Shown here piece after piece: positions 1-64,000 of a stretch of 64,000 nucleotides of DNA. The stretch is from Runella rosea. Its GTDB lineage: Bacteria > Bacteroidota > Bacteroidia > Cytophagales > Spirosomataceae. The notes under the pieces were generated by a model that ran no database searches, was not told the origin of the DNA, and was given only the letters and a program-made list of their open reading frames with translations. The stretch covers positions 3,224,001 through 3,288,000 of the forward strand of contig NZ_CP030850.1 of assembly GCF_003325355.1 (NCBI RefSeq), read 5' to 3'. Both the position numbers and the translations under genes were made by a program. Every line of letters starts with the position of its first letter. Positions within the stretch are counted from its first letter, which is position 1.

Positions 1-481
1 GGTTTATTTTGTTGTCCATCAAGCCATTGCCCAAGACAAAGCCACCCGTCCGAGCCCGCCAGCGCAGGTAGTGCAAAAGGTAGGAAACGCGACCGTAACC
101 GTCAGTTACGGTCAACCTTCCGTCAAAGGTCGCAAGGTGTGGGGCGAGCTGGTTCCCTACGGTCAGGTGTGGCGTACGGGAGCCAACGAAGCCACCACAT
201 TTGAAGTGGACCAAGACGTCAAAATTGAAGGTCAAAACCTCTCCGCTGGCAAGTACGGTTTTTTTACCCTTCCTACCGAAAACGAGTGGACCATCATCTT
301 TAACAAAATTCCTAATCAGTGGGGCGCGTTCAAGTACGACGCTAATCAGGACGCACTAAGGGTGAGTGTTAAACCTAAAAAGTCGGCGGCGTTTAACGAA
401 AAATTGGTCTACACCATCTCCCCCAAAGGTACCGTGGGCATCTTATGGGAAAACGTGGAAGTTGATTTTAAAGTGAAGTAA
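1..481 (+). CDS. DUF2911 domain protein (5' end outside the window)
   Basis: The reading frame is open from base 2, so the start codon lies before the window; the in-frame GTG at 71 is internal. The first visible residues run through AIAQDKATRPSPPAQ, which looks like the end of a signal peptide followed by the Arg-Pro-Ser-Pro-Pro segment common at the start of DUF2911 domains. The remainder (YGQPSVKGRKVWG, PYGQVWRTGANEATTFE, AGKYGFFTLP) matches the conserved core of this small secreted beta-rich family. Biochemical function is unknown. The next gene starts 16 bp after the stop, so the two are probably cotranscribed. Family assignment is confident; role is not. Confidence 0.88.
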   Translation, partial: VYFVVHQAIAQDKATRPSPPAQVVQKVGNATVTVSYGQPSVKGRKVWGELVPYGQVWRTGANEATTFEVDQDVKIEGQNLSAGKYGFFTLPTENEWTIIFNKIPNQWGAFKYDANQDALRVSVKPKKSAAFNEKLVYTISPKGTVGILWENVEVDFKVK

Positions 482-497
482 ATCAACACAAAAGTCA

Positions 498-1601
498 ATG
501 AAACTTACAGCCATTTTATTCATCATCGGGTGGTCGCTCCAGGCGACCGCCCAAACATTGATTCCATTTGACTCCCGCCAATGGACCATCGAGGCCGAAC
601 AAAGCAGAGTGGAAGATTTTCAGGGAAAGAAAGCTCTGTTTCTCAAAAAAGGAATGGCCTACGCCAAAGAAGCGCAGCTACAGGACGGTATCATCGAATT
701 TGACATTGCTTTTCCGCAGGAACGCGGTTTTACAGGCGTTACCTTTCGGATGCAGGATACCAAAAACTACGAGGAATTTTATCTGCGTCCACACCAATCC
801 GGCAATCCCGACGCCAACCAATACACCCCTGTTTATGAATCAATATCAAGCTGGCAACTATACCATGGCCAAGGCTACGGCGTGCCCGTTAAGTACAGAT
901 TCAATCAGTGGTTTCACGTCAAACTGGTGATTTCGGGCAGTCGCGGCGAAGTATTCATTGACGACATGAGCAAGGCCGTTCTATCCATTCCGGTCTTGAA
1001 ACGGACAGTAAAAACGGGCATGTTGGGAATCTATGCCAACGGAAATGTGGGTTCTTATTTTGCCAACTTCACCTACACGCCACAATCAAATCCCGTATTA
1101 ACAAGCACTTTCAAGCCCGAAGCACCCATGCCTCCCCATACCATTGCCGAATGGCAGGTTTCGAGTCCGTTTGCAGGCGACAAACTGGATAAACTCTACC
1201 GATTGACCAGCGCTCAAAAAGACAACCTGGCGTGGCAAAAACTGACCGCGGAAACGACCGGCACTGCCAACCTCGCCGCTATCTCAACGTTTGACAACGA
1301 GCACAACACCGTGTTCGCAAAAGTCGTCATTACCGCTGATAATGAGCAAATCAAAAAGTTGCATTTGGGTTTCAGCGATAAAGCCACCGTATACTTCAAT
1401 GACCAAATCCTGTATTCGGGCCATGATAAATTTCTGTCGCGCGATTACCGATTTCTGGGCACGATCGGGTATTTTGATGAAGTTTTTCTACCCCTTAAAA
1501 AAGGTAGAAATGAGCTTTGGATCGCAGTTTCCGAAACGTTTGGCGGCTGGGGCCTGAAGGCAAAAATGGAAGATTCGGAAGGAATAAAAATTGAGAAATA
1601 A
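498..1601 (+). CDS. Secreted protein with laminin-G/DUF1080-like N-terminal domain
   Basis: This is a 367-residue protein with a signal peptide (cleavage probably after ATAQ, about residue 19). Residues ~25-195 look like a concanavalin-like jelly roll of the laminin-G / 3-keto-disaccharide hydrolase type, with the ligand-side pattern GFTGVTFRMQD, WFHVKLVISG and GMLGIYANGNVGSYFANF. Residues ~255-360 form a second beta-rich unit (ATVYFNDQILYSG, GRNELWIAVSETFGGWG) resembling the jelly-roll tails of glycosidases. No catalytic motif was identified, so binding of a carbohydrate or surface ligand is an inference. It lies 16 bp after the DUF2911 gene. Confidence 0.8.
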   Translation: MKLTAILFIIGWSLQATAQTLIPFDSRQWTIEAEQSRVEDFQGKKALFLKKGMAYAKEAQLQDGIIEFDIAFPQERGFTGVTFRMQDTKNYEEFYLRPHQSGNPDANQYTPVYESISSWQLYHGQGYGVPVKYRFNQWFHVKLVISGSRGEVFIDDMSKAVLSIPVLKRTVKTGMLGIYANGNVGSYFANFTYTPQSNPVLTSTFKPEAPMPPHTIAEWQVSSPFAGDKLDKLYRLTSAQKDNLAWQKLTAETTGTANLAAISTFDNEHNTVFAKVVITADNEQIKKLHLGFSDKATVYFNDQILYSGHDKFLSRDYRFLGTIGYFDEVFLPLKKGRNELWIAVSETFGGWGLKAKMEDSEGIKIEK

Positions 1602-1691
1602 AGGCATTCAGAAAGAGAAGTAAAAAAAGAGCACAAAATCGCTTTAGCATACACCGATTCTCTATTTCGAAAATCTCTTCGATGACTCCCT

Positions 1692-2558
1692 ATGAATACC
1701 ATCCAAAAACTGCTTTTTTTACTAATTTTCCTGCCATCAAGTCTCATTATGGCCCAGAAAGACACAGTAATTGTCAAAAACATCACCTATGCCGAAGCCG
1801 ACGGCAAAAAATTAACGTTAGATATTTACAAACTCAGAGCGCAAAAGGAGCCTTATTTGATTGTGTGGATTCACGGCGGGGCGTGGCATTCGGGTAGTAA
1901 AGAAAATCCGCCATTGGGGATGTTAACGCATGGCTACGCGCTGGCAAGCGTTGATTTTCGGGCCAGTACCGAAAAAGCGTTTCCTGGGCCTGTCCACGAT
2001 ATCAAAGCGGCTATTCGTTTTTTGCGGGCCAATGCCGCCCAATACGGTTATAAATCAGACAAAATCATCATTTGGGGCGCTTCCTCTGGTGGGCATTTGG
2101 CCGCCTTGGTCGCCACCACCAACAACAATCCCACGCTCGAAGGAACACTCGGAAATTTTCTCACTACTTCCTCATCCGTGCAGGCTTGCATTGATTTCTT
2201 TGGCCCTACCAACCTGCTGACCATCCTGAGCCAATCAACGCCGCACGGGCTGAATGTGCGTTTGCCTGCCTTGGCAATCCTATTGGGCAAACCCGTGGAG
2301 CAGGTGCCTGAATTGGCCAAAGCCGCCAGCCCAGTTTATCAGGTCAGTGCAAGTGCCCCTCCCCTTTTTATTGTACATGGCGAGCAAGACAATCAGGTCC
2401 CCATCAACCAATCCATCGAGTTGATGAGTGCCTACAAAAGCAAAAACCTGCCCGTTCAAATCGAATTTATCCCCAACGCGGGGCACTCCGGCCCGGCGTA
2501 TGGAACCAAAGAGTTGATGAATAAAATATCTGCTTTTTTGAAGGAAATGCAGTTTTAG
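1692..2558 (+). CDS. Secreted alpha/beta-hydrolase, esterase/lipase (HGGAW family)
   Basis: This is a 288-residue serine hydrolase related to bacterial acetyl-esterases and feruloyl-esterase-like enzymes. An N-terminal signal peptide ends around MAQ (residue 21). The oxyanion-hole motif HGGAW is at 61-65, the nucleophile elbow GASSG at 129-133 (Ser131), the acid is probably Asp233 in HGEQD, and the base His265 in NAGHSG. All triad residues are therefore present. The ATG at 1692 is chosen because it gives the signal peptide directly. A 90-bp gap separates it from the preceding gene. The substrate, perhaps a carbohydrate ester, is inferred only from family and neighbourhood. Confidence 0.9.
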   Translation: MNTIQKLLFLLIFLPSSLIMAQKDTVIVKNITYAEADGKKLTLDIYKLRAQKEPYLIVWIHGGAWHSGSKENPPLGMLTHGYALASVDFRASTEKAFPGPVHDIKAAIRFLRANAAQYGYKSDKIIIWGASSGGHLAALVATTNNNPTLEGTLGNFLTTSSSVQACIDFFGPTNLLTILSQSTPHGLNVRLPALAILLGKPVEQVPELAKAASPVYQVSASAPPLFIVHGEQDNQVPINQSIELMSAYKSKNLPVQIEFIPNAGHSGPAYGTKELMNKISAFLKEMQF

Positions 2559-2560
2559 AC

Positions 2561-2588
2561 AAAAAAGGGCAGACGCAAGCGCCTGCCC
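2561..2588 (-). terminator. Intrinsic terminator after the cytochrome-domain gene
   Basis: The hairpin pairs GGGCAG (2567-2572) with CTGCCC (2583-2588), with further pairing of CGC/GCG inside. On the minus strand it is followed by six T. It lies 22 bases past the stop of the minus-strand gene ending at 2611. It also sits in the convergent gap after the esterase gene, but has no T run in the + direction. Confidence 0.75.
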
Positions 2589-2610
2589 CTAAGGATTTCT
2601 CTTTAGACTA

Positions 2611-5600
2611 TTATTCCAAAGGATGTTCTTTCAACAATTTTGAAGAAGTATAAATATCGCTTTGGCTGGCCGTGGCAGCGCGTACTGCTTTGACTTTTTC
2701 GGGCGAAATCGCAGAGGCTTTATTGCCAAACGAGTTCCGTACGTAAGTCAATACAGCGGCCACCTCCTTATCATTCAATAGACCGCCAAAAGGCGTCATC
2801 GGTACTTGCCCAGGGTATTGTTTCCCGCTTACTTCAATCGGACCGAGCAATCCTTTCAACACGATTTTGATTAAGCGCTCCTCATTTCCCTGCACCCATT
2901 TGCCCGCAAGTGGCGGGAAGCCAGACGCTGAAAGCCCCTTACCATCCGCTTGGTGACAGGTAATACAGTAGCCTTCTTTGCTGTAAATGGTTTTTCCCAA
3001 CTTGAAAGCCTCCAATTCAGCTCCTTTCAACGCCGAAACGACTTCTGCTTCTTTTTTCTTAGCAACATTTTCTCCATTCAAGTGCGCTACTGCTGTTTCG
3101 TGGGCATGAATCATCCACTCGTCCAACGGTTTCTTTTTGGCTTCGGCCAGAATAGGCAATCCTTTTTCTTTGCCAATCCACGAAGTAGCAACAATCGCCA
3201 CCAACCGCACTCTCGGGTTTTCATCTTTGACCGCCTGCATCAGCAACGCCGCTTGGTCAGCTACTTGGTGCCCAGTGTAGCGTACCACCTGAACCGCCGC
3301 CGCTCTAACGCGGTAATCTTTGGCTTTGAGCAATTGGCGCAGCAGTTTTTGGTCTACTTTATCCAATCCCCAACTTACCCACAGTCCTTCCAGTAGATGA
3401 TGTTCGTAACGCGCATCGGCTTTGTTCAAACCTGCTGCCCATTTCGTTATTTTTGGCAATACTTCGGCAGCATCTCTACCTCTCAATTCACGACGGGTAC
3501 GGTAGCGGGTACGGTATTCGGGCAATTTGAGATTATCCAAAAGTGCATCAACGCTTGCGCCGTCTATCTTGGCAGGAGTTACTAGCGGCCGAGAAGGGTA
3601 AGTAACGCGGTACACTCTTCCATGGACATGATCGCGTAGAGGGTCACGGGCGTTGTGCTGCATGTGGCCGATAAGAATATTATGCCAGTCAATAACATAC
3701 AACGAGCCATCAGGTGCAATTTCCATGTCAACGGGGCGGAAATTACGGTCTTCACTCACAATCAAATCTTGGCGATGTTTGGTCTTGTAGCCCGTACCGT
3801 CGTCCCAAATTTGGTGCTGTTTTGTACCCAAAAATCCGATAGTATTATTGATAAGCATATCTCCCTGTACTTCATCAGGAAAATGACGGCTCCACAAAAA
3901 CTCCAGTCCAGACGTGGGACGTACCATGTGGTCTTTTTCAATCAATTGGAATGACTTATGCGTAGCCTGTCCGTAGCGCGGCAACACCGAGCCGGGCAAC
4001 ATCCAACGAACGTCAGGGCTGGAAGTTTCAGCAAAGAAAGGCTGTCCCCAATCGTCAAAAGCAATCCCCCAAGGGTTAGGAATTGCCAATTGGGCGGTGC
4101 GTTCCAATTTATGCAATTGTGGAGCATAACGGTAAAACCCTCCGTTGGTAGCCCGAACAGGGCCGTAAGGTGTTTCTACATTGGTGTGTAAAAACACTCC
4201 TTCTCCCGTATAAATAGCTCCCGAAGGATCGGCGCAAAACGCGCTACTGTTGTGATGGGTATCGTGGTCGTCAAAACCGCTCAGGAGAATTTCTACTTTA
4301 TCGGCCTTGTCATCTCCGTTGGTATCAGTAAACAATTTTAAGTTGGTTCCCTGAGAAACGTACACCCCTTCTTTGGCTATTTCAAAACCAAGCGGCAGGT
4401 GCAAACCATCGACAAACACTGTCTGTTTATCGGCTTTACCGTCACCGTTGGTGTCTTCTAAAATCAAGATTTTGTCATTGGGTTTAGCATCTCCCGGCTT
4501 ATAGTGCGGATAGCTCGGCATCGTTGCGACCCACAAACGTCCTTTGTTATCAAAAGACATTTGTACGGGATTGGCTAAGTCATTAAACTCAGCTTCTGAA
4601 GCAAAAAGCTCAATTTTATAGCCCGCTGGCACTTTCAGCTTGTTGAGCGCATCTTGTCCGTAGAGGTAGGTAAGACTACCGTTTTTCTCGGGATTGAAGT
4701 TGGTTTTAACGGGAGGCAACGGTGTAGTGTTTTTGTCGGCGGCGGCAAGGTCTGTTTTCTCGCCTTTAGAAGCGGCTAACCAAATGGCTTTGTCACGAAT
4801 ATCGGTCATTTCCCGAATTTTCTTAATCTCAGCGGGATAGTTGTCGGGGCCAAACGGATTGTAGCGACGCCCGTACACGTGTACCCCATTCGGGATTTTA
4901 TAGTCATTGTGCCACATCCAGTTTTTCTCCATGACGGCATCGTGCACCAATTTGCGGTTGGCTTCGGCTTTAGCGGCGGTTTTTCCAAACAGTTGGTCCG
5001 TCAATAAAATGCTCAGTTTTTTATAACCAGCTTCATTGAGTTGCAATCCATCGATGGTCAGCGGCTCTTTGCTTTCATTGTACCATTTTTGCGAAGGCGT
5101 AAAAGCATCCACAAAAAGCACGTTGTTTTGGTCGGCTACTTCCTGCATGGCTTTGGTGTACAAGAGCAAGTTTTCATTCTCCTTTTTGCCATTGGGCAAG
5201 TCGTACATAGCCGATAAATCTTCAAACGCAATGGGTGAAACGAGCGCCAATTGCGGCGGCGTTGTTCCATTGTATTTTTGGCTCAGGGTATGTTTGATAA
5301 ATGCATCAAGTTCTGCTTTGTAGTTGGCCAATCCTGCTTTTCCCTGATAGGATTCATTGAACCCAAAAAAAGCCACGATAATGTCCGTTTTAAGACGAGT
5401 AAGCCATTGGTCGGGTGTGTCAAAGTGGCCCTCGCTATTTGAGTAGTTGGCGTATTCGGTCTGAAATTTTTCAGCCCCGGGAAACGCCCAAGGCGAATTT
5501 CTGCTGGCGTGCGGACGAAAACCTGGAGTATCACCGCCATCGCACATGTTGCGGATAACAAGTGAATTCTCTGGATAGCGAACGTGCATTTCGGTTTCAA

Positions 5601-5763
5601 AGTGACCGTAATTCATCATTCGTGACCCCAAATTATTGCCAATCAGTGAAATGTGGGCCCCATTTCCAACTGTCAGAGTATTGGATTGATTGAATTGGAA
5701 AGAGCTGAAAACAATCAACATCAATCCAACGGCGATGAGCAATCCCTTGATACGTATTCTCAT
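2611..5763 (-). CDS. SGNH hydrolase-like / beta-propeller / HEAT / cytochrome c protein (PVC-type heme-binding family)
   Basis: This exported protein has 1050 residues. After a signal anchor (~7-24), residues ~30-260 are an SGNH/GDSL-like fold, but the usual GDS is replaced by ISLIGNN, so esterase activity is doubtful. Residues ~370-720 form a sugar-dehydrogenase-like beta-propeller (PAGYKIELFASE, calcium-type loops DTNGDGKADK and DTNGDDKADK). Residues ~760-900 are HEAT-like repeats, and ~920-1015 a cytochrome c domain with CITCH (933-937) and probable distal ligand Met989 in VPMTPFG. The layout matches the 'PVC-type heme-binding CxxCH' proteins. It probably oxidises or binds a carbohydrate outside the inner membrane. 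It is the last gene of locus A, 62 bp after thuA. Confidence 0.88.
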   Translation of the reverse strand: MRIRIKGLLIAVGLMLIVFSSFQFNQSNTLTVGNGAHISLIGNNLGSRMMNYGHFETEMHVRYPENSLVIRNMCDGGDTPGFRPHASRNSPWAFPGAEKFQTEYANYSNSEGHFDTPDQWLTRLKTDIIVAFFGFNESYQGKAGLANYKAELDAFIKHTLSQKYNGTTPPQLALVSPIAFEDLSAMYDLPNGKKENENLLLYTKAMQEVADQNNVLFVDAFTPSQKWYNESKEPLTIDGLQLNEAGYKKLSILLTDQLFGKTAAKAEANRKLVHDAVMEKNWMWHNDYKIPNGVHVYGRRYNPFGPDNYPAEIKKIREMTDIRDKAIWLAASKGEKTDLAAADKNTTPLPPVKTNFNPEKNGSLTYLYGQDALNKLKVPAGYKIELFASEAEFNDLANPVQMSFDNKGRLWVATMPSYPHYKPGDAKPNDKILILEDTNGDGKADKQTVFVDGLHLPLGFEIAKEGVYVSQGTNLKLFTDTNGDDKADKVEILLSGFDDHDTHHNSSAFCADPSGAIYTGEGVFLHTNVETPYGPVRATNGGFYRYAPQLHKLERTAQLAIPNPWGIAFDDWGQPFFAETSSPDVRWMLPGSVLPRYGQATHKSFQLIEKDHMVRPTSGLEFLWSRHFPDEVQGDMLINNTIGFLGTKQHQIWDDGTGYKTKHRQDLIVSEDRNFRPVDMEIAPDGSLYVIDWHNILIGHMQHNARDPLRDHVHGRVYRVTYPSRPLVTPAKIDGASVDALLDNLKLPEYRTRYRTRRELRGRDAAEVLPKITKWAAGLNKADARYEHHLLEGLWVSWGLDKVDQKLLRQLLKAKDYRVRAAAVQVVRYTGHQVADQAALLMQAVKDENPRVRLVAIVATSWIGKEKGLPILAEAKKKPLDEWMIHAHETAVAHLNGENVAKKKEAEVVSALKGAELEAFKLGKTIYSKEGYCITCHQADGKGLSASGFPPLAGKWVQGNEERLIKIVLKGLLGPIEVSGKQYPGQVPMTPFGGLLNDKEVAAVLTYVRNSFGNKASAISPEKVKAVRAATASQSDIYTSSKLLKEHPLE

Positions 5764-5825
5764 TGGGTTTAGTTATTTTAAATTTTTAACTCGTAATTAA
5801 TAATGATGTATTTAGTACTGCTCTA

Positions 5826-6728
5826 CTAGTTTACAATACCTCGGTAAGGCACATTTATTTCCATTTTACCTTTCCATTTTTTAGGAACGGGTTTGCCCAA
5901 CAACCAATGTATTGCGTTGATGGTGAGCCGCTGAACACCTTCTTGTTGAAAATCTTCGGGGTGCCCCAGCGTCGTAAAAAACACTTTGGCATTGGCTTTA
6001 TTTTTCCACGTCCAAGCTACTGGATTATCAATGGCGGCCTTGTCAGGATTTACTGATTTTCCCATCAGCAGTGGGGTGGCATCCTGCGGCGGATAATCGG
6101 GGCGAACGCGGTACAACCACGAAGCCGCGTGAAAAGCAGAAGGTACGCCCGTCAGAATCGGGTGCTTGGCTGCTTCGGCAATCACCGTTACGTCGGTGGT
6201 ACTTTTGTGTCCGTAGTGGGTGTGGCCCGCTTTGCCCCAGCCTGGAGGCGACCCAAAAGCCCTTTCTCCAAACGCATTCCAAGCTTCGGAAGCGTGTCCT
6301 TTGGGGAAATTAAATGCGTGCGTAGAAGTTCGAAAACCCATCACTGGCTTGCCAGAATTAAGGTATTCGTCGAGGTATTGGAGTTGGTCGGGCGGCAATT
6401 GACGCCAGCGCAAGAAAAACACCGCCAAATCTGCTTCGCGGAGCGCTTCTAAACCAGGGATATTTTTTTCGGCATTTTGGTCAGGAAATGACTTGAGTAC
6501 TTTGGTACGTACGCCGTAGTTTTTTTCTAATTCAGCCGCAATGAGCGGGAGGGTTTGTTCGCCGCCGTATTCATGATCGCCAGCCACAAAAACGACCAAC
6601 GGTTTCTTTTTTGGCGGAGCTGTTTTTTGGGGAGAATCAAAGGCGGAAACGGCCACAATCCCTAACATTAGGAACAGCCCCGAAAACCAATGGTTGGCAA
6701 CAATACGACTTACAGTACGCTTTATCAT
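5826..6728 (-). CDS. ThuA-like domain protein
   Basis: This is a 300-residue protein with an N-terminal hydrophobic export signal (~16-31). The body has the class I glutamine-amidotransferase-like fold of the ThuA family: VVFVAGDHEYGGEQTLP near the start, LAVFFLRWRQLPPDQ, GKPVMGFRTSTHAF, and HPILTGVP followed by a late FFTTLGHPEDF segment. ThuA-type proteins are linked to trehalose or other sugar metabolism, but the reaction is not established for this branch. Here it sits between susD and the cytochrome-domain protein, suggesting a role in sugar processing. Gaps on either side are 155 bp and 62 bp. Confidence 0.88.
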   Translation of the reverse strand: MIKRTVSRIVANHWFSGLFLMLGIVAVSAFDSPQKTAPPKKKPLVVFVAGDHEYGGEQTLPLIAAELEKNYGVRTKVLKSFPDQNAEKNIPGLEALREADLAVFFLRWRQLPPDQLQYLDEYLNSGKPVMGFRTSTHAFNFPKGHASEAWNAFGERAFGSPPGWGKAGHTHYGHKSTTDVTVIAEAAKHPILTGVPSAFHAASWLYRVRPDYPPQDATPLLMGKSVNPDKAAIDNPVAWTWKNKANAKVFFTTLGHPEDFQQEGVQRLTINAIHWLLGKPVPKKWKGKMEINVPYRGIVN

Positions 6729-6820
6729 GCAGTGTGTCTTTAAGCGGGTTTTTAAACAATTCTAAACTTAAAAGCTATTTGCTATAGCCAGTACTTAAAA
6801 AGTTGTATTTCTAAAATTTA

Positions 6821-6854
6821 TACCGTAAGCACCTAAGAAAAGATGCTTACGGTA
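6821..6854 (-). terminator. 11-bp perfect hairpin after susD of locus A
   Basis: TACCGTAAGCA (6821-6831) pairs perfectly with TGCTTACGGTA (6844-6854) across a 12-nt loop. It lies 30 bases downstream of the susD stop and upstream of thuA. On the minus strand only a weak T-rich tract follows, so it may be a partial terminator or a 3'-end stabilising hairpin that lowers expression of the downstream genes. Confidence 0.6.
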
Positions 6855-6883
6855 AGAAATCACTTCTATCTACAAAACATTTA

Positions 6884-8401
6884 TCAATAACCCGAATTCT
6901 GCTTCAACTTATTGTTGTTGCGAATTTCGGCGGTGGGGATCGGAAACAGCAATTCTCTTTCTTTGAGCACGGGGCCGTATGAAAACTTGTGCCCTGCAAA
7001 ATCCTCAAACTTCTTGGTTGTCACGTTAAACGCTTTGCGTAGGCGGGTCATGTCGTACCAAGTTTTGTTCTCAAAACTCAGCTCATGCCAACGCTCTTTC
7101 CAAATCGCTTCTCTGAGTTGCACTTTGGTTAAACCAGCCAAATCGGGTAGTTGAGCACGTCGGCGAATGGCATTCACAGCTTCATACGCCGCTGCCGACG
7201 GGCCATTTGCTTCGTTTTCGGCTTCGGCATAGGTCAACAAAACCTCCGCATAACGCATCATTGTCCAGTTCAGGCCACTGCTTGTGGTGCTGAGTTGGGC
7301 TTCGGTATCGAAGTGTTTGTACAGGTAATACCCTCCCAAATTTCGGGTTTTGGTACGGTCGCTCCGCAGTGAGAAAGAAGTGTAATAAAATTGCTTTTCG
7401 GCCGCTCGTTTGTCTCCATTTTCGTACGATTCTACGAATTCTTTATTGGCAAAAATAGCCCCAGTTTCATCCGTATAGGCCGAAATCCCCTGATTGTACG
7501 GAATAATGGATGTTTGCCAATTGGAAGGCAATACGAAAGCGACATATTGCGCCATGAAAATGTTTTCGCCGATGTTCTTTTTGGCGGGATTACGCAAATC
7601 ATCATACGACGGGAACAGGCTAAATTTGCCAGAATCAACTACTTCCTTGGCCTTATCAGCCGCTTTTTTGTAGTATTCAGCGCCTTTTTGCAAGGGGAAT
7701 CCTGCCATGGTAAGGTATACACTCGACAGCAGCGACTTAACCGCCCCTAAAGACACACGCCCAGTGGCATCTGTGTACGGCAAGCCGGAAGCTTCCGCCT
7801 CAATCAAATCGGCTACGATTACCTTATATACCTCTTCTGGCGATACCTGCGTAGGATATAAATCGGGCGATTTCAAATCAACTGGCTCTGTAATGAGCGA
7901 AATGTTGCCGAAGATGCGCACCAAATCATAGTAATACAACGCCCGCAGGAATCGTGCTTCGCCCAAATAACGCTTCTTAGCGGCTTCATTCATCGAAATG
8001 CCTGGTATTTTCGCAATCGCTAGATTTGCGTTGGCAATGCCCCGATAGTGGCTGGTCCAGTACGTGGCACCGTAACCATTGTCTGAGTTATTAACCAGAT
8101 TTCGCACAAAAATGCTGTTTTGGGCCTGCCCCAACTCGGTGTTGGCCAAGCCAGTGGCAAATTCCAGCATCATCCATGGCGCGCCGCCAAATCCACCTCC
8201 CAACACGTTCCGAAGGTTTTCGTAAATGGAGTTCACCACACTTTCGGCGTGTTCGGGCTTGGTGAAATAGTTTTCCATCGTAAAATTTGAACGATCGGGC
8301 TCTTCTAAAAAATCGGAGCAGCTCACCCCGCACAAAACCAATGTTCCGCTCAGTATCAGTTGACTAAAAAACTTTATAGTGTATTTCATTAGAGTATCCA
8401 T
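6884..8401 (-). CDS. SusD/RagB-family nutrient-binding lipoprotein (locus A)
   Basis: This is a 505-residue outer-membrane lipoprotein that caps the partner SusC transporter and captures ligand. The lipobox is LCGVSC, with lipidated Cys28 followed by SDFLEEP, the usual SusD opening. Typical family segments follow: EARFLRALYYYDLVRIFGNI (TPR region), LLTYAEAENEANGP, AVNAIRRRAQLPDL, and a C-terminal LKERELLFPIPTAEI...NNNKLKQNSGY. An alternative start four codons in (8389) also leaves a good signal peptide and may be the true one. It begins 17 bp after the susC stop, so the two are cotranscribed. The ligand is unknown. Confidence 0.95.
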   Translation of the reverse strand: MDTLMKYTIKFFSQLILSGTLVLCGVSCSDFLEEPDRSNFTMENYFTKPEHAESVVNSIYENLRNVLGGGFGGAPWMMLEFATGLANTELGQAQNSIFVRNLVNNSDNGYGATYWTSHYRGIANANLAIAKIPGISMNEAAKKRYLGEARFLRALYYYDLVRIFGNISLITEPVDLKSPDLYPTQVSPEEVYKVIVADLIEAEASGLPYTDATGRVSLGAVKSLLSSVYLTMAGFPLQKGAEYYKKAADKAKEVVDSGKFSLFPSYDDLRNPAKKNIGENIFMAQYVAFVLPSNWQTSIIPYNQGISAYTDETGAIFANKEFVESYENGDKRAAEKQFYYTSFSLRSDRTKTRNLGGYYLYKHFDTEAQLSTTSSGLNWTMMRYAEVLLTYAEAENEANGPSAAAYEAVNAIRRRAQLPDLAGLTKVQLREAIWKERWHELSFENKTWYDMTRLRKAFNVTTKKFEDFAGHKFSYGPVLKERELLFPIPTAEIRNNNKLKQNSGY

Positions 8402-8418
8402 TAAAAATTACACAACTA

Positions 8419-11400
8419 TTACAATCCGATGTTTAACCCAACCATAAAAACGCGCGGTTTTGGATAGGCATACAAATCAACTCCTTGGTCAAATGCCGAA
8501 CCAGAAGTTGATACTTCAGGGTCATAGCCTTCAAACTTGGTGTTAAGGAAGAAGTTTTGTACCGAAACAAAGGCTCTCAAACGATTAAGGTGGATTTTCT
8601 CAATCATTTTTGGGGAGAATTTATACGACAAAAGGATGTTTCTACCTCTCAAGAAAGAGCCGTCTTGCACGCGGTCGGTATCGTTGTTGGTGTTATAACC
8701 AGCTGATACAGGGCGTAATTCGGCAATATTGGTATTCTGATTAGTAGGCGTCCATGCGTTCAAAACGGTCTTGAAACTGTTGGCAATTCCTTGGCGGTCT
8801 TCGGCTGAGTGCTTGCTTCTAAACAATACGTCGTTGCCGTACATGAATTGCAAATCAACCATCAACTCCAAATTTTTGTGCGTAAAAGTGTTGATAAAAG
8901 TACCGAAACCATCTGGAATCCCTTTACCGATTACCACGCGGTCGTTGTCGTTGATACGTCCGTCATTGTTTACATCCTGATATTTGATATCGCCTGGCTT
9001 TTTAAGATACTTAGCCGCTTCTGATTCTTCAGCTATGCTCCAAGTGCCCTGGTGCACAAACCCGAAAAATGACCCTACTGGCTCGCCTTCGCGAATGATG
9101 GTTGATCCGCTAAAAATATCCGCTCCGCCCGTAAGCGCAATTACTTTGTTGCGGTTGAAGGAAATGTTAAAGGCTGAATTCCACGAGAAATTGCGGCCTG
9201 CAACGTTGACCGTGTTGATACCCAATTCTACCCCACGGTTTTCCATGCTTCCGATGTTTTGGCTCACCGTCGTAAAACCACTACTTGAAGGTACCGGCGC
9301 GCTCAAAAGCATATCGGTGGTGAGTTTTCGGTACACGTCGGCTTCGATCATGATGCGGTTGTTAAACAGTCCCAATTCTACTCCAGCATCCACTTGGGCC
9401 GTTTTTTCCCAACGCAGGTCAGGATTGGCGAGGCGGTTTACCCCGATACCAATTTGGCGGGCGTTGTTGAAGATCACCGAGTAATTGCCTAAACCAGCCA
9501 ATGCCTGATAGGCCGTAATTTCCGAGTTACCTGTTACGCCATAGCTGGTACGTACTTTGAGGTTAGAGATAAAGGGCACATTTTGCATAAAGTCTTCTTC
9601 AATGACTCTCCACGCCAATGCCGCAGAAGGAAATACCGCGTAGCGATTAGAAGAACCAAACTTAGAAGAACCGTCAATACGCCCCGTGACCGTGAGTAAG
9701 TACTTGTCTTTGAGGCCGTAGTTAATACGTCCGAAGTATGAATTCAGGCCGTATGCACTCGTTCCAGAGGTAGGAGCAAGCGCCACCGCCCCCGCCCCGA
9801 GGTTGTTGAATTGAAAATAGTCATCCTGAAAACGCTGCGCTCTAGCTACAAAATTAAAGCGATCTACGTGCTGCCACGCTAATCCCAACAAGGCATTGAC
9901 CGAGTGAATTTTGTTGATTTTGGTATTATAGGTCAGGTAGTTTTCAAACTGCCACGAATTATGACGGTCGCCCGTGATGGATGCGTCTCCGCCTTGGTTG
10001 CGAGAAATATAATTCAGGTTCCGACCTCCATAATAATCAATACGTTGGTTGATGATGTTGGTCCCCAACGTGGTGCGCAGTTCCAGGCCTTTTGCCAATG
10101 AAATATTGGTATAGATATTCCCCAACATGGTTTGGGTCTTGAGATAATAAAGGCGCTCAGTAGCTACGTGAATAGGGTTGCCACCACCTTCCATACCAGG
10201 GTAGTCTTCATTACCGCCCCAACGGCCATCAGGGTATTTGACTGGAATAATAGGTAGCGCCTCCAATACTTGACGCATAGCAATGATGCCACCAGCTCCG
10301 AGTGGGTCTACCTGACTTTCGCTCTGGTCATTGTAGCTAAGCGTACCACCTACCTTAATCCATTTTTTGATTTGGCTGTCCATCACAAAACGCGCTGAAT
10401 AGCGTTTGAGCCACGATTCTTTCATCAAACCATCTTCGTTGCGGTACCCAAGGTACAAACCGAAATTGTCCCGGGAGTTGCCACCGCTGAACGCAAGTTG
10501 GTGGTTTTGGGTAAACGCTTTTTGGAACGATTCATCCTGCCAATCGGTGTTGTAGAGCGGCTTACCGCTTGCATCAAACAATAAAGGATTGGTACGCTTG
10601 GTCACTGGATTCACGTACTTGCCACCAGCCCAGCCCACGGGATCGTACTTTTGGGCATTTTGGTAGGCAATTTCTTCCGTTCTCAGAAATTCTTCCGAAT
10701 TGAGCAAAGGGATTTTACGGGGCAATGTCCCCACGCTGAAATCCGTATCATAACTAATACGACCTCCATCTTGACTACCACGCTTGGTAGTCACCAAGAT
10801 AACGCCGTTTGCACCGCGTGCACCGTAAATAGCCGTAGCCGAGGCATCTTTTAATACTTCAATGGAGGCGATATCATTGGGATTAATATAATCAATCGGC
10901 GTGCTTCCGTTGGCCAAATCGGTGGCGTTCAAAATCACCCCGTCAATCACGTACAAAGGGTTGTTGGCCACACTCACGGAGGTATTTCCCCGAATACGAA
11001 TGTTGGCACGCCCACCTGGGCGACCTGAGTTAACCGATACATTCACCCCCGTAATACGCCCCCCCAGGGCCTGATTCAAAGAGGCCGACGGGCGCTCCTG
11101 AAGGGTTTCTCCTTTTACGGTTCCCACAGCTCCTGTCAAGTCTGATTTGCGCTGCACACCATAACCCACCACGATTACCTCTTCCAACGATTTGGTGTCT
11201 ACTTTCAGCGAAACATTCAACTGTGTTTGCGCGCCTACGGTCAATTCTTGCGTCAGATAACCTAAAAAACTGAACACAAGCACCGCGTTGTTGTCGGGTA
11301 CTTCAAGGTCAAAACGGCCTTCAGAATTGGTCGTTGTACCGCGCTGTGTTCCTTTCAAAACCACACTCACACCAGGCAACCCAGCATTAGCCTCGTCTGT

Positions 11401-11850
11401 AACAACACCTGATATTTTACGAACCACGGGAGCCGTGGCTTCGATTGGCACTACCTTTGGAGCAGGAGCTGCGGTTGGCGCAGCTTCTTTTTCTGGGGTC
11501 AGAATAATCTGATTTCCAATTATTTCATACCTCAAATGAAGAGGTTTTATTAGTTTACCGAGCACTTCCACCAACGGCTCATTGGAAGCACTGAGCGTAA
11601 TTTTCCGATTGGAAGGAAGCGTAATTGGGCGATACGCAAATCGTATTTTGACCTGCTTTTCAATCACCGTCAACGCCTTCCGTACGTCCTGATTCTCAAC
11701 ATTAATGGTCACTCTCTGCTGGAGTATTTCCTGCGCGCCGGCCTCCCGGGCTAAAGAGATACCCGTAAAGATCAATGCCAACACACATTGTATCAACGAT
11801 ATTTTCATGAGATGATACACAAGGGGTTTAAAACGTACCGTTTTTTTCAT
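8419..11850 (-). CDS. SusC/RagA-family TonB-dependent transporter with STN domain (locus A)
   Basis: This is a 1143-residue outer-membrane importer. After the signal region (to ~40), residues ~45-115 are a secretin/TonB N-terminal (STN) domain, which in FecA-like systems contacts FecR in the periplasm. A carboxypeptidase-regulatory-like domain (ISGVVTDEANAGLPGVSVVLKG, strand pattern to ~215) follows. Then come the SusC hallmark EEVIVVGYGVQRKSDLTGAV, the plug (IRIRGNTSV, PLYVIDGVI, IEVLKDASATAIYGARGANG) and the barrel to the C-terminal VFMVGLNIGL. The STN domain with fecR and sigma genes upstream points to ligand-induced cell-surface signalling. Its leader overlaps a proposed antisense RNA (11877-11983). 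Confidence 0.96.
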   Translation of the reverse strand: MKKTVRFKPLVYHLMKISLIQCVLALIFTGISLAREAGAQEILQQRVTINVENQDVRKALTVIEKQVKIRFAYRPITLPSNRKITLSASNEPLVEVLGKLIKPLHLRYEIIGNQIILTPEKEAAPTAAPAPKVVPIEATAPVVRKISGVVTDEANAGLPGVSVVLKGTQRGTTTNSEGRFDLEVPDNNAVLVFSFLGYLTQELTVGAQTQLNVSLKVDTKSLEEVIVVGYGVQRKSDLTGAVGTVKGETLQERPSASLNQALGGRITGVNVSVNSGRPGGRANIRIRGNTSVSVANNPLYVIDGVILNATDLANGSTPIDYINPNDIASIEVLKDASATAIYGARGANGVILVTTKRGSQDGGRISYDTDFSVGTLPRKIPLLNSEEFLRTEEIAYQNAQKYDPVGWAGGKYVNPVTKRTNPLLFDASGKPLYNTDWQDESFQKAFTQNHQLAFSGGNSRDNFGLYLGYRNEDGLMKESWLKRYSARFVMDSQIKKWIKVGGTLSYNDQSESQVDPLGAGGIIAMRQVLEALPIIPVKYPDGRWGGNEDYPGMEGGGNPIHVATERLYYLKTQTMLGNIYTNISLAKGLELRTTLGTNIINQRIDYYGGRNLNYISRNQGGDASITGDRHNSWQFENYLTYNTKINKIHSVNALLGLAWQHVDRFNFVARAQRFQDDYFQFNNLGAGAVALAPTSGTSAYGLNSYFGRINYGLKDKYLLTVTGRIDGSSKFGSSNRYAVFPSAALAWRVIEEDFMQNVPFISNLKVRTSYGVTGNSEITAYQALAGLGNYSVIFNNARQIGIGVNRLANPDLRWEKTAQVDAGVELGLFNNRIMIEADVYRKLTTDMLLSAPVPSSSGFTTVSQNIGSMENRGVELGINTVNVAGRNFSWNSAFNISFNRNKVIALTGGADIFSGSTIIREGEPVGSFFGFVHQGTWSIAEESEAAKYLKKPGDIKYQDVNNDGRINDNDRVVIGKGIPDGFGTFINTFTHKNLELMVDLQFMYGNDVLFRSKHSAEDRQGIANSFKTVLNAWTPTNQNTNIAELRPVSAGYNTNNDTDRVQDGSFLRGRNILLSYKFSPKMIEKIHLNRLRAFVSVQNFFLNTKFEGYDPEVSTSGSAFDQGVDLYAYPKPRVFMVGLNIGL

Positions 11851-11876
11851 TAGTTTTGATTGTTTTTGTGAATAAT

Positions 11877-11983
11877 TTGAGCAAAAACTCCTCCTTCACG
11901 TCTTTACAGGCGCTTGCTGATCGGTCAAAATCACAGGGAGGCAACGGCATCAGCGGTGTGCGACCACTGCTGATGTTTTTTTT
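11877..11983 (+). ncRNA. Candidate antisense small RNA in the fecR-susC gap (locus A)
   Basis: On the + strand, opposite the susC leader, the order is: a TTGAgCAAAAAC box (11877-11888); CCTCCT (11890-11895) that can pair with GGGAGG (11936-11941); a small CGTC/GGCG hairpin (11899-11912); then an 11-bp hairpin (CATCAGC...GCTGATG, 11948-11975) followed by eight T (11976-11983). The final hairpin is a terminator only in the + direction, where there is no gene. Locus B has an element with the same order and spacing at 36026-36130. No convincing promoter was found, so the 5' end is a guess. Cis-antisense RNAs near susC genes are known from Bacteroides; homology to those is not claimed. Confidence 0.5.
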
Positions 11984-12130
11984 GTCAGGAGAAAAACGAT
12001 GGACTCTTCATAGACATAAAATTGTTAAAAGTTAAAGAAGCATTTTGTTGTTTAGGTAGTATTCTATGTGACAAATGGTGCGTTTTTTTATTAGAAAAAT
12101 ATTCTCTTTTTACTCAGGGCATTTTAAAAA

Positions 12131-13207
12131 TCAACATCCTTTACTGTATATAATCACCTGACCATCAATCAATTTATATCTAGCATCTAGCACTTTACAG
12201 ATTACTTCAAGTTTTTGAAACAAGTTTTCGTCGGTCAGGTTAATGGTCAGGGTGCAGTCTTTGAGTACTTCTTCGTCAAAAACTACCTTTATCCCGTACG
12301 ATTTTTCCAAGGCCTCAAATACCTCCGTAGCGGGGGCCGCTTCAAACACAAACCGGGCCATTTCGACGGGGGGTAACAGTAGCAACGGCGCCTCTACCAA
12401 TACTTTGCTGATGGTGGACTCGCTACGATGAAAAACCGCCTTTTGGTTGGGTGTCAGTACAACACCCTTCACTTCAGGGTCTTGCTGGGCATCGTTCCGC
12501 TCGGCATAGACCGAAACCCGTCCCGACTTTACCGCAACCGTTACATTTGGGTCCTTCTGATATGCCTTTACGTGAAAACTTGTACCTAATACCCTAGTGA
12601 CCAGCCCATTAGAGAACACCAAAAAAGGCCGCTTGGGATTTTTTTGCACCTCAAAAAAAGCACCACCTTCTAAATGCACCTCCCTTTTTGAATCATCGAA
12701 CTCAACAGGGTACTTAAGCCGACTGTTTTTTTCCAGTTTAACAATGCTACCATCCGACAGTTGCAGTAACATGGTTTTGTCGGCTCCGTTGACGGCCTCT
12801 ACCCATTCAGCGGGCGCAGCGGCCAATACCCCAGGAATCTCCAACGGAGTGGAACGTCGCCAAAACAACCACCCCGCCGCAATCAACACCACAAGGGTAG
12901 CCGCGATGGATAGAACAGGTATGTACCAACGCTGAGGTCTGTGCATACGCTCCGTTGACTGCTCATGGAGCGTGTTCTCAATCCGCGCCCAAATCACCGA
13001 AACCGATTGTTTCGCTTCTGGAATAGGACAAATTTGGTTCAACCCCTCAATGAGCCGCCGCGCTTCTTCAATCTGATAATAGCGCTCGGGGCAATCCCTT
13101 AAAAAGCCCTGCCAAAAGGCGTCATTTTCGGCCGTAGGAGAACATACCCATTCCTTAAAGTAGTCATCGGCGGCGAAATCTTCGGCGGTATATTGATAAT
13201 AGTCCAT
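12131..13207 (-). CDS. FecR-family anti-sigma factor (locus A)
   Basis: This 358-residue inner-membrane protein has a cytoplasmic N-terminal region (1-90), one membrane segment at ~94-116 (WYIPVLSIAATLVVLIAAGW), and a periplasmic FecR domain (LQLSDGSIVKLEKNSRLKYP, VHLEGGAFFEVQKNPKRPF, VTRVLGTSFHVKAY). A C-terminal DUF4974 domain (~285-355) has the pattern VFEALEKSYGIKVVFDEEVLKDC. It holds the sigma factor encoded 67 bp upstream inactive until SusC signals. The stop at 12131 leaves a 280-bp gap before susC that contains the candidate antisense RNA. Confidence 0.95.
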   Translation of the reverse strand: MDYYQYTAEDFAADDYFKEWVCSPTAENDAFWQGFLRDCPERYYQIEEARRLIEGLNQICPIPEAKQSVSVIWARIENTLHEQSTERMHRPQRWYIPVLSIAATLVVLIAAGWLFWRRSTPLEIPGVLAAAPAEWVEAVNGADKTMLLQLSDGSIVKLEKNSRLKYPVEFDDSKREVHLEGGAFFEVQKNPKRPFLVFSNGLVTRVLGTSFHVKAYQKDPNVTVAVKSGRVSVYAERNDAQQDPEVKGVVLTPNQKAVFHRSESTISKVLVEAPLLLLPPVEMARFVFEAAPATEVFEALEKSYGIKVVFDEEVLKDCTLTINLTDENLFQKLEVICKVLDARYKLIDGQVIIYSKGC

Positions 13208-13274
13208 CTAGGTTAGTAAAAAAAATAAATTCAAAAAATGGTAGTGGATATAGATTGTAAAGCCTGCCTTACGC

Positions 13275-13865
13275 TCAGGGTATAGTATTGAAAATAAGAA
13301 CACCGATGATTGAAAAAATACGTACTGCTTCGCGCAGGGTTTTGAGGGCGGTATAAATGAATTTACACGCCGATTGATAATTGACGCCCATAATGTGCGC
13401 CACCTCTTCGTTGCTGAAATGATGCGTAAAACGCAAGTCAATGGCCTGCTGCTGGCGGGGGCTCAAGCGTCCGTATCCTTGCTTGAGTTGACGCAAAAGC
13501 TGCTCCTGACTCTCATCTTTGATCAGGCGGCTCTCGCAGGTATCCTCCTCATAGGCCCTATCTATTCCTTCCACACTAACCGATTGATAAAAAACATCCC
13601 GTTGTTGCGCACGGTTGATTTTATTGCGAAGCGACCGGAACAAATAAAACCGAATAGAATCCGTCTCACTGAGGTTGGTACGACTTTGCCACAATTCAAT
13701 GAAAAGATCATGAATACTATCTTCGACCAACTGAACATTCGTCGTTATTTTATATCCATAACTTACTAACTCTTTGGCATACAACTCATAAATGCGCTTA
13801 AATGCACACTGATCGCCCTCCCGAAAAGCGTTCCAAAGGCCATTATTTGGATGATGTGCTGTCAC
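13275..13865 (-). CDS. ECF RNA polymerase sigma factor, FecI-like (locus A)
   Basis: The product has 196 residues. Region 2 spans ~20-95 (AFKRIYELYAKELVSYGYKI, VEDSIHDLFIELWQSR, FRSLRNKINRAQQR) and region 4 ~130-185 (LSPRQQQAIDLRFTHHFSNEEVAHIMGVNYQSACKFIYTALKTLREAV), the helix-turn-helix that reads the -35 element. It belongs to the Bacteroidota sigma-70/ECF group paired with FecR and SusC. Its probable targets are its own locus. The 356-bp upstream region is divergent from the ecsC gene. Confidence 0.95.
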   Translation of the reverse strand: MTAHHPNNGLWNAFREGDQCAFKRIYELYAKELVSYGYKITTNVQLVEDSIHDLFIELWQSRTNLSETDSIRFYLFRSLRNKINRAQQRDVFYQSVSVEGIDRAYEEDTCESRLIKDESQEQLLRQLKQGYGRLSPRQQQAIDLRFTHHFSNEEVAHIMGVNYQSACKFIYTALKTLREAVRIFSIIGVLIFNTIP

Positions 13866-14221
13866 AGAAAAATTGTTAAAAATAGTACACGGCGCTGAAA
13901 ACGTTGATTATGATGGGTACAATGACCTTCTAATATACTAATGCCAGAAAGGGTGGATTTTAATCCTATTTTTTCTAAATATTTTTTAATTTTTTTCATA
14001 ATTACCCCTTATTATGAATCTCAAAAAGACATTCTATCAAGCCTCCCTCTTACGTTATTTTAATGAATAAACGGCTTTGCTCCGTCTTTTGCATCCTGCT
14101 TTGACCTGTATACACCATGGGTACCTTTTAGAAAACACCCACCATGCCATAGGAAATCTATCTTTACATTTTGTTTTTTAGGGGATAATGTGTAACTACC
14201 CCACGCACCAACCCCGTAGCC
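13866..14221. other. Divergent intergenic region between sigma factor and ecsC
   Basis: These 356 bp are AT-rich at 13960-14010 and must hold the promoters for the sigma factor (-) and the EcsC gene (+). No full TTTG-N19/21-TAnnTTTG match, tRNA or convincing small gene was found. A cluster of 6-bp palindromic sites (14108-14128: GTATAC, CCATGG, GGTACC) is present but not interpretable. Confidence 0.4.
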
Positions 14222-14956
14222 ATGACTCCCTACGAAGAACTCGCCCAAAAGGAATTAAACGTATGGCAACGCCAAATGCTGAAAAAGCCTTCGGCCGTCA
14301 ACCGATTATCAAAATCGGCCCAGACTTGGATAAATAACCTCATTCCAGAAAAAATCCACGACGTTATCACCGCCACCATCAAGCAGATGACGCGGGGGGT
14401 GTTGTTTGGGGCTGAATTTATTACCCCCCAACCAATTCCCGCCGTTACATTGGAAGAGCGCGAATCTGCCGTGCAGAAGCGAATCAATTTTTATAAAACG
14501 GCAGGAGCCGCCGAAGGGGGTGTAGCAGGCGCGGGTGGGTTTCTGTTGGCGCTTGCTGATTTCCCACTGTTGCTGAGTATTAAGCTCAAGTTGCTTTTCG
14601 ATATTGCCGCGCAATACGGCTACCCCATCGACGATTACCGCGAGCGCCTTTATATCCTACATATTTTCCAACTGGCTTTTTCGAGTCAGGAGCGCCGCAA
14701 AGAAGTTTATTTACAGATGGTAAATTGGGACGAAAAAAGCAAACAATTTCCCGAAGACATCCACGCTTTCGACTGGCGCACCTTCCAGCAGGAATACCGC
14801 GATTACATCGACCTCGCCAAAATGGCCCAACTTATCCCAGGCATCGGTGCCGCCGTGGGCGTGGTGGTCAACTACCGTTTGATTAACAAATTGGGAAAAA
14901 CCGCCATCAATGCCTACCGAATGCGGTGGACGGAGGAACAAAAATTGATTAAATAA
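14222..14956 (+). CDS. EcsC-family protein
   Basis: This is a 244-residue member of the EcsC family, named after a protein of the Bacillus Ecs ABC-transporter locus; the molecular function is not established. The conserved core is the glycine-rich membrane-associated segment AGAAEGGVAGAGGFLLALADFPLLLSIKL (~100-130), followed by DIAAQYGYPIDDYRERLYIL. A second hydrophobic segment (LIPGIGAAVGVVVNYRLINKLG) lies near the C-terminus. No ABC transporter is nearby. The gene appears monocistronic, converging on the small secreted-protein gene at 15028. Confidence 0.85.
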   Translation: MTPYEELAQKELNVWQRQMLKKPSAVNRLSKSAQTWINNLIPEKIHDVITATIKQMTRGVLFGAEFITPQPIPAVTLEERESAVQKRINFYKTAGAAEGGVAGAGGFLLALADFPLLLSIKLKLLFDIAAQYGYPIDDYRERLYILHIFQLAFSSQERRKEVYLQMVNWDEKSKQFPEDIHAFDWRTFQQEYRDYIDLAKMAQLIPGIGAAVGVVVNYRLINKLGKTAINAYRMRWTEEQKLIK

Positions 14957-14971
14957 AATTAAGAGACGATG

Positions 14972-15027
14972 GCTGTTGGTGGAAAAACACCAACAACGGG
15001 ATGAGTTTTCTTTTCCACCCCAACAGC
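14972..15027. terminator. Possible bidirectional terminator structure
   Basis: GTTGGTG (14975-14981) pairs perfectly with CACCAAC (14988-14994) over a GAAAAA loop. The same left arm, extended to GCTGTTGG, can instead pair with CCAACAGC (15020-15027). The structure fills the gap between two convergent genes. No T run follows either stem, so termination is only suggested by position. Confidence 0.35.
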
Positions 15028-15531
15028 TCACTTAGGCACTTGAGCGTACCGCAGGCATTCTACTTCGTGTTTTAACTGAACGCCTTCTTCGGCAGGAATT
15101 TTAAATTCATCGGTTTGAATGCTAAAACCACCGATACGCTTGTTTAGAAACAAATTCAATTCGCTTTCGTTAATCCGAAAAAGTGTAGTTGACTCGTAGA
15201 AGTTGGTTATTTTGGAAGGTTTTACTCCAATGAGCTGCTGCCGCCGCAAAATTTTTGAGCCATCAGCAAACTGAATACTCAGGTCAACCAACGCCGTATA
15301 AAACGTTGGATAGTAAACCTTTATGTGTACATAATATTTTGTTTCTCCTTTTGACAACGCTTTTTCGAAGTAAATAGGCTCGTCTCTTCTTTTCTCATCC
15401 TCTTTAGGCGTAAAGAATCGGTGCTCACCGTCAAAACTGCTGTATTCATAATGAATCGTTTTTTGGCAGCCATTTTGGGAAGATGCAGGCAATGATAGTA
15501 GCAAGGCAAAGAATAATATACTGTTTTTCAT
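15028..15531 (-). CDS. Small secreted protein of unknown function
   Basis: This 167-residue protein has a clear signal peptide (hydrophobic 4-14, cleavage likely after PASSQ, ~19). The mature part has two cysteines, Cys22 and one near the C-terminus (VECLRYAQ), that could form a disulfide. It alternates beta-strand-like segments (KYYVHIKVYYPTFYTALVDLSI, GSKILRRQQLIGV). I do not recognise a family. It is convergent with the ecsC gene and has no operon partner. Coding character is supported by the signal peptide and by the lack of any overlapping better frame. Confidence 0.7.
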   Translation of the reverse strand: MKNSILFFALLLSLPASSQNGCQKTIHYEYSSFDGEHRFFTPKEDEKRRDEPIYFEKALSKGETKYYVHIKVYYPTFYTALVDLSIQFADGSKILRRQQLIGVKPSKITNFYESTTLFRINESELNLFLNKRIGGFSIQTDEFKIPAEEGVQLKHEVECLRYAQVPK

Positions 15532-15811
15532 AACGTTATTTTACGGCAATTTATAACAAGGATTAAATAAGGACAAAAAGGAAAGGGCATAAATAAGAAA
15601 AATCAAAAATGCAAAACAAAAACACACTGATAATCAGATGATTATTTAGTACTTCCAGCGCTTTTTTCTCCAATTTATTTGTAAACGGCCACGTAGTGCA
15701 ACTATCCTTTTCTGACACTTCAATAAAATCCTTTATTTTGAGACGTATTCCGCCAATAAATGACTCCGCCGGCACGGGATTTTACCAGTCAGATTATCAA
15801 TTAACAGCCCT

Positions 15812-16846
15812 ATGAAACTTGACAAAAAAGAAGCTGCCACCGTTATCAACGCCATTCGTTTTTGGGAAGATTCCCACAAAATATCCCCTGAACTAGCCGA
15901 AGAACTGCGCAACAGCTACGAAGTCCGCAGCTCCAACGTCGACACTATCGCTTGGTACGCTTTTATTTCGGCCGTTTCTTGCGGCCTTTTGGCTTTTGGG
16001 GCGTTGGTGATTGATGAAAAATGGATTGAATTATTGCGCAAACGATGGGAGTTCTCGGAAGCCACTGTAGGCGTGGGTTTTACGCTCGTAGCTGGCGTAT
16101 TTGTATACTTAGCCCGCCGCCGAAAACTCAAATACCCAACTTCCCAAATCAGCAATGAATCTTATACCATTACCATTGCCCTCAGCGTAGCCGTCGCGAT
16201 TGCCTACTGGACCCGCAGCCTGGGCCTTTTCAATGGAGACTACGCTCAACCTTTGCTGATTGCAACCGTCGTTTACGGCTTTATCGGCGGCTTTTTACCC
16301 TCACAGCTTTTATGGGTTGCCATGCTTTTATCCTTGACGGGCTGGTGGGCGGTTCAAATCTACGAATGGTCGGGAGGAGGATTTCGGTTTGCAGGAATGA
16401 ATTATCCGTTGAGCATGACCCTTTTAGGGCTATTGATTTGGGCATCGTCGTGGTTGGTAGAAAAAATCAAACCACTGATTTCTTTCGAGCGCGCCACCTA
16501 TACTTTTGGACTGGTTTTGTTTCTTTTCGCGGCTTGGATGCTCTCCATTTTTGGCAATTACGACGATTTGGGGCGGTGGTCAGCCATCAAACAGGGCACG
16601 CTTTGGTACTGGTCGGCGGGATTTACGGTTGTTTTGGCTGCGCTTACAGCGTACGCATTTAGAAGCAAAAACGATACCCTGCGCGATATTTGTCTGGTGT
16701 TCTTTTTGGCTAATATTTACACGCGATACTTTGAATATTTTTGGGACCGAACCAACAAAGGTATCTTTTTTGCCATTCTGGCATTCTCCTTCTGGTGGGT
16801 GGGGCGCAAAGCCGAGCAATGGCGCAATCAGGAGAAAACCGCCTAA
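15812..16846 (+). CDS. DUF2157 multi-pass membrane protein
   Basis: The product has 344 residues. The N-terminal ~45 residues are soluble and helical (the DUF2157 part that typically precedes the first membrane helix). About nine to ten hydrophobic segments follow: TIAWYAFISAVSCGLLAFGAL, ATVGVGFTLVAGVFVYL, SYTITIALSVAVAIAYW, LLIATVVYGFIGGFL, and so on to FFAILAFSFWWVG. A basic tail ends the protein. The family has no known function. The gene stands alone between two divergent or convergent neighbours and is followed by a strong hairpin terminator. Confidence 0.85.
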   Translation: MKLDKKEAATVINAIRFWEDSHKISPELAEELRNSYEVRSSNVDTIAWYAFISAVSCGLLAFGALVIDEKWIELLRKRWEFSEATVGVGFTLVAGVFVYLARRRKLKYPTSQISNESYTITIALSVAVAIAYWTRSLGLFNGDYAQPLLIATVVYGFIGGFLPSQLLWVAMLLSLTGWWAVQIYEWSGGGFRFAGMNYPLSMTLLGLLIWASSWLVEKIKPLISFERATYTFGLVLFLFAAWMLSIFGNYDDLGRWSAIKQGTLWYWSAGFTVVLAALTAYAFRSKNDTLRDICLVFFLANIYTRYFEYFWDRTNKGIFFAILAFSFWWVGRKAEQWRNQEKTA

Positions 16847-16853
16847 AACACGA

Positions 16854-16896
16854 AAAGGCGCATCGTCGGAGTTTAACCTCCTTCTGATGCGCCTTT
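16854..16896. terminator. Bidirectional intrinsic terminator
   Basis: AAAGGCGCATC (16854-16864) pairs with GATGCGCCTTT (16886-16896), with further GGAG/CTCC-like pairing in the loop. It lies between the convergent DUF2157 gene (+) and the LMASLPT-repeat gene (-). T or A tracts lie in the stem ends, as usual for a shared terminator. Confidence 0.8.
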
Positions 16897-16925
16897 CTAT
16901 CTGATTATATGGAATTGTAGCTTGA

Positions 16926-17420
16926 TTATTCTTCGGTCAAACGAGTGGGTGTGTGATGATATTTGCTATCAAAATGATTGATGTTAGTATCTACCAACAC
17001 ACTCGTTACGGTAGTTGCATCCATCGTTGGCAACGAAGCCATCAATTTCGCGCTGCTGATACGAGCGGCGGGTAAGCTCATTGTTTCATCCACGGTAGGC
17101 AATGCAGCCATCAGTTTCGCGGTGTTCATGCGAGCAGCAGGTGCTTCGATGTTTTCATCTTTGGTAGGCAATGAAGCCATCAGCTCAGCACTCATTGGAT
17201 TGGTTGGCATTTCGTTGGTAGCGTCCAGCGTAGGCAATGAAGCCATTAACGATTGAATATTGAGGACTACAAAAGCGGGAGTAGTTGATTCAACATCCTG
17301 GGTTGGTAACGAGGCCATTAAATGAGCGGCGACACACGATTGCTCTTTTTGGGGTTGTGCTTCTGCAATGGTACTTAATGCTAAAAGACTTAAAGCGGCG
17401 GTTGTGATTAACGATTTCAT
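16926..17420 (-). CDS. Small secreted protein with five LMASLPT repeats
   Basis: This is a 164-residue protein with a signal peptide (cleavage probably after AEA, ~21). The mature part contains the heptad LMA(S/A)LPT followed by xD at residues 34, 58, 80, 103 and 126, with a period of 22-24 residues. Linkers are rich in Thr, Ala, Pro and Met (for example PAARMNTAK, PAARISSAK). A non-repeated tail contains HHTPTRLTEE. There is one cysteine (Cys29). No known family is recognised. It could be a surface filament or adhesin fragment, or a precursor cut into repeated peptides; neither is supported beyond the repeat pattern. It has its own terminator and appears monocistronic. Confidence 0.75.
   Translation of the reverse strand: MKSLITTAALSLLALSTIAEAQPQKEQSCVAAHLMASLPTQDVESTTPAFVVLNIQSLMASLPTLDATNEMPTNPMSAELMASLPTKDENIEAPAARMNTAKLMAALPTVDETMSLPAARISSAKLMASLPTMDATTVTSVLVDTNINHFDSKYHHTPTRLTEE
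17025..17321 (-). repeat. Five-copy in-frame tandem repeat (22-24 codons)
   Basis: Each unit starts with codons for LMASLPT or LMAALPT. The unit cores are nearly identical in DNA (variants of GGCAATGAAGCCATCA on the + strand) whereas linkers vary. This indicates internal duplication with selection on the core. Confidence 0.85.
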
Positions 17421-17870
17421 GATTTTAATGTTCTTAAATTGTTGGCTGTAATTATTTTAATTTTTTGTTTCTGGCTGTTTGTTTGTCTTAATGACATGAC
17501 AAAAGTGGCAGGTATTTTTGAGCTGAAAAAGGGAAATGGGATGAAGCGTAGGTTTTACGGGTCGAAGTGCATGAAAAATCATTTGAACGGAATTATATTC
17601 GGCAAAGTCTTTTTTAAGTCCTTGCAAATAGCCAAAATCAGACTTTAATAGTACACAATAGGGTATTTGTCAAAATATAATTTGGATTAAAATTATACAA
17701 CATACATAAAATATGGATTCATTTTAGCAATACCTCCAGCAGAACCTTCGTCAAAAGTGCCTTTTTGGTGCGTATGAACGCAAAAGAGTCCCGCTTTTTC
17801 AAAGGCGGGACTCTTCTTTTTTTGTGTTGAATGGTTAAGGAGTCAAAATTTTCTACTCATTATTCGGTGG
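17421..17870. other. Intergenic region, no gene seen
   Basis: These 450 bp hold the promoter region of the LMASLPT gene (read leftward) and, at the right, a terminator. A 69-codon frame on the + strand (17439-17648) has no recognisable features and is not called. Codon use and hydrophobicity there look random. Confidence 0.4.
17784..17824. terminator. Strong intrinsic terminator
   Basis: AAGAGTCCCGC (17784-17794) pairs perfectly with GCGGGACTCTT (17805-17815). A run of nine T follows in the + direction, and TTTTGCG in the minus direction. It is placed to end the minus-strand isomerase gene (stop at 17871). The better T run faces the other way, so it may also stop transcription entering from the left. 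Confidence 0.8.
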
Positions 17871-18758
17871 CTATACATCACAAATTTCCACGGCCTGTTT
17901 CAACGAAGCGATAGGGTCTGGGCGTTTGGGGATGAATTCCTGCGCCACATATCCTTGATAGCCCGTTTCTACAATGGCTTTCATGATGGCGGGGTAATTC
18001 AGTTCTTGCGTATCGTCGATTTCGGCGCGACCTGGTACGCCGCCCGTATGATAATGCCCGAAGTACTGATGGTCGCGCTTGATGGTGGCGATGATGTCGC
18101 CTTCCATAATTTGCATGTGATAAATATCGTAGAGTAATTTAAAACGCTCCGAGCCTACCCGTTTGCAAAGCTCAACGCCCCAAGCGCTTTTATCAGCCTG
18201 ATAGTCTTTGTGATTAACCCGGCTATTGAGAAGTTCCATGATAAGGGTGATTTTATATTTTTCAGCAGAGGGCATCAGCCGTTTGAGTCCAATGGTACAG
18301 TTTACCAAACCTTCTTCGTCAGAAATCCCTTTGCGGTTGCCCGAAAAACAAATGACAGTATTCAAGCCCGCCTCCACCAACTTAGGAAAAAGGGCTTCAT
18401 AACTCGCCACTAAATCATCATGATAAATCGGATTATTAAATCCTTTTTCGATACCCATGCCCGCACCGTTGGGCAGGGCGCACGTCAAGCCATGTTTTTG
18501 AATAATTGGCCAGTCGTTGGGTCCCAACAATTCGATGGATTGCAGACCCATGGCTTTTGCTTCGCGGGCAAGGTCTTCCAGTGGTATTTTGCTGTAGCAC
18601 CAGCGGCAAACCGACTGCTTGATTCTGCCTTTCAGCTCGGGTCCAAGGGCTTTATCGGACGCTGCAAAAGCTTCCGTCAGCGTCATAGGCGACGACAAAA
18701 GGGCAGCGCTGCCTACCATATTTTTCAGGGCAGCGCGGCGTGATGTGTTTATTGCCAT
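17871..18758 (-). CDS. Exported sugar isomerase-like TIM-barrel protein (hydroxypyruvate isomerase-like)
   Basis: This is a 295-residue protein of the xylose-isomerase-like TIM-barrel superfamily (AP_endonuc_2). It has a Tat-type signal, NTSRRAALKNM, followed by GSAALLSS. Barrel and metal-site segments include MGLQSIELLGPNDWP, the metal-ligand Glu in ITLIMELLNSRVNHKDY, LLYDIYHMQIMEGD, FGHYHTGGVPGR and YVAQEFIPKRPDP. This is close to hydroxypyruvate isomerase-type proteins. Tat export means it folds with its metal in the cytoplasm before transport. The true substrate is unknown; similar exported isomerases accompany sugar-oxidation genes. It has its own terminator. Confidence 0.88.
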   Translation of the reverse strand: MAINTSRRAALKNMVGSAALLSSPMTLTEAFAASDKALGPELKGRIKQSVCRWCYSKIPLEDLAREAKAMGLQSIELLGPNDWPIIQKHGLTCALPNGAGMGIEKGFNNPIYHDDLVASYEALFPKLVEAGLNTVICFSGNRKGISDEEGLVNCTIGLKRLMPSAEKYKITLIMELLNSRVNHKDYQADKSAWGVELCKRVGSERFKLLYDIYHMQIMEGDIIATIKRDHQYFGHYHTGGVPGRAEIDDTQELNYPAIMKAIVETGYQGYVAQEFIPKRPDPIASLKQAVEICDV

Positions 18759-18870
18759 AGTGAATCTTCGTTAATCATTGTTGGTTTCATTGCCAGCACT
18801 TTCTCTGACCAATTAAAGCATTTTCAAACAAGATATTACCCCTTTATTGTTAAAATCTCCCATAAAAAAC

Positions 18871-18896
18871 CTCGGCGAAACTCCCCGAGGCTTTTT
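18871..18896. terminator. Hairpin with T runs on both strands
   Basis: CCTCGG pairs with CCGAGG across a short loop, with six T following on each strand. No annotated gene ends here: the giant minus-strand gene has its own terminator 330 bp away, and no + gene precedes it. It could end an unannotated small transcript. Confidence 0.65.
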
Positions 18897-19223
18897 TAAT
18901 TACTAACCAATTGTAAAGTGCTTTCGCACCCGTTAAAATTATAGAAATTCTACCTTTTTTTCATTGAATATTTTAAAATGATAATAAGTTTTTGATTTGC
19001 TTCATTTCGTTAGAAAAATACAGCATATATTGACGAATATCTTTGTCCAGGAGTATTTTCAAGATGAAACCATCATGAACCTGTCATAAACTACCCTCCC
19101 CAAATGAGTATCAATCTGAGAACTTAAGCACGTCTATAAAATGAGTATTAACAATACCGTCAACATTATTGAAGGAAACCACGACCCATTAATTTTAGGG
19201 CACTTTCAGCTTAAATCGACATA

Positions 19224-19277
19224 AAAAAGCCTCCCTGTTTTTTTGAGTCTGAAACGATTCTCAAAATTACAGGGAGG
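19224..19277 (-). terminator. Intrinsic terminator of the giant surface-protein gene
   Basis: CCTCCCTGT (19230-19238) pairs perfectly with ACAGGGAGG (19269-19277), with inner GAG/CTC pairing. Six T follow on the minus strand, 41 bases past the stop at 19318. Confidence 0.8.
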
Positions 19278-19317
19278 TTCATTTTACACCCTAAAGCTCA
19301 GGATGACTCTCTTTTAA

Positions 19318-22300
19318 TTATTTTTTCTTTTTATTGATGGTGAAAGGAATACAAATTTGAGTCGGACAACAGTTATTTCCCGCCTCAATAATAATCGGAC
19401 AACAACCTTCCGCAGGACATTGTTGATTAGACGCCGTGAAGGTATAAGTACCCACCTCGCTGAATAGAACTGTATTTCCCGACACAATCGGCGTACTTCC
19501 TCCATCTTTGTACCATTGTACATTTGTTAGGTAAGCCGGTACACTGGCCTGAACCTTTTCTAGCGGACATAACTTAAATGGTACCGTAAAGCACTGTTGG
19601 TCGTTGTCATCTTCTACGTTATTCCCATTTCCAGGGGTAGAATCAATATCACCTTCATTGGTTTTTGTAATTTCGGCCGTATTGAAATGTACACCCTCCT
19701 GAATGGCTTTCACTTTATACGTAAGCGTGACGGTATCTCCACTGGCCGCAATGTTGCCAATATTCCAGATAATGACATTATTGGTGATAGCAGCCGTGCC
19801 ACGAGTGGATGTAAAACTTCCATTGATAAATTGTACCGAAGTGGCCAACGAGTCCGTAACTTCTACACCTGTTGCCAAAGTGGCTGACTGGTTGAAGACT
19901 TTAATGGTGTAGGTAAGTGTGTCTCCGAGTTGAGCAATCTTGGTGTTAATCAATTTTTTCAATGATAAGTCTACTTGTGCTGGTGGCGTCACCGTAATGA
20001 CCTCTGGGTCGTGGTCGTCCTCGTCTCCGCCCGTCAATCCGTTTTCGTTGATCACATCATTCTTCGGCGTGCCATCATTGGCTGGGTTATTATCAGGACT
20101 TGAATCCACATCAGTACCACCCGTCGCCGAGCTGATTTCCGCTAAGTTACTAATCGAACCCGTGAATCCTGTGCTCACAACAAAGGTGATGTCTCTTGTC
20201 GTGCTTTGACCAGCAGGTAAACTTGCAATCACCGTGTTGAGGGTCGCGACTCCAGCAGTGGCTGTCCAGTTGGCATCGTTCAAGGTCAATCCCGTTGGAA
20301 TGTAATCTGTTACTTGAATGTTCGTCGCATCGACGTTCCCTTGGTTGAACACCGTGATGGTGAACGTCACATTGCTACCCGCCACAACGCTCGCACTCTG
20401 GCCCGTGGCCAAGGTCTTGCGTAAGGCTAAGTCGAACACTGGCGCTGGCGTCACCGTAATTACCTCTGGGTCGTGGTCGTCCTCGTCTCCACCCGTCAAT
20501 CCGTTTTCGTTGATCACATCATTCTTCGGCGTGCCATCATTGGCTGGGTTACTATCAGGACTTGAATCTACATCAGTACCGCCCGTCGCCGAGCTGATTT
20601 CCGCCAAGTTACTAATCGAACCCGTGAATCCTGTGCTCACAACAAAGGTGATGTCTCTTGTCGTGCTTTGACCAGCAGGTAAACTTGCAATCACCGTGTT
20701 GAGCGTGGCGACTCCAGCAGTGGCTGTCCAGTTGGCATCGTTCAAGGTCAATCCCGTTGGAATGTAATCTGTTACTTGAATGTTCGTCGCATCGACGTTC
20801 CCTTGGTTGAACACCGTGATGGTGAACGTCACATTACTACCCGCCACAACGCTCGCACTCTGGCCCGTGGCCAAGGTCTTGCGTAAGGCTAAGTCGAACA
20901 CTGGCACGATACAAGTAGGAACCTCTATTTGAACGGTGTCTGCGCAATTATTCAAAGTATAAATAAATTGATAGGTACCTGCTACTGTCATTCCACTTAC
21001 AGCACCTGCATTTGTGACCGTCGCGGCGGCAGGATTACTGGCCAAAGTTGACCATACGCCCCCCGAAGGCGCGCCTGAGAGAGTAGCAGTTGTCGGTGAA
21101 ATGCCCGATGGAGGACACGTTAAAGTTTGATCGACTCCCGCATCTGGCTTCAGATTACGAACTACTGACACCGTATCTGTACAACCGTTAAGCGTATAGA
21201 TAAAATTATACGTGCCGTTGGCAGTCATGCCACTCACTGCACCTGCGCTGGTAACGGTAGCAGCGGCAGGGTTGCCAGCTTGTGCAGTCCATGTACCTCC
21301 CGCTGTAATGGCCGTCAACGTCGCCGTGGTCGTTGGTGCGCAGACACTTTGGTCGCTTCCGGCATCTGGTTTGGGATTGCGAACCACTGACACCGTATCT
21401 GTACAACCATTAAGCGTATAGATAAAATTATACGTGCCGTTGGCAGTCATGCCACTCACTGCACCTGCGCTGGTAACAGTAGCAGCGGCAGGGTTGCCAG
21501 CTTGTGCAGTCCATGTACCGCCCGCTGTAATGGCCGTCAAGGTTGCGGTGGTAGCAGGTGCACAAATGTTTTGGTTTGCTCCTGCATTTGGTTTGGGATT
21601 ACGAACCACCGACACCGTATCTGTACAGGTTTCTCCTCCACTTGTCACGGAATATATGAAACGATAAGTGCCATCAACCGTCATGCCAGCTACCGCACCC
21701 GCGTTCGTTATCGTTGCCGATACAGGGTTGCCCGATTGCGCATTCCACGTGCCGCCCGATGTTATCGCAGTCAACGTCGCCGTGGTTGTTGGTGAACAAA
21801 TACTCTGGTCGTTTCCTGCATTGGGTTTCACACATCCTTGGCAAGGCGAAACCGTCACCGATACCGTATCCGAACAATCGTTCAACGTGTAAATGAATTG
21901 ATATGTACCGGCCATACTCATGCCAGTCACTACACCAGCGTTTGTGACCATTGCCGAAGCAGGGTTACCTGATTGCGCCGACCATGTACCCCCCGAGGGA
22001 GCACCTGTCAAAGTCGTGGTCGTTTGAAGCGTGTTGGTCACGGGATTCACACAGGCCAACGTCTGGTCAGGGCCCGCATTGGGGGCGGGCGTTACCGTAA
22101 TGCTGTGACTGTCGGTGTTACTACAACCCGTGGTGGCATCGGTAAATTGGTAACTGAATGTCAAACTCGCAATGTTAAAACCAGCATTTAGCGTGGCCAC
22201 GTTGTTGCTGATGGTTACCGCTCCCACGGGTAAACCTTGTGGCAGAGTGAACGTCCCGCCCGCAGGGGAGCCTGTGAAACTCACTGGTAATTCATTCCCA

Positions 22301-25300
22301 CACACTAGCGTTGGACCTGTAATGCTCACCAAAGGACGAGGATTAATGCTTACAAGACCGCTGTCGGTTCGGCTACATTCTCCAAGTATTTGTGTATAGT
22401 AAATATAGAAACTCGTGGGGGCCGATTGGCCCAGTTGGGTCAGGGCGGCGGCTCCGCTCACGGTGGCTCCCGTGCCCGTATCACTCACCCCTGGACCGCT
22501 CCAAGTACCGTTCGTCCCTGAGGCGTCGGTATAAGTCAGGCTTTGATTTTCACAAATTACCGCTGGAGATAAATTAACTTGGATTGGCTGAGGATTACGA
22601 ATCACCGAGACGGTGTCTGTACAACCATTGAGCGTATAAATAAATTTATACGTGCCATTGGCGCTCATCCCACTCACTGCACCTGCGCTGGTAACGGTAG
22701 CAGCGGCAGGGTTGCCAGCTTGTGCAGTCCATGTACCTCCCGCTGTAATGGCCGTCAATGTCGCCGTGGTAGCAGGCGCACAAATGTTTTGGTTTGCTCC
22801 TGCATCTGGTTTGGGATTACGAACCACCGACACCGTATCTGTACAACCATTAAGCGTATAGATAAAATTATACGTGCCATTGGCGCTCATACCACTCACT
22901 GCACCTGCGCTGGTAACGGTAGCAGCGGCAGGGTTGCCAGCTTGGGCAGTCCATGTACCGCCCGCTGTAATGGCCGTCAAGGTCGCCGTGGTAGCAGGCG
23001 CACAAATGTTTTGGTTTGCTCCTGCATCTGGTTTGGGATTACGAACCACCGACACCGTATCTGTACAACCGTTAAGCGTATAGATAAAATTATACGTGCC
23101 GTTGGCAGTCATGCCACTCACTGCACCTGCGCTGGTAACGGTAGCAGCGGCAGGGTTGCCAGCTTGGGCAGTCCATGTACCGCCCGCTGTAATGGCCGTC
23201 AACGTCGCCGTGGTAGCAGGCGCACAAATGTTTTGGTTTGCTCCTGCATCTGGTTTGGGATTGCGAACCACTGACACCGTATCTGTACAACCATTAAGCG
23301 TATAGATAAAATTATACGTGCCGTTGGCGCTCATGCCACTCACTGCACCTGCGCTGGTAACGGTAGCAGCGGCAGGGTTCCCAGCTTGGGCAGTCCATGT
23401 ACCTCCCGCTGTAATGGCCGTCAAGGTCGCCGTGGTCGTTGGTGCGCAGATACTTTGGTCGCTTCCGGCATCTGGTTTGGGATTGCGAACCACTGACACC
23501 GTATCTGTACAACCGTTAAGCGTATAGATAAAATTATACGTGCCGTTGGCGCTCATGCCACTCACTGCACCTGAGCTGGTAACGGTAGCAGCGGCAGGGT
23601 TGCCAGCTTGTGCAGTCCATGTACCGCCCAATGTAATGGCCGTCAAGGTTGCTGTGGTAGCAGGCGCACAAATGTTTTGGTTTGCTCCTGCATCTGGTTT
23701 GGTATTTGTAATTTGTACAGTTATATCTCTAAAGCACGTACCATCAGATCCGAACAAGCGTACGGTATAACTCTGAGTTGTATTGAAAGGAATGATAAGA
23801 TTTGAGACGATGATACCGCTACCAGGGATGACAGATGCCGAGGCATAGGTCTTATTACCAGTGTAGGTGTTACCAAGTGAATAATCGTAACGAGCATTAG
23901 AAGTAACATTTGTCAAACGAATTGTTCCTGTCTGAGTATCGCAGTTAAAGAAAGCTTCTGAAATAGCCGATGGAGTGTCGTTGAAAGTTACAGTAACAGG
24001 CTTAATTGTCGAGCAAGTACCATCAGAAGCTTTTATGTAATAGGTTCCCTGAGCATTTACGGGATTAGGAGCCGCAATAGTTGCTGAAGCATTCAGCCAA
24101 TAAGAAAGAGAGGAACCGGTCGTTGAAACAACTCCATTTGCCAAATTAATTGTGGCTGTTCCGTTGTCATTTTGACAAGCTGATAGATCCTGAACAGTAA
24201 GGGAGGGAGAAGGCAAAACCTGCACCAGAACATCATCCGTAAAGACACACCCCGAAGCACTATAGTATTTCAAAGTAAACGTAGTGTTTTGAGTTGGACA
24301 TACTGTTGGTCGTGCTGAGTTAGCTGCAGAAATGACCGTTCCTGATGATGAAGACCATTCATAATTAATACCCGCAACTGCATCGATTCCCAGAGTGGTG
24401 CATGTACCGTTACAGATTTGAGCATCTAATCCAGCAATCCCTTCTATTTTCTTTCCGATCGTTACTGTAGTTGACGCCATCGATTGGCAGCCCGCACCGT
24501 AGGTTACAGTAGCAGTGTATGTGTATGAACCCGCAGGCGCAGCCGAAAGATCTATTGTTGGATTTATGGCAGTTGGACTACTTAAGTAAGCAAGTGCCTC
24601 CACTGGCGACGCCGACCATGAAACTGTGCCGCTGACAGCCGAGGGATCATTCAGAGGCAGAACTGCCGTTTGGCCTTCACAAAATGAAAGCGAACTTGGC
24701 AAACTTGCCGAATAAGCCGCCGCAGGAACAGTTATAGGAAAAGTAAGCGTACAACCCGAAATATGAGTGGCTGTAAGCGTATAAGTAGTTGTGATGGCAG
24801 GTTCAACACTAATCGTGGCAAAACCTGTAGTATAACCCTTCAAACCATCTAATTTGTCCCATGAATAACTCCATTCTGTTCCAGGGACGTTGTTAACTCC
24901 TATGGTTACGGGTCCTGAGCAAGGTGCCGCAGGGTTGGGAGTTACGGTTGGAGTTGTCGCCGCTGAGATGGTCACATTCCGAGACGTACTGCAACTTCCC
25001 TGAGATATCACAACGGTGTAAGTGCCAACAGCATTGACCGTTACGGCACTACCAGTCGTCGAGCCTACAATGCCCGGCCCCGACCAAGCATAGGTCAGAT
25101 CACTGGGACTTACAGGTCCAATGATAACTTGTCCGCCGCTGCATAAGCTAAAGGCGGGGGGAATAGTAACGGCGGGTGTAGCCGCAGCCCTAAAAACTAC
25201 GGTATCAGACAAGGTACAATTTGCTGAAGTTTGGCCATTAGTAGCCGTTAAAATTAAGGTAATGGTTCCTCCCGCACTTGTAGCTGGAAGTGTAGCGGTT

Positions 25301-28300
25301 GTTTGAGCCGCAGTGGCATTACCAAAAGAAACCCCTGCTGAAGGAATGGCCGTCCATTGATATGAATAGCCAGGTAAAGCTGCTAATCCTCCGATATTAA
25401 CCGTAGTTCCTGAAACACAGAAAGTAGCATTATTTCCTGCATTGACCTGTACTGGTGTGACAACCAATTGAACTGTATCCTGTACAGAACAGCCGGTAGT
25501 AGTATCGGTTACTGTCACAAACATGATTTGGTCAGCAATTAAGCTTTTTATTGTGGGCAAAGCTGAGATGGAATCAGCCTGATTTACAAGCAACGAAACA
25601 GGCTCCCATTTATAGATTAGATTAGGGTTGGCAGCGGGGCCCTGAATAGTATATGGACTTCCCTGACATACAGATTGGGGAGAAATGTATGTTACATTTG
25701 GCTTACCAATCGCCGCGGGAAAGACTTTAATATCTACTCTGCACGTATCTGAACCTGGATTAATAATTGTAAGACGATAACTCACCGCCGTTAATCCGGT
25801 TGGATTGGCAAAGACCTGATTCGAATGTGGACCACCATCGGTTAGTGGTTGATTAGTATAAATATCAAACAATTCATTGTTAAGAGGTTGCCCATCCAAT
25901 CGAGACCAAATATAGGTCCCACCGCTAGTGTATTGAATCGGCCCAATTTTATTGGTTGCTCCACCACAAACAATAGTAGGTAAGGCCCCTATGGCTAATG
26001 CACATAATCCACCATCTCCTGCATTACCGCAAATACAATAATTTAAAAATGCGGTATCGGTGCGCATACAGGCTGGATTGGCCGTATTTTGACTGGTCCG
26101 AATCAATTGGATAGTATATGTGCCGTTAGCTCTTCCTAAGGAGGCAGTCAAAAAACTAAAATCAGTTACTGATCCTGTTGGGTTAGCAAGTCCGTTGGTC
26201 ACATCAGTTGGGCTGGGAAGACCCGTCGTTGCAGTTCCTGGTACAATAATAGCCTGCCAAGAGTACGCAATCCCTGGCTCAGAAATAGTTCCAATGTTAG
26301 GTAAGCCCAGTCCCCGGGTCGTATCGCAACCGTTTTGTAAACAAATTTTGATTTGGAATGACTGATTGGGCGTGCGATAAACCGTTACTTGCTGCGTGGT
26401 ATATTGTACACAACTAGTGGTTCCGTTTTGGGCTTTGAGCGTATAACTGGTCACATTTACCCCTGCTGGAGCATATGCAGTAGTCACTATGGGATTGGGT
26501 ACATTTGTGGCGGTCAATCCTAAGCCCGGTGCCCACTCATAAGTGACACCCGTTTGTGCTGTAATACCTTGTCCAAGGATGGCTGTATCTCCCTGACACA
26601 GCGAGAGCGCGGGTAACGACGGCAATGGGTTGACACTTTGGTTTGACACGGTAATGGTATCTACCGGACAACCATTCAATGTCAGGTAGTAGTCAGCTGA
26701 AGCTCCAACAGCTGGCAATATTGAAAGTGTTGGCGACAAAACCGAGGGATTGCTTAGGCCCGTTGTAGGACTCCAACTCAATATATTATTAGCATAATTG
26801 GCGTATTCTGTGACCAATGAACTGGGCCCAAAAGTGACCGAGCTTGCTCCACAGGTATACAAAATTCGGCTGCCAGCATTTACTTTTAAATGTTCGGCAT
26901 TGAGGGTATCAAAACTTATACACCCACGGGAGTCGGTAACCTGCAATAGATATTGACCAGGTTGTGAAATACTCAAATTAATGACTCCCGGAGCCGATGC
27001 CAATGTCCCAGACTGGCCAGCAACTACAGTTACTAAATCCGTAAATGTGGTTAGCTTATAGTTATAGGGACCTTGGTTACCGTCAATACTTGGGCTCAAG
27101 TTGGCGCTTACGGCCAATGTACTTCCCTTGCAAAACCCATATTTTTTGGCAGATAAGTCAGTTGTATGGGTTTGATTAGTTGAAAACGTAAGTGAAATGA
27201 CATTGCTGGCATAAGCTACATCACAGCTCGGCACACAGTTCGCTGCTATGTCGAAAGACGTTTGGCGGACTAAGCGGCGATAGTAATACGTTCCCGGTGA
27301 AGCAGGATTTGCCGGGACATAATCTTCTACATCTGTGTTTGAGATATTAGTCCAAGGGCCTGACGGCGCAGTAGCTACTTGCCATTGATAGTGAAGAGGC
27401 GTAGGGGCAGGGTTACCAGCAACGTTTCCGGCTAGTATCGGCGTGAGGTAACTTGCTTTTGTTCCGTCAATAGCCAACGCTCCAGAACCGCTACAGAACG
27501 TAGTAATGGCCGGGGTAGCAAGTTGATTCGTTCCCGTCTTTAGAATAGGATAGTTGAATTTTGTTAAAAAACCGTCAGAAACAATACTGGTAACAGAAAC
27601 ATCGAAGCCCGAAAGCGTGGCAGTGCCATTGTCGTTATAGGCCAATGGGGTCACGGGAAATCCCGTACCGGGCAATATTGCACCTACAATATAGGCATTG
27701 CAGTTTTGGTCCAGTTCTAGGTCATTTAATGCGGTTCTTGAAGAACTCTGTGTATTTTGGTCTGAAAGGAAGGTACCATAAATGGTTTTTTGAAAGTTAC
27801 AATCGGCTATTCCGTAATAAGCACGTTCCTTTTGGTTTATAGCGACCGTTTGAATTGCGCCCGGTGTAATTACCGGCAAATTTTCAATTCCCGCGAATTC
27901 CCCGCCTGAAACTAATGCATGCAATCTTCCAAAGTTATCAACTCCCAATCTGGTAAAAATATCATTATCATTCGGTCCTGTAAACGCAAAAGGCGTAGAA
28001 ACGGATTTTAAGGTGGTCAAATCAGCATCAAATACCTGTACCCGACCTGAAGCAGTATTCATGGTTATAACATCTCCATTGACAGGATTCGTCGTAATTG
28101 TACCTGTTAGTCCTCCAAGATACGTCGATGCGGTTATATTTCCGTTTTTATCTAAACGCATAATATAAGAAGAGTCAAGTGCCGTTTTAGCGGCATTTAC
28201 CGGCGGTGTTGGTAATGACAATAAATTTGTGGCGCTCTGTAAATAGTAAAGATCTCCCGAATTAGAGAGAGCACTGGCAGATTTTGTCTGGAACTGATAA

Positions 28301-29112
28301 CTAAAATAGGAAGAATATTGTAATGTATTATCGGGTTTGAATATCATAATGACGTCAGCCAGACCTACCCCACTGACTTTAACCGCATCTGTTTGAAAGG
28401 CTCCGGGAGTAGTAGGCATAACCCCTGTGTACTCTGAATCGACATATAATGATAACACCACATATGTAGTGCCGTCTGGGGCAATCTGAACACCATCAAA
28501 AGCTGTATACGTGTTACCACTGCTGGAATTTCCCTCTATAAACAGTGAGCCGTTTACGGGTCCGATATAGGTCCCATAGGCCAAGTTACCATTCACATCA
28601 AATTTGTTTAATACTGCGGTGTTTCCAAAGGAGGCGAAACTCGGAGGATTAGGCCGCCATGCATCTGGAGTTATGTAGTCCGCATTTGCGCTTCCAGTCA
28701 CGTATAAGATGACTGGTTCTCCACTGGGACTAAGACTCAATCCAGCCGGCTGGATACTAGACCCATTTAAAATTCTTACCCACAGCAATTTGCCATCAGA
28801 AGAGTACTTTGATAAGTGGATAGGTGCGTTATAGTTGTTGATGTAAGCCGAACCTCGGTATATTACATCCGAAGTCGGAAAAGTCGGCGGAGGGTTATTG
28901 CCGCTTATTGCTCCTACCACGTAGATAGAACCATCTAGTGATTTTTCTACAAAAACAGCTCTGGCATACGTTTGTGAACCTACATTTTGCCCAGTATACT
29001 GAGACCATTGAATGGACTGGGCTTGCAGCATTGAAGAGGAAAGGGCCGTTAGTAAAAGTATTATCAAGATAACAAATCGTTTTCCTGATAGCTGACAGTA
29101 TATCTTTTGCAT
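19318..29112 (-). CDS. Giant secreted repeat protein (SBBP-like propeller, Ig/PKD-like repeats, DUF11 domains)
   Basis: This is a 3264-residue surface protein with a signal peptide (hydrophobic ~13-30, cleavage near LQAQ). Residues ~32-530 form an SBBP-like beta-propeller (GSIYVVGAISG, STYLGGLTG). A long series of Ig/PKD-like domains (~540-1800) follows, with Cys pairs and motifs such as TYTLTAT and YEWSSSSG. Ten copies of a ~74-residue module (PDAGANQNICAP ... YTLNGCTDTVSVVR) come next, in two blocks, then two nearly identical 154-residue DUF11 units, one diverged DUF11 unit, and a Cys-rich end closing with ICIPFTINKKKK. Such proteins are usually exported adhesins; no standard type IX C-terminal domain was recognised. 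It is monocistronic. Confidence 0.93.
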   Translation of the reverse strand: MQKIYCQLSGKRFVILIILLLTALSSSMLQAQSIQWSQYTGQNVGSQTYARAVFVEKSLDGSIYVVGAISGNNPPPTFPTSDVIYRGSAYINNYNAPIHLSKYSSDGKLLWVRILNGSSIQPAGLSLSPSGEPVILYVTGSANADYITPDAWRPNPPSFASFGNTAVLNKFDVNGNLAYGTYIGPVNGSLFIEGNSSSGNTYTAFDGVQIAPDGTTYVVLSLYVDSEYTGVMPTTPGAFQTDAVKVSGVGLADVIMIFKPDNTLQYSSYFSYQFQTKSASALSNSGDLYYLQSATNLLSLPTPPVNAAKTALDSSYIMRLDKNGNITASTYLGGLTGTITTNPVNGDVITMNTASGRVQVFDADLTTLKSVSTPFAFTGPNDNDIFTRLGVDNFGRLHALVSGGEFAGIENLPVITPGAIQTVAINQKERAYYGIADCNFQKTIYGTFLSDQNTQSSSRTALNDLELDQNCNAYIVGAILPGTGFPVTPLAYNDNGTATLSGFDVSVTSIVSDGFLTKFNYPILKTGTNQLATPAITTFCSGSGALAIDGTKASYLTPILAGNVAGNPAPTPLHYQWQVATAPSGPWTNISNTDVEDYVPANPASPGTYYYRRLVRQTSFDIAANCVPSCDVAYASNVISLTFSTNQTHTTDLSAKKYGFCKGSTLAVSANLSPSIDGNQGPYNYKLTTFTDLVTVVAGQSGTLASAPGVINLSISQPGQYLLQVTDSRGCISFDTLNAEHLKVNAGSRILYTCGASSVTFGPSSLVTEYANYANNILSWSPTTGLSNPSVLSPTLSILPAVGASADYYLTLNGCPVDTITVSNQSVNPLPSLPALSLCQGDTAILGQGITAQTGVTYEWAPGLGLTATNVPNPIVTTAYAPAGVNVTSYTLKAQNGTTSCVQYTTQQVTVYRTPNQSFQIKICLQNGCDTTRGLGLPNIGTISEPGIAYSWQAIIVPGTATTGLPSPTDVTNGLANPTGSVTDFSFLTASLGRANGTYTIQLIRTSQNTANPACMRTDTAFLNYCICGNAGDGGLCALAIGALPTIVCGGATNKIGPIQYTSGGTYIWSRLDGQPLNNELFDIYTNQPLTDGGPHSNQVFANPTGLTAVSYRLTIINPGSDTCRVDIKVFPAAIGKPNVTYISPQSVCQGSPYTIQGPAANPNLIYKWEPVSLLVNQADSISALPTIKSLIADQIMFVTVTDTTTGCSVQDTVQLVVTPVQVNAGNNATFCVSGTTVNIGGLAALPGYSYQWTAIPSAGVSFGNATAAQTTATLPATSAGGTITLILTATNGQTSANCTLSDTVVFRAAATPAVTIPPAFSLCSGGQVIIGPVSPSDLTYAWSGPGIVGSTTGSAVTVNAVGTYTVVISQGSCSTSRNVTISAATTPTVTPNPAAPCSGPVTIGVNNVPGTEWSYSWDKLDGLKGYTTGFATISVEPAITTTYTLTATHISGCTLTFPITVPAAAYSASLPSSLSFCEGQTAVLPLNDPSAVSGTVSWSASPVEALAYLSSPTAINPTIDLSAAPAGSYTYTATVTYGAGCQSMASTTVTIGKKIEGIAGLDAQICNGTCTTLGIDAVAGINYEWSSSSGTVISAANSARPTVCPTQNTTFTLKYYSASGCVFTDDVLVQVLPSPSLTVQDLSACQNDNGTATINLANGVVSTTGSSLSYWLNASATIAAPNPVNAQGTYYIKASDGTCSTIKPVTVTFNDTPSAISEAFFNCDTQTGTIRLTNVTSNARYDYSLGNTYTGNKTYASASVIPGSGIIVSNLIIPFNTTQSYTVRLFGSDGTCFRDITVQITNTKPDAGANQNICAPATTATLTAITLGGTWTAQAGNPAAATVTSSGAVSGMSANGTYNFIYTLNGCTDTVSVVRNPKPDAGSDQSICAPTTTATLTAITAGGTWTAQAGNPAAATVTSAGAVSGMSANGTYNFIYTLNGCTDTVSVVRNPKPDAGANQNICAPATTATLTAITAGGTWTAQAGNPAAATVTSAGAVSGMTANGTYNFIYTLNGCTDTVSVVRNPKPDAGANQNICAPATTATLTAITAGGTWTAQAGNPAAATVTSAGAVSGMSANGTYNFIYTLNGCTDTVSVVRNPKPDAGANQNICAPATTATLTAITAGGTWTAQAGNPAAATVTSAGAVSGMSANGTYKFIYTLNGCTDTVSVIRNPQPIQVNLSPAVICENQSLTYTDASGTNGTWSGPGVSDTGTGATVSGAAALTQLGQSAPTSFYIYYTQILGECSRTDSGLVSINPRPLVSITGPTLVCGNELPVSFTGSPAGGTFTLPQGLPVGAVTISNNVATLNAGFNIASLTFSYQFTDATTGCSNTDSHSITVTPAPNAGPDQTLACVNPVTNTLQTTTTLTGAPSGGTWSAQSGNPASAMVTNAGVVTGMSMAGTYQFIYTLNDCSDTVSVTVSPCQGCVKPNAGNDQSICSPTTTATLTAITSGGTWNAQSGNPVSATITNAGAVAGMTVDGTYRFIYSVTSGGETCTDTVSVVRNPKPNAGANQNICAPATTATLTAITAGGTWTAQAGNPAAATVTSAGAVSGMTANGTYNFIYTLNGCTDTVSVVRNPKPDAGSDQSVCAPTTTATLTAITAGGTWTAQAGNPAAATVTSAGAVSGMTANGTYNFIYTLNGCTDTVSVVRNLKPDAGVDQTLTCPPSGISPTTATLSGAPSGGVWSTLASNPAAATVTNAGAVSGMTVAGTYQFIYTLNNCADTVQIEVPTCIVPVFDLALRKTLATGQSASVVAGSNVTFTITVFNQGNVDATNIQVTDYIPTGLTLNDANWTATAGVATLNTVIASLPAGQSTTRDITFVVSTGFTGSISNLAEISSATGGTDVDSSPDSNPANDGTPKNDVINENGLTGGDEDDHDPEVITVTPAPVFDLALRKTLATGQSASVVAGSNVTFTITVFNQGNVDATNIQVTDYIPTGLTLNDANWTATAGVATLNTVIASLPAGQSTTRDITFVVSTGFTGSISNLAEISSATGGTDVDSSPDNNPANDGTPKNDVINENGLTGGDEDDHDPEVITVTPPAQVDLSLKKLINTKIAQLGDTLTYTIKVFNQSATLATGVEVTDSLATSVQFINGSFTSTRGTAAITNNVIIWNIGNIAASGDTVTLTYKVKAIQEGVHFNTAEITKTNEGDIDSTPGNGNNVEDDNDQQCFTVPFKLCPLEKVQASVPAYLTNVQWYKDGGSTPIVSGNTVLFSEVGTYTFTASNQQCPAEGCCPIIIEAGNNCCPTQICIPFTINKKKK
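19986..20905 (-). repeat. Tandem duplication of a 462-bp DUF11 unit
   Basis: Two adjacent units (19986-20447 and 20448-20905) differ at only a handful of bases, giving two 154-residue DUF11 domains that are identical except for about one residue. The spacing is exactly 154 codons, so the frame is preserved. Confidence 0.92.
20925..22090 (-). repeat. Second block of 74-residue modules (five copies, two near-identical)
   Basis: Five modules are present. Two (about 21160-21381 and 21382-21603) match the first block almost base for base with a 222-bp period. The other three are diverged (TLACVNPVTN, NPVSATITNAG, GISPTTATLSG). Confidence 0.85.
22597..23705 (-). repeat. First block of 222-bp modules (five near-identical copies)
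   Basis: Five consecutive in-frame units of exactly 222 bp encode PDAGANQNICAP ... NGCTDTVSVVRN. Differences are mostly single synonymous bases, so long ORFs also appear on the opposite strand. This is not a CRISPR array: units are coding, long and spacer-free. Confidence 0.93.
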
Positions 29113-29124
29113 AAAAAAAAATTG

Positions 29125-29154
29125 AAGGTCTGAGAAAACAGAATCAAAGACCTT
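29125..29154 (-). promoter_or_regulatory. Leader hairpin before the giant gene
   Basis: AAGGTCT (29125-29131) and AGACCTT (29148-29154) form a perfect 7-bp inverted repeat 12 bases upstream of the start codon at 29112. It could control translation; no further support. Confidence 0.3.
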
Positions 29155-29349
29155 GCAAATCTTCTCTATAGGCGTGCCACAGGGTACAAAAGGTCAATAA
29201 AAGTGGATGAATATATAGCACATGAGAAAGGCCCCACGGGTGTCATCCTTTGGCATACTTATTGTGAATCAAGATGTACAATGGAAAATCGAAGCAAAAA
29301 ATGGCAATGAGGAAGTCAAAAACAAGATGGGTAGCAATACAAATTACCA

Positions 29350-29384
29350 GGGGGTCTGCCGTAAAGTGACTCGTCAAAACCCCC
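29350..29384 (-). terminator. Weak candidate terminator after the FAD oxidoreductase gene
   Basis: GGGGGT (29350-29355) pairs with ACCCCC (29379-29384), 20 bases past the stop at 29404. The minus-strand tail is only moderately T-rich. Confidence 0.35.
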
Positions 29385-29403
29385 AGGTATAAAACCTCTC
29401 TTT

Positions 29404-31092
29404 TTACAGTTCCAAGCGCTGTTTGTCTTTCAACAACACCTCGCGGAGTTTTTCGTAGGGAAGTTTTTGGGGTGATATTTTTCCGTCAATCGCTAAAACC
29501 GCCGCCGTAGCTGCCGATTGCCCCAAAATCATAAAGACGGGTTCCATCCGAATCGAGCCAAACGCAATGTGCGAACTCGACACACATACGGGCACCAAAA
29601 GGTTATTACACTCGTTTTCTTTGGGCAAAATCGACCCGTAAGCGATAGAATAGGCACTTTTAGGATGCACGCCAATATCACCTTCATTTTGCACAAAGCC
29701 ATCGCTTTTGACGTACCGCTGTGCATTGTGGGCATCGAGCGCGTACGAACCCATACCAATAGGGCTCGGTACTTTGGTTTGTGCCAAGGCGTCGGCTTCT
29801 TTCATCACAAATTCACCAATCATGCGCCGCGCCTCGCGGATGTAGAGTTGGTGCGGCCAGTTTCCGTTGTCGGTAAATTCATCTTTAGGCAAGCCCCATT
29901 GCTTCATTTTGTCCTGCACATCGGCGGGAACCCGCGAATCGTTTTGCAGAAAATACATCAGGCCTTTTTGGTACAGCTCGTGGTCTTTGATGATTTCTTT
30001 ACGGCGCTCGTAGCTTGCTTCAGGATAATCGTAGTTTTTGCCGATATAGTCCGTACTAAACGGTCCGTGGTTGTTGGTATCGGTTTTACGGTTGGGAATG
30101 GGATCAAATTTATCGTAGGTTTCGCGCCATCCCGTTTTGAACACACGCGCATACAGCTCGTAACGGGCGGGGTCATAACCTTGTGGTTTCGGAAACGGAA
30201 TGCGGTTGTCGGGATTATTGCTAAGACACATTCTGAAGCAGTACGCCTGAATCTTATTGTCGCCCGTACCATTTTCAGCGATGGGCTCAGCCGATACTTC
30301 AGGTAGTAATCCGCTTTTCGGGTCTCCTTCTATTTTGTACGGACTAACATTGGCTTTGAAATAGTGGCCGTGTTGAAACACGCCAGCCTGTACACCGTTC
30401 CATTTTTCGCCATATACACTGTTTGCTTCGCGGCCCACGTGGTATTTCACCCCTGCCAACGCCATCAAATCGCCTTCGTAGGTAGCGTCGATAAACATTT
30501 TCCCCTGATATACATTACCACTCAGGGTTTTAATGGAAGTGATTCCGCCCGATTTTTTGGTGATTCCTTTGGCCGAACGGTCAAGCCATTCGTCCCGATA
30601 AATGGTCAATTTGTATTCTTTGACAAAATCCTCAAAAACGCCTTCTGCCGCATGAGGCTCAAAAATCCACATGGTTCGGTTCGTACCATCAAGGGCAGGC
30701 GTACCTTGTCCTTTGTTGCCATACTCTTCTTTTTTCTGCCACTTCCAAGAGGCTTCTTTTTGGTAATGCGTATAAAGTCGCTGATAAAACTCCCGCGACA
30801 AGCCACCGATCACCTCTTTGTTACCTGTGTCGGTAAAGCCCAACCCACCCGACGACAAACCGCCCAAGTGTTTATCGGGAGAAACAACAATGACAGTTTT
30901 ACCCATTTTCTTCACCTGTACCGCCGCAATAACCGCCGCGCAGGTACCGCCATAAATAATCACATCGGCCTTCCGCACCGCCATTGGGCTAGTTTCGGCA
31001 TTTTTCGGAGACTCCGTCGGGCCTCCCATTTTATGACTCGGCAATAAAATAACGGTGGCAATCAGCCACACCAAAGAGCGAATTTTGTTCAT
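29404..31092 (-). CDS. Exported FAD-dependent oxidoreductase (locus B)
   Basis: The product has 562 residues. The start at 31092 (MNKIRSLVWLIATV) is chosen because it begins a signal peptide; the frame extends 21 codons further upstream without features. The FAD-binding Rossmann segment is DVIIYGGTCAAVIAAVQVKKMGKTVIVV, followed by the family motif HLGGLSSGGLGFTDTG. FIDATYEGDLMALAGV and the C-terminal AFGSIRMEPVFMILGQSAATAA complete the pattern of the FAD_oxidored family, found in exported Bacteroidota and Planctomycetota proteins beside polysaccharide genes. The substrate is unknown. It lies 72 bp after susD, behind a terminator-like hairpin, so it may be transcribed at a lower level. Confidence 0.88.
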   Translation of the reverse strand: MNKIRSLVWLIATVILLPSHKMGGPTESPKNAETSPMAVRKADVIIYGGTCAAVIAAVQVKKMGKTVIVVSPDKHLGGLSSGGLGFTDTGNKEVIGGLSREFYQRLYTHYQKEASWKWQKKEEYGNKGQGTPALDGTNRTMWIFEPHAAEGVFEDFVKEYKLTIYRDEWLDRSAKGITKKSGGITSIKTLSGNVYQGKMFIDATYEGDLMALAGVKYHVGREANSVYGEKWNGVQAGVFQHGHYFKANVSPYKIEGDPKSGLLPEVSAEPIAENGTGDNKIQAYCFRMCLSNNPDNRIPFPKPQGYDPARYELYARVFKTGWRETYDKFDPIPNRKTDTNNHGPFSTDYIGKNYDYPEASYERRKEIIKDHELYQKGLMYFLQNDSRVPADVQDKMKQWGLPKDEFTDNGNWPHQLYIREARRMIGEFVMKEADALAQTKVPSPIGMGSYALDAHNAQRYVKSDGFVQNEGDIGVHPKSAYSIAYGSILPKENECNNLLVPVCVSSSHIAFGSIRMEPVFMILGQSAATAAVLAIDGKISPQKLPYEKLREVLLKDKQRLEL

Positions 31093-31114
31093 TGTAAAAA
31101 AGTGATTATTGGTT

Positions 31115-31157
31115 AAAAAAGGTGTTTTTAAGTATATTTTACTACCTAAAAACACCT
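31115..31157 (-). terminator. Terminator-like hairpin between susD and the FAD oxidoreductase
   Basis: AGGTGTTTTTA (31120-31130) pairs perfectly with TAAAAACACCT (31147-31157). A run of T follows on the minus strand (31115-31119). It lies 8 bases past the susD stop. It probably ends most susCD transcripts, with partial read-through into the oxidoreductase gene. Confidence 0.7.
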
Positions 31158-31164
31158 CAAGATA

Positions 31165-32628
31165 TTAGTATCCGGGATTTTGGTCAGCAGGAGTTAAATC
31201 GGGGTTGTTATCCATTTCTTGTTTTGGAATCGGCCAAAACAAGTGTGCATCTTTCACGTCTTTGCCGCGCGCCGTTTTGATGATTTCTTTGAGTTTGGCT
31301 ACACCCAATCGTTTTAGATCATACCAACGACTTGCTTCCATCATAAATTCATAGGCCCGCTCGGTCATCACCAATTCTCGAAAAGACGCCGCCGATTGTC
31401 CTTCCAACGTAAAATCAACGGGAGATACTGCCCCTGAAGGATACCCATACGCTCGGCGGTGTACTTTGTTGAGGCTTTCCAAAGCTTGAGCAGTGGGCCC
31501 ATTATTGGCTTGACTCACCGCCTCTGCATAAATAAGTAAGGCTTCGGCATAGCGTAAAATCGGAAAATCATTACCTGCAGGATTGGCGGGCGTATCCCTG
31601 AATTTGCGGAAACAAATCGGCTCCGCCGTGGGGAAAGTCGTCAGTTTACCGCTGCGATTGGTATAAGACGAATACAGGTTGTAATCTTTGCGCAAGTCTT
31701 TGTCAGACCAGTTTTTGATCAAAGGCAAAGTGGGCAAGGTAAAATGCGCCCGTACACCCGTGGTATAGGGACCGTCGGCGGGGTGCTGATAACTCGGATA
31801 CCCCCAGCCTTGCCCCGTAATCCGGGCGTATTTAATGTAAAAAACCTCTTCCGTAGTCGTGGTTAAATCGGCACCGTAAAGCTTTTCAAAATCATCTGAG
31901 GTCTTGACTTCAACCAATGAATATAACCCTGACTTAATGACTTCGTCGGCTTTGTCGCGTGCCAAAGCCCAGTTTTCACGGGTTAGATACACACTGGCCA
32001 ACAACAACTTAGCCGCAAACTGCGTGGGTCGTCCTGCCTGCCCAGAGGTAACGGTCTTGGGCAAATTTATTTCGGCATACTGCAAATCGTCGGTGATTAG
32101 TTTATAGACCTCATCTACCGAAGCGCGTTTCCCACGCACCTGCGACACCTCACCGATGGGTGTGGTGCGGAGTGGTACTCCTCCGTAGTTGCGCACTAAA
32201 TTATAATAATTTAACGCCCTCAAAAAACGAGCTTCTGCTTCGATGGCGTTTTTCTCAGCTTCGGTGATGTTTACGGCTTTAACCGCCTGAATCACAATAT
32301 TGGAGGCATTGATGCTTTGGAACAAGTCACGCCAAATGACATCTGTACGGCCGATATTGGTACCGTCCAACCCCTGAAATTCGCTGACGGGAATCTGGGT
32401 GCCACGCGAAATACAAAAATCCGTCATCCCGTTCAATTGCGCTGGATAGTTGGTGCCGTAGGAGTTTGCTCCCCGTACCTGCGCATACACGGCATTCAAG
32501 GCGGCAATGAGGTCCTCTTTGGATTTGTAAAAATTCTCTTGCGACAAGCGGTCCGTTGGGACTTCTTCCAGTAAACCTTCGCAGGATGTAAACAAAAGGG
32601 TAAGAAAGAGAATAGCTATCTTTTTCAT
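31165..32628 (-). CDS. SusD/RagB-family nutrient-binding lipoprotein (locus B)
   Basis: This 487-residue lipoprotein has a short signal and lipobox FTSC (Cys16), followed by EGLLEEVPTDRLSQENFYKS, a classic SusD opening. TPR-region segments (EARFLRALNYYNLVRNYGGVPL, KLLLASVYLTRENW) and the C-terminal RELVMTERAYEFMMEASRWYDLKRLG and HLFWPIPKQEMDNNPDL match the family. It forms the ligand-capturing lid of the SusC channel encoded 19 bp upstream. The ligand is unknown; the sequence differs clearly from the locus A SusD. Confidence 0.95.
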   Translation of the reverse strand: MKKIAILFLTLLFTSCEGLLEEVPTDRLSQENFYKSKEDLIAALNAVYAQVRGANSYGTNYPAQLNGMTDFCISRGTQIPVSEFQGLDGTNIGRTDVIWRDLFQSINASNIVIQAVKAVNITEAEKNAIEAEARFLRALNYYNLVRNYGGVPLRTTPIGEVSQVRGKRASVDEVYKLITDDLQYAEINLPKTVTSGQAGRPTQFAAKLLLASVYLTRENWALARDKADEVIKSGLYSLVEVKTSDDFEKLYGADLTTTTEEVFYIKYARITGQGWGYPSYQHPADGPYTTGVRAHFTLPTLPLIKNWSDKDLRKDYNLYSSYTNRSGKLTTFPTAEPICFRKFRDTPANPAGNDFPILRYAEALLIYAEAVSQANNGPTAQALESLNKVHRRAYGYPSGAVSPVDFTLEGQSAASFRELVMTERAYEFMMEASRWYDLKRLGVAKLKEIIKTARGKDVKDAHLFWPIPKQEMDNNPDLTPADQNPGY

Positions 32629-32647
32629 AATAAGTTCATTTTGGAAA

Positions 32648-35600
32648 TTAAAAACCGAGACGTGCGCCGAATGTGATGGTTTTGGCTACGGGATACCCAA
32701 ACTGGTCCACGCCGGGACTGATGGAATTGCCGCCGCCAAGGGTGCTTACTTCGGGGTCGTACCACGAATATTTGGTCAAGGTCAATAAATTCTGACCGCT
32801 CACGTACACCTGTGCTTTTCGCATCCATTTGAGCCCCCATCGGGCCGTGGGCAAATTATACGCTAATTGGATATTTTTAACCCGCACAAAAGAGCCATTT
32901 TCTACATACCTATCTGATTCTCTGAACTTTGTATTAACGCTTATTTTGGGATATTTTGCGTTAGGATTAGGGCTTTGCGGTGTCCAGCGATTAGCGTACA
33001 AATCCTTGATTTGGTTTTCACCGAAGTTGAAACTGTTGGCAAAACTGGCCACGTTGAAGTTAAACAGGTCTACCCCCTGCACACCTTGTACAAACAGGTT
33101 CAACTCAAAGTTTTTGAACGAAGCCGACGAACTGAATCCAAAAATGGCATTGGGATTAGGGTTTCCGATGATGGTTTTATCATTGGTGTTGATAATACCG
33201 TCGTTGTTCAAATCTTTGAAAACAATCTCCCCTTTTTCATTCAGTCCATTTTCCTGATACCCAAAGAAAACCCCCACAGGCTGACCCACGCGCACCAAGC
33301 TGACGGGCACCCCAAGCGGGTTTTGCAGGCTGCTGCCAAACACGTCGCTTCCTCCCACCAACTGATTCACTTTGTTGCGGTTAAAAGAAACATTGGTCGA
33401 AATATCCCACTTAAATTCTCCCGAAAACAGATTGGCATCCAGCCCTAGTTCTACCCCCGAATTTTGGATTTCACCAATATTTTGGGTCGTACTGGTGTAG
33501 CCGGCGGAAGTCGGCAACGAGACGATGGCTAACAGGTCTTTGGTATTTTTTTGGTAATAATCCGCCGTCAGACGAATGCGGTCTTGCCAAAAGCCAATAT
33601 CGAGTCCGATGTCGGTCTGGGTGGTGGTTTCCCACTTCAAATCGGGATTGGATAAACTACCGCTCGGAGCGTAGCCAATCGAAAGGTCGTTGCCAAAAAT
33701 GGTTTGATACGATGCCAAACTATTCAGGGTTTGGTACGGACTCAACGCCGTGTTGCCCGTTTGCCCCCACGAAACCCGCAGTTTAAAATCCGACAAAAAC
33801 GACTTCTCTTTCAGAAAATCTTCTTCAATCACCCGCCACGCAAAAGCGGCCGAAGGAAAATATCCCCATTTATTGCTTTTTCCAAACCGAGACGACCCGT
33901 CGGCCCGGTAGCTAGCGGTGAATAAATAGCGATTTTTAAAGGAATAATTGACCCGCCCAAGGTACGAAAGCAACGTCCATTCCGACGCCCCGCTGCCCGG
34001 AATACCCGGCGTAGCGGCTCCCTGCAAGGCATCAGTGGTGAGTACATCGGAAGCAAAACCGCTTCCGCCCGCACTCAACGAATTGTTTTTCTGATTTTGG
34101 TACGTCACCCCACCCGTCAGCGCCAGATTATGTTTTTCATTAAACGAACGGACGTAGTTCAGGATATTTTCGTTCAAAAGGTTGGTTTGTCGAGACGTAG
34201 AAACCGCAGCTGAGCCAGTTGGAGAAGTAGACAGTTTGCGAGTTGAATATTGATCCTGACGACTATTAAAGGTTTCAATACCTCCCGAAATTCGCAACGA
34301 AAGCCCCTTGATAAATTCATAATTGACGGCGGTGTTGGCCAATACGTAATCCCGCACATCTTTGTCGGTACGCTCATTGACGAGCGCAAACGGATTGAGC
34401 AATACGTTGGAGCTGAACGAATACGGAACCACATTGCTATAATCGCCAGATGGCGTAAACGGCGCTACCGTAGGAGGAGCCACCAAAATAGCAGAAAGCG
34501 CTCCGTTGCCCCGGTTGCTGTTTTCGCCATCGATACGCCCTTGATTGAGTCGGCTCAAAATGGTACTGAAGTCAAAGGTCAACTTATCACTTACGCGGTG
34601 ATTGATGTTGCCCCGAATGGTTCCTTTTTTGTAACTTGAGTTGGGAACAATTCCCTCCTGCGACAGTAAATTCCCCGAAAATGAATACTGCATGCGCTCG
34701 GTACCGCCCGAGAAAGTCAGTCCGTGGTTTTGAATGGGAGCGTTTCGGAGCAATTCCTTCTGCCAATTAGTGCCTTCGCCAAACCCATTGATTTCATCTT
34801 GCGTAAAATAAGGTTTCACTCCATCATTGGTGGCGCGCTCGTTGGCGATTTCGGCCATTTCGCGGGCGTTCATCATTTCAATCAGTTTTGTGGGTGATTG
34901 AGTTCCGTAAAAGCTTTCCACATCCACCTGACTTTTACCCGCTTTGCCTTTTTTGGTGGTCACAATCACAACCCCATTGGCTCCACGCGAACCGTAAATG
35001 GCCGTGGCTGAGGCATCTTTCAACACTTCCATGGATTCAATATCGGAAGGGTTGAGCGCCGCAAGGCTTCCCGAAAGCGCAAAACCGTCAACTACGTATA
35101 GGGGTTCATTGCTGGCTCTCAGCGAATTACCACCTCTAATCCGCACTGAAATATTAGAGCCGGGCGCGCCCGAGTTCTGACTTACCTGCACCCCCGCCAC
35201 ACGTCCCTGCATTCCCTGCACGGGAGTCGTAATCGGGAATGACGTAATGTCTTTTGCTTTTACCGAAGCCACGGAGCCCGTCAAATCACTTTTTCTGACC
35301 TGTCCGTAGCCCACCACCACCACTTCGCTGAGGGCTTTAATGTCGGTTTTGAGCGAAACATCAAGTGCGGTGCGATTGCCTACCACGATTTCTTGCGGCT
35401 CGTAACCCACAAAACTAAACACCAATACCGCTGCCGATTCGCCATCGGGCAGTGCAATGGAATATTCGCCGTCGCCGTTGGTTGAGGTACCGCGCTGCGT
35501 TCCTTTGAGCAAAATACTTACCCCAGGCAGCCCATCCCCTTTTTCGGCGTCAATCACTCTACCCTTAAGAAGTTTATCGGCGGGTTTTTCTTTCAGCAAA

Positions 35601-35998
35601 GGCTCAGTGCGATCGTTTTCTGGTTCGGTTCTGGGCGGCATCCGGTTGAGCAAGATCTTGTTTCCTACCACCTCATATTCAATATTCAGCGGGCGGAGCA
35701 AGCCTTCCAATATGGTTGAAAGCCGCTCATTTTTAGCCACTAAAGTTACTCTTCGCTTAGAGGAAATAAGCTGAGGGCTGTACATAAAATGCACATCCGC
35801 CACTTTTTCGATGCGTTCGAGGGCGCGTCCAATTTCTTGGTTAGCCACCTGAACACTGATTTTTCGTTCGAGTAGTTCCTGACCTCTGGTATCTATGGCA
35901 TACCCTAGGGAAGTGCACAGAATTGTCAGAAATAATTGGTAACAAGTGATTCGCATGATTTTGAGCAGCAACTTGTTGAATTGTCGATGTTTTGACAT
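32648..35998 (-). CDS. SusC/RagA-family TonB-dependent transporter with STN domain (locus B)
   Basis: The product has 1116 residues with the start at 35998 (MSKHRQFNKLLLKIMRITC). The frame is open 16 codons further upstream, but the internal ATG fits the signal region better and matches the start position seen in the locus A paralogue. An STN domain (~50-120) is followed by the carboxypeptidase-regulatory-like domain (GRVIDAEKGDGLPGVSILLKG) and the SusC hallmark LSEVVVVGYGQVRKSDLTGSV. The plug (VRIRGGNSLRASNEPLYVVDG, SMEVLKDASATAIYGSRGANG) and barrel end at TITFGARLGF. The STN domain predicts signalling to the FecR encoded upstream. Its leader overlaps the second candidate antisense RNA. Confidence 0.96.
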   Translation of the reverse strand: MSKHRQFNKLLLKIMRITCYQLFLTILCTSLGYAIDTRGQELLERKISVQVANQEIGRALERIEKVADVHFMYSPQLISSKRRVTLVAKNERLSTILEGLLRPLNIEYEVVGNKILLNRMPPRTEPENDRTEPLLKEKPADKLLKGRVIDAEKGDGLPGVSILLKGTQRGTSTNGDGEYSIALPDGESAAVLVFSFVGYEPQEIVVGNRTALDVSLKTDIKALSEVVVVGYGQVRKSDLTGSVASVKAKDITSFPITTPVQGMQGRVAGVQVSQNSGAPGSNISVRIRGGNSLRASNEPLYVVDGFALSGSLAALNPSDIESMEVLKDASATAIYGSRGANGVVIVTTKKGKAGKSQVDVESFYGTQSPTKLIEMMNAREMAEIANERATNDGVKPYFTQDEINGFGEGTNWQKELLRNAPIQNHGLTFSGGTERMQYSFSGNLLSQEGIVPNSSYKKGTIRGNINHRVSDKLTFDFSTILSRLNQGRIDGENSNRGNGALSAILVAPPTVAPFTPSGDYSNVVPYSFSSNVLLNPFALVNERTDKDVRDYVLANTAVNYEFIKGLSLRISGGIETFNSRQDQYSTRKLSTSPTGSAAVSTSRQTNLLNENILNYVRSFNEKHNLALTGGVTYQNQKNNSLSAGGSGFASDVLTTDALQGAATPGIPGSGASEWTLLSYLGRVNYSFKNRYLFTASYRADGSSRFGKSNKWGYFPSAAFAWRVIEEDFLKEKSFLSDFKLRVSWGQTGNTALSPYQTLNSLASYQTIFGNDLSIGYAPSGSLSNPDLKWETTTQTDIGLDIGFWQDRIRLTADYYQKNTKDLLAIVSLPTSAGYTSTTQNIGEIQNSGVELGLDANLFSGEFKWDISTNVSFNRNKVNQLVGGSDVFGSSLQNPLGVPVSLVRVGQPVGVFFGYQENGLNEKGEIVFKDLNNDGIINTNDKTIIGNPNPNAIFGFSSSASFKNFELNLFVQGVQGVDLFNFNVASFANSFNFGENQIKDLYANRWTPQSPNPNAKYPKISVNTKFRESDRYVENGSFVRVKNIQLAYNLPTARWGLKWMRKAQVYVSGQNLLTLTKYSWYDPEVSTLGGGNSISPGVDQFGYPVAKTITFGARLGF

Positions 35999-36025
35999 AA
36001 TTTTGGACTTTGTTGGTTTACTGAA

Positions 36026-36130
36026 TTGACAAAAACATCCCCGCACTCGTCAATAAACGGGTGTCACGAAGCCTGAGAAACTTTGGGGAAATTACGGGTC
36101 GGTGATGCGGACACATCGCCGACTTTTTTT
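36026..36130 (+). ncRNA. Candidate antisense small RNA in the fecR-susC gap (locus B)
   Basis: The order on the + strand is: a TTGACAAAAAC box (36026-36036); CCCCG (36039-36043) that can pair with TGGGG (36084-36088); a 7-bp hairpin CACTCGT/ACGGGTG (36044-36063); then a 10-bp hairpin GTCGGTGATG/CATCGCCGAC (36098-36123) and seven T (36124-36130). The box lies 28 bp from the susC start codon and the terminator stem 72 bp from the box. The locus A values are 27 and 71. Stem sequences differ while pairing is kept. The 5' end and promoter are unknown; a structured susC leader on the opposite strand is the alternative. Confidence 0.5.
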
Positions 36131-36284
36131 GTTAGTTAATCGGTGATACTTTTCTAAATCATAGCGTCTCCAAGGGGTTTAAAAGGTTTTTTACTTATCG
36201 AAGTATGTGGAGTTTAGCGGTTACTATCAGCGCAAAACGGCTTTGCTAAAACACCTTTCCGTTTGCCTTAATTTTGTTTTTTTG

Positions 36285-37376
36285 CTACTTACATCCCTTC
36301 CCAGTCACCACAATCTGTGCGTCTATCAGCTCATAATTGGCTTCCAATACCTTACAGATAAGGTGCATTTTTTCCAGCAACGGTTCATCGCCGAGCGTCG
36401 CGGTGAGTTCGCACGCGCCCATGAGTTCTTCGTCGTACACGATTTTTACACCGTAGGCTTTTTCCAACACTACAAATACATCTGAAACTGGAGCCTGACG
36501 AAACTCAAAACTCTGCTGCTGAACGTCGGATAACGCCAATAGCTGCGGTTTTTCAATCAATGAGCGCACCAATCGGCTATCGGCCCGTCGAAAAGTCACT
36601 TGTTGGTTGGGTGTCAGCACCAAGCCTGTCAATTGCCGATTTTTTTGTTTAGCATCGGCCGTGGGGTCTTCTCGCGTGAAAACGGACACTTTCCCCGTTT
36701 TTACAATGACCCGGACTTCCCGGTCTTTTTCGTAGGCTTGCACCGTAAATGAAGTGCCTAGCACCTTGGTTACCAGCCCATTGGCAAACACAAAAAAAGG
36801 CTTTTCAGGGTTTTTAGAGACTTCAAAAAAGGCTTCACCAGACAATACAACCTCCCGCTTATCGGTCTGAAAAATGGTAGGATAACTAATGCGCGTTTGC
36901 GGTTGTAACACCACAGAACTGCCGTCGGAAAGCGTCACTGATTGGGCGCGGGAGGTTGTATTGGTAAATTCAATGAGCTTGACTTCATGCTTAATCCGCT
37001 GAACAACTTCGTAGTAAGGGGTTACTTCTTTTCTAAAATTATTCTGGAAAATCAGCCATCCAGCAAGTGGAATCAACACCACTGCTGCTGCCACACGCAC
37101 CCACGTTTGGCGCCAAAGCGGTACCACCACTGCGCGTTCATCGGCGCGTTGCACAAGCTGCTCGATGGCCTCGTCTACCTCCGCTTCCGAAATCTCTTCC
37201 TGCGCATGATACAATGCCCGAACAACCCGCTTTGCCTGCTGCACAGCCGCGTCTTTTTCGGGGTGCTCCGCTAACCATCGCTCCCAAAAAAGAGATTCCG
37301 CATTTTCCAATACCCACGCCCGAAACGATTCGTCTAAGGCCAACGCCTCGGCGCTGTAGACGGTATAATCAATCAT
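36285..37376 (-). CDS. FecR-family anti-sigma factor (locus B)
   Basis: The product has 363 residues: a cytoplasmic N-terminal part with an acidic helix region, one membrane segment at ~93-110 (VAAAVVLIPLAGWLIF), and a periplasmic FecR domain (VTLSDGSSVVLQPQTRISYP, VVLSGEAFFEVSKNPEKPF, VTKVLGTSFTVQAYEKD). A C-terminal DUF4974 domain contains VFVVLEKAYGVKIVYDEELMGAC. It is the partner of the sigma factor encoded 96 bp upstream and probably receives the signal from the SusC STN domain. Confidence 0.95.
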   Translation of the reverse strand: MIDYTVYSAEALALDESFRAWVLENAESLFWERWLAEHPEKDAAVQQAKRVVRALYHAQEEISEAEVDEAIEQLVQRADERAVVVPLWRQTWVRVAAAVVLIPLAGWLIFQNNFRKEVTPYYEVVQRIKHEVKLIEFTNTTSRAQSVTLSDGSSVVLQPQTRISYPTIFQTDKREVVLSGEAFFEVSKNPEKPFFVFANGLVTKVLGTSFTVQAYEKDREVRVIVKTGKVSVFTREDPTADAKQKNRQLTGLVLTPNQQVTFRRADSRLVRSLIEKPQLLALSDVQQQSFEFRQAPVSDVFVVLEKAYGVKIVYDEELMGACELTATLGDEPLLEKMHLICKVLEANYELIDAQIVVTGKGCK

Positions 37377-37472
37377 AGAAATAATTGTACTTTGATACCC
37401 TGTCTATAAAGAAATAGACACATTGCCAGCGGCAATACTCACTTACAAAAACATTTTTTTGATTATTTTACA

Positions 37473-38099
37473 TTACCCCCACAAGAAGAGCAACATTTTG
37501 GCCAATGAAAACCAATTGGTTTTTAAAGAAGTAAGGGCTCGATGCAGCAGATTGGCCACCGATTGACGATTCATGGTCAAAATTTCGGCGATTTGGTCAT
37601 TAGACAGACCTTCGTAGAATTTCAAAAAGATAATCTCTTGCTGCCGTTTGGGGAGCTTGGCCAAAACCACCTTTATTTTTCCTGCATTTTCTTGAAAAAG
37701 CTCGCTTTCAATCAACGTTGATTCGGCCGAAGTATGGTCTGAGAAAGGTAAATCTTCGTCCAAATCTTCCGATTCGAGCATCCACCGTTCCTGACGAAGT
37801 TTACGAAACAGGTTGTTACGCAATGATTTAATGAGGTAAATCCGCACAAAAGGCGTCTCCGTCAGGTGTTCTCGTCGCTCCCAGAGTTCCAGAAACAAAT
37901 CTTGAATGCAATCCCTGACAATTTCCCGGTCTTTGGTGAATTTGGCGGCGTAATTAAACAACGCCCTGTAATGACTCCGCGAGAGCTGCCCCAACGCGCC
38001 ACTATCACCCTCTTTGAAGCGCTGCCAGAGAAGTTCTTCTTCATTATGTAAGAGGGTGATTTTCAAAAGGGGTATTGTGAGTTTTACCAAAGTTGACAT
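37473..38099 (-). CDS. ECF RNA polymerase sigma factor, FecI-like (locus B)
   Basis: The product has 208 residues from the ATG at 38099 (MSTLVKLTIP); the frame allows an upstream start at 38147, and the choice is uncertain. Region 2: ALGQLSRSHYRALFNYAAKF, VRDCIQDLFLELWERREHL, YLIKSLRNNLFRKLRQE. Region 4: LAKLPKRQQEIIFLKFYEGLSNDQIAEILTMNRQSVANLLHRALTSLK. It is the first gene of locus B and is divergent from the tetR gene. It probably drives fecR, susC and susD of its own locus. Confidence 0.93.
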   Translation of the reverse strand: MSTLVKLTIPLLKITLLHNEEELLWQRFKEGDSGALGQLSRSHYRALFNYAAKFTKDREIVRDCIQDLFLELWERREHLTETPFVRIYLIKSLRNNLFRKLRQERWMLESEDLDEDLPFSDHTSAESTLIESELFQENAGKIKVVLAKLPKRQQEIIFLKFYEGLSNDQIAEILTMNRQSVANLLHRALTSLKTNWFSLAKMLLFLWG

Positions 38100-38324
38100 C
38101 AAATTAACAAACAAACCCTCACAAATCATACTATTTTTTATAAGCATAATACCAATGCAAAAGCATTATACTCTTAGGATATTTTTATAAAACAGCAAAG
38201 GGCATCCACAAATAACTACCCACTTATTCAGAGAATTAAAAAAAAACAAATAATATTATTCCATTATTTCAAAGCATAAAGTATCCTTTTTTTTAGTACA
38301 AAACACAGTTTTTTTTAAACTAAA

Positions 38325-38368
38325 CAAACATTTTAAACAAATGTTTAAAATATGTATTTAAATGTTTG
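38325..38368. promoter_or_regulatory. Operator-like cluster upstream of tetR
   Basis: A perfect palindrome ATTTTAAACA-aa-TGTTTAAAAT occupies 38330-38351. The motif AAATGTTT(G/A) occurs three times: inverted at 38325-38333, central at 38340-38348, and direct at 38360-38368. The last copy overlaps the TTTG of the predicted tetR promoter, so binding by the TetR product would block its own transcription. Confidence 0.55.
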
Positions 38369-38396
38369 GCGGTTAAAAAAATAGTTTTCAACTTTG
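38365..38396 (+). promoter_or_regulatory. Predicted promoter of tetR
   Basis: TTTG (38365-38368), a 20-bp spacer, and CAACTTTG (38389-38396) match the Bacteroidota consensus TTTG-N19/21-TAnnTTTG with one mismatch. Transcription would start near 38402, about 24 nt before the start codon. Confidence 0.5.
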
Positions 38397-38414
38397 GCGC
38401 AAGTTTTGAAAATT

Positions 38415-38420
38415 AGGAGG
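38415..38420 (+). promoter_or_regulatory. Strong Shine-Dalgarno site deciding a GTG start
   Basis: AGGAGG lies five bases before the GTG at 38426. Such strong sites are uncommon in Bacteroidota; it fixes the start of the tetR gene, which lacks an ATG near its N-terminus. Confidence 0.7.
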
Positions 38421-38425
38421 CTAAA

Positions 38426-39049
38426 GTGACGTGTATTACTCAATCAAGTGAAGAAAAAATTAAAGAAGCAGCGAAGTCTGTTTTTTTAAAAAAGGGATAT
38501 GCCGGCACCACCGCGAGGGATATAGCGGAGGCAGCCAGCATGAACATTGCGCTTACGAACTATTATTTCAGAAGTAAAGAGAAACTTTTTTTTGAGATTT
38601 TTAGAGACCTGTTCAGTTATTACTGTAAAAACACGCTGAAAATTTTTGAGAAACCAATCAGTATCCGTGAAAAACTGATTGAGCTTATTGAAGAAGATTT
38701 TCAAATGATGAAGAAGGAGCCGAGTTTAGTGTTGTTTTTGATGACCGAAATCCATCGGGACCCCGAACGGCTTTTGCCGGAGTTATCAAGGTTTAAGGAA
38801 TTATTACATGTTACACTATCAAACCAAATTGAAGAAGAGATCATAAACGGCCGAATGCGAAATATAAGTGTGGAGCATTTAATGCCTTTGATTATGGGGA
38901 GTTTGCAGTTTGTATTTGTGGGTAAGAATATGAATATGAAAATGTACAATGCATCAGAAGACGAATTTAATACATTCGCCGAAAATCACAAAAATCTAAT
39001 TATCAGCATGATTACCGAATATCTTTTTATTTCTGAGACTGTTAGTTAG
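38426..39049 (+). CDS. TetR/AcrR-family transcriptional regulator
   Basis: The product has 207 residues. The N-terminal helix-turn-helix domain (~10-60) has KIKEAAKSVFLKKGYAGTTARDIAEAASMNIALTNYYFRSKEKLFFEIF, a typical TetR pattern. The C-terminal all-helical ligand domain (~75-200) is not assignable to a ligand. The start is GTG, supported by AGGAGG five bases upstream. The gene lies 151 bp before the spt operon in the same direction, with palindromes upstream of both. It is therefore likely to regulate itself and perhaps sphingolipid synthesis. It could be cotranscribed with the lipid genes, since no terminator was seen between them. Confidence 0.9.
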   Translation: MTCITQSSEEKIKEAAKSVFLKKGYAGTTARDIAEAASMNIALTNYYFRSKEKLFFEIFRDLFSYYCKNTLKIFEKPISIREKLIELIEEDFQMMKKEPSLVLFLMTEIHRDPERLLPELSRFKELLHVTLSNQIEEEIINGRMRNISVEHLMPLIMGSLQFVFVGKNMNMKMYNASEDEFNTFAENHKNLIISMITEYLFISETVS

Positions 39050-39145
39050 TTTTAAACGCCATTGAAACATTTTCACCCAATTATTGTTCATTAGATTACC
39101 CTTCTTTACCCTGCCCGCTATTAAAATTGCTGAGAACCTATGATG

Positions 39146-41520
<2,375 letters not shown>

Positions 41521-41524
<4 letters not shown>

Positions 41525-42516
41525 ACAGCAGGGTATTGATTACGGGAGCAAGCGGTTTTATCGGTTATCATCTGATAGAAGCCGCCCAAAAAGAGGGCTT
41601 GGAAGTTCACGCAGCCGTCCGTCGTTCCAGCAATGTCAATCACCTAAAGAAATTCAATCCTGTATTTGTCTATCCAGAGTTAAGTGACAAAGAGGCGCTG
41701 AAACAACTGTTGAAAGAAGGGAATTACAGCTACATTATTCACGCGGCGGGAGCCACACGAGCCAAAAATACCCAAGCCTACAACATAATCAATGCCGATT
41801 ATACACGTTTGCTGGCTGAAGCGGCACTTGAAGCTGATATTCCGCTAAAACGGTTTCTGTTCATGAGCAGTTTGGCGGCGCTGGGTCCTTTGTCGTATGC
41901 CGAAGAGCAGCCCATCACGGAGAACACTTTACCCTTGCCCATTACGAGTTATGGCAAAAGTAAACTGTTGGCAGAGAAGATGTTGGAAGAATTAACAGAT
42001 TTACCGCTTACCACCATACGGCCCACTGCCGTATACGGACCAAGAGAAAAAGATTTGTTCATTCTTTTCAAAACACTCAATCAAGGCCTTGACGCTTACA
42101 TCGGCAAAGAACCCCAACGACTGAGTTTTGTCTACGTCAAAGATTTGGCAGAAGTGACGGTGGCAGCCTTGCTCAAAGATCAAAATGAACGTCAGGCCTA
42201 CAACATCTCTGATGGATTTGCCTACGACCGATACGCTTTGGCCGACTCATTTAAGGAAGCCAGCGGCAAAAAACCCCGACGGATTCATTTGCCCGTGGGC
42301 GTGTTGAAACTAGCCGCCAATATCATGGAACTGGGCGCCACGTTTTCGTCAGTAGCCCCCGTGGTAAACCGTGAAAAGGTAAAAGAACTGACCGCGCCAA
42401 ATTGGTTTTGCAGTATCGAAGCCGCCAAACGGGATTTGCAATACCAGCCTAATTATAACTTAAACAAAGGAATTGCCGAAACCTGGCAGTGGTACAAAGC
42501 CAATGACTGGATTTAA
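41521..42516 (+). CDS. NAD-dependent epimerase/dehydratase-like SDR, candidate keto-sphingolipid reductase
   Basis: This 331-residue extended short-chain dehydrogenase has the nucleotide-binding motif ITGASGFIGYHL (~6-17), the catalytic region FLMSSLAALGPLSY with YGKSK (Tyr-x-x-x-Lys), and TTIRPTAVYGPREKDLF. A short hydrophobic helix near the C-terminus (VLKLAANIMELGA) may bring it to the membrane. Third in the operon and overlapping the acyltransferase-like gene by 4 bp, it is the best candidate to reduce 3-ketosphinganine or 3-ketoceramide, like CerR in Caulobacter. A sugar-nucleotide epimerase cannot be excluded by sequence alone. Confidence 0.8.
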
Positions 42517-42627
42517 GGCAACCTACCAAAAGTACCTTTACCGAAGTTTTCTTTCCTAAAAAGAAACTTGATTGGACCCATTTAATGTACAGTCGTGATG
42601 AACAAAGGGCCAAAAGCCCACATTAAA

Positions 42628-45189
42628 ATGAAAAAGTTAGCTACAGATATAACCAACCTCTTGTCAATTTTATGTCTGACGTTAGGCGTTGCGCTTGCAC
42701 AAACAACCACCGTCAAAGGCGTTATCACCGACACTAAAACGGGAGAAACCCTGCCGTATGTAAATGTGCAGGTAGTAGGAACCAACATCGGAAGCACTTC
42801 CGATGCCGAAGGCCGCTACAGCCTTACCGTACCAGCCAATAAATCAGTCATTAAGTTTACCTACATTGGGTACTTGAGCATCGAGAAAAACGTCACGCCC
42901 GGGATTGCGCAGACCATCAACATAAAGATGACCGTCGACGCGCTGCAGTTGAAGGAAGTGACCGTCAGAGGAAAAACGAGCCGCTATCGAAACAAAGATA
43001 ATCCAGCGGTTCAGCTCATTCGGGAGGTGATTGAGCACAAAGAACAAAACCAGATGGCAGCCAATGACTACGTGGAATACGAACAATACGAGAAAATTGC
43101 GTTGTCGTTGAGCAACCTTTCCGACAGTTTTAAGGAGCGTCGCATCTTTCGGAACTACCAGTTTTTGTTTGTCAACCAAGATTCAACGGGCATGGGTGGC
43201 AAAAATCTGTTGCCAGCTTACATGCAGGAAAAACTCTCTAAAGTCTATTTTCGCAAAAATCCCTATACCAAAAAGCAATGGGTAGAAGCCGACCGCAAGG
43301 CCGAATTTGATTCTAAATTTATTGACAATGACGGTTTGAATGCTTACTTCCGACGTTTGTATGAGGATGTAGATATTTACAAGAACGATATTTCTATTGC
43401 CACCAACCTGCTGCTAAGTCCCATTGCCAACACGGCACCGACGTTTTACAAATTTTTTATTCGCGATACCGTTAAAACCCAAACGCCTTGGCTCGTTGAA
43501 TTGGGATTTGTACCGCGCAATAAAACCGATATGCTGTTTGAAGGAAAACTATTTGTGACCCTCGATGGTAACTACAGCGTTCAGAATGCCTACCTGACGG
43601 TCAACAAAGAAATCAACCTCAACTTCATGCGCGATTTGGAAGCAAAGTTGGAGTTTGAAAAAGGCACCGACGGCCGCTATCATCCCGCCAAAACAACCCT
43701 GGGAATGGAGTTTGCACTGGGCGATAAATCAGGCGGACTTTACGGACAACGCGTCGTAAATTTTAAAAACTTTACCATCAATCAAGCCCGCCCCGACAGC
43801 GTTTATAAAGGCCCCGCGCAGGAAAACGTGGTCGCGCTTTTGGCCGTAAATAAAGGAGAAACCTACTGGAACAATGTGAGACACATACCATTGGACCGGC
43901 TAGAACGCAATATTTACCGAAATGTAGACACGCTCCAAACAATCCCGTCTTTCCGCCGCACAATGGATGTAGCAACCTTGCTTTTAGCAGGCTATAAATC
44001 TTTTGGCATCGTAGAAGTAGGGCCAGTCAACACGTTTTACAGTTTCAATCCCGTGGAAGGATTCCGTCTGCGTTTTGGCGGCCGGACCACCACCGATTTG
44101 AGCAATCGTTACTTTTTTGAAACCTACGCGGCCTATGGTTTTAAAGACGAAAAGTGGAAGTATTTTTTAAGCGGCACGTATTCGCTCAACAATAAATCGG
44201 TGTACCAGTTTCCGTTTCATTACATACGGGCCAGTTTTCAGCGTGATACCAAAATCCCTGGACAAGACTTGCAGTTTGTACAGGAAGATAACTTTTTGTT
44301 GTCTTTCAAACGCGGCGATAATAACCGCTGGCTGTACAACGACATTTTTAAAGTCGAATACATCCGTGAGTTAGCCAACCATTTCTCTTACCGAGTGGGT
44401 TTTACGCAGTGGAACCAAAGCCCCGCGGGTATCTTGCGCTATGAAAAGGTAGACAATGAAGGCAACGTACAAAGTGTACCTCAGTTGAAAAATACCGAGC
44501 TGAGTCTGGAACTGCGGTACGCGCCCAATGAGCAGTTTTACCAAGGGAAACTGTACCGCACACCGCTCATCAACCGCTCCCCAATTTTCACGCTTCGCTA
44601 CAACGTGGGGGTGAAAGGCTTTTTGTCGGGCCAAAACAACTACCACAACATTACGGCCAATATTGCAAAACGTTTTTACTTCTCGCAGTACGGCTACGCC
44701 GACGTAACGACGGAAGGCGGCTACATTGTGGGCAAAAACATTCCGTTTCCGTTGCTGATGATTCACCGCGCCAACCAAACCTACGCCTACCAATTGAACT
44801 CCTACAACTTGATGAATTTTCTTGAATTCGTGAGTGACCATTACGCCAGCGTAGACGTGCAATATTACTTCAACGGGTTCATTTTCAACAAAATACCATT
44901 ACTCAAAAAACTAAAACTCCGCGAGGTGGTCAGCTTGAAAGCACTCGTAGGCGGCCTGCGCGACGAGAACAATCCAAACAAACAAACCTCCGTTTTTCGT
45001 TTTCCAGTTGACGAGCAAGACAAATCCATCAGTTACTCTTTGGGACGTACGCCGTACGTAGAAGGCAGCGTCGGGATAGCCAATATTTTCAAATTATTGC
45101 GTCTGGATTTGGTAAAACGTTTCAATTACCTCAACCATCCAGGTGTATCCGAGTGGGGTATTCGGGCGCGGTTTAGGGTTGATTTCTAG
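42628..45189 (+). CDS. DUF5686/carboxypeptidase-regulatory-like outer-membrane protein
   Basis: The product has 853 residues from ATG 42628 (MKKLATDITNLL), which starts a proper signal peptide ending near ALAQ; the frame also has GTG/ATG 11 codons upstream. Residues ~27-110 are a carboxypeptidase-regulatory-like beta-sandwich (VKGVITDTKTGETLPYVNVQVVG, GYLSIEKNV). The rest is DUF5686 (QLIREVIEHKEQNQ, ending in the beta-barrel-like WGIRARFRVDF). The alternating aromatic strands of the second half resemble an outer-membrane barrel. The function is unknown. It lies 111 bp after the reductase gene inside the lipid operon, suggesting a link to outer-membrane or lipid assembly. Confidence 0.85.
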   Translation: MKKLATDITNLLSILCLTLGVALAQTTTVKGVITDTKTGETLPYVNVQVVGTNIGSTSDAEGRYSLTVPANKSVIKFTYIGYLSIEKNVTPGIAQTINIKMTVDALQLKEVTVRGKTSRYRNKDNPAVQLIREVIEHKEQNQMAANDYVEYEQYEKIALSLSNLSDSFKERRIFRNYQFLFVNQDSTGMGGKNLLPAYMQEKLSKVYFRKNPYTKKQWVEADRKAEFDSKFIDNDGLNAYFRRLYEDVDIYKNDISIATNLLLSPIANTAPTFYKFFIRDTVKTQTPWLVELGFVPRNKTDMLFEGKLFVTLDGNYSVQNAYLTVNKEINLNFMRDLEAKLEFEKGTDGRYHPAKTTLGMEFALGDKSGGLYGQRVVNFKNFTINQARPDSVYKGPAQENVVALLAVNKGETYWNNVRHIPLDRLERNIYRNVDTLQTIPSFRRTMDVATLLLAGYKSFGIVEVGPVNTFYSFNPVEGFRLRFGGRTTTDLSNRYFFETYAAYGFKDEKWKYFLSGTYSLNNKSVYQFPFHYIRASFQRDTKIPGQDLQFVQEDNFLLSFKRGDNNRWLYNDIFKVEYIRELANHFSYRVGFTQWNQSPAGILRYEKVDNEGNVQSVPQLKNTELSLELRYAPNEQFYQGKLYRTPLINRSPIFTLRYNVGVKGFLSGQNNYHNITANIAKRFYFSQYGYADVTTEGGYIVGKNIPFPLLMIHRANQTYAYQLNSYNLMNFLEFVSDHYASVDVQYYFNGFIFNKIPLLKKLKLREVVSLKALVGGLRDENNPNKQTSVFRFPVDEQDKSISYSLGRTPYVEGSVGIANIFKLLRLDLVKRFNYLNHPGVSEWGIRARFRVDF

Positions 45190-45234
45190 TACCTTAAACC
45201 ACTTATTTAATCATTATTTAAAGAAGCACAAAGA

Positions 45235-45969
45235 ATGAATTACGCAATCATCGCAGCAGGAGAAGGTTCACGGTTGGCGCAGGAAGGGTTTCCGCTTCCT
45301 AAGCCGATGGTCACGCTGCACGGCGAAATGTTGATTGACCGTTTGATTGGTATTTTTAGTAATAATCGGGCCGAAAGCATTCAAATTATCATTAACGAAG
45401 CCTCGGAGGCGCTGGAGAAACATTTATCGGAAACAACCTATGAGGTTCCAGTCCGGGTCATCAAAAAATCCACGCCGAGTTCTTTGCACAGTTTTTATGA
45501 ATTGATAAAGGCCAATCCCGCCATTGACGAGTTGTGTCTGACCACCACCGACACGGTATTTACGGAAGATGAATTTGAGTCATATATACTTGCATTTGAG
45601 CAAAACCGCGAGCTGGACGGATTAATGGCCGTCACCACCTTTGTGGATGATGAAAGTCCTTTGTTTGTGGCAACCGATGAACAACATTTGGTCACGGCTT
45701 TTACCGACACCAACACTTTGAACACGCCATTTGTATCGGGGGGCATTTATTGTTTGCGCAACAAAGCCCTCGAATGCGTTACGCAATCGATTGAAAGCGG
45801 CACCAGTCGTATGCGCAATTTCCAACGTCAATTGATTGATAATAAGTTAACCATCAAAGCTTTCCCCTTTTCAAAAATCGTGGACATAGACCACGTAAGG
45901 GACATTACCACTGCCGAGCTTTTTTTGAGCCACGCGCAGCAGACACCAAATCATGAAGTTGTTTTATAA
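45235..45969 (+). CDS. Nucleotidyltransferase (NTP_transferase family)
   Basis: This 244-residue protein has the signature AAGEGSRLAQEGFPLPKPM (G-x-G-x-R ... K-P) of sugar-1-phosphate and phospho-alcohol nucleotidyltransferases. A middle acidic motif (LTTTDTVF) and a late metal-site aspartate (FSKIVDIDHVRDI) are also present. It would join a nucleotide to a phosphorylated headgroup such as a polyol or amino alcohol phosphate; sequence does not tell which. Its stop codon overlaps the start of the ATP-grasp gene (TAATG), and a CDP-alcohol phosphotransferase follows. A CDP-activated headgroup is therefore the simplest reading. Confidence 0.82.
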   Translation: MNYAIIAAGEGSRLAQEGFPLPKPMVTLHGEMLIDRLIGIFSNNRAESIQIIINEASEALEKHLSETTYEVPVRVIKKSTPSSLHSFYELIKANPAIDELCLTTTDTVFTEDEFESYILAFEQNRELDGLMAVTTFVDDESPLFVATDEQHLVTAFTDTNTLNTPFVSGGIYCLRNKALECVTQSIESGTSRMRNFQRQLIDNKLTIKAFPFSKIVDIDHVRDITTAELFLSHAQQTPNHEVVL

Positions 45970-46838
45970 TGAATACATTTGAATTACTGGGAGTACACCG
46001 AAACAAGAAGTTTTCACCCAATCATATCGGAAATGATGACGCCATTTTTTCATTAACCGCCCAAGCACTCCAACGAATGGGATGCACGGTAAGCATCTGT
46101 TGCGAAGATGAGTTTCTGCAAAAAGAGACAATTGAGCAACGTTTTATTTTTACCATGGCCCGGCAGAAAGAAGTAGTGAAAAAATTGCAGGAGTTGGAAG
46201 TGGCGGGAAAAGTCGTTGTCAATTCGGGTTTTGGAATCGAAAAATGTTTTAGAACAAATATGACCAAAGGATTGGTGGAAAACGATATTCCTTATCCCAA
46301 AAGCTTTATTGTACCCACTTCCTATGCTGGAAATGATGTTTTTGAGCAACTGCCCGGCAAAGGATTTTGGATCAAACGCGGTGATTTTCACGCCATTCAC
46401 AAAGAAGACGTGACCTTTGCGGCAAGCGCCGACGAAGCCCGGGAAATATTGCGTGAATACGCGCTCCGGGATATTCCCGACGCAGTCATCTCTGAGCATT
46501 TGATGGGAGATTTGGTGAAGTTTTATGCCGTACGCAACACCGATTTTTTCTATTGGTTTTATCCGTACGCCAACAATCACCACAAATACGCCGATTATGA
46601 AAACATCAACGGCAAGTCGTTGTACTATCCTTTTGACGAAGATGCGCTCCGCAAAGCCGCCAATGCCTCGGCCGAAGCACTCGATGTACACGTGTATGGT
46701 GGAGATGCCATCGTGGGAAAAGACGGACGGTTTCACATCATTGACCTCAACGATTGGCCGAGTTTTGCTCCGTGCCGTCAAGATGCCGCTGAGTCGATTG
46801 CCCAAGCCATTTTTCAACAATTTACCATAGCTGCCTGA
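45969..46838 (+). CDS. ATP-grasp-like protein
   Basis: This 289-residue protein shows weak but consistent ATP-grasp features: a basic residue in GFWIKRGDFHAIHKEDV, a central FYAVRNTDFFYWFYPY strand pair, and the C-terminal metal-binding strand VGKDGRFHIIDLNDWPSFAPCRQDA (acid-x-Asn type). It starts within the stop of the nucleotidyltransferase gene and ends within the start of the CDP-alcohol phosphotransferase gene (TGATG), so the three must be coexpressed. ATP-grasp enzymes ligate an acid to an amine or phosphorylate an alcohol. A small-molecule kinase or ligase in headgroup formation is inferred. I do not recognise a named family. Confidence 0.7.
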   Translation: MNTFELLGVHRNKKFSPNHIGNDDAIFSLTAQALQRMGCTVSICCEDEFLQKETIEQRFIFTMARQKEVVKKLQELEVAGKVVVNSGFGIEKCFRTNMTKGLVENDIPYPKSFIVPTSYAGNDVFEQLPGKGFWIKRGDFHAIHKEDVTFAASADEAREILREYALRDIPDAVISEHLMGDLVKFYAVRNTDFFYWFYPYANNHHKYADYENINGKSLYYPFDEDALRKAANASAEALDVHVYGGDAIVGKDGRFHIIDLNDWPSFAPCRQDAAESIAQAIFQQFTIAA

Positions 46839-47785
46839 TGGAAAATTTGACCCACAAAATACCCGCCGAAAAAAAGGAAGAACCCAAAAGCAGTGCTTTT
46901 GAAAATTCACTGAAATCAAGCGATACCGAAGAGCAGATTGATATTTGGTTTTATCGGCCTATTGGCTATCAAATTGCCCTGTTTTGCGCCAAAGTCGGCA
47001 TTACGCCCAATCCCGTCACCATTGTAAGCATCTTTTTTGGCGTAGCGGCGGGAATTCTTTTCTATTACCAAGAACTGTGGATAAACGTCATCGGAATGTT
47101 ACTGTTGGTTTTTGCCAACTCTCTCGACAGTGCCGACGGACAGCTGGCCCGCATGACCAACAACAAGAGCCGGCTTGGACGCATCTTAGACGGAGCGGCG
47201 GGGGATTTCTGGTTTATTGCCATTCACGTTGCCATTTGTTTACGCAGCCAAAACGAAGGTTGGAGCGCGTTTATTTGGGTACCAGGCGTGGTGGCGGGAG
47301 CTTCGCACGTGGTACAGTCGGCGATGGCGGATTACTACCGCAATGTGCATTTGTTTTTTATCAAAGGCACTTCAGGCAGCGAATTGGACAACAGCCGCGA
47401 GTTGCAGAAAGAATACGACACGCTTACGTGGGGTAAAAACTTCGGTATGAAACTGGTCGCGAGATTTTATTTAAACTATACCAAAATGCAGGAAAGCTTC
47501 TCGCCCAATCTGCAAAAATTATTGGGTGTAGTACGCGAAAAATATAGTTCAGGATTACCAGAATGGCTTATCACCGAGTTTAGAGCACAAAATAAGCCCC
47601 TAATGAAATATACCAATATTATTCAGTTCAATACGCGGGTTTTGTTTTTGTTTTTGTGGTTGTTTATCGACCAAGCGTGGATTTATTTTCTGTTCGACAT
47701 CTTTATTCTGAACCCTATTCTCATCTACATGTGCGTGAGTCAGGAGAAAGTGAGCCGTCATTTTTACCAAAAAATCGTGTCTTAA
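46838..47785 (+). CDS. CDP-alcohol phosphatidyltransferase family enzyme
   Basis: This 315-residue membrane enzyme moves a phospho-alcohol between a CDP-activated partner and an acceptor. The signature is DSADGQLARMTNNKSRLG followed by RILDGAAGD. It agrees with D-x2-D-G-x2-A-R-x8-G-x3-D, but the last spacing is D-x4-D instead of the usual D-x3-D. Several hydrophobic segments surround it (VTIVSIFFGVAAGILFYY, VIGMLLLVFANSLD, VLFLFLWLFIDQAWIYFLFDIFIL). The soluble N-terminal ~45 residues are charged. In this operon ceramide is the likely acceptor and the nucleotidyltransferase product the likely donor. Synthesis of an ordinary phospholipid cannot be excluded. Confidence 0.88.
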   Translation: MENLTHKIPAEKKEEPKSSAFENSLKSSDTEEQIDIWFYRPIGYQIALFCAKVGITPNPVTIVSIFFGVAAGILFYYQELWINVIGMLLLVFANSLDSADGQLARMTNNKSRLGRILDGAAGDFWFIAIHVAICLRSQNEGWSAFIWVPGVVAGASHVVQSAMADYYRNVHLFFIKGTSGSELDNSRELQKEYDTLTWGKNFGMKLVARFYLNYTKMQESFSPNLQKLLGVVREKYSSGLPEWLITEFRAQNKPLMKYTNIIQFNTRVLFLFLWLFIDQAWIYFLFDIFILNPILIYMCVSQEKVSRHFYQKIVS

Positions 47786-47786
47786 C

Positions 47787-48824
47787 GTGAAGAGTGCGAC
47801 GATATACAAAGCCCTATTTTTGGTGCTGGGTGTCATTTTCCTGGGCTATATGATTTATGGCATGGGGCTTGACGTTATCGGGGCCAACATCCAAAAAATG
47901 GGTTTTTGGTTTATTCCCGTCATTGGCAGCTGGTTGGTGATTTATGTTTTGAACGCTTTTGCATTTAAGGCCATCATTGAAGAGCCACAACTGCCCGCAA
48001 GCAACCTTTCCTTTTGGTCGGTGCTTCGATTGACGATTACGGGTTATGTTATCAATTACATTACGCCGTTTGTAGCGCTAGGCGGCGAGCCGTACCGCAT
48101 CATGTTGCTCAAGCCTGCGCTCGGAATCCGCAAGGCCACGTCGTCGGTGTTGTTGTACAGCCTGATGCACATGTTTTCGCACGTGTTGTTTTGGTTGGCG
48201 TCGATTGTGCTCATCGTGGCTTTTGTTCCTTTGAGCACGCTGATGCTCGCGGGTTGTGGCCTCATGTTGGTGGTGGGTTTGGTGCTGGGCTTTTGGTTTA
48301 TTCGGGTCTACCAACGTGGCTTTACGGTCAGTACATTTCGATTGTTAGAAAAAATCTACTTCGTCAATAAAATGGTGAAGGGCTTTATGGCCGAGAAAAT
48401 TGACGCGTTGCACGAAATCGACGAGCAAATCCGAATTCTTTACGCCGAACGCAAGCCGCGTTTTTATGCCTCGCTGGGGCTGGAATTTGCGGCCCGGGTG
48501 GTGGGTTGCGCCGAGATTTACTTTACGGCTCAGGCCATCGGATTGGATATGTCGATTACAGAATCGCTGATTGTCAGCTCTGGTTCTTCGTTGTTTGCCA
48601 ACCTGATTTTCTTCTTTCCGATGCAGCTCGGTACCCGGGAAGGTGGTTTGGCACTGGCATTGCAGAGCATTGGAATGCCCGCCGCAACGGGCCTGTTTAT
48701 CGGTATCGTGGTGCGTATCAGGGAGTTGGTCTGGATAGGTATTGGGTTGCTTTTGCTCCAACGTACTAACGTTCAACCAGTGGGAAAAGAAACTACCTTG
48801 GAAACCGTTTCAAATAAATTATGA
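47787..48824 (+). CDS. Lysylphosphatidylglycerol synthase-TM/UPF0104-like membrane protein (flippase-like)
   Basis: The product has 345 residues and about eight membrane segments (ALFLVLGVIFLGYMIYGMGL, FWFIPVIGSWLVIYVLNAFAF, LRLTITGYVINYITPF, and others). The family motif TPFVALGGEPYRIMLL is in the second quarter. This domain is found in the membrane half of MprF, which moves lipids across the membrane, and in stand-alone proteins proposed to act likewise. The start is GTG at 47787, one base after the preceding stop codon. Position after the CDP-alcohol phosphotransferase suggests it moves the finished lipid; transport itself is inferred. Confidence 0.82.
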   Translation: MKSATIYKALFLVLGVIFLGYMIYGMGLDVIGANIQKMGFWFIPVIGSWLVIYVLNAFAFKAIIEEPQLPASNLSFWSVLRLTITGYVINYITPFVALGGEPYRIMLLKPALGIRKATSSVLLYSLMHMFSHVLFWLASIVLIVAFVPLSTLMLAGCGLMLVVGLVLGFWFIRVYQRGFTVSTFRLLEKIYFVNKMVKGFMAEKIDALHEIDEQIRILYAERKPRFYASLGLEFAARVVGCAEIYFTAQAIGLDMSITESLIVSSGSSLFANLIFFFPMQLGTREGGLALALQSIGMPAATGLFIGIVVRIRELVWIGIGLLLLQRTNVQPVGKETTLETVSNKL

Positions 48825-48869
48825 ATTTTTTGGTTAATCTGTCACCCATTTATTTAAAGTAAATCGTTT

Positions 48870-49580
48870 ATGATAAAAGGAGTTTTGCTGGACTATGGTG
48901 GCACAATCGACACCAATGGGTTGCATTGGGGCGGTGTATTGTGGAACAGTTACCAAAAATACGGGGTACAAATTGACCAAGAGATATTTTCTAAAGCGTA
49001 CTCATTTGGTGAGAGAGCCTTGGCGATTCATCCGATTGTAAAACCCGGGCATACTTTTTTAGATACCTTAAGGCTCAAAGTGGAGCAACAGTTTCAGTTT
49101 TTAAAAGACAACGGTTTTCAGGTTAATCCTGAAAACATTGAGCTGATTGCAACGGACTGTCATCTTTTTGCCAAAACAACCGTGGCGCAAGCCGCCCCCG
49201 TTTTGGCGCAACTTTCAAAGCAGTATCCGCTGGTGATGGTTTCTAATTTTTACGGAAATATCAACAGTGTTTTAAATGATTTTGGGATTGCTGCGTATTT
49301 CAACGCTGTGGTCGAATCGGCCGTAGTCGGCGTAAGAAAGCCCAATCCAGCCATTTATCAACTCGGCGTAGACGCGTTACAATTACCGGCCGAAGCCTGC
49401 GTCGTCATTGGCGATTCATACAGCAAAGACATTGTTCCAGCGCACGAAATCGGCTGCAAAACAATCTGGCTAAATGTACAAGGTTGGGAAGAAACCGCCA
49501 CCAAAATTGACTCTGTCGCCGATGTGGAAATCAATGATTTTGCTTTGGTACCTGAGGAGGTTACAAAATTAAGAAGTTAA
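48870..49580 (+). CDS. HAD-superfamily hydrolase-like protein
   Basis: This 236-residue protein has the HAD motifs I (LLDYGGTIDT), II (VMVSNFYG), III (VGVRKPNPAIY) and IV (VVIGDSYSKDIVPA). In motif I the second aspartate of D-x-D is replaced by glycine, removing the usual acid/base of phosphatases. It may be a slow phosphatase, another HAD activity, or inactive. Family context would suit a headgroup-phosphate phosphatase. It lies 45 bp after the membrane-protein gene in the same direction. Confidence 0.82.
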   Translation: MIKGVLLDYGGTIDTNGLHWGGVLWNSYQKYGVQIDQEIFSKAYSFGERALAIHPIVKPGHTFLDTLRLKVEQQFQFLKDNGFQVNPENIELIATDCHLFAKTTVAQAAPVLAQLSKQYPLVMVSNFYGNINSVLNDFGIAAYFNAVVESAVVGVRKPNPAIYQLGVDALQLPAEACVVIGDSYSKDIVPAHEIGCKTIWLNVQGWEETATKIDSVADVEINDFALVPEEVTKLRS

Positions 49581-49716
49581 GCATCAACGAAGTTAAATAA
49601 CTAAAGATTAGGCAGTTGAATGGTTTTATTGTAAATTCATCATTCTGATTGCTTGCTTTTTAAGATTTAGCTTCGACGCATTTTACAAAAATATTGACAC
49701 CAAATCGTTGAAGAGT

Positions 49717-50643
49717 ATGTACGATATATGCACCATCGGGCACATCACACTTGATAAAGTGGTGACACCTCAGTCGGTCAAATATATGCCGGGAGGCACT
49801 TCTTTTTATTTTTCCAAAGCCATCCAAAAGGCACAATTAGACTATGCTTTGGTAACCGCTTTGGCAACGAGTGAGTTAGGAGTGGTTGCCGACCTGCGCA
49901 AATCAGGCATTGAAGTATATGCTTTGCCCAGCGAGCACTCGGTGTATTTTGAGAACATTTACCCCGAAAATCAAAACCACCGCGAGCAAAACGTATTGCA
50001 AAAAGCCTCCCCGTTTGATGTTCCGGTCATGCCCGATATTACCGCCAAAATCTACCATTTAGGGCCTTTACTTTCGGACGACATCTCGCTGGAACTACTG
50101 AAACTGCTAGCCACAAAAGGCATGGTTTCACTGGATATTCAGGGATATTTACGGTACGTTAAAGAAAAAAAAGTGCTTTACAAAGACTGGGCCGACAAAA
50201 AAGAGGCGCTGCCGCACGTGAGCATTCTGAAGGCAAATGAGTTTGAAATGGAGGTATTGACGGGCAAAAGTAAGGTACAAGAAGGTGCCAAATACTTAGC
50301 CGACATGGGCGTCAAAGAAGTAATCATTACCCTTGGCAGCCACGGCTCGGTGATTTATACCGATAATCGCTTTCATAAAATCCCCGCTTTTACGCCCACA
50401 AAAGTAGTGGACGCAACAGGTTGCGGCGATACATACATGGCGGGTTATTTATCCAAAAAGATAGCGGGTGCCGACGTAGAAGAGGCCGGTGAGTTTGGAG
50501 CGGCCATGGCCACCATCAATATTGAGGCTTCTGGTCCTTTCTCGGGCGATTTCAACAAAGTGGAAAAAGTACTGAATTACGGAACTCATGAGGGGTATGA
50601 AAAGGTTTTTTCATGGACAGAAGCCTGGTCTTCGGTCGTTTAA
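49717..50643 (+). CDS. PfkB-family small-molecule kinase
   Basis: The product has 308 residues from ATG 49717 (MYDICTIGHITLDKVV); a TTG three codons upstream is less likely. It is a ribokinase-like fold enzyme with PGGTSFYFSKAIQKA near the N-terminus, KANEFEMEVLTG, and the anion-hole/catalytic motif DATGCGDTYMAGYL. PfkB kinases phosphorylate sugars, nucleosides or polyols, including myo-inositol in some archaea. At the end of a lipid operon containing a nucleotidyltransferase and a CDP-alcohol phosphotransferase, it could phosphorylate the free headgroup. The substrate is not identifiable from sequence. Confidence 0.85.
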   Translation: MYDICTIGHITLDKVVTPQSVKYMPGGTSFYFSKAIQKAQLDYALVTALATSELGVVADLRKSGIEVYALPSEHSVYFENIYPENQNHREQNVLQKASPFDVPVMPDITAKIYHLGPLLSDDISLELLKLLATKGMVSLDIQGYLRYVKEKKVLYKDWADKKEALPHVSILKANEFEMEVLTGKSKVQEGAKYLADMGVKEVIITLGSHGSVIYTDNRFHKIPAFTPTKVVDATGCGDTYMAGYLSKKIAGADVEEAGEFGAAMATINIEASGPFSGDFNKVEKVLNYGTHEGYEKVFSWTEAWSSVV

Positions 50644-50669
50644 AGTTGTTTTTGCAGTAAACTAAAGTC

Positions 50670-51236
50670 ATGAAACTTTCAATTATTTTGTGGTTGCTTG
50701 TTACACCGCTACTTCTATCGTTTTCGACGCCCAGCAGTAGCACCGATAAAGCACCCCTCCCCGACCCCGAGAGCTTTCCCGTACCCAACGGAATTAAAGG
50801 CCTCCTGTTTTATATCCAGCGCGACCCCAATACCAACACGATTTGTTACGAAATCAACCTGGATAAAAACGGCAAATTAGCAACAGAAGACCCTGTTCAT
50901 GCATTTTGGATTAGGTATCCAGAAGGAGGAGTGCGTAAAGACCTGAACTACATTCAACGAAAATTTGCCTACGGAATCAACGTAAAATCGACGGGAAACG
51001 ACCGCTATGAGCTGCGCTCGGTGGCCTATTCTAAGCTACCGCTTTTGTTAAAGAAAGACGCCCAAAACCAATATCAGGTATATACCGCAATCAATAAAAA
51101 AGAATGCGTACTAAGCCGGGTATTCATCCGCATCGACGGCGGCTCATTTTGGTCTCCTAATGTCCTTTATATTGAATTAAAAGGAACAGAAATCGCAACC
51201 GGCAAAACCGTAACCCAGCGCATCAAGCCTGTTTAA
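50670..51236 (+). CDS. DUF4833 secreted protein
   Basis: This 188-residue protein has a signal peptide (hydrophobic 4-18, cleavage near SFSTPSS). The DUF4833 core is recognisable from GLLFYIQRDPNTNTICYEINLDKNGKL, HAFWIRYPEGGVRKDLNYIQRKFAYGI and VLSRVFIRIDGG...VLYIELKG. The function is unknown. It starts 26 bp after the PfkB kinase gene and is probably the last gene of the lipid operon, which would place its product in the periplasm or outer membrane. Confidence 0.82.
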   Translation: MKLSIILWLLVTPLLLSFSTPSSSTDKAPLPDPESFPVPNGIKGLLFYIQRDPNTNTICYEINLDKNGKLATEDPVHAFWIRYPEGGVRKDLNYIQRKFAYGINVKSTGNDRYELRSVAYSKLPLLLKKDAQNQYQVYTAINKKECVLSRVFIRIDGGSFWSPNVLYIELKGTEIATGKTVTQRIKPV

Positions 51237-51250
51237 AGGCGACTCAATAG

Positions 51251-51538
51251 TTAACGGCGACCCGCCGCTGAGGTGATTAAAATTGTCTTATCACTTAACT
51301 TTTTCAGTTCGGCATCGCTCAATGTGCGGTCAAAAACGGCTAATCTGCCGATTTTCCCCTTAAAAAAATTACCCATTCCCGCTTTAAGCAGCACGGCACC
51401 CACGGTAAAATCAGAACCGTTATTCCCCATACCGTCGGGAAAATAATACGGATTTTTGGACTGGGTCAACCCCTCTGGGTAGCCCTCAAATCCTAAAGAT
51501 TATTTCCCCATTTCTACGCCAATCAGGAAGCCTTTCAT
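51251..51538 (-). pseudogene. Remnant of a laminin-G-like domain gene with an in-frame stop
   Basis: The minus-strand frame from ATG 51538 reads MKGFLIGVEMGK, a TAA stop, then SLGFEGYPEGLTQSKNPYYF in the same frame. It continues to the domain end GKIGRLAVFDRTLSDAELKKL, a phrase typical of the last strand and helix of bacterial LamG domains. Only the tail of the domain remains and nothing upstream restores it. The 15-bp distance to the convergent DUF4833 stop leaves no room for a longer gene. Confidence 0.6.
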
Positions 51539-51953
51539 CCTTGAAAATTATTCTTTATGCCTCGGCCATATCTTTCCCACGCGTGAACGCTTTTAAAAAA
51601 TTATTGTTTTATAATTTATACCCATTGCATTACTATTCACACCACCACAACTTTCTTAACATCCCGAATGACTCTTTACCCTTTCTAAAAGGTCCATTGG
51701 TTCTATCTTATCAAACAGACTATCAGAAAGAAATATAGTCCGGTCATTTAAGAATTTAAACACTATGAGAACATTGCCCGTATGCATCTTCGCTCTTGCA
51801 ATCACGCACCGGAGGGCGAGGGGTGGAAGTCATTATTCTGCCGATTCTTCCGTTTTTTTACTCCGTTTTTTACCCAACGGTTCATGAAGTATCCGACTTC
51901 GCACCGCCTAAATATCTTTCAATTTCCTCTTACTATCATAATTTTTACCCTGA
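51539..51953. other. Intergenic region with no convincing gene
   Basis: These 415 bp are AT-rich between 51590 and 51730 and presumably hold the promoter of the efflux operon. Short frames on both strands (for example + 51764, - 51787) lack recognisable features. It may contain further decayed sequence next to the LamG remnant. Confidence 0.4.
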
Positions 51954-53309
51954 ATGAGTTATTGGTCAAAATCAGATAAAAAGTTTTTTTTAGCGCTGAT
52001 TGCCGTTGCATTCCTGTCTCCATCTCCCAGCCTGCTTTTAGCACAATCGCAGGCATTGGTCGAAGGCGGGACCTTGGAAAAAGCCACCTTGGAAGAGGTC
52101 GTAAAATACGCTTTGAAAAATCAGCCCGCTATACAACAATCCGTGATTGATGAGCGCATTACCGAAAACAACATCAAAAGCCGGCTCGCTGATTGGTATC
52201 CGCAAATCAACTTCAATTACAACTTGCAACACAACTTTATTGTCCAAACCAGCATCATTGGCGGCAATCCCGTCAAGCTAGGCGTCAGTAATATCTCGGC
52301 GGGGCAGTTTACGGTGTCGCAACCACTCTTTAACCGCGACGTGCTTTTGGCCCGACGCACCCAAAACGAGGTACGATTGCAGGCCAATCAATTGACGACT
52401 TCCAACAAAACCGATTTGGCCGTCGATGTTTCCAAAGCCTTTTATGATGTTTTGACCACCAAGCAACAAATCGACGTAGCCAACGAAGACATTGTCCGGC
52501 TAGAGCGCAGCCTGAAAGATGCGCAAAATCAATACAAAGCGGGTGTTGCCGATAAAATTGACTACAAACGGGCGCTGATTTCCCTCAATAATACCAAAGC
52601 ATCGAAGAAAGGCAACGAGGAAATTCTGAAAGGAAAAATTGAATACCTCAAATCATTGATGGCGTATCCGAAAGCACAGGAGCTAAATCTTCAGTACGAC
52701 AGCCTGCAAATGGAGCGTGAGCTTTTTTTGGACACCCTCCAAAATGCCGAATATACGTCCCGCATTGAGTATCAGTTGCTGAATACCCAAAAGCGCTTAT
52801 TGGAATATAATTATCAGTACACCAAATGGAGCTATTTACCTACGGTGGCGGCCAACGGAGCCTACAATTTGAATTTTCAAAACAATCAGTTTTTGGATTT
52901 GTACTCCAAAAATTTCCCCAACTCATTTGCGGCCATTACGCTTTCGTTTCCTATTTATCAAGGAGGAAAACGCAAGATTAATACCAATACCGCCGAGTGG
53001 CAGCTCAAACGAATTGATTTGGACATTAAGCGCCTCCAACTCAACGTCAACGCCGAATATGTGCGGGCTTTGGGCAGCTACAAAGGGAGCTTGACCAATT
53101 TGCTTACCCAAAAAGAAAACATGGAATTGGCGCGCGAAGTCTATGATATTCTTCAACTGCAATACCGGTCGGGTATCAAAACCTACCTCGAAGTCATCGC
53201 TTCGGAGACCGATTTGCGGCTGGCTCGCATCAACTATTATAACGCGCTTTATCAAGTACTTTCCAATAAAATTGACGTACAACGCGCCCTTGGCCAACTT
53301 AATTATTAA
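51954..53309 (+). CDS. TolC-family outer-membrane efflux protein
   Basis: This 451-residue protein forms the outer-membrane channel of a tripartite pump. The signal peptide ends near LLLAQ (~31). Two OEP repeats give the coiled-coil and beta-barrel halves: NQPAIQQSVIDERITENNIKSRLADWYPQ, AQNQYKAGVADKIDYKRALISL, then LPTVAANGAYNLNF and LQYRSGIKTYLEVIASETDLRLARINYYNALYQ. It is the first gene of the operon, 21 bp before the adaptor gene. Gene order (outer-membrane protein first) is common in Bacteroidota. Confidence 0.93.
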   Translation: MSYWSKSDKKFFLALIAVAFLSPSPSLLLAQSQALVEGGTLEKATLEEVVKYALKNQPAIQQSVIDERITENNIKSRLADWYPQINFNYNLQHNFIVQTSIIGGNPVKLGVSNISAGQFTVSQPLFNRDVLLARRTQNEVRLQANQLTTSNKTDLAVDVSKAFYDVLTTKQQIDVANEDIVRLERSLKDAQNQYKAGVADKIDYKRALISLNNTKASKKGNEEILKGKIEYLKSLMAYPKAQELNLQYDSLQMERELFLDTLQNAEYTSRIEYQLLNTQKRLLEYNYQYTKWSYLPTVAANGAYNLNFQNNQFLDLYSKNFPNSFAAITLSFPIYQGGKRKINTNTAEWQLKRIDLDIKRLQLNVNAEYVRALGSYKGSLTNLLTQKENMELAREVYDILQLQYRSGIKTYLEVIASETDLRLARINYYNALYQVLSNKIDVQRALGQLNY

Positions 53310-53330
53310 AAAACTGAATCTCCGAATTAT

Positions 53331-54440
53331 ATGTATTCGAACCCCATACACTACTTTACCGCCGTATTGTCCATTGTTTTGCTGGCTTCTTGCGATAAAA
53401 AAGAGGAGCAAAAAGCGACCCAACAGGCTCCTCCTGCCGTAGCCGTGACTTTGGAAGAAGTCACCACCACCGACGCCGTTTATTACGACGAATACCCTGC
53501 AAGTATTACGCCCATCAATCAAGTTGAACTGCGCCCACAGGTCACGGGCTTTATTACAGGGGTACATTTTCAGGATGGGGCACGGGTGAAAAAAGGACAG
53601 CTTTTATACTCCATCGATGCGCAACTTTATTCGGCCAATTATGAGCAGGCCGTAGCCAACCTAAAAGTACAGGAAGCCAACGTCAACAAAGCCCAGAAAG
53701 ACGCCGACCGTTATCATGAATTGGACAAAAACGATGCCGTAGCCAAGCAATTGGTCGACAATGCCGACGCCGCACTCGAAGTAGCCAAGAAGCAAGCAGA
53801 AGCTGCCAAGGCCAACATCTCGGCGGTATCTACTAGTGTAAGATATACCAAAGTGTACGCTCCGTTTGATGGTGTGATTGGTATCTCTTTGGTGAAACCT
53901 GGCGCAGCGGTTTCGGCAGGGCAAACCCTACTAAACACCGTTTCGACCGATGGACAACTGGCCGTAGATTTTGGCGTCGACCAAAAAGAAATCTATCGGT
54001 TTGCGACCTTACTTAAAAACAGAGCTTCCAAAGACTCCACTTTTACGCTTGCTTTTGGCCCCGATATTTATCCTTATCCTGGCAAAATTCAATTGCTTGA
54101 CCGCGCCGTAGACCCGCAAACGGGAACCATCAAAACGCGTCTGATTTTCCCCAATCCCGACAATTTACTGCGTGCGGGCATGACCGGAACCGTGAGGGTA
54201 CTGAACCGAGCCTCTACCAAATCGGTCGTGATTCCGTACAAAGCCGTAACCGAGCAATTAGGCGAATTTTTTGTCTACGTTGCAGGCGACAGTAGTAAAG
54301 TAAGCCAGCGGAGAATTGTGGTGGGCCAACCGTTGGGAACCAAAATCATCGTGAAAGAGGGATTGAAAGAAGGTGAAAAAATCGCCGTAGAAGGGGTCCA
54401 AAACTTACGCGAAGGGGCACTGATTAAAACGGACAAATAA
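53331..54440 (+). CDS. RND-pump periplasmic adaptor lipoprotein
   Basis: This 369-residue membrane-fusion protein joins the RND pump to the TolC channel. The lipobox is LLASC (Cys21), followed by DKKEEQK. Lipoyl halves are PQVTGFITGVHFQDGARVKKGQLLYSID and YAPFDGVIGISLVKPGAAVSAGQTLL, flanking an alpha-hairpin (~85-150). The beta-barrel and membrane-proximal domains follow (LRAGMTGTVRVLN, GEKIAVEGVQNLREGALI). It lies 61 bp before the pump gene. Confidence 0.93.
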   Translation: MYSNPIHYFTAVLSIVLLASCDKKEEQKATQQAPPAVAVTLEEVTTTDAVYYDEYPASITPINQVELRPQVTGFITGVHFQDGARVKKGQLLYSIDAQLYSANYEQAVANLKVQEANVNKAQKDADRYHELDKNDAVAKQLVDNADAALEVAKKQAEAAKANISAVSTSVRYTKVYAPFDGVIGISLVKPGAAVSAGQTLLNTVSTDGQLAVDFGVDQKEIYRFATLLKNRASKDSTFTLAFGPDIYPYPGKIQLLDRAVDPQTGTIKTRLIFPNPDNLLRAGMTGTVRVLNRASTKSVVIPYKAVTEQLGEFFVYVAGDSSKVSQRRIVVGQPLGTKIIVKEGLKEGEKIAVEGVQNLREGALIKTDK

Positions 54441-54501
54441 CTCATTTACAATTGTTTATTTCAATCGTAAATCAACAATCGCAAATACAAAATCTCTCCA
54501 A

Positions 54502-57500
54502 ATGATTGCAGATATTTTCATCAAAAGGCCCATTACCGCCATCGTCTCGTCGATTGTGATTGTGTTGGTGGGGCTCATTGCATTATCTACCCTGCCCATT
54601 GCGCAGTATCCAGATGTGACCCCTCCCACCGTGACGATTTCGGGGAACTTTATCGGAGCCGATGCACAAACGGTAGAACAAACCACCACCACCGCCATCG
54701 AAACCCAAGTCAACGGTGTGCCGGGCATGAGTTATATGTCGAGTACCAGTACGAGCAGCGGGCAAAGCGGCGTCAACGTGGTATTTGAGGTGGGTACTGA
54801 CGTCAACATTGCGGCACTCGACGTGCAAAACCGCGTCAGCGTAGCCGAGCCTTCGCTGCCCGATGCAGTCAAACGTTTGGGCGTTACGGTCCGAAAACGT
54901 CAGCCGAGCATCATGGTGGTATTGGCACTTTATTCGCCCAAAGGCACACACGATGCACAGTTTATCGGAAACTACGCCAATATTTACCTAAAAGATGCAC
55001 TCCAACGGGTCAAAGGAGTAGGCGATATTGTTTCGCGCGCCGATGATTTCGGAATGCGTATCTGGTTAAATCCCGACAAACTCGCCAGTCTCAAAATGAC
55101 GCCCGCGGATATTTCGGCGGCACTTTCGGAACAAAACCTTCAGATTGCGGCGGGAACCGTAGGCGGAAATCCGCAACCCAACACCCAGACATTTGAATAT
55201 AGTGTACTGACCAACAGCCGCTTGAACACCAAAGAGCAGTTTGAAGACATCGTGGTGCGCTCCTCGCCAGCCGAAGGGCGCGTGGTGTACCTGCGCGACG
55301 TGGCGCGGGTCGAGCTCGGAAAGTTTGATTATGGCGTAAACGCCTTTGTCAACGGAAAACCTGCGGCATTTATTCTGATTTATCAGGCGCCAGGTGCCAA
55401 CGCTCTTGAAACCTACGACGGAGTAGTAAACGCCCTCGAGACCATGAAAAAAACGTTTCCGAAAGACATTGACTACGTCATGCCTACCGAAACCGCCACC
55501 GTGGTCCGGGTCTCTATCAGTGAAGTATTAAAGACCTTTGGCGAAGCCATGATTTTGGTGATTATCGTGGTGTTTTTGTTCCTGCAAAACTGGCGCGCCA
55601 CGCTGATTCCGATTCTGGCCATTCCCGTTTCGCTCATCGGTACGTTCATCTTTTTTATCCCGTTTGGATTTACCATCAATACCCTCACACTTTTTGCCTT
55701 CGTGTTGGCCATCGGTATCGTAGTCGACGACGCCATTGTGGTCGTAGAAGCCGTTCAGCACAACATTGACCACGAAAAACTCTCGCCCAAAGAAGCGACT
55801 GCCAAGGCCATGAAAGAAATTTCTGGACCCGTCATTGCCATTGCCTTAATTCTGGCGGCGGTGTTTGTGCCCGTAAGTTTTGTACCGGGCATCGTGGGAC
55901 GTTTATACCAGCAATTTGCCATTACGATTGCCGTTTCGGTACTATTGTCGGCTTTCGTAGCGCTTTCGCTGACGCCAGCACTGTGTTCTACCATGCTTCG
56001 CCCTTCCAAAGGAGCGGGCGATAAGAAGAATTTAATGGAGAAATTCTTCGACCGATTCAACAAATGGTTCGAGCGCTTATCGGTTTCCTACACCAGTGGC
56101 GTGGCAAAGTGGATCAAAGGTACGCCCTACGTGATGGTGATGATGGTGTGTTTGTTTGTAGGATTGTTTTTTCTGTTCAAAAATAAACCAACGGGTTTTA
56201 TCCCCGTCGAAGACGAAGGACGCCTTTTTGTAACCTATGAAATGCAGGAAGCAACTTCTACCACGCGCAACATTGCGATGATTAAGGAAATCATGAAGCG
56301 CGTAGAATCCATCCCTGAAGTACGGGTGGTGGGTGGTTTGGCGGGGTTGAACGTCCTTAGTTTTTCCAATAAATCCAATGTAGGAACGCTGTTTATCAAC
56401 CTGCACCCGTGGGCCGAGCGCAAAGGTGCTGAGCACCACGTGCAGAGTGTCATCAAAGAAATACAAAAACGCACCGCCGACATCCGCGAGGCCCGCGTTT
56501 TGGCCATTGCACCACCCGCTATTCCCGGCTTGGGTGCCACGTCTGGATTTACGTTTCAGATACAGCAAACCACCAGCACGGATAACATTCAGCAATTTGA
56601 GGGTGTAGCCCGTAACTTTCTGGGTGCGCTTACCAAACGCCCCGAAATCGGCGCGGCCTTTACCTTTTTCAATACCCGAACTCCCAGCTATAAAATTGAC
56701 GTAGACCGCGAAAAAACCAAAAAATTGGGCGTATCAGTTTCAGAGGTATTCAGTTCATTGTCGGCCATGTTGGGAAGCAACTACATCAACGATTTTAACC
56801 TTTATGGACGAAATTTCCGCGTGGTAGTACAGGCCGACAGCAGTTTCCGCTCGTCGTTGGATAAAATTGAGAAGTTTTACGTACGCAACCGCGAAGGGAA
56901 CATGATTCCGCTAAGCGCTTTGGTTACGACACAAGTGGTTGAAAACCCCGCCTTGATTTCCCACTATAACATTTATCGTTCGGTCGAAATCAACGGGACG
57001 CCCAAACCTGGCTTCAGCAGTGGACAAGCGATTACGGCGCTGCGGGAAGTAGCCGCCGAAACCCTTCCCGCTGGATATGGCTATGAATTTTCGGGCATGA
57101 GCAGCGAAGAAATCAAAGCAGGCGACAGCACCACGACCATTTTTGCCATTTCTATCGTATTTGTCTTTTTGTTTCTGGCGGCCTTATACGAAAGCTGGTC
57201 CATTCCATTTTCGGTGCTTTTTGCCGTTCCCATCGGGGCCTTCGGCTCTATTTTGACACTAACGTTTTTACCCAACTTATCCAACAACATCTACGCCCAA
57301 ATCGGGTTGATTACGCTGATTGGATTGGCCGCCAAAAATGCCATTTTGATTGTGGAATTTGCCAAAGAGCGCGTAGACGGCGGTATGGAATTGGTCAAAG
57401 CTACGCTTGAAGCCGTACAGTTGCGCCTCCGCCCCATCATCATGACTTCATTGGCATTTATTCTGGGCGTGTTGCCGTTGGCATTTGCCAGCGGTGCCGC

Positions 57501-57678
57501 TGCCGAGTCTCGCAAAACCATCGGTTGGACGGTATTTGGGGGAATGCTGGCCGCTACCTCACTGGCTATTTTTGTAGTCCCAGTACTGTTTGTCCTGATT
57601 GAAAAAATCAGCATGGGCAAGAAAAAACGTACGGAAAACGAACAAAAAACAAGTACAACTTCGACGGTAGTGGAGTAG
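54502..57678 (+). CDS. RND efflux transporter, HAE1 (AcrB-like) family
   Basis: This 1058-residue inner-membrane proton/drug antiporter has the family's usual length. The N-terminus FIKRPITAIVSSIVIVLVGL is TM1. Proton-relay aspartates lie in GIVVDDAIVVVEAV (TM4), and the relay lysine in IGLAAKNAILIVEFAKE (TM10). Porter-domain segments include SSTSTSSGQSGVNVVFEVGTD. No key residue appears missing. The substrates cannot be predicted. A strong bidirectional terminator follows. Confidence 0.95.
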   Translation: MIADIFIKRPITAIVSSIVIVLVGLIALSTLPIAQYPDVTPPTVTISGNFIGADAQTVEQTTTTAIETQVNGVPGMSYMSSTSTSSGQSGVNVVFEVGTDVNIAALDVQNRVSVAEPSLPDAVKRLGVTVRKRQPSIMVVLALYSPKGTHDAQFIGNYANIYLKDALQRVKGVGDIVSRADDFGMRIWLNPDKLASLKMTPADISAALSEQNLQIAAGTVGGNPQPNTQTFEYSVLTNSRLNTKEQFEDIVVRSSPAEGRVVYLRDVARVELGKFDYGVNAFVNGKPAAFILIYQAPGANALETYDGVVNALETMKKTFPKDIDYVMPTETATVVRVSISEVLKTFGEAMILVIIVVFLFLQNWRATLIPILAIPVSLIGTFIFFIPFGFTINTLTLFAFVLAIGIVVDDAIVVVEAVQHNIDHEKLSPKEATAKAMKEISGPVIAIALILAAVFVPVSFVPGIVGRLYQQFAITIAVSVLLSAFVALSLTPALCSTMLRPSKGAGDKKNLMEKFFDRFNKWFERLSVSYTSGVAKWIKGTPYVMVMMVCLFVGLFFLFKNKPTGFIPVEDEGRLFVTYEMQEATSTTRNIAMIKEIMKRVESIPEVRVVGGLAGLNVLSFSNKSNVGTLFINLHPWAERKGAEHHVQSVIKEIQKRTADIREARVLAIAPPAIPGLGATSGFTFQIQQTTSTDNIQQFEGVARNFLGALTKRPEIGAAFTFFNTRTPSYKIDVDREKTKKLGVSVSEVFSSLSAMLGSNYINDFNLYGRNFRVVVQADSSFRSSLDKIEKFYVRNREGNMIPLSALVTTQVVENPALISHYNIYRSVEINGTPKPGFSSGQAITALREVAAETLPAGYGYEFSGMSSEEIKAGDSTTTIFAISIVFVFLFLAALYESWSIPFSVLFAVPIGAFGSILTLTFLPNLSNNIYAQIGLITLIGLAAKNAILIVEFAKERVDGGMELVKATLEAVQLRLRPIIMTSLAFILGVLPLAFASGAAAESRKTIGWTVFGGMLAATSLAIFVVPVLFVLIEKISMGKKKRTENEQKTSTTSTVVE

Positions 57679-57700
57679 GAAACATTTTAAGAAATAACTA

Positions 57701-57750
57701 AAACGCCCATAAAACAGCTGATTAATCAACTGTTTTATGGGCGTTTTTCA
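57701..57750. terminator. Strong bidirectional terminator after the RND operon
   Basis: A 17-bp perfect stem (57701-57717 with 57730-57746; core ACGCCCATAAAACAG) is followed by TTTTT in the + direction. It also ends the convergent PIN-toxin transcript (stop at 57761). Confidence 0.9.
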
Positions 57751-57760
57751 TTTAATGATT

Positions 57761-58204
57761 TTACATCAAGTTAAGCAGCTTCACAAATTGCCCCATAGTA
57801 ACTATCGTTGTATTGTTATGCGTTTCTAAACTTAACAAATCGGCATCACCAGTAACCAAGAAATCAGCATTACAACTTTCACAAATGCCAAGCAAATAAT
57901 CATCTTTTGAATCTCTTACTAACGCGGGCGTGGTTCTAATTGACACTTCTTTAAGAAATAGCCTAGCCAGCGACATAAACCTGATAATCTGATTGGGAGC
58001 GATAATTTTTGAGAACTTTTTTCGGGTAATTACTCCCTCAAATTCTTGGAGCAGTTCGGCCGAGTAGTAAATCTGAAAATGAGTATTTTTTAAAACCGTG
58101 TGGTAAAGTGTTCTTCGGGAGCTTCTATTAATGCAAGCTGATATGTGCCAATTTGCGTCAACCACCACATTAATTTTTTTTCTTTTGGGCATTGCGGAAG
58201 GCAT
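57761..58204 (-). CDS. PIN-domain toxin (PIN-family toxin-antitoxin component)
   Basis: This 147-residue protein carries PIN-nuclease acidic residues: Asp in VVVDANWHIS, Glu in LLQEFEGVI, Asp in VRDSKDDYLLGICE, and Asp in FLVTGDADLL. It matches the 'putative toxin component, PIN family' group that cleaves RNA. It overlaps the antitoxin gene by 35 bp. A second ATG four codons in (58192, MPKRKKIN) is an alternative start that would shorten the overlap to 23 bp. All catalytic acids appear intact. Confidence 0.85.
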   Translation of the reverse strand: MPSAMPKRKKINVVVDANWHISACINRSSRRTLYHTVLKNTHFQIYYSAELLQEFEGVITRKKFSKIIAPNQIIRFMSLARLFLKEVSIRTTPALVRDSKDDYLLGICESCNADFLVTGDADLLSLETHNNTTIVTMGQFVKLLNLM

Positions 58205-58370
58205 TTATCTCTTTTTGAATTTCAGACATTGAAATCTCCACATCTGGTAATTCCGCATCTAATTCATCAAAAAGCTCATCGGCCATCTGTAATTGAATTT
58301 TTTTGGCAATAGCAAGCCTATCCTTCGCAGGAAAAGCGTTGAAAGTCCTTATAAATTCTGTTTGAGTCAT
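58170..58370 (-). CDS. Small antitoxin partner of the PIN toxin
   Basis: This 66-residue, highly helical, acidic protein (TQTEFIRTFNAFPAKDRLAIAKKIQLQM, DAELPDVEISMSEIQKEINAF) has a basic KKKN tail. It resembles the short antitoxins that precede PIN toxins, where the C-terminal part wraps the nuclease. The family name is not certain. It starts 37 bases downstream of a perfect promoter, with a palindrome between. It is the first gene of the two-gene operon. Confidence 0.78.
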   Translation of the reverse strand: MTQTEFIRTFNAFPAKDRLAIAKKIQLQMADELFDELDAELPDVEISMSEIQKEINAFRNAQKKKN

Positions 58371-58384
58371 TTCGATTCAAGTTT

Positions 58385-58402
58385 AATAATATTATTAATA
58401 TT
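58385..58402. promoter_or_regulatory. Candidate toxin-antitoxin operator
   Basis: The perfect 12-bp palindrome AATAATATTATT (58385-58396) is followed directly by the 6-bp palindrome AATATT (58397-58402). It lies between the predicted promoter and the antitoxin start, where antitoxin-mediated autorepression would act. AT-richness lowers its significance. Confidence 0.45.
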
Positions 58403-58406
58403 ATAT

Positions 58407-58438
58407 CAAATGTAGCACTTTCTCGGCCTCTTGTCAAA
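58407..58438 (-). promoter_or_regulatory. Perfect Bacteroidota-type promoter of the toxin-antitoxin operon
   Basis: Read on the minus strand, TTTG (58438-58435), exactly 20 bp, then TACATTTG (58414-58407) match TTTG-N19/21-TAnnTTTG without mismatch. Transcription would start near 58400, about 30 nt before the antitoxin ATG at 58370. Confidence 0.75.
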
Positions 58439-58456
58439 ACCGAAACGAGGATTTCC

Positions 58457-58490
58457 TTCTGTTCTTTAGTCTACAATATAAAGAACAGAA
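58457..58490. repeat. Perfect 12-bp inverted repeat
   Basis: TTCTGTTCTTTA (58457-58468) and TAAAGAACAGAA (58479-58490) are perfectly complementary around a 10-nt loop. It lies between the antitoxin gene and porP/sprF, both directed away from it. No T run follows, so it is not an ordinary terminator. It could be a protein-binding site or part of a small RNA. Confidence 0.6.
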
Positions 58491-58679
58491 TTACTCTATT
58501 TTGCCATCTCTGCGCATAAAACTCACTAATCTCCCCCAATCTAAAACCTCCCTAAAAGTTGCATTCTATCTTTTCAAGGGCCTTTTTTTAAACCTAAATA
58601 ACATTTGCTTGAAAAATCCGTTAAATTCTCGGAGATTTAATGATTAATTTGGCAAAATGTTTGCGGTAGCTTTGGTATC

Positions 58680-59717
58680 ATGACGAGAAGACTTCTTTTA
58701 ACCCTGCTGTTAGGTATATCTTTTTGGGTTGCGCAAGCGCAAGACCCCCAATTTTCGCAATTCTACGCGAACCCCTTGTATCTTAACCCTGCTTTTGCTG
58801 GTGGGGCTTTGGCGCCGCGCGTTATGATGAACTACCGTAACCAATGGCCAGGCCTAGCCGCCAACTACGTTACCACTTCGTTTGCCGTTGACCATTATTT
58901 TTCAGGGGTCAACAGTGGTGTGGGATTGATGTTTGTTAACGACAGTCAGGGAACGGGCAATTTGAGAACTTCCGAAATATCGGCCCAATACGCCTATCAA
59001 CTTAAATTCAACGAAACAACGGCCCTGCGCATGGGCTTACAGGGAACCTACGCCAACCGGCGCGCCGACCTGCGCGAATTGACTTTTGGAGATCAGTACA
59101 CCAACCGTGGTTTTACAGGAAACCCTACCGCTGACCCTCTCGCTGCCAACGGCACGCCTACGATTGGATACATGAGCTTCGCCACGGGATTATTGCTTTA
59201 TTCTGACCGTTATTGGGTAGGGGTATCAGCGCACCATCTTAATCGTCCAGAGCAAGGATTCTTTCAGATAGCCGACGGCACGCGCCTCCCCATTAAAGGA
59301 AGCATTCATGCGGGCTTGGTCATTCCGTTTGGAGGATATACGGGCTTGGGTGATGAATGGAGTCGTGAAATGAGCATTTCACCCGCCATTAACTATAAAT
59401 TTCAGGGCAAATACGATCAGTTGGATTTGGGGGTGTATCTTACCTATTCTCCTATCGTATTGGGTCTTTGGTACCGTGGATTGCCCATTAAGAAATACGT
59501 TGACAACATCACCAACCGCGAGTCGCTCATCGCCCTGATTGGGTATCGACAAGATAAATTTTCGTTTGGTTACAGCTACGATATTACGATTTCGTCGTTA
59601 GGATTGCCAAGTGGCGGTTCACACGAAATTTCAATGGCATACACCTTCGATTTCGAGCCTTCGCCCCGTCACCGTCGCTCAAAGAAAGACAAACAGCTGT
59701 CGTGCCCTAAATTTTAA
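58680..59717 (+). CDS. PorP/SprF-family type IX secretion-associated outer-membrane protein
   Basis: The product has 345 residues with a signal peptide ending AQAQ (~21). The mature protein begins DPQFSQFYANPLYLNPAFAGG, the hallmark opening of PorP/SprF proteins, followed by NYRNQWPG and barrel strands (SGVGLMFVNDSQGTG, SEISAQYAYQLKF, HAGLVIPFGGY), ending HEISMAYTFDF. PorP/SprF proteins support type IX secretion or gliding; some are paired with a large adhesin encoded next door. Here none is adjacent; the giant repeat protein is 29 kb away. It appears monocistronic. Confidence 0.93.
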   Translation: MTRRLLLTLLLGISFWVAQAQDPQFSQFYANPLYLNPAFAGGALAPRVMMNYRNQWPGLAANYVTTSFAVDHYFSGVNSGVGLMFVNDSQGTGNLRTSEISAQYAYQLKFNETTALRMGLQGTYANRRADLRELTFGDQYTNRGFTGNPTADPLAANGTPTIGYMSFATGLLLYSDRYWVGVSAHHLNRPEQGFFQIADGTRLPIKGSIHAGLVIPFGGYTGLGDEWSREMSISPAINYKFQGKYDQLDLGVYLTYSPIVLGLWYRGLPIKKYVDNITNRESLIALIGYRQDKFSFGYSYDITISSLGLPSGGSHEISMAYTFDFEPSPRHRRSKKDKQLSCPKF

Positions 59718-59874
59718 CGGTCAATTGTTGGTAGTTACTGGTAATGAGTAGTCATTTGTTGACATGAAATTGTCATTGAGGGTCAAGAAGTAAGTTCCTG
59801 TAATCGACACTTGACCAGTTCATGGCTATTTAATGACAGTCTATGACTATTTTCCTGACAGTCCCTGAGACGCT

Positions 59875-60501
59875 TTACAACTTCACCTGCTTAGCAAAGG
59901 CATCTTTGAGGCGTTGGTCGTGCGTTACAACGACTAGACTGGCCCCGATTTGCTCGGATTGATTCTTCAGAAGTTCGATTACTTTATCGCAATTGATGTC
60001 GTCGAGGCTGGAAGTAGGCTCATCGGCCAAAATGACCGCTGGGTTGTTCATCAATGCCCGGGCGATACTGACGCGTTGTTGCTCTCCCTGACTCAATTGA
60101 TTGGTTCTTTTTGACAGATGATCGGCAAACCCCAACTGCTCCGCAAGCTGTTTTACCCGTGCTTTATCTTGCGGTTTTTGGGCTAAATAACTCGAAAGAA
60201 GCACATTATCCATCACGTTGAGCGAACTAACAAAATGCGGACGTTGGTAGACAATGCCAATTTGACTCGCGCGTACCGCCGCCGCTTCGGCCACCGAAAG
60301 GGGCGTAATATCTTGATTGTTGATAAAAACCTGGCCGCCTTCGGGTCGCAACAATAAGGCCATTAAATGCAACAACGTCGTTTTTCCCTTGCCCGATTGC
60401 CCCAAAATCAAGAGCGCTTCGCGGTCGTTACAAACAATATCAGGAAAAGAAAAATGCTTTTGGGGAGAATACGAAAACGTAAGGTTGTGGCAAGCAATCA
60501 T
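59875..60501 (-). CDS. ABC transporter ATP-binding protein (LolD/MacB-like), no adjacent permease
   Basis: This 208-residue ATPase has Walker A GQSGKGKTT, Q-loop VYQRPHF, signature LSQGEQQRV, Walker B AVILADEPTS and H-loop VVTHDQ. Its length and motifs fit the LolD/MacB/FtsE-like class that works with FtsX-type permeases. No permease gene is in the neighbourhood, so its partner must lie elsewhere. Upstream is a hypothetical gene in the same direction, 94 bp away. Confidence 0.9.
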   Translation of the reverse strand: MIACHNLTFSYSPQKHFSFPDIVCNDREALLILGQSGKGKTTLLHLMALLLRPEGGQVFINNQDITPLSVAEAAAVRASQIGIVYQRPHFVSSLNVMDNVLLSSYLAQKPQDKARVKQLAEQLGFADHLSKRTNQLSQGEQQRVSIARALMNNPAVILADEPTSSLDDINCDKVIELLKNQSEQIGASLVVVTHDQRLKDAFAKQVKL

Positions 60502-60595
60502 CGGGCGCGGTATGTAAGAGTTTCTGCGGTTCGGTTATTAAATACAAAGAAACTTAGAAACGCAGAAACTCCCAACTAAAATGAAGAAAGAGCGA

Positions 60596-61756
60596 TTATT
60601 GCCCAAAACGTCGTTTTACAATTTCTAACAATTCGCCCACGGTATCACCCGTCATGTCCCATAGATGCTGAGAGGCAAATTTGTAGGTAATCAGGCCGCG
60701 TGCGGTTTGAAAATCAGGCGCTTGTTCCAATTCGGTAATGGCATTTTCGTAGGCGCTGTTGCTTCCTCCAAACAATTGGTGAATAAACATAAACTTCTGG
60801 TGAAGCGGTATATTTTGCGAAATGCTCGCAATCGGCTGCTTTTGATAATTGCTTGAAATAGACGCTTGCTCAGTCCTAAAACGCTCGTTTAGCGACTCCT
60901 TGGCGGCGTTTCCATTTCCACCAACAGTTTCGTGGAGGGTAGGCGGCATGGGAGGCGCGGCGGGGGGCGTAAAAGCGGGCACGGGAGGGACATAGACATC
61001 CACAGGACGCGGAGGCTCAGGCTCGCTCAATTTGACGGGATTAGCAATTGGCTCCTCGACCAGCGTATCAAAAAACGACTGGTCGGCCTGTGGCTCTCCT
61101 GGAATCACAATCGGCTCGGGACGATTCGCCTTTTTCAACAGCGACGAAGCATCCAACGCGGCCTTTTCCGAAAACACAGCCACCCACTGGTCGATAGAAT
61201 CTAGTTCGGCGGTGCGTTGCGCAATGGCTTGCTCCGACCATTCAATGGCCTGATTGACGTACACAAACGCCCGGTCGGCCATTGCTTCGGCGATGGACTG
61301 TGGCACAAACTTATTGAATCGAATGTACTTACGCAGTTGCTGAATCGTATCAGCGGTGACGGTAAAATTGGGCTGATTGCGGAAAATTTCGTTAAAATAA
61401 CTATTGGGGTCAATCAAGAGCACCAACGTATCTTTGGTGGCTTCCACCAAAACGGGCTCAAGCTGCTCTCTTTTTACCGAAATCTTGCGCGACACCACAT
61501 TCATAAACTGCTTAAGCGCTTCTTTTACCTCGCTGCTTTCAAAGTCAAAAAATGGGCTTTTGAACGCTTCCGCATCGGCTTTCCACTTATCGTATAAACT
61601 ACTGATAATAAACAAATTCACTTGTGGAATTGCCGTTAAGTTCAGGATATGCTGACCTGATGCGACGGAATTATGCGCAAAAAAATCGTCGCAAACTTTA
61701 TGGGCAAACTGCTGACTATAGTCATTGAGGGCCGAAACATTAAACTTGTGAAGCAT
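60596..61756 (-). CDS. Conserved Bacteroidota protein of unknown function with proline-rich linker
   Basis: This is a 386-residue protein without a signal peptide. The N-terminal helical region (~1-210) is followed by an acidic and then proline-rich linker (~210-280, [15 protein letters not shown]). A C-terminal conserved module at ~310-386 contains [26 protein letters not shown] and [20 protein letters not shown] recognise the C-terminal module as recurrent in Cytophagales proteins, but no function is attached to it. It is divergent from tdk and upstream of the ABC ATPase gene. Confidence 0.7.
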
Positions 61757-61880
61757 CCTAAAAATCGTTTGTTTTGTAAAAGTAGTTTTTCAAAGCCAGT
61801 TTTTGCTATCCATTATTCGAAAATTTTTCGATAAAATAAAACAAATAACGGTTCAAGTATCACGGCTATTATTTATCGTA

Positions 61881-62468
61881 ATGTTCATCGAACCCAATCA
61901 CAATACTAAACATTCTCAGCCTCGCATTGGGTGGGTGGAGGTTGTTTGCGGCTCTATGTTTTCGGGAAAAACCGAAGAACTTATTCGTCGGCTCAACCGG
62001 GCAAAGATAGCACGCCAAAAAGTGGAAATCTTTAAACCCGCCATTGATAAACGTTACCATGACCTCGACATTGTTTCTCACAACGAAAATTCGATTCGTT
62101 CGACCCCCGTCAACACCTCCGAGGAGATTTTACTCTTTGCTGGGGACTGCGACGTGGTGGGCATCGACGAAGCGCAATTCTTAGACAACAATCTCGTCGA
62201 GGTCTGCAACAAACTTGCCAGCAGCGGCAAACGCGTCATTGTGGCGGGCTTAGACATGGATTTTGCGGGCAAGCCTTTCGGTCCTATGCCCCTGTTGATG
62301 TCTATTGCCGAGTACGTTACCAAAGTCCACGCGGTATGTGTTGTCTGTGGAGAAGTAGCGCAATATTCATACCGAAAAGTCACTTCTCAAGATAAAATTC
62401 TCTTGGGCGAAACCGATTCTTACGAAGCGCGCTGCCGGAGATGTTATACGCTGGGGGAATTGGCGTGA
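61881..62468 (+). CDS. tdk: Thymidine kinase
   Basis: The product has 195 residues from ATG 61881 ([10 protein letters not shown]); the frame extends 26 codons upstream, but this start gives the normal family length. It phosphorylates thymidine to dTMP with ATP in the salvage pathway. Motifs: P-loop [17 protein letters not shown] (catalytic Glu region), and the zinc-binding cysteines CVVC...CRRC with the lasso region between them ([16 protein letters not shown]). Complete and typical of the type II family. It lies 38 bp before the next gene. Confidence 0.95.
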
Positions 62469-62506
62469 TTATTGCCACAAGAATCTTCATTAACTAAGTT
62501 GAACTG

Positions 62507-63748
62507 ATGCGTCTTTCTTTCCATACCCTAGTTTTTTTTGCCGTTTTTCAGTGGCTCACTTCAACCTCCGCGCAGGCACAGGGCTACTTGCTGCTTTCAG
62601 GAAAAGTCATTGACAAATCGACCCAAAAGCCCATTGCACACGCGTATGTGGGCATGATGAGCAAAAGTACCGGCACGCTGACCAACGAGGATGGCCAATT
62701 TTTTTATCGTTTTCCACGCATTGCCATCGACTCTGCGGTGGTAGTAGCCGTGATTGGCTACAAACCTTTTCGACAAAAAGCCTCGGCCTATACCCTGAAC
62801 CAAAAAGACGTGGTGATAGAACTCGAACCCGCCACTCCACGGCTCGTAGACAGCTCTTTCATCAAGACTTTTGAAGCCCGAAACTTGGTGTCGGACGCGT
62901 TGGGAAAGATAAAGAAAAATAATCCCCAAACGCCTTATTTACTCAATGGTTTTTACCGCGAATCTCTCCAACAAAACGGCGAATACGTCGACATTCGGGA
63001 GGCGGTGCTGCAATCCGAAAAAGACCCTCGCCCCAAGATTTTGGTTCCAGAGAAAGTAAAGGCCCTGAGAGGCCGCCAATTTTTAAGCGAGAATCGTTCG
63101 AAAGCACTCGAAGGATATTCATTCCCCAACGGTGCCACGATTGTGACGCATTCGATTGACGTGGGCATTCCCGAATACCTCGACGGCAAAAACCTGTACG
63201 ATTATGTGTACGAACTGGATGATACCATCGCCTATTATCTTGACAAGCAGGTATATCGGGTACTTTTTCGGCCCGTTAACGCAGGTATTAAAGCGGCGCG
63301 TACGGGCAGCATCAGTATCAACGCCGCCGACTCAGCCATCATCCGAATTGAGTATGATTTTACGGCCGAAGGCGTCAAAGATGTGCTCAAAACGGGCGCG
63401 TCCGACAAGGTTTTTGGCAAAACCAAACGTGACACCAAACGCGTCTATACCTGCATCAACTATAAGCCCTTTGCGGGAAAATGGTATTTGCAGGATTATC
63501 GAATGCTGCTTGATACGCAGTTTGAGCAGAACAAAGTCCAAACCTTGGGAAGCATAAAACTACAATTTGTCACCACCGAAATTCAGAAAAGCAACGGGAT
63601 GCGCATCCCCGAAACGGACGTATTGATTGATACCGAGAACTTCTCTCCGCAGGTCATTCCTAAATACGACGAAGTCATCTGGGGAAACTTCAACTTCATC
63701 ATTCCCTCCGAAGCCATGCGGCAGATTGTGAATACGTTGGCGAAGTAG
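62507..63748 (+). CDS. Secreted carboxypeptidase-regulatory-like domain protein
   Basis: This 413-residue protein has a signal peptide ending SAQAQ (~25). Residues ~28-110 are a carboxypeptidase-regulatory-like beta-sandwich (LSGKVIDKSTQKPIAHAYVGMMSKSTGT, VVAVIGYKPFRQK). The remainder (NPQTPYLLNGFYRESLQQNGEYVDIREAVL, AIIRIEYDFTAEG, FAGKWYLQDYRMLLD) resembles the central part of DUF5686-type proteins without a barrel. It may be a periplasmic or surface-anchored protein; the function is unknown. A terminator hairpin follows. Confidence 0.82.
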   Translation: MRLSFHTLVFFAVFQWLTSTSAQAQGYLLLSGKVIDKSTQKPIAHAYVGMMSKSTGTLTNEDGQFFYRFPRIAIDSAVVVAVIGYKPFRQKASAYTLNQKDVVIELEPATPRLVDSSFIKTFEARNLVSDALGKIKKNNPQTPYLLNGFYRESLQQNGEYVDIREAVLQSEKDPRPKILVPEKVKALRGRQFLSENRSKALEGYSFPNGATIVTHSIDVGIPEYLDGKNLYDYVYELDDTIAYYLDKQVYRVLFRPVNAGIKAARTGSISINAADSAIIRIEYDFTAEGVKDVLKTGASDKVFGKTKRDTKRVYTCINYKPFAGKWYLQDYRMLLDTQFEQNKVQTLGSIKLQFVTTEIQKSNGMRIPETDVLIDTENFSPQVIPKYDEVIWGNFNFIIPSEAMRQIVNTLAK

Positions 63749-63782
63749 GTTAGGTTGTCACTTACAAAATAGGTAAATGAGA

Positions 63783-63807
63783 GGGCTGCAAAATTTTGCG
63801 GCCCTTT
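63783..63807 (+). terminator. Intrinsic terminator
   Basis: GGGCTGCAAAA pairs with TTTTGCGGCCC (63783-63804, one G-T pair), followed by TTT. It lies 35 bases past the stop at 63748. Confidence 0.65.
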
Positions 63808-63851
63808 CATGTTTAAAATCTTTATTTTTAGGGGCAATTAATCTTCATCCA

Positions 63852-64000
63852 ATGAAACTACTCCTTTTACCCCTGTTTTGCCTTGTGGGCACAATGGCCC
63901 TCGCCCAAACCCCCACCATTCAGCAATCCATTTCGATGAAAAGCGTGGGTAGCCCCCAAATCTCTCCCGATGGCCGTTGGGTGGCGTATACTGTCACAGA
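63852..64000 (+). CDS. S9-type prolyl oligopeptidase-like protein (3' end outside the window)
   Basis: Only the first ~49 codons are visible. A signal peptide (MKLLLLPLFCLVGTMALAQ) is followed by SMKSVGSPQISPDGRWVAYTVT, the first propeller blade typical of exported dipeptidyl/acylaminoacyl peptidases of family S9. The catalytic domain lies beyond the window, so enzymatic class is inferred from this blade motif alone. Confidence 0.75.
   Translation, partial: MKLLLLPLFCLVGTMALAQTPTIQQSISMKSVGSPQISPDGRWVAYTVT

Follow-up and report, generated by a model that had tools for sequence, protein, structure and literature searches.

The window, a stretch of 64,000 nucleotides from the 7.16 Mb genome of Runella rosea, contains two importer loci with the gene order ECF sigma factor, FecR, SusC, and SusD. 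At both loci, the gap between the minus-strand fecR and susC genes carries a copy of a structured element that is read on the plus strand (Table 1). The SusC protein of the first locus is 98% identical to the SusC proteins of Runella sp. CRIBMP and R. aurantiaca. A sequence-only reading of this DNA had proposed that the element recurs at the second locus with the same order and spacing. The parts do recur there, with a correction to the susC start codon of copy 2: it is most likely the ATG at 35998-35996 (MSKHRQF...) and not the GTG of the longest open reading frame. Between the two loci lies a single 3264-aa open reading frame (19318-29112, minus strand), and a terminator scan also found a long perfect hairpin followed by a T-run at 17784-17815 on the plus strand.

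The element is real, and both copies are confirmed. From its 5′ side it consists of CAAAAAC or a similar box, helix P1 (mostly CCC with GGG), the small hairpin P2 inside P1, a linker, the terminator hairpin P3, and a T-run. The box, pairings, hairpins, and T-runs described earlier are all found in both copies, and the stem arms indeed differ between the copies yet still pair. In copy 1, the P3 tip reads GTG-TGCGAC-CAC and the eight T occupy 11976-11983, while the box described earlier forms the second arm of a candidate 5′ hairpin, P0. The P0 arms (GTTTTTG and CAAAAAC) are invariant and the loop is variable among seven orthologues, three of which are nearly identical. Folded alone, copy 1 has a z-score of -1.81, with 11 of 200 shuffles as stable, and copy 2 a z-score of -2.96, with 1 of 200 as stable. 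Because each copy is only modestly better than its shuffles, a single copy is not convincing and the case rests on comparison; the comparative sequence evidence for the element is far beyond chance.

Table 1. Genes and element parts at the two loci, in window coordinates; the plus strand is antisense to susC.
Feature	Position	Strand	Content or basis
susC homologue opposite copy 1	8419..11850	-	Plug, CarboxypepD_reg-like domains
Copy 1 -7 promoter box TAGTTTTG, adjoins susC start codon	11851..11858	+	fits TAnnTTTG
Copy 1 predicted antisense RNA, ~121 nt, predicted start	11862..11982	+	promoter box and terminator
Copy 1 candidate 5′ hairpin P0	11862..11888	+	GTTTTTG 11862-11868 with CAAAAAC 11882-11888
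Copy 1 TTGAGCAAAAAC box	11877-11888	+	sequence
Copy 1 P1	11890-11895 with 11936-11941	+	CCTCCT/GGGAGG, one T-G wobble; fold, partner-swap tests
Copy 1 P2, small hairpin inside P1	11899-11903/11908-11912	+	fold
Copy 1 P3, intrinsic terminator	11948..11983	+	11-bp stem 11948-11958/11965-11975, one G-T
Tiny ORF, locus 1	12017-11985	-	MSMKSPSFFS
fecR (anti-sigma), locus 1	12131..13207	-	PF04773, PF16344
ECF sigma factor, locus 1	13275..13865	-	Sigma70_r2, r4_2
susC homologue opposite copy 2	32648..35998	-	TonB-receptor, Plug, CarboxypepD_reg-like domains; start moved to ATG at 35998
Copy 2 TTG at -33 position	35976..35978	+	inside susC, 22 nt upstream of -7 box start
Copy 2 -7 box TAATTTTG, overlaps susC start codon	35998..36005	+	sequence
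Copy 2 predicted antisense RNA, ~121 nt	36010..36130	+	promoter box and terminator
Copy 2 TTGACAAAAAC box	36026-36036	+	sequence
Copy 2 P1	36038-36042 with 36085-36089	+	TCCCC/GGGGA; fold, partner-swap tests
Copy 2 P2, inside P1	about 36043-36050 with 36057-36064	+	fold
Copy 2 P3 terminator	36098..36130	+	10-bp stem 36098-36107/36114-36123, then T7 36124-36130
Tiny ORF, locus 2	36162-36154	-	MI
fecR, locus 2	36285..37376	-	domain matches
ECF sigma factor, locus 2	37473..38147	-	domain matches

The comparison drew on fecR-susC gaps from eight Runella genomes and other Bacteroidota lineages; 80 of the stretches, from ten genomes, were chosen among the listed places without sight of their sequences. 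Counting a gap as long from 95 nt upwards, 111 long gaps were compared with 44 short ones; this set omits gaps longer than 480 nt and loci whose next open reading frame stops short of the end of the stretch. The start at L013 was set by hand, and the shuffles for the gap set were mononucleotide shuffles that preserve base composition only. A second Bacteroidales sample comprised 20 stretches, 19 of them usable.

P3 carries the clearest mark of selection. Across 52 distinct rows, all nine modelled pairs change on both sides (7.1 expected after shuffling), 96.8% of cells pair, and the covariation score is 0.736, compared with 0.304 when shuffled and 0.055-0.244 when slid; the alignment behind these values, A3, was fitted to P3 and hence leans towards it, and it retains about ten opposite-strand matches. 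MAFFT failed to align P1, so the covariance model R1 holds P3 pairs only and P1 was tested apart. Among 21 representatives, the longest complementary P1 run averages 5.81, compared with 4.36 (sd 0.21) after partner swaps, and among 35 representatives across genera it averages 5.46, compared with 4.61 (sd 0.17); none of 2000 swaps was as high in either test, and the run reaches at least 5 in 29 of the 35. P1 is weaker beyond the relatives of Runella, at 5.14 versus 4.55 with 8 of 2000 swaps as high (21 representatives). The P3 tip conforms to RYG-loop-CRY in 58 of 73 elements and in 1 of 32 other terminators, for which the search settings were slightly stricter than for the P3 elements; an earlier control set, with the tip in 14 of 48, contained susC leaders and was replaced. 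The tip recurs in 9 of 12 elements of the second Bacteroidales sample and in 0 of 4 from Flexithrix. These comparisons support the view that selection maintains a structure on the antisense strand of susC, with P1 around P2 followed by P3 and its conserved tip. A candidate kissing interaction between an interior GCCAA and the P3 loop was dropped, with GCCAA in 6 of 45 interiors against 2.4 expected.

Some lineages carry variations on this architecture. By eye, loci L333-L338 of Flexithrix dorotheae (G165) have a large antisense hairpin loop that holds a recurring CCAAA-like motif, and at some loci of this species the T-run directly follows P1 without a separate P3. In a Bacteroidales susC leader from a Tannerella MAG (L246, the same as L267), an antisense TTGCC...GGCAA pairing surrounds a hairpin and is followed by a terminator and eight T.

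The antisense strand also carries a candidate promoter at a fixed place. For the housekeeping sigma factor of Bacteroidota, the -7 box is given as TAnnTTTG at -12 to -5 (PMC9723704). Scored as TAnnTTT[G/A] on the antisense strand, overlapping or adjoining the susC start codon, the box occurs at 79 of 111 long-gap loci compared with 2 of 44 short-gap loci and 25 of 322 background ORF starts, a background that still includes some target loci. In the second Bacteroidales sample, 12 of 15 long gaps have it, compared with 0 of 4 short ones. A TTG at -33, with its own spacing from the -7 box, is a further element of Bacteroidota promoters. A TTG lies 22-23 nt upstream, within susC, at 29 of 81 loci with the box and 5 of 76 without it; inspection of the sequence found no clear -33 TTG in copy 1. 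A sigma-70-style scan of 4000-18000 was uninformative, with 22 promoters found and 21.7 expected.

These counts support a -7 promoter box of the housekeeping type positioned on the start codon of susC. Because the position of this box and the terminator define the ends, the predicted RNAs probably run from about 11862 to 11982 and from about 36010 to 36130. In each susC leader, the stretch they could pair with would lie between about 12 and 132 nt upstream of the start codon. The length of ~105 nt proposed earlier is corrected to ~120 nt, as the predicted start lies upstream of the box from which it was counted; that box lies within the predicted RNA. The box TTGAnCAAAAAC was itself considered as the promoter and rejected because TAnnTTTG on the start codon is far more constant and because the box was not seen by eye in the inspected gaps of Bacteroidales, Chitinophaga, Sphingobacterium, and Arenibacter.

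Terminators and mismatches bear on the strand. Antisense terminators are present in 73 of 111 long gaps and sense terminators in 9, with about 2 expected from shuffles; the finder detects no antisense terminator in the other 38 long gaps, finds one in 2 of 44 short gaps, and finds one in 1 of 7 gaps in the Cytophagales family of G016. Since a G-U pair on one strand is an A-C mismatch on the other, the mismatch types indicate which strand's pairs are kept. Read antisense, the inner mismatches of the P3 stem comprise 52 G-U and 2 A-C in a search that tolerated both equally, after a first Runella-weighted pass had given 41 to 7, which points to the antisense pairs as those that are kept. Among 21 representatives, drawn from 42 rows with two wrong-strand matches removed, the ratio is 14 to 4; two of these four A-C mismatches are adjacent to the loop, and a third belongs to a stem that was chosen wrongly. 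The second Bacteroidales sample has antisense terminators in 12 of 15 long gaps and sense terminators in 4, with inner mismatches of 8 to 0. Against shuffles, the 21 representatives have a mean fold z-score of -4.13 antisense and -3.14 sense, and the antisense fold is the stabler in 18 of them. The mismatches flanking P1 (13 G-U and 20 A-C) do not favour the antisense strand and are either against the antisense reading or neutral. Many of the Runella gaps are orthologous, so the terminator and mismatch counts are not independent. Overall, the strand evidence favours the plus strand, antisense to susC: terminator direction, G-U asymmetry, promoter position, and fold stability all back the orientation first proposed.

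The sense leader has a conserved feature of its own. On the sense strand, the last ATG 15-70 nt before P3 opens a tiny ORF that closes before P3 in 38 of 43 loci, compared with 16 and 21 in the two other frames; this first set comprised 51 loci, 8 of them without such an ATG. In a second set, the tiny ORF closes before P3 in 14 of 15 loci, compared with 6 and 4 in the other frames. This set started from 21 loci, 4 without an ATG and 2 with the fecR stop within 30 nt, and one of its 15 loci, L146, coincides with L093 of the first set. The sense segments upstream of P3 are enriched in AACCC (20 of 49, 3.7 expected) and TATGA (21, 5.8 expected), often as GCCTATG. In many loci, a tiny ORF of about 0-9 codons, or GCCTATG, stands in the susC leader just upstream of the antisense terminator. 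It may represent a leader peptide that is translated, or else a promoter motif for sense transcription; the spacing within the sense AACC...ATG motif, a candidate sigma-ECF promoter, varies by eye from about 7 to 19.

Within the host genome, the element follows the long fecR-susC gaps. The FecR_C profile marks 20 places, six of which are receptors and were left out. When the remaining 14 fecR genes were followed to the next open reading frame, the element was seen by eye in all 8 gaps longer than 95 nt (L001, L002, L003, L006, L007, L011, L012, and L013) and in 0 of the 6 shorter gaps (L004, L005, L008, L009, L010, and L015). A further 30 receptors with PF13715 were fetched from 120 matches, with fecR neighbours assigned by coordinates. 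The promoter box stands at the start codon in 5 of 9 receptors with a neighbouring fecR and in 0 of 21 without one, and 3 of these 21 have some antisense terminator. L349 (G000:C1:5589283) has no fecR neighbour and shows an antisense hairpin with a P3-like tip and eight T at a susC-like start without TAnnTTTG; it may be a form of the element that occurs away from sigma/FecR loci.

Model R1, built from 15 elements including both window copies, searches for the element without regard to context. Its matches at 11878-11982 and 36026-36130 arise by construction and their scores mean nothing, and its E-values are rough owing to a short calibration. In 148 genomes of the order, 14 have a match at E 0.001 or better, for 43 matches in all. 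Of the 38 matches outside the host, 26 were examined; after removal of four from the near-identical G012 and a seed in G016, 21 non-seed loci from other genera remained. Of these, 20 are located at a susC homologue start in antisense orientation; fecR flanks the far side in 18 of the 20, and the promoter box is present in 18 of the 21. L157, the one locus placed elsewhere, gave the second weakest match of the 21. In the host, all six places with E up to 0.003 are in susC leaders (four are seeds), whereas 0 of the 7 examined among ten weaker places are. In 11 further genomes, weak matches (E up to 0.1) occur in 7. All five weak matches in Chitinophaga (G160) are beside fecR places, and among the Bacteroidales genomes G159, G171, G172, G184, and G187, only G171 has weak matches and the other four have none at E 0.1 or better, so R1 itself does not reach across the phylum. 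Rfam 15 has no match in the window, and in eight loci it gives three matches up to E 5, all below the gathering cut-offs. Similar predicted elements are present at importer genes under sigma/FecR control in several orders of Bacteroidota.

Bacteroides is known to encode antisense RNAs opposite susC; traits of the DonS type include a negative effect on susC expression and loci for mucosa-derived glycans. DonS-class RNAs of this genus are described as 78-128 nt long, divergent to susC, and antisense to its 5′ region, and a canonical sigma-ABfr promoter is reported for 52% of the cis-antisense RNAs of B. thetaiotaomicron (PMC7366714). B. fragilis DonS represses its locus by a mechanism described as unknown (PMC11697453), and functional work on this class of antisense RNAs associated with polysaccharide utilization loci has been called for (PMC10994844). 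The Runella copies share the divergent encoding antisense to the susC 5′ region, their length of ~121 nt predicted from box and terminator would fall within the DonS range, and the Bacteroidales gaps analysed here share the promoter position and terminator. Unlike DonS, the Runella element belongs to a host in Cytophagales rather than Bacteroidales and to loci controlled by sigma/FecR pairs. Its P1-P2-P3 fold and tip have been defined, and DonS is likened to it by position and not by sequence. The element fits the DonS class by position, predicted length, and promoter type, an assignment by position and not by descent or function; the elements resemble, in structured form, the DonS repressor RNAs that gut Bacteroides carry, and may be related to them.

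Other small RNAs offer partial likenesses. FopS and GibS of B. thetaiotaomicron also act on susC mRNAs near the start codon, and one FopS RNA that binds beside a susC start codon blocks translation, as reported in PMC11697453. The FopS RNAs described there are about 65-70 nt, share a common 5′ seed, and act in trans, whereas the Runella RNAs are encoded opposite their presumed target. The pattern of many copies with a common 5′ seed located away from the target is not seen here, as the copies face the susC start. CopA and Sok, from plasmid copy-control and toxin systems, are structured antisense RNAs that face an mRNA leader, which may hold a small translated ORF; they serve as an analogy only, with no sequence or gene relation to the Runella element. 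As far as searched, the covariation-supported fold, the start-codon promoter, the conserved tip, and a range far beyond Bacteroides are new: the literature covered, which took in few subscription papers, contained no shared fold, start-codon promoter, or tip, and no such RNAs beyond Bacteroidales.

The best explanation, with a probability of roughly 0.7, is that each copy is the gene for a cis-antisense small RNA of ~120 nt and of the DonS type. The earlier proposal of an antisense RNA family in sigma/FecR-controlled susC loci, with structure kept while sequence changes, is supported by the comparisons. By analogy with DonS, we infer that the RNA represses susC. Transcribed from the -7 promoter on the susC start codon, the RNA would first contact complementary loops of the susC leader, and the resulting duplex would block ribosome loading on susC or expose the mRNA to cleavage. 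Steady antisense RNA would set a threshold for sigma-driven transcription to exceed; once FecR releases the sigma factor, sense transcripts would outnumber the antisense RNA and susC would be expressed. Wherever a long leader lies between fecR and susC, the RNA would thus filter out leaky expression and set a threshold. Some antisense RNAs of B. thetaiotaomicron are reported to correlate positively with their susC (PMC10994844), so repression of susC is not to be taken for granted.

A rival reading has the susC mRNA leader itself structured and working from the minus strand, either as an attenuator, with P1 and a short T-run forming a weak sense terminator, or as a translation switch with the tiny upstream ORF. 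The sense strand also beats its shuffles (mean z -3.14), the mismatches flanking P1 show no antisense bias, and the sense leader conserves a tiny ORF or GCCTATG. As an explanation of the structure, this alternative, already raised by the sequence-only reading, is superfluous and improbable: terminator direction (73 to 9), mismatch types (52 to 2), the tie of the antisense promoter box to long gaps (79 of 111 versus 2 of 44), and the better antisense fold in 18 of 21 representatives all oppose it. The conserved feature of the sense leader stands, and an additional sense-strand function may exist beside the antisense RNA.

The main alternative to an RNA that acts on the leader is transcription alone, in which polymerases converging on the susC start hinder one another and the RNA made is inert. 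A -7 box on the susC start codon and a terminator that stops antisense transcription before fecR agree with this arrangement, but P1 and the P3 tip are conserved beyond the needs of a terminator (the tip in 58 of 73 versus 1 of 32, and P1 by the partner swaps), which speaks for an RNA acting as RNA and makes interference by itself an unlikely account, on a par with the sense leader. Less probable still, and by some distance, is that the RNA regulates several susC mRNAs in trans, by way of the common tip or a tip-binding protein. The tip is common to elements whose stems differ, and the FopS RNAs of B. thetaiotaomicron are described as acting in trans at susC start regions (PMC11697453); against this, the copies lie at a susC start in 20 of 21 non-seed loci, so each is fully complementary to that leader.

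Beyond the cis-antisense reading of the two copies, a broader picture can be offered tentatively, as a speculation that is more doubtful than the assignment itself. One old RNA family may extend over several Bacteroidota orders and guard sigma/FecR importers, with the tip as a recognition element that a protein binds or that kisses the leader. Next to the 3′ end of the RNA, a tiny leader ORF, if translated, may couple translation to antisense control and form a sharp switch. The fold, the set promoter place, the conserved tip, and the tie to long-gap sigma/FecR loci turn a class defined by position into one that can be searched for, counted, and mutated, and they make its mechanism directly testable.
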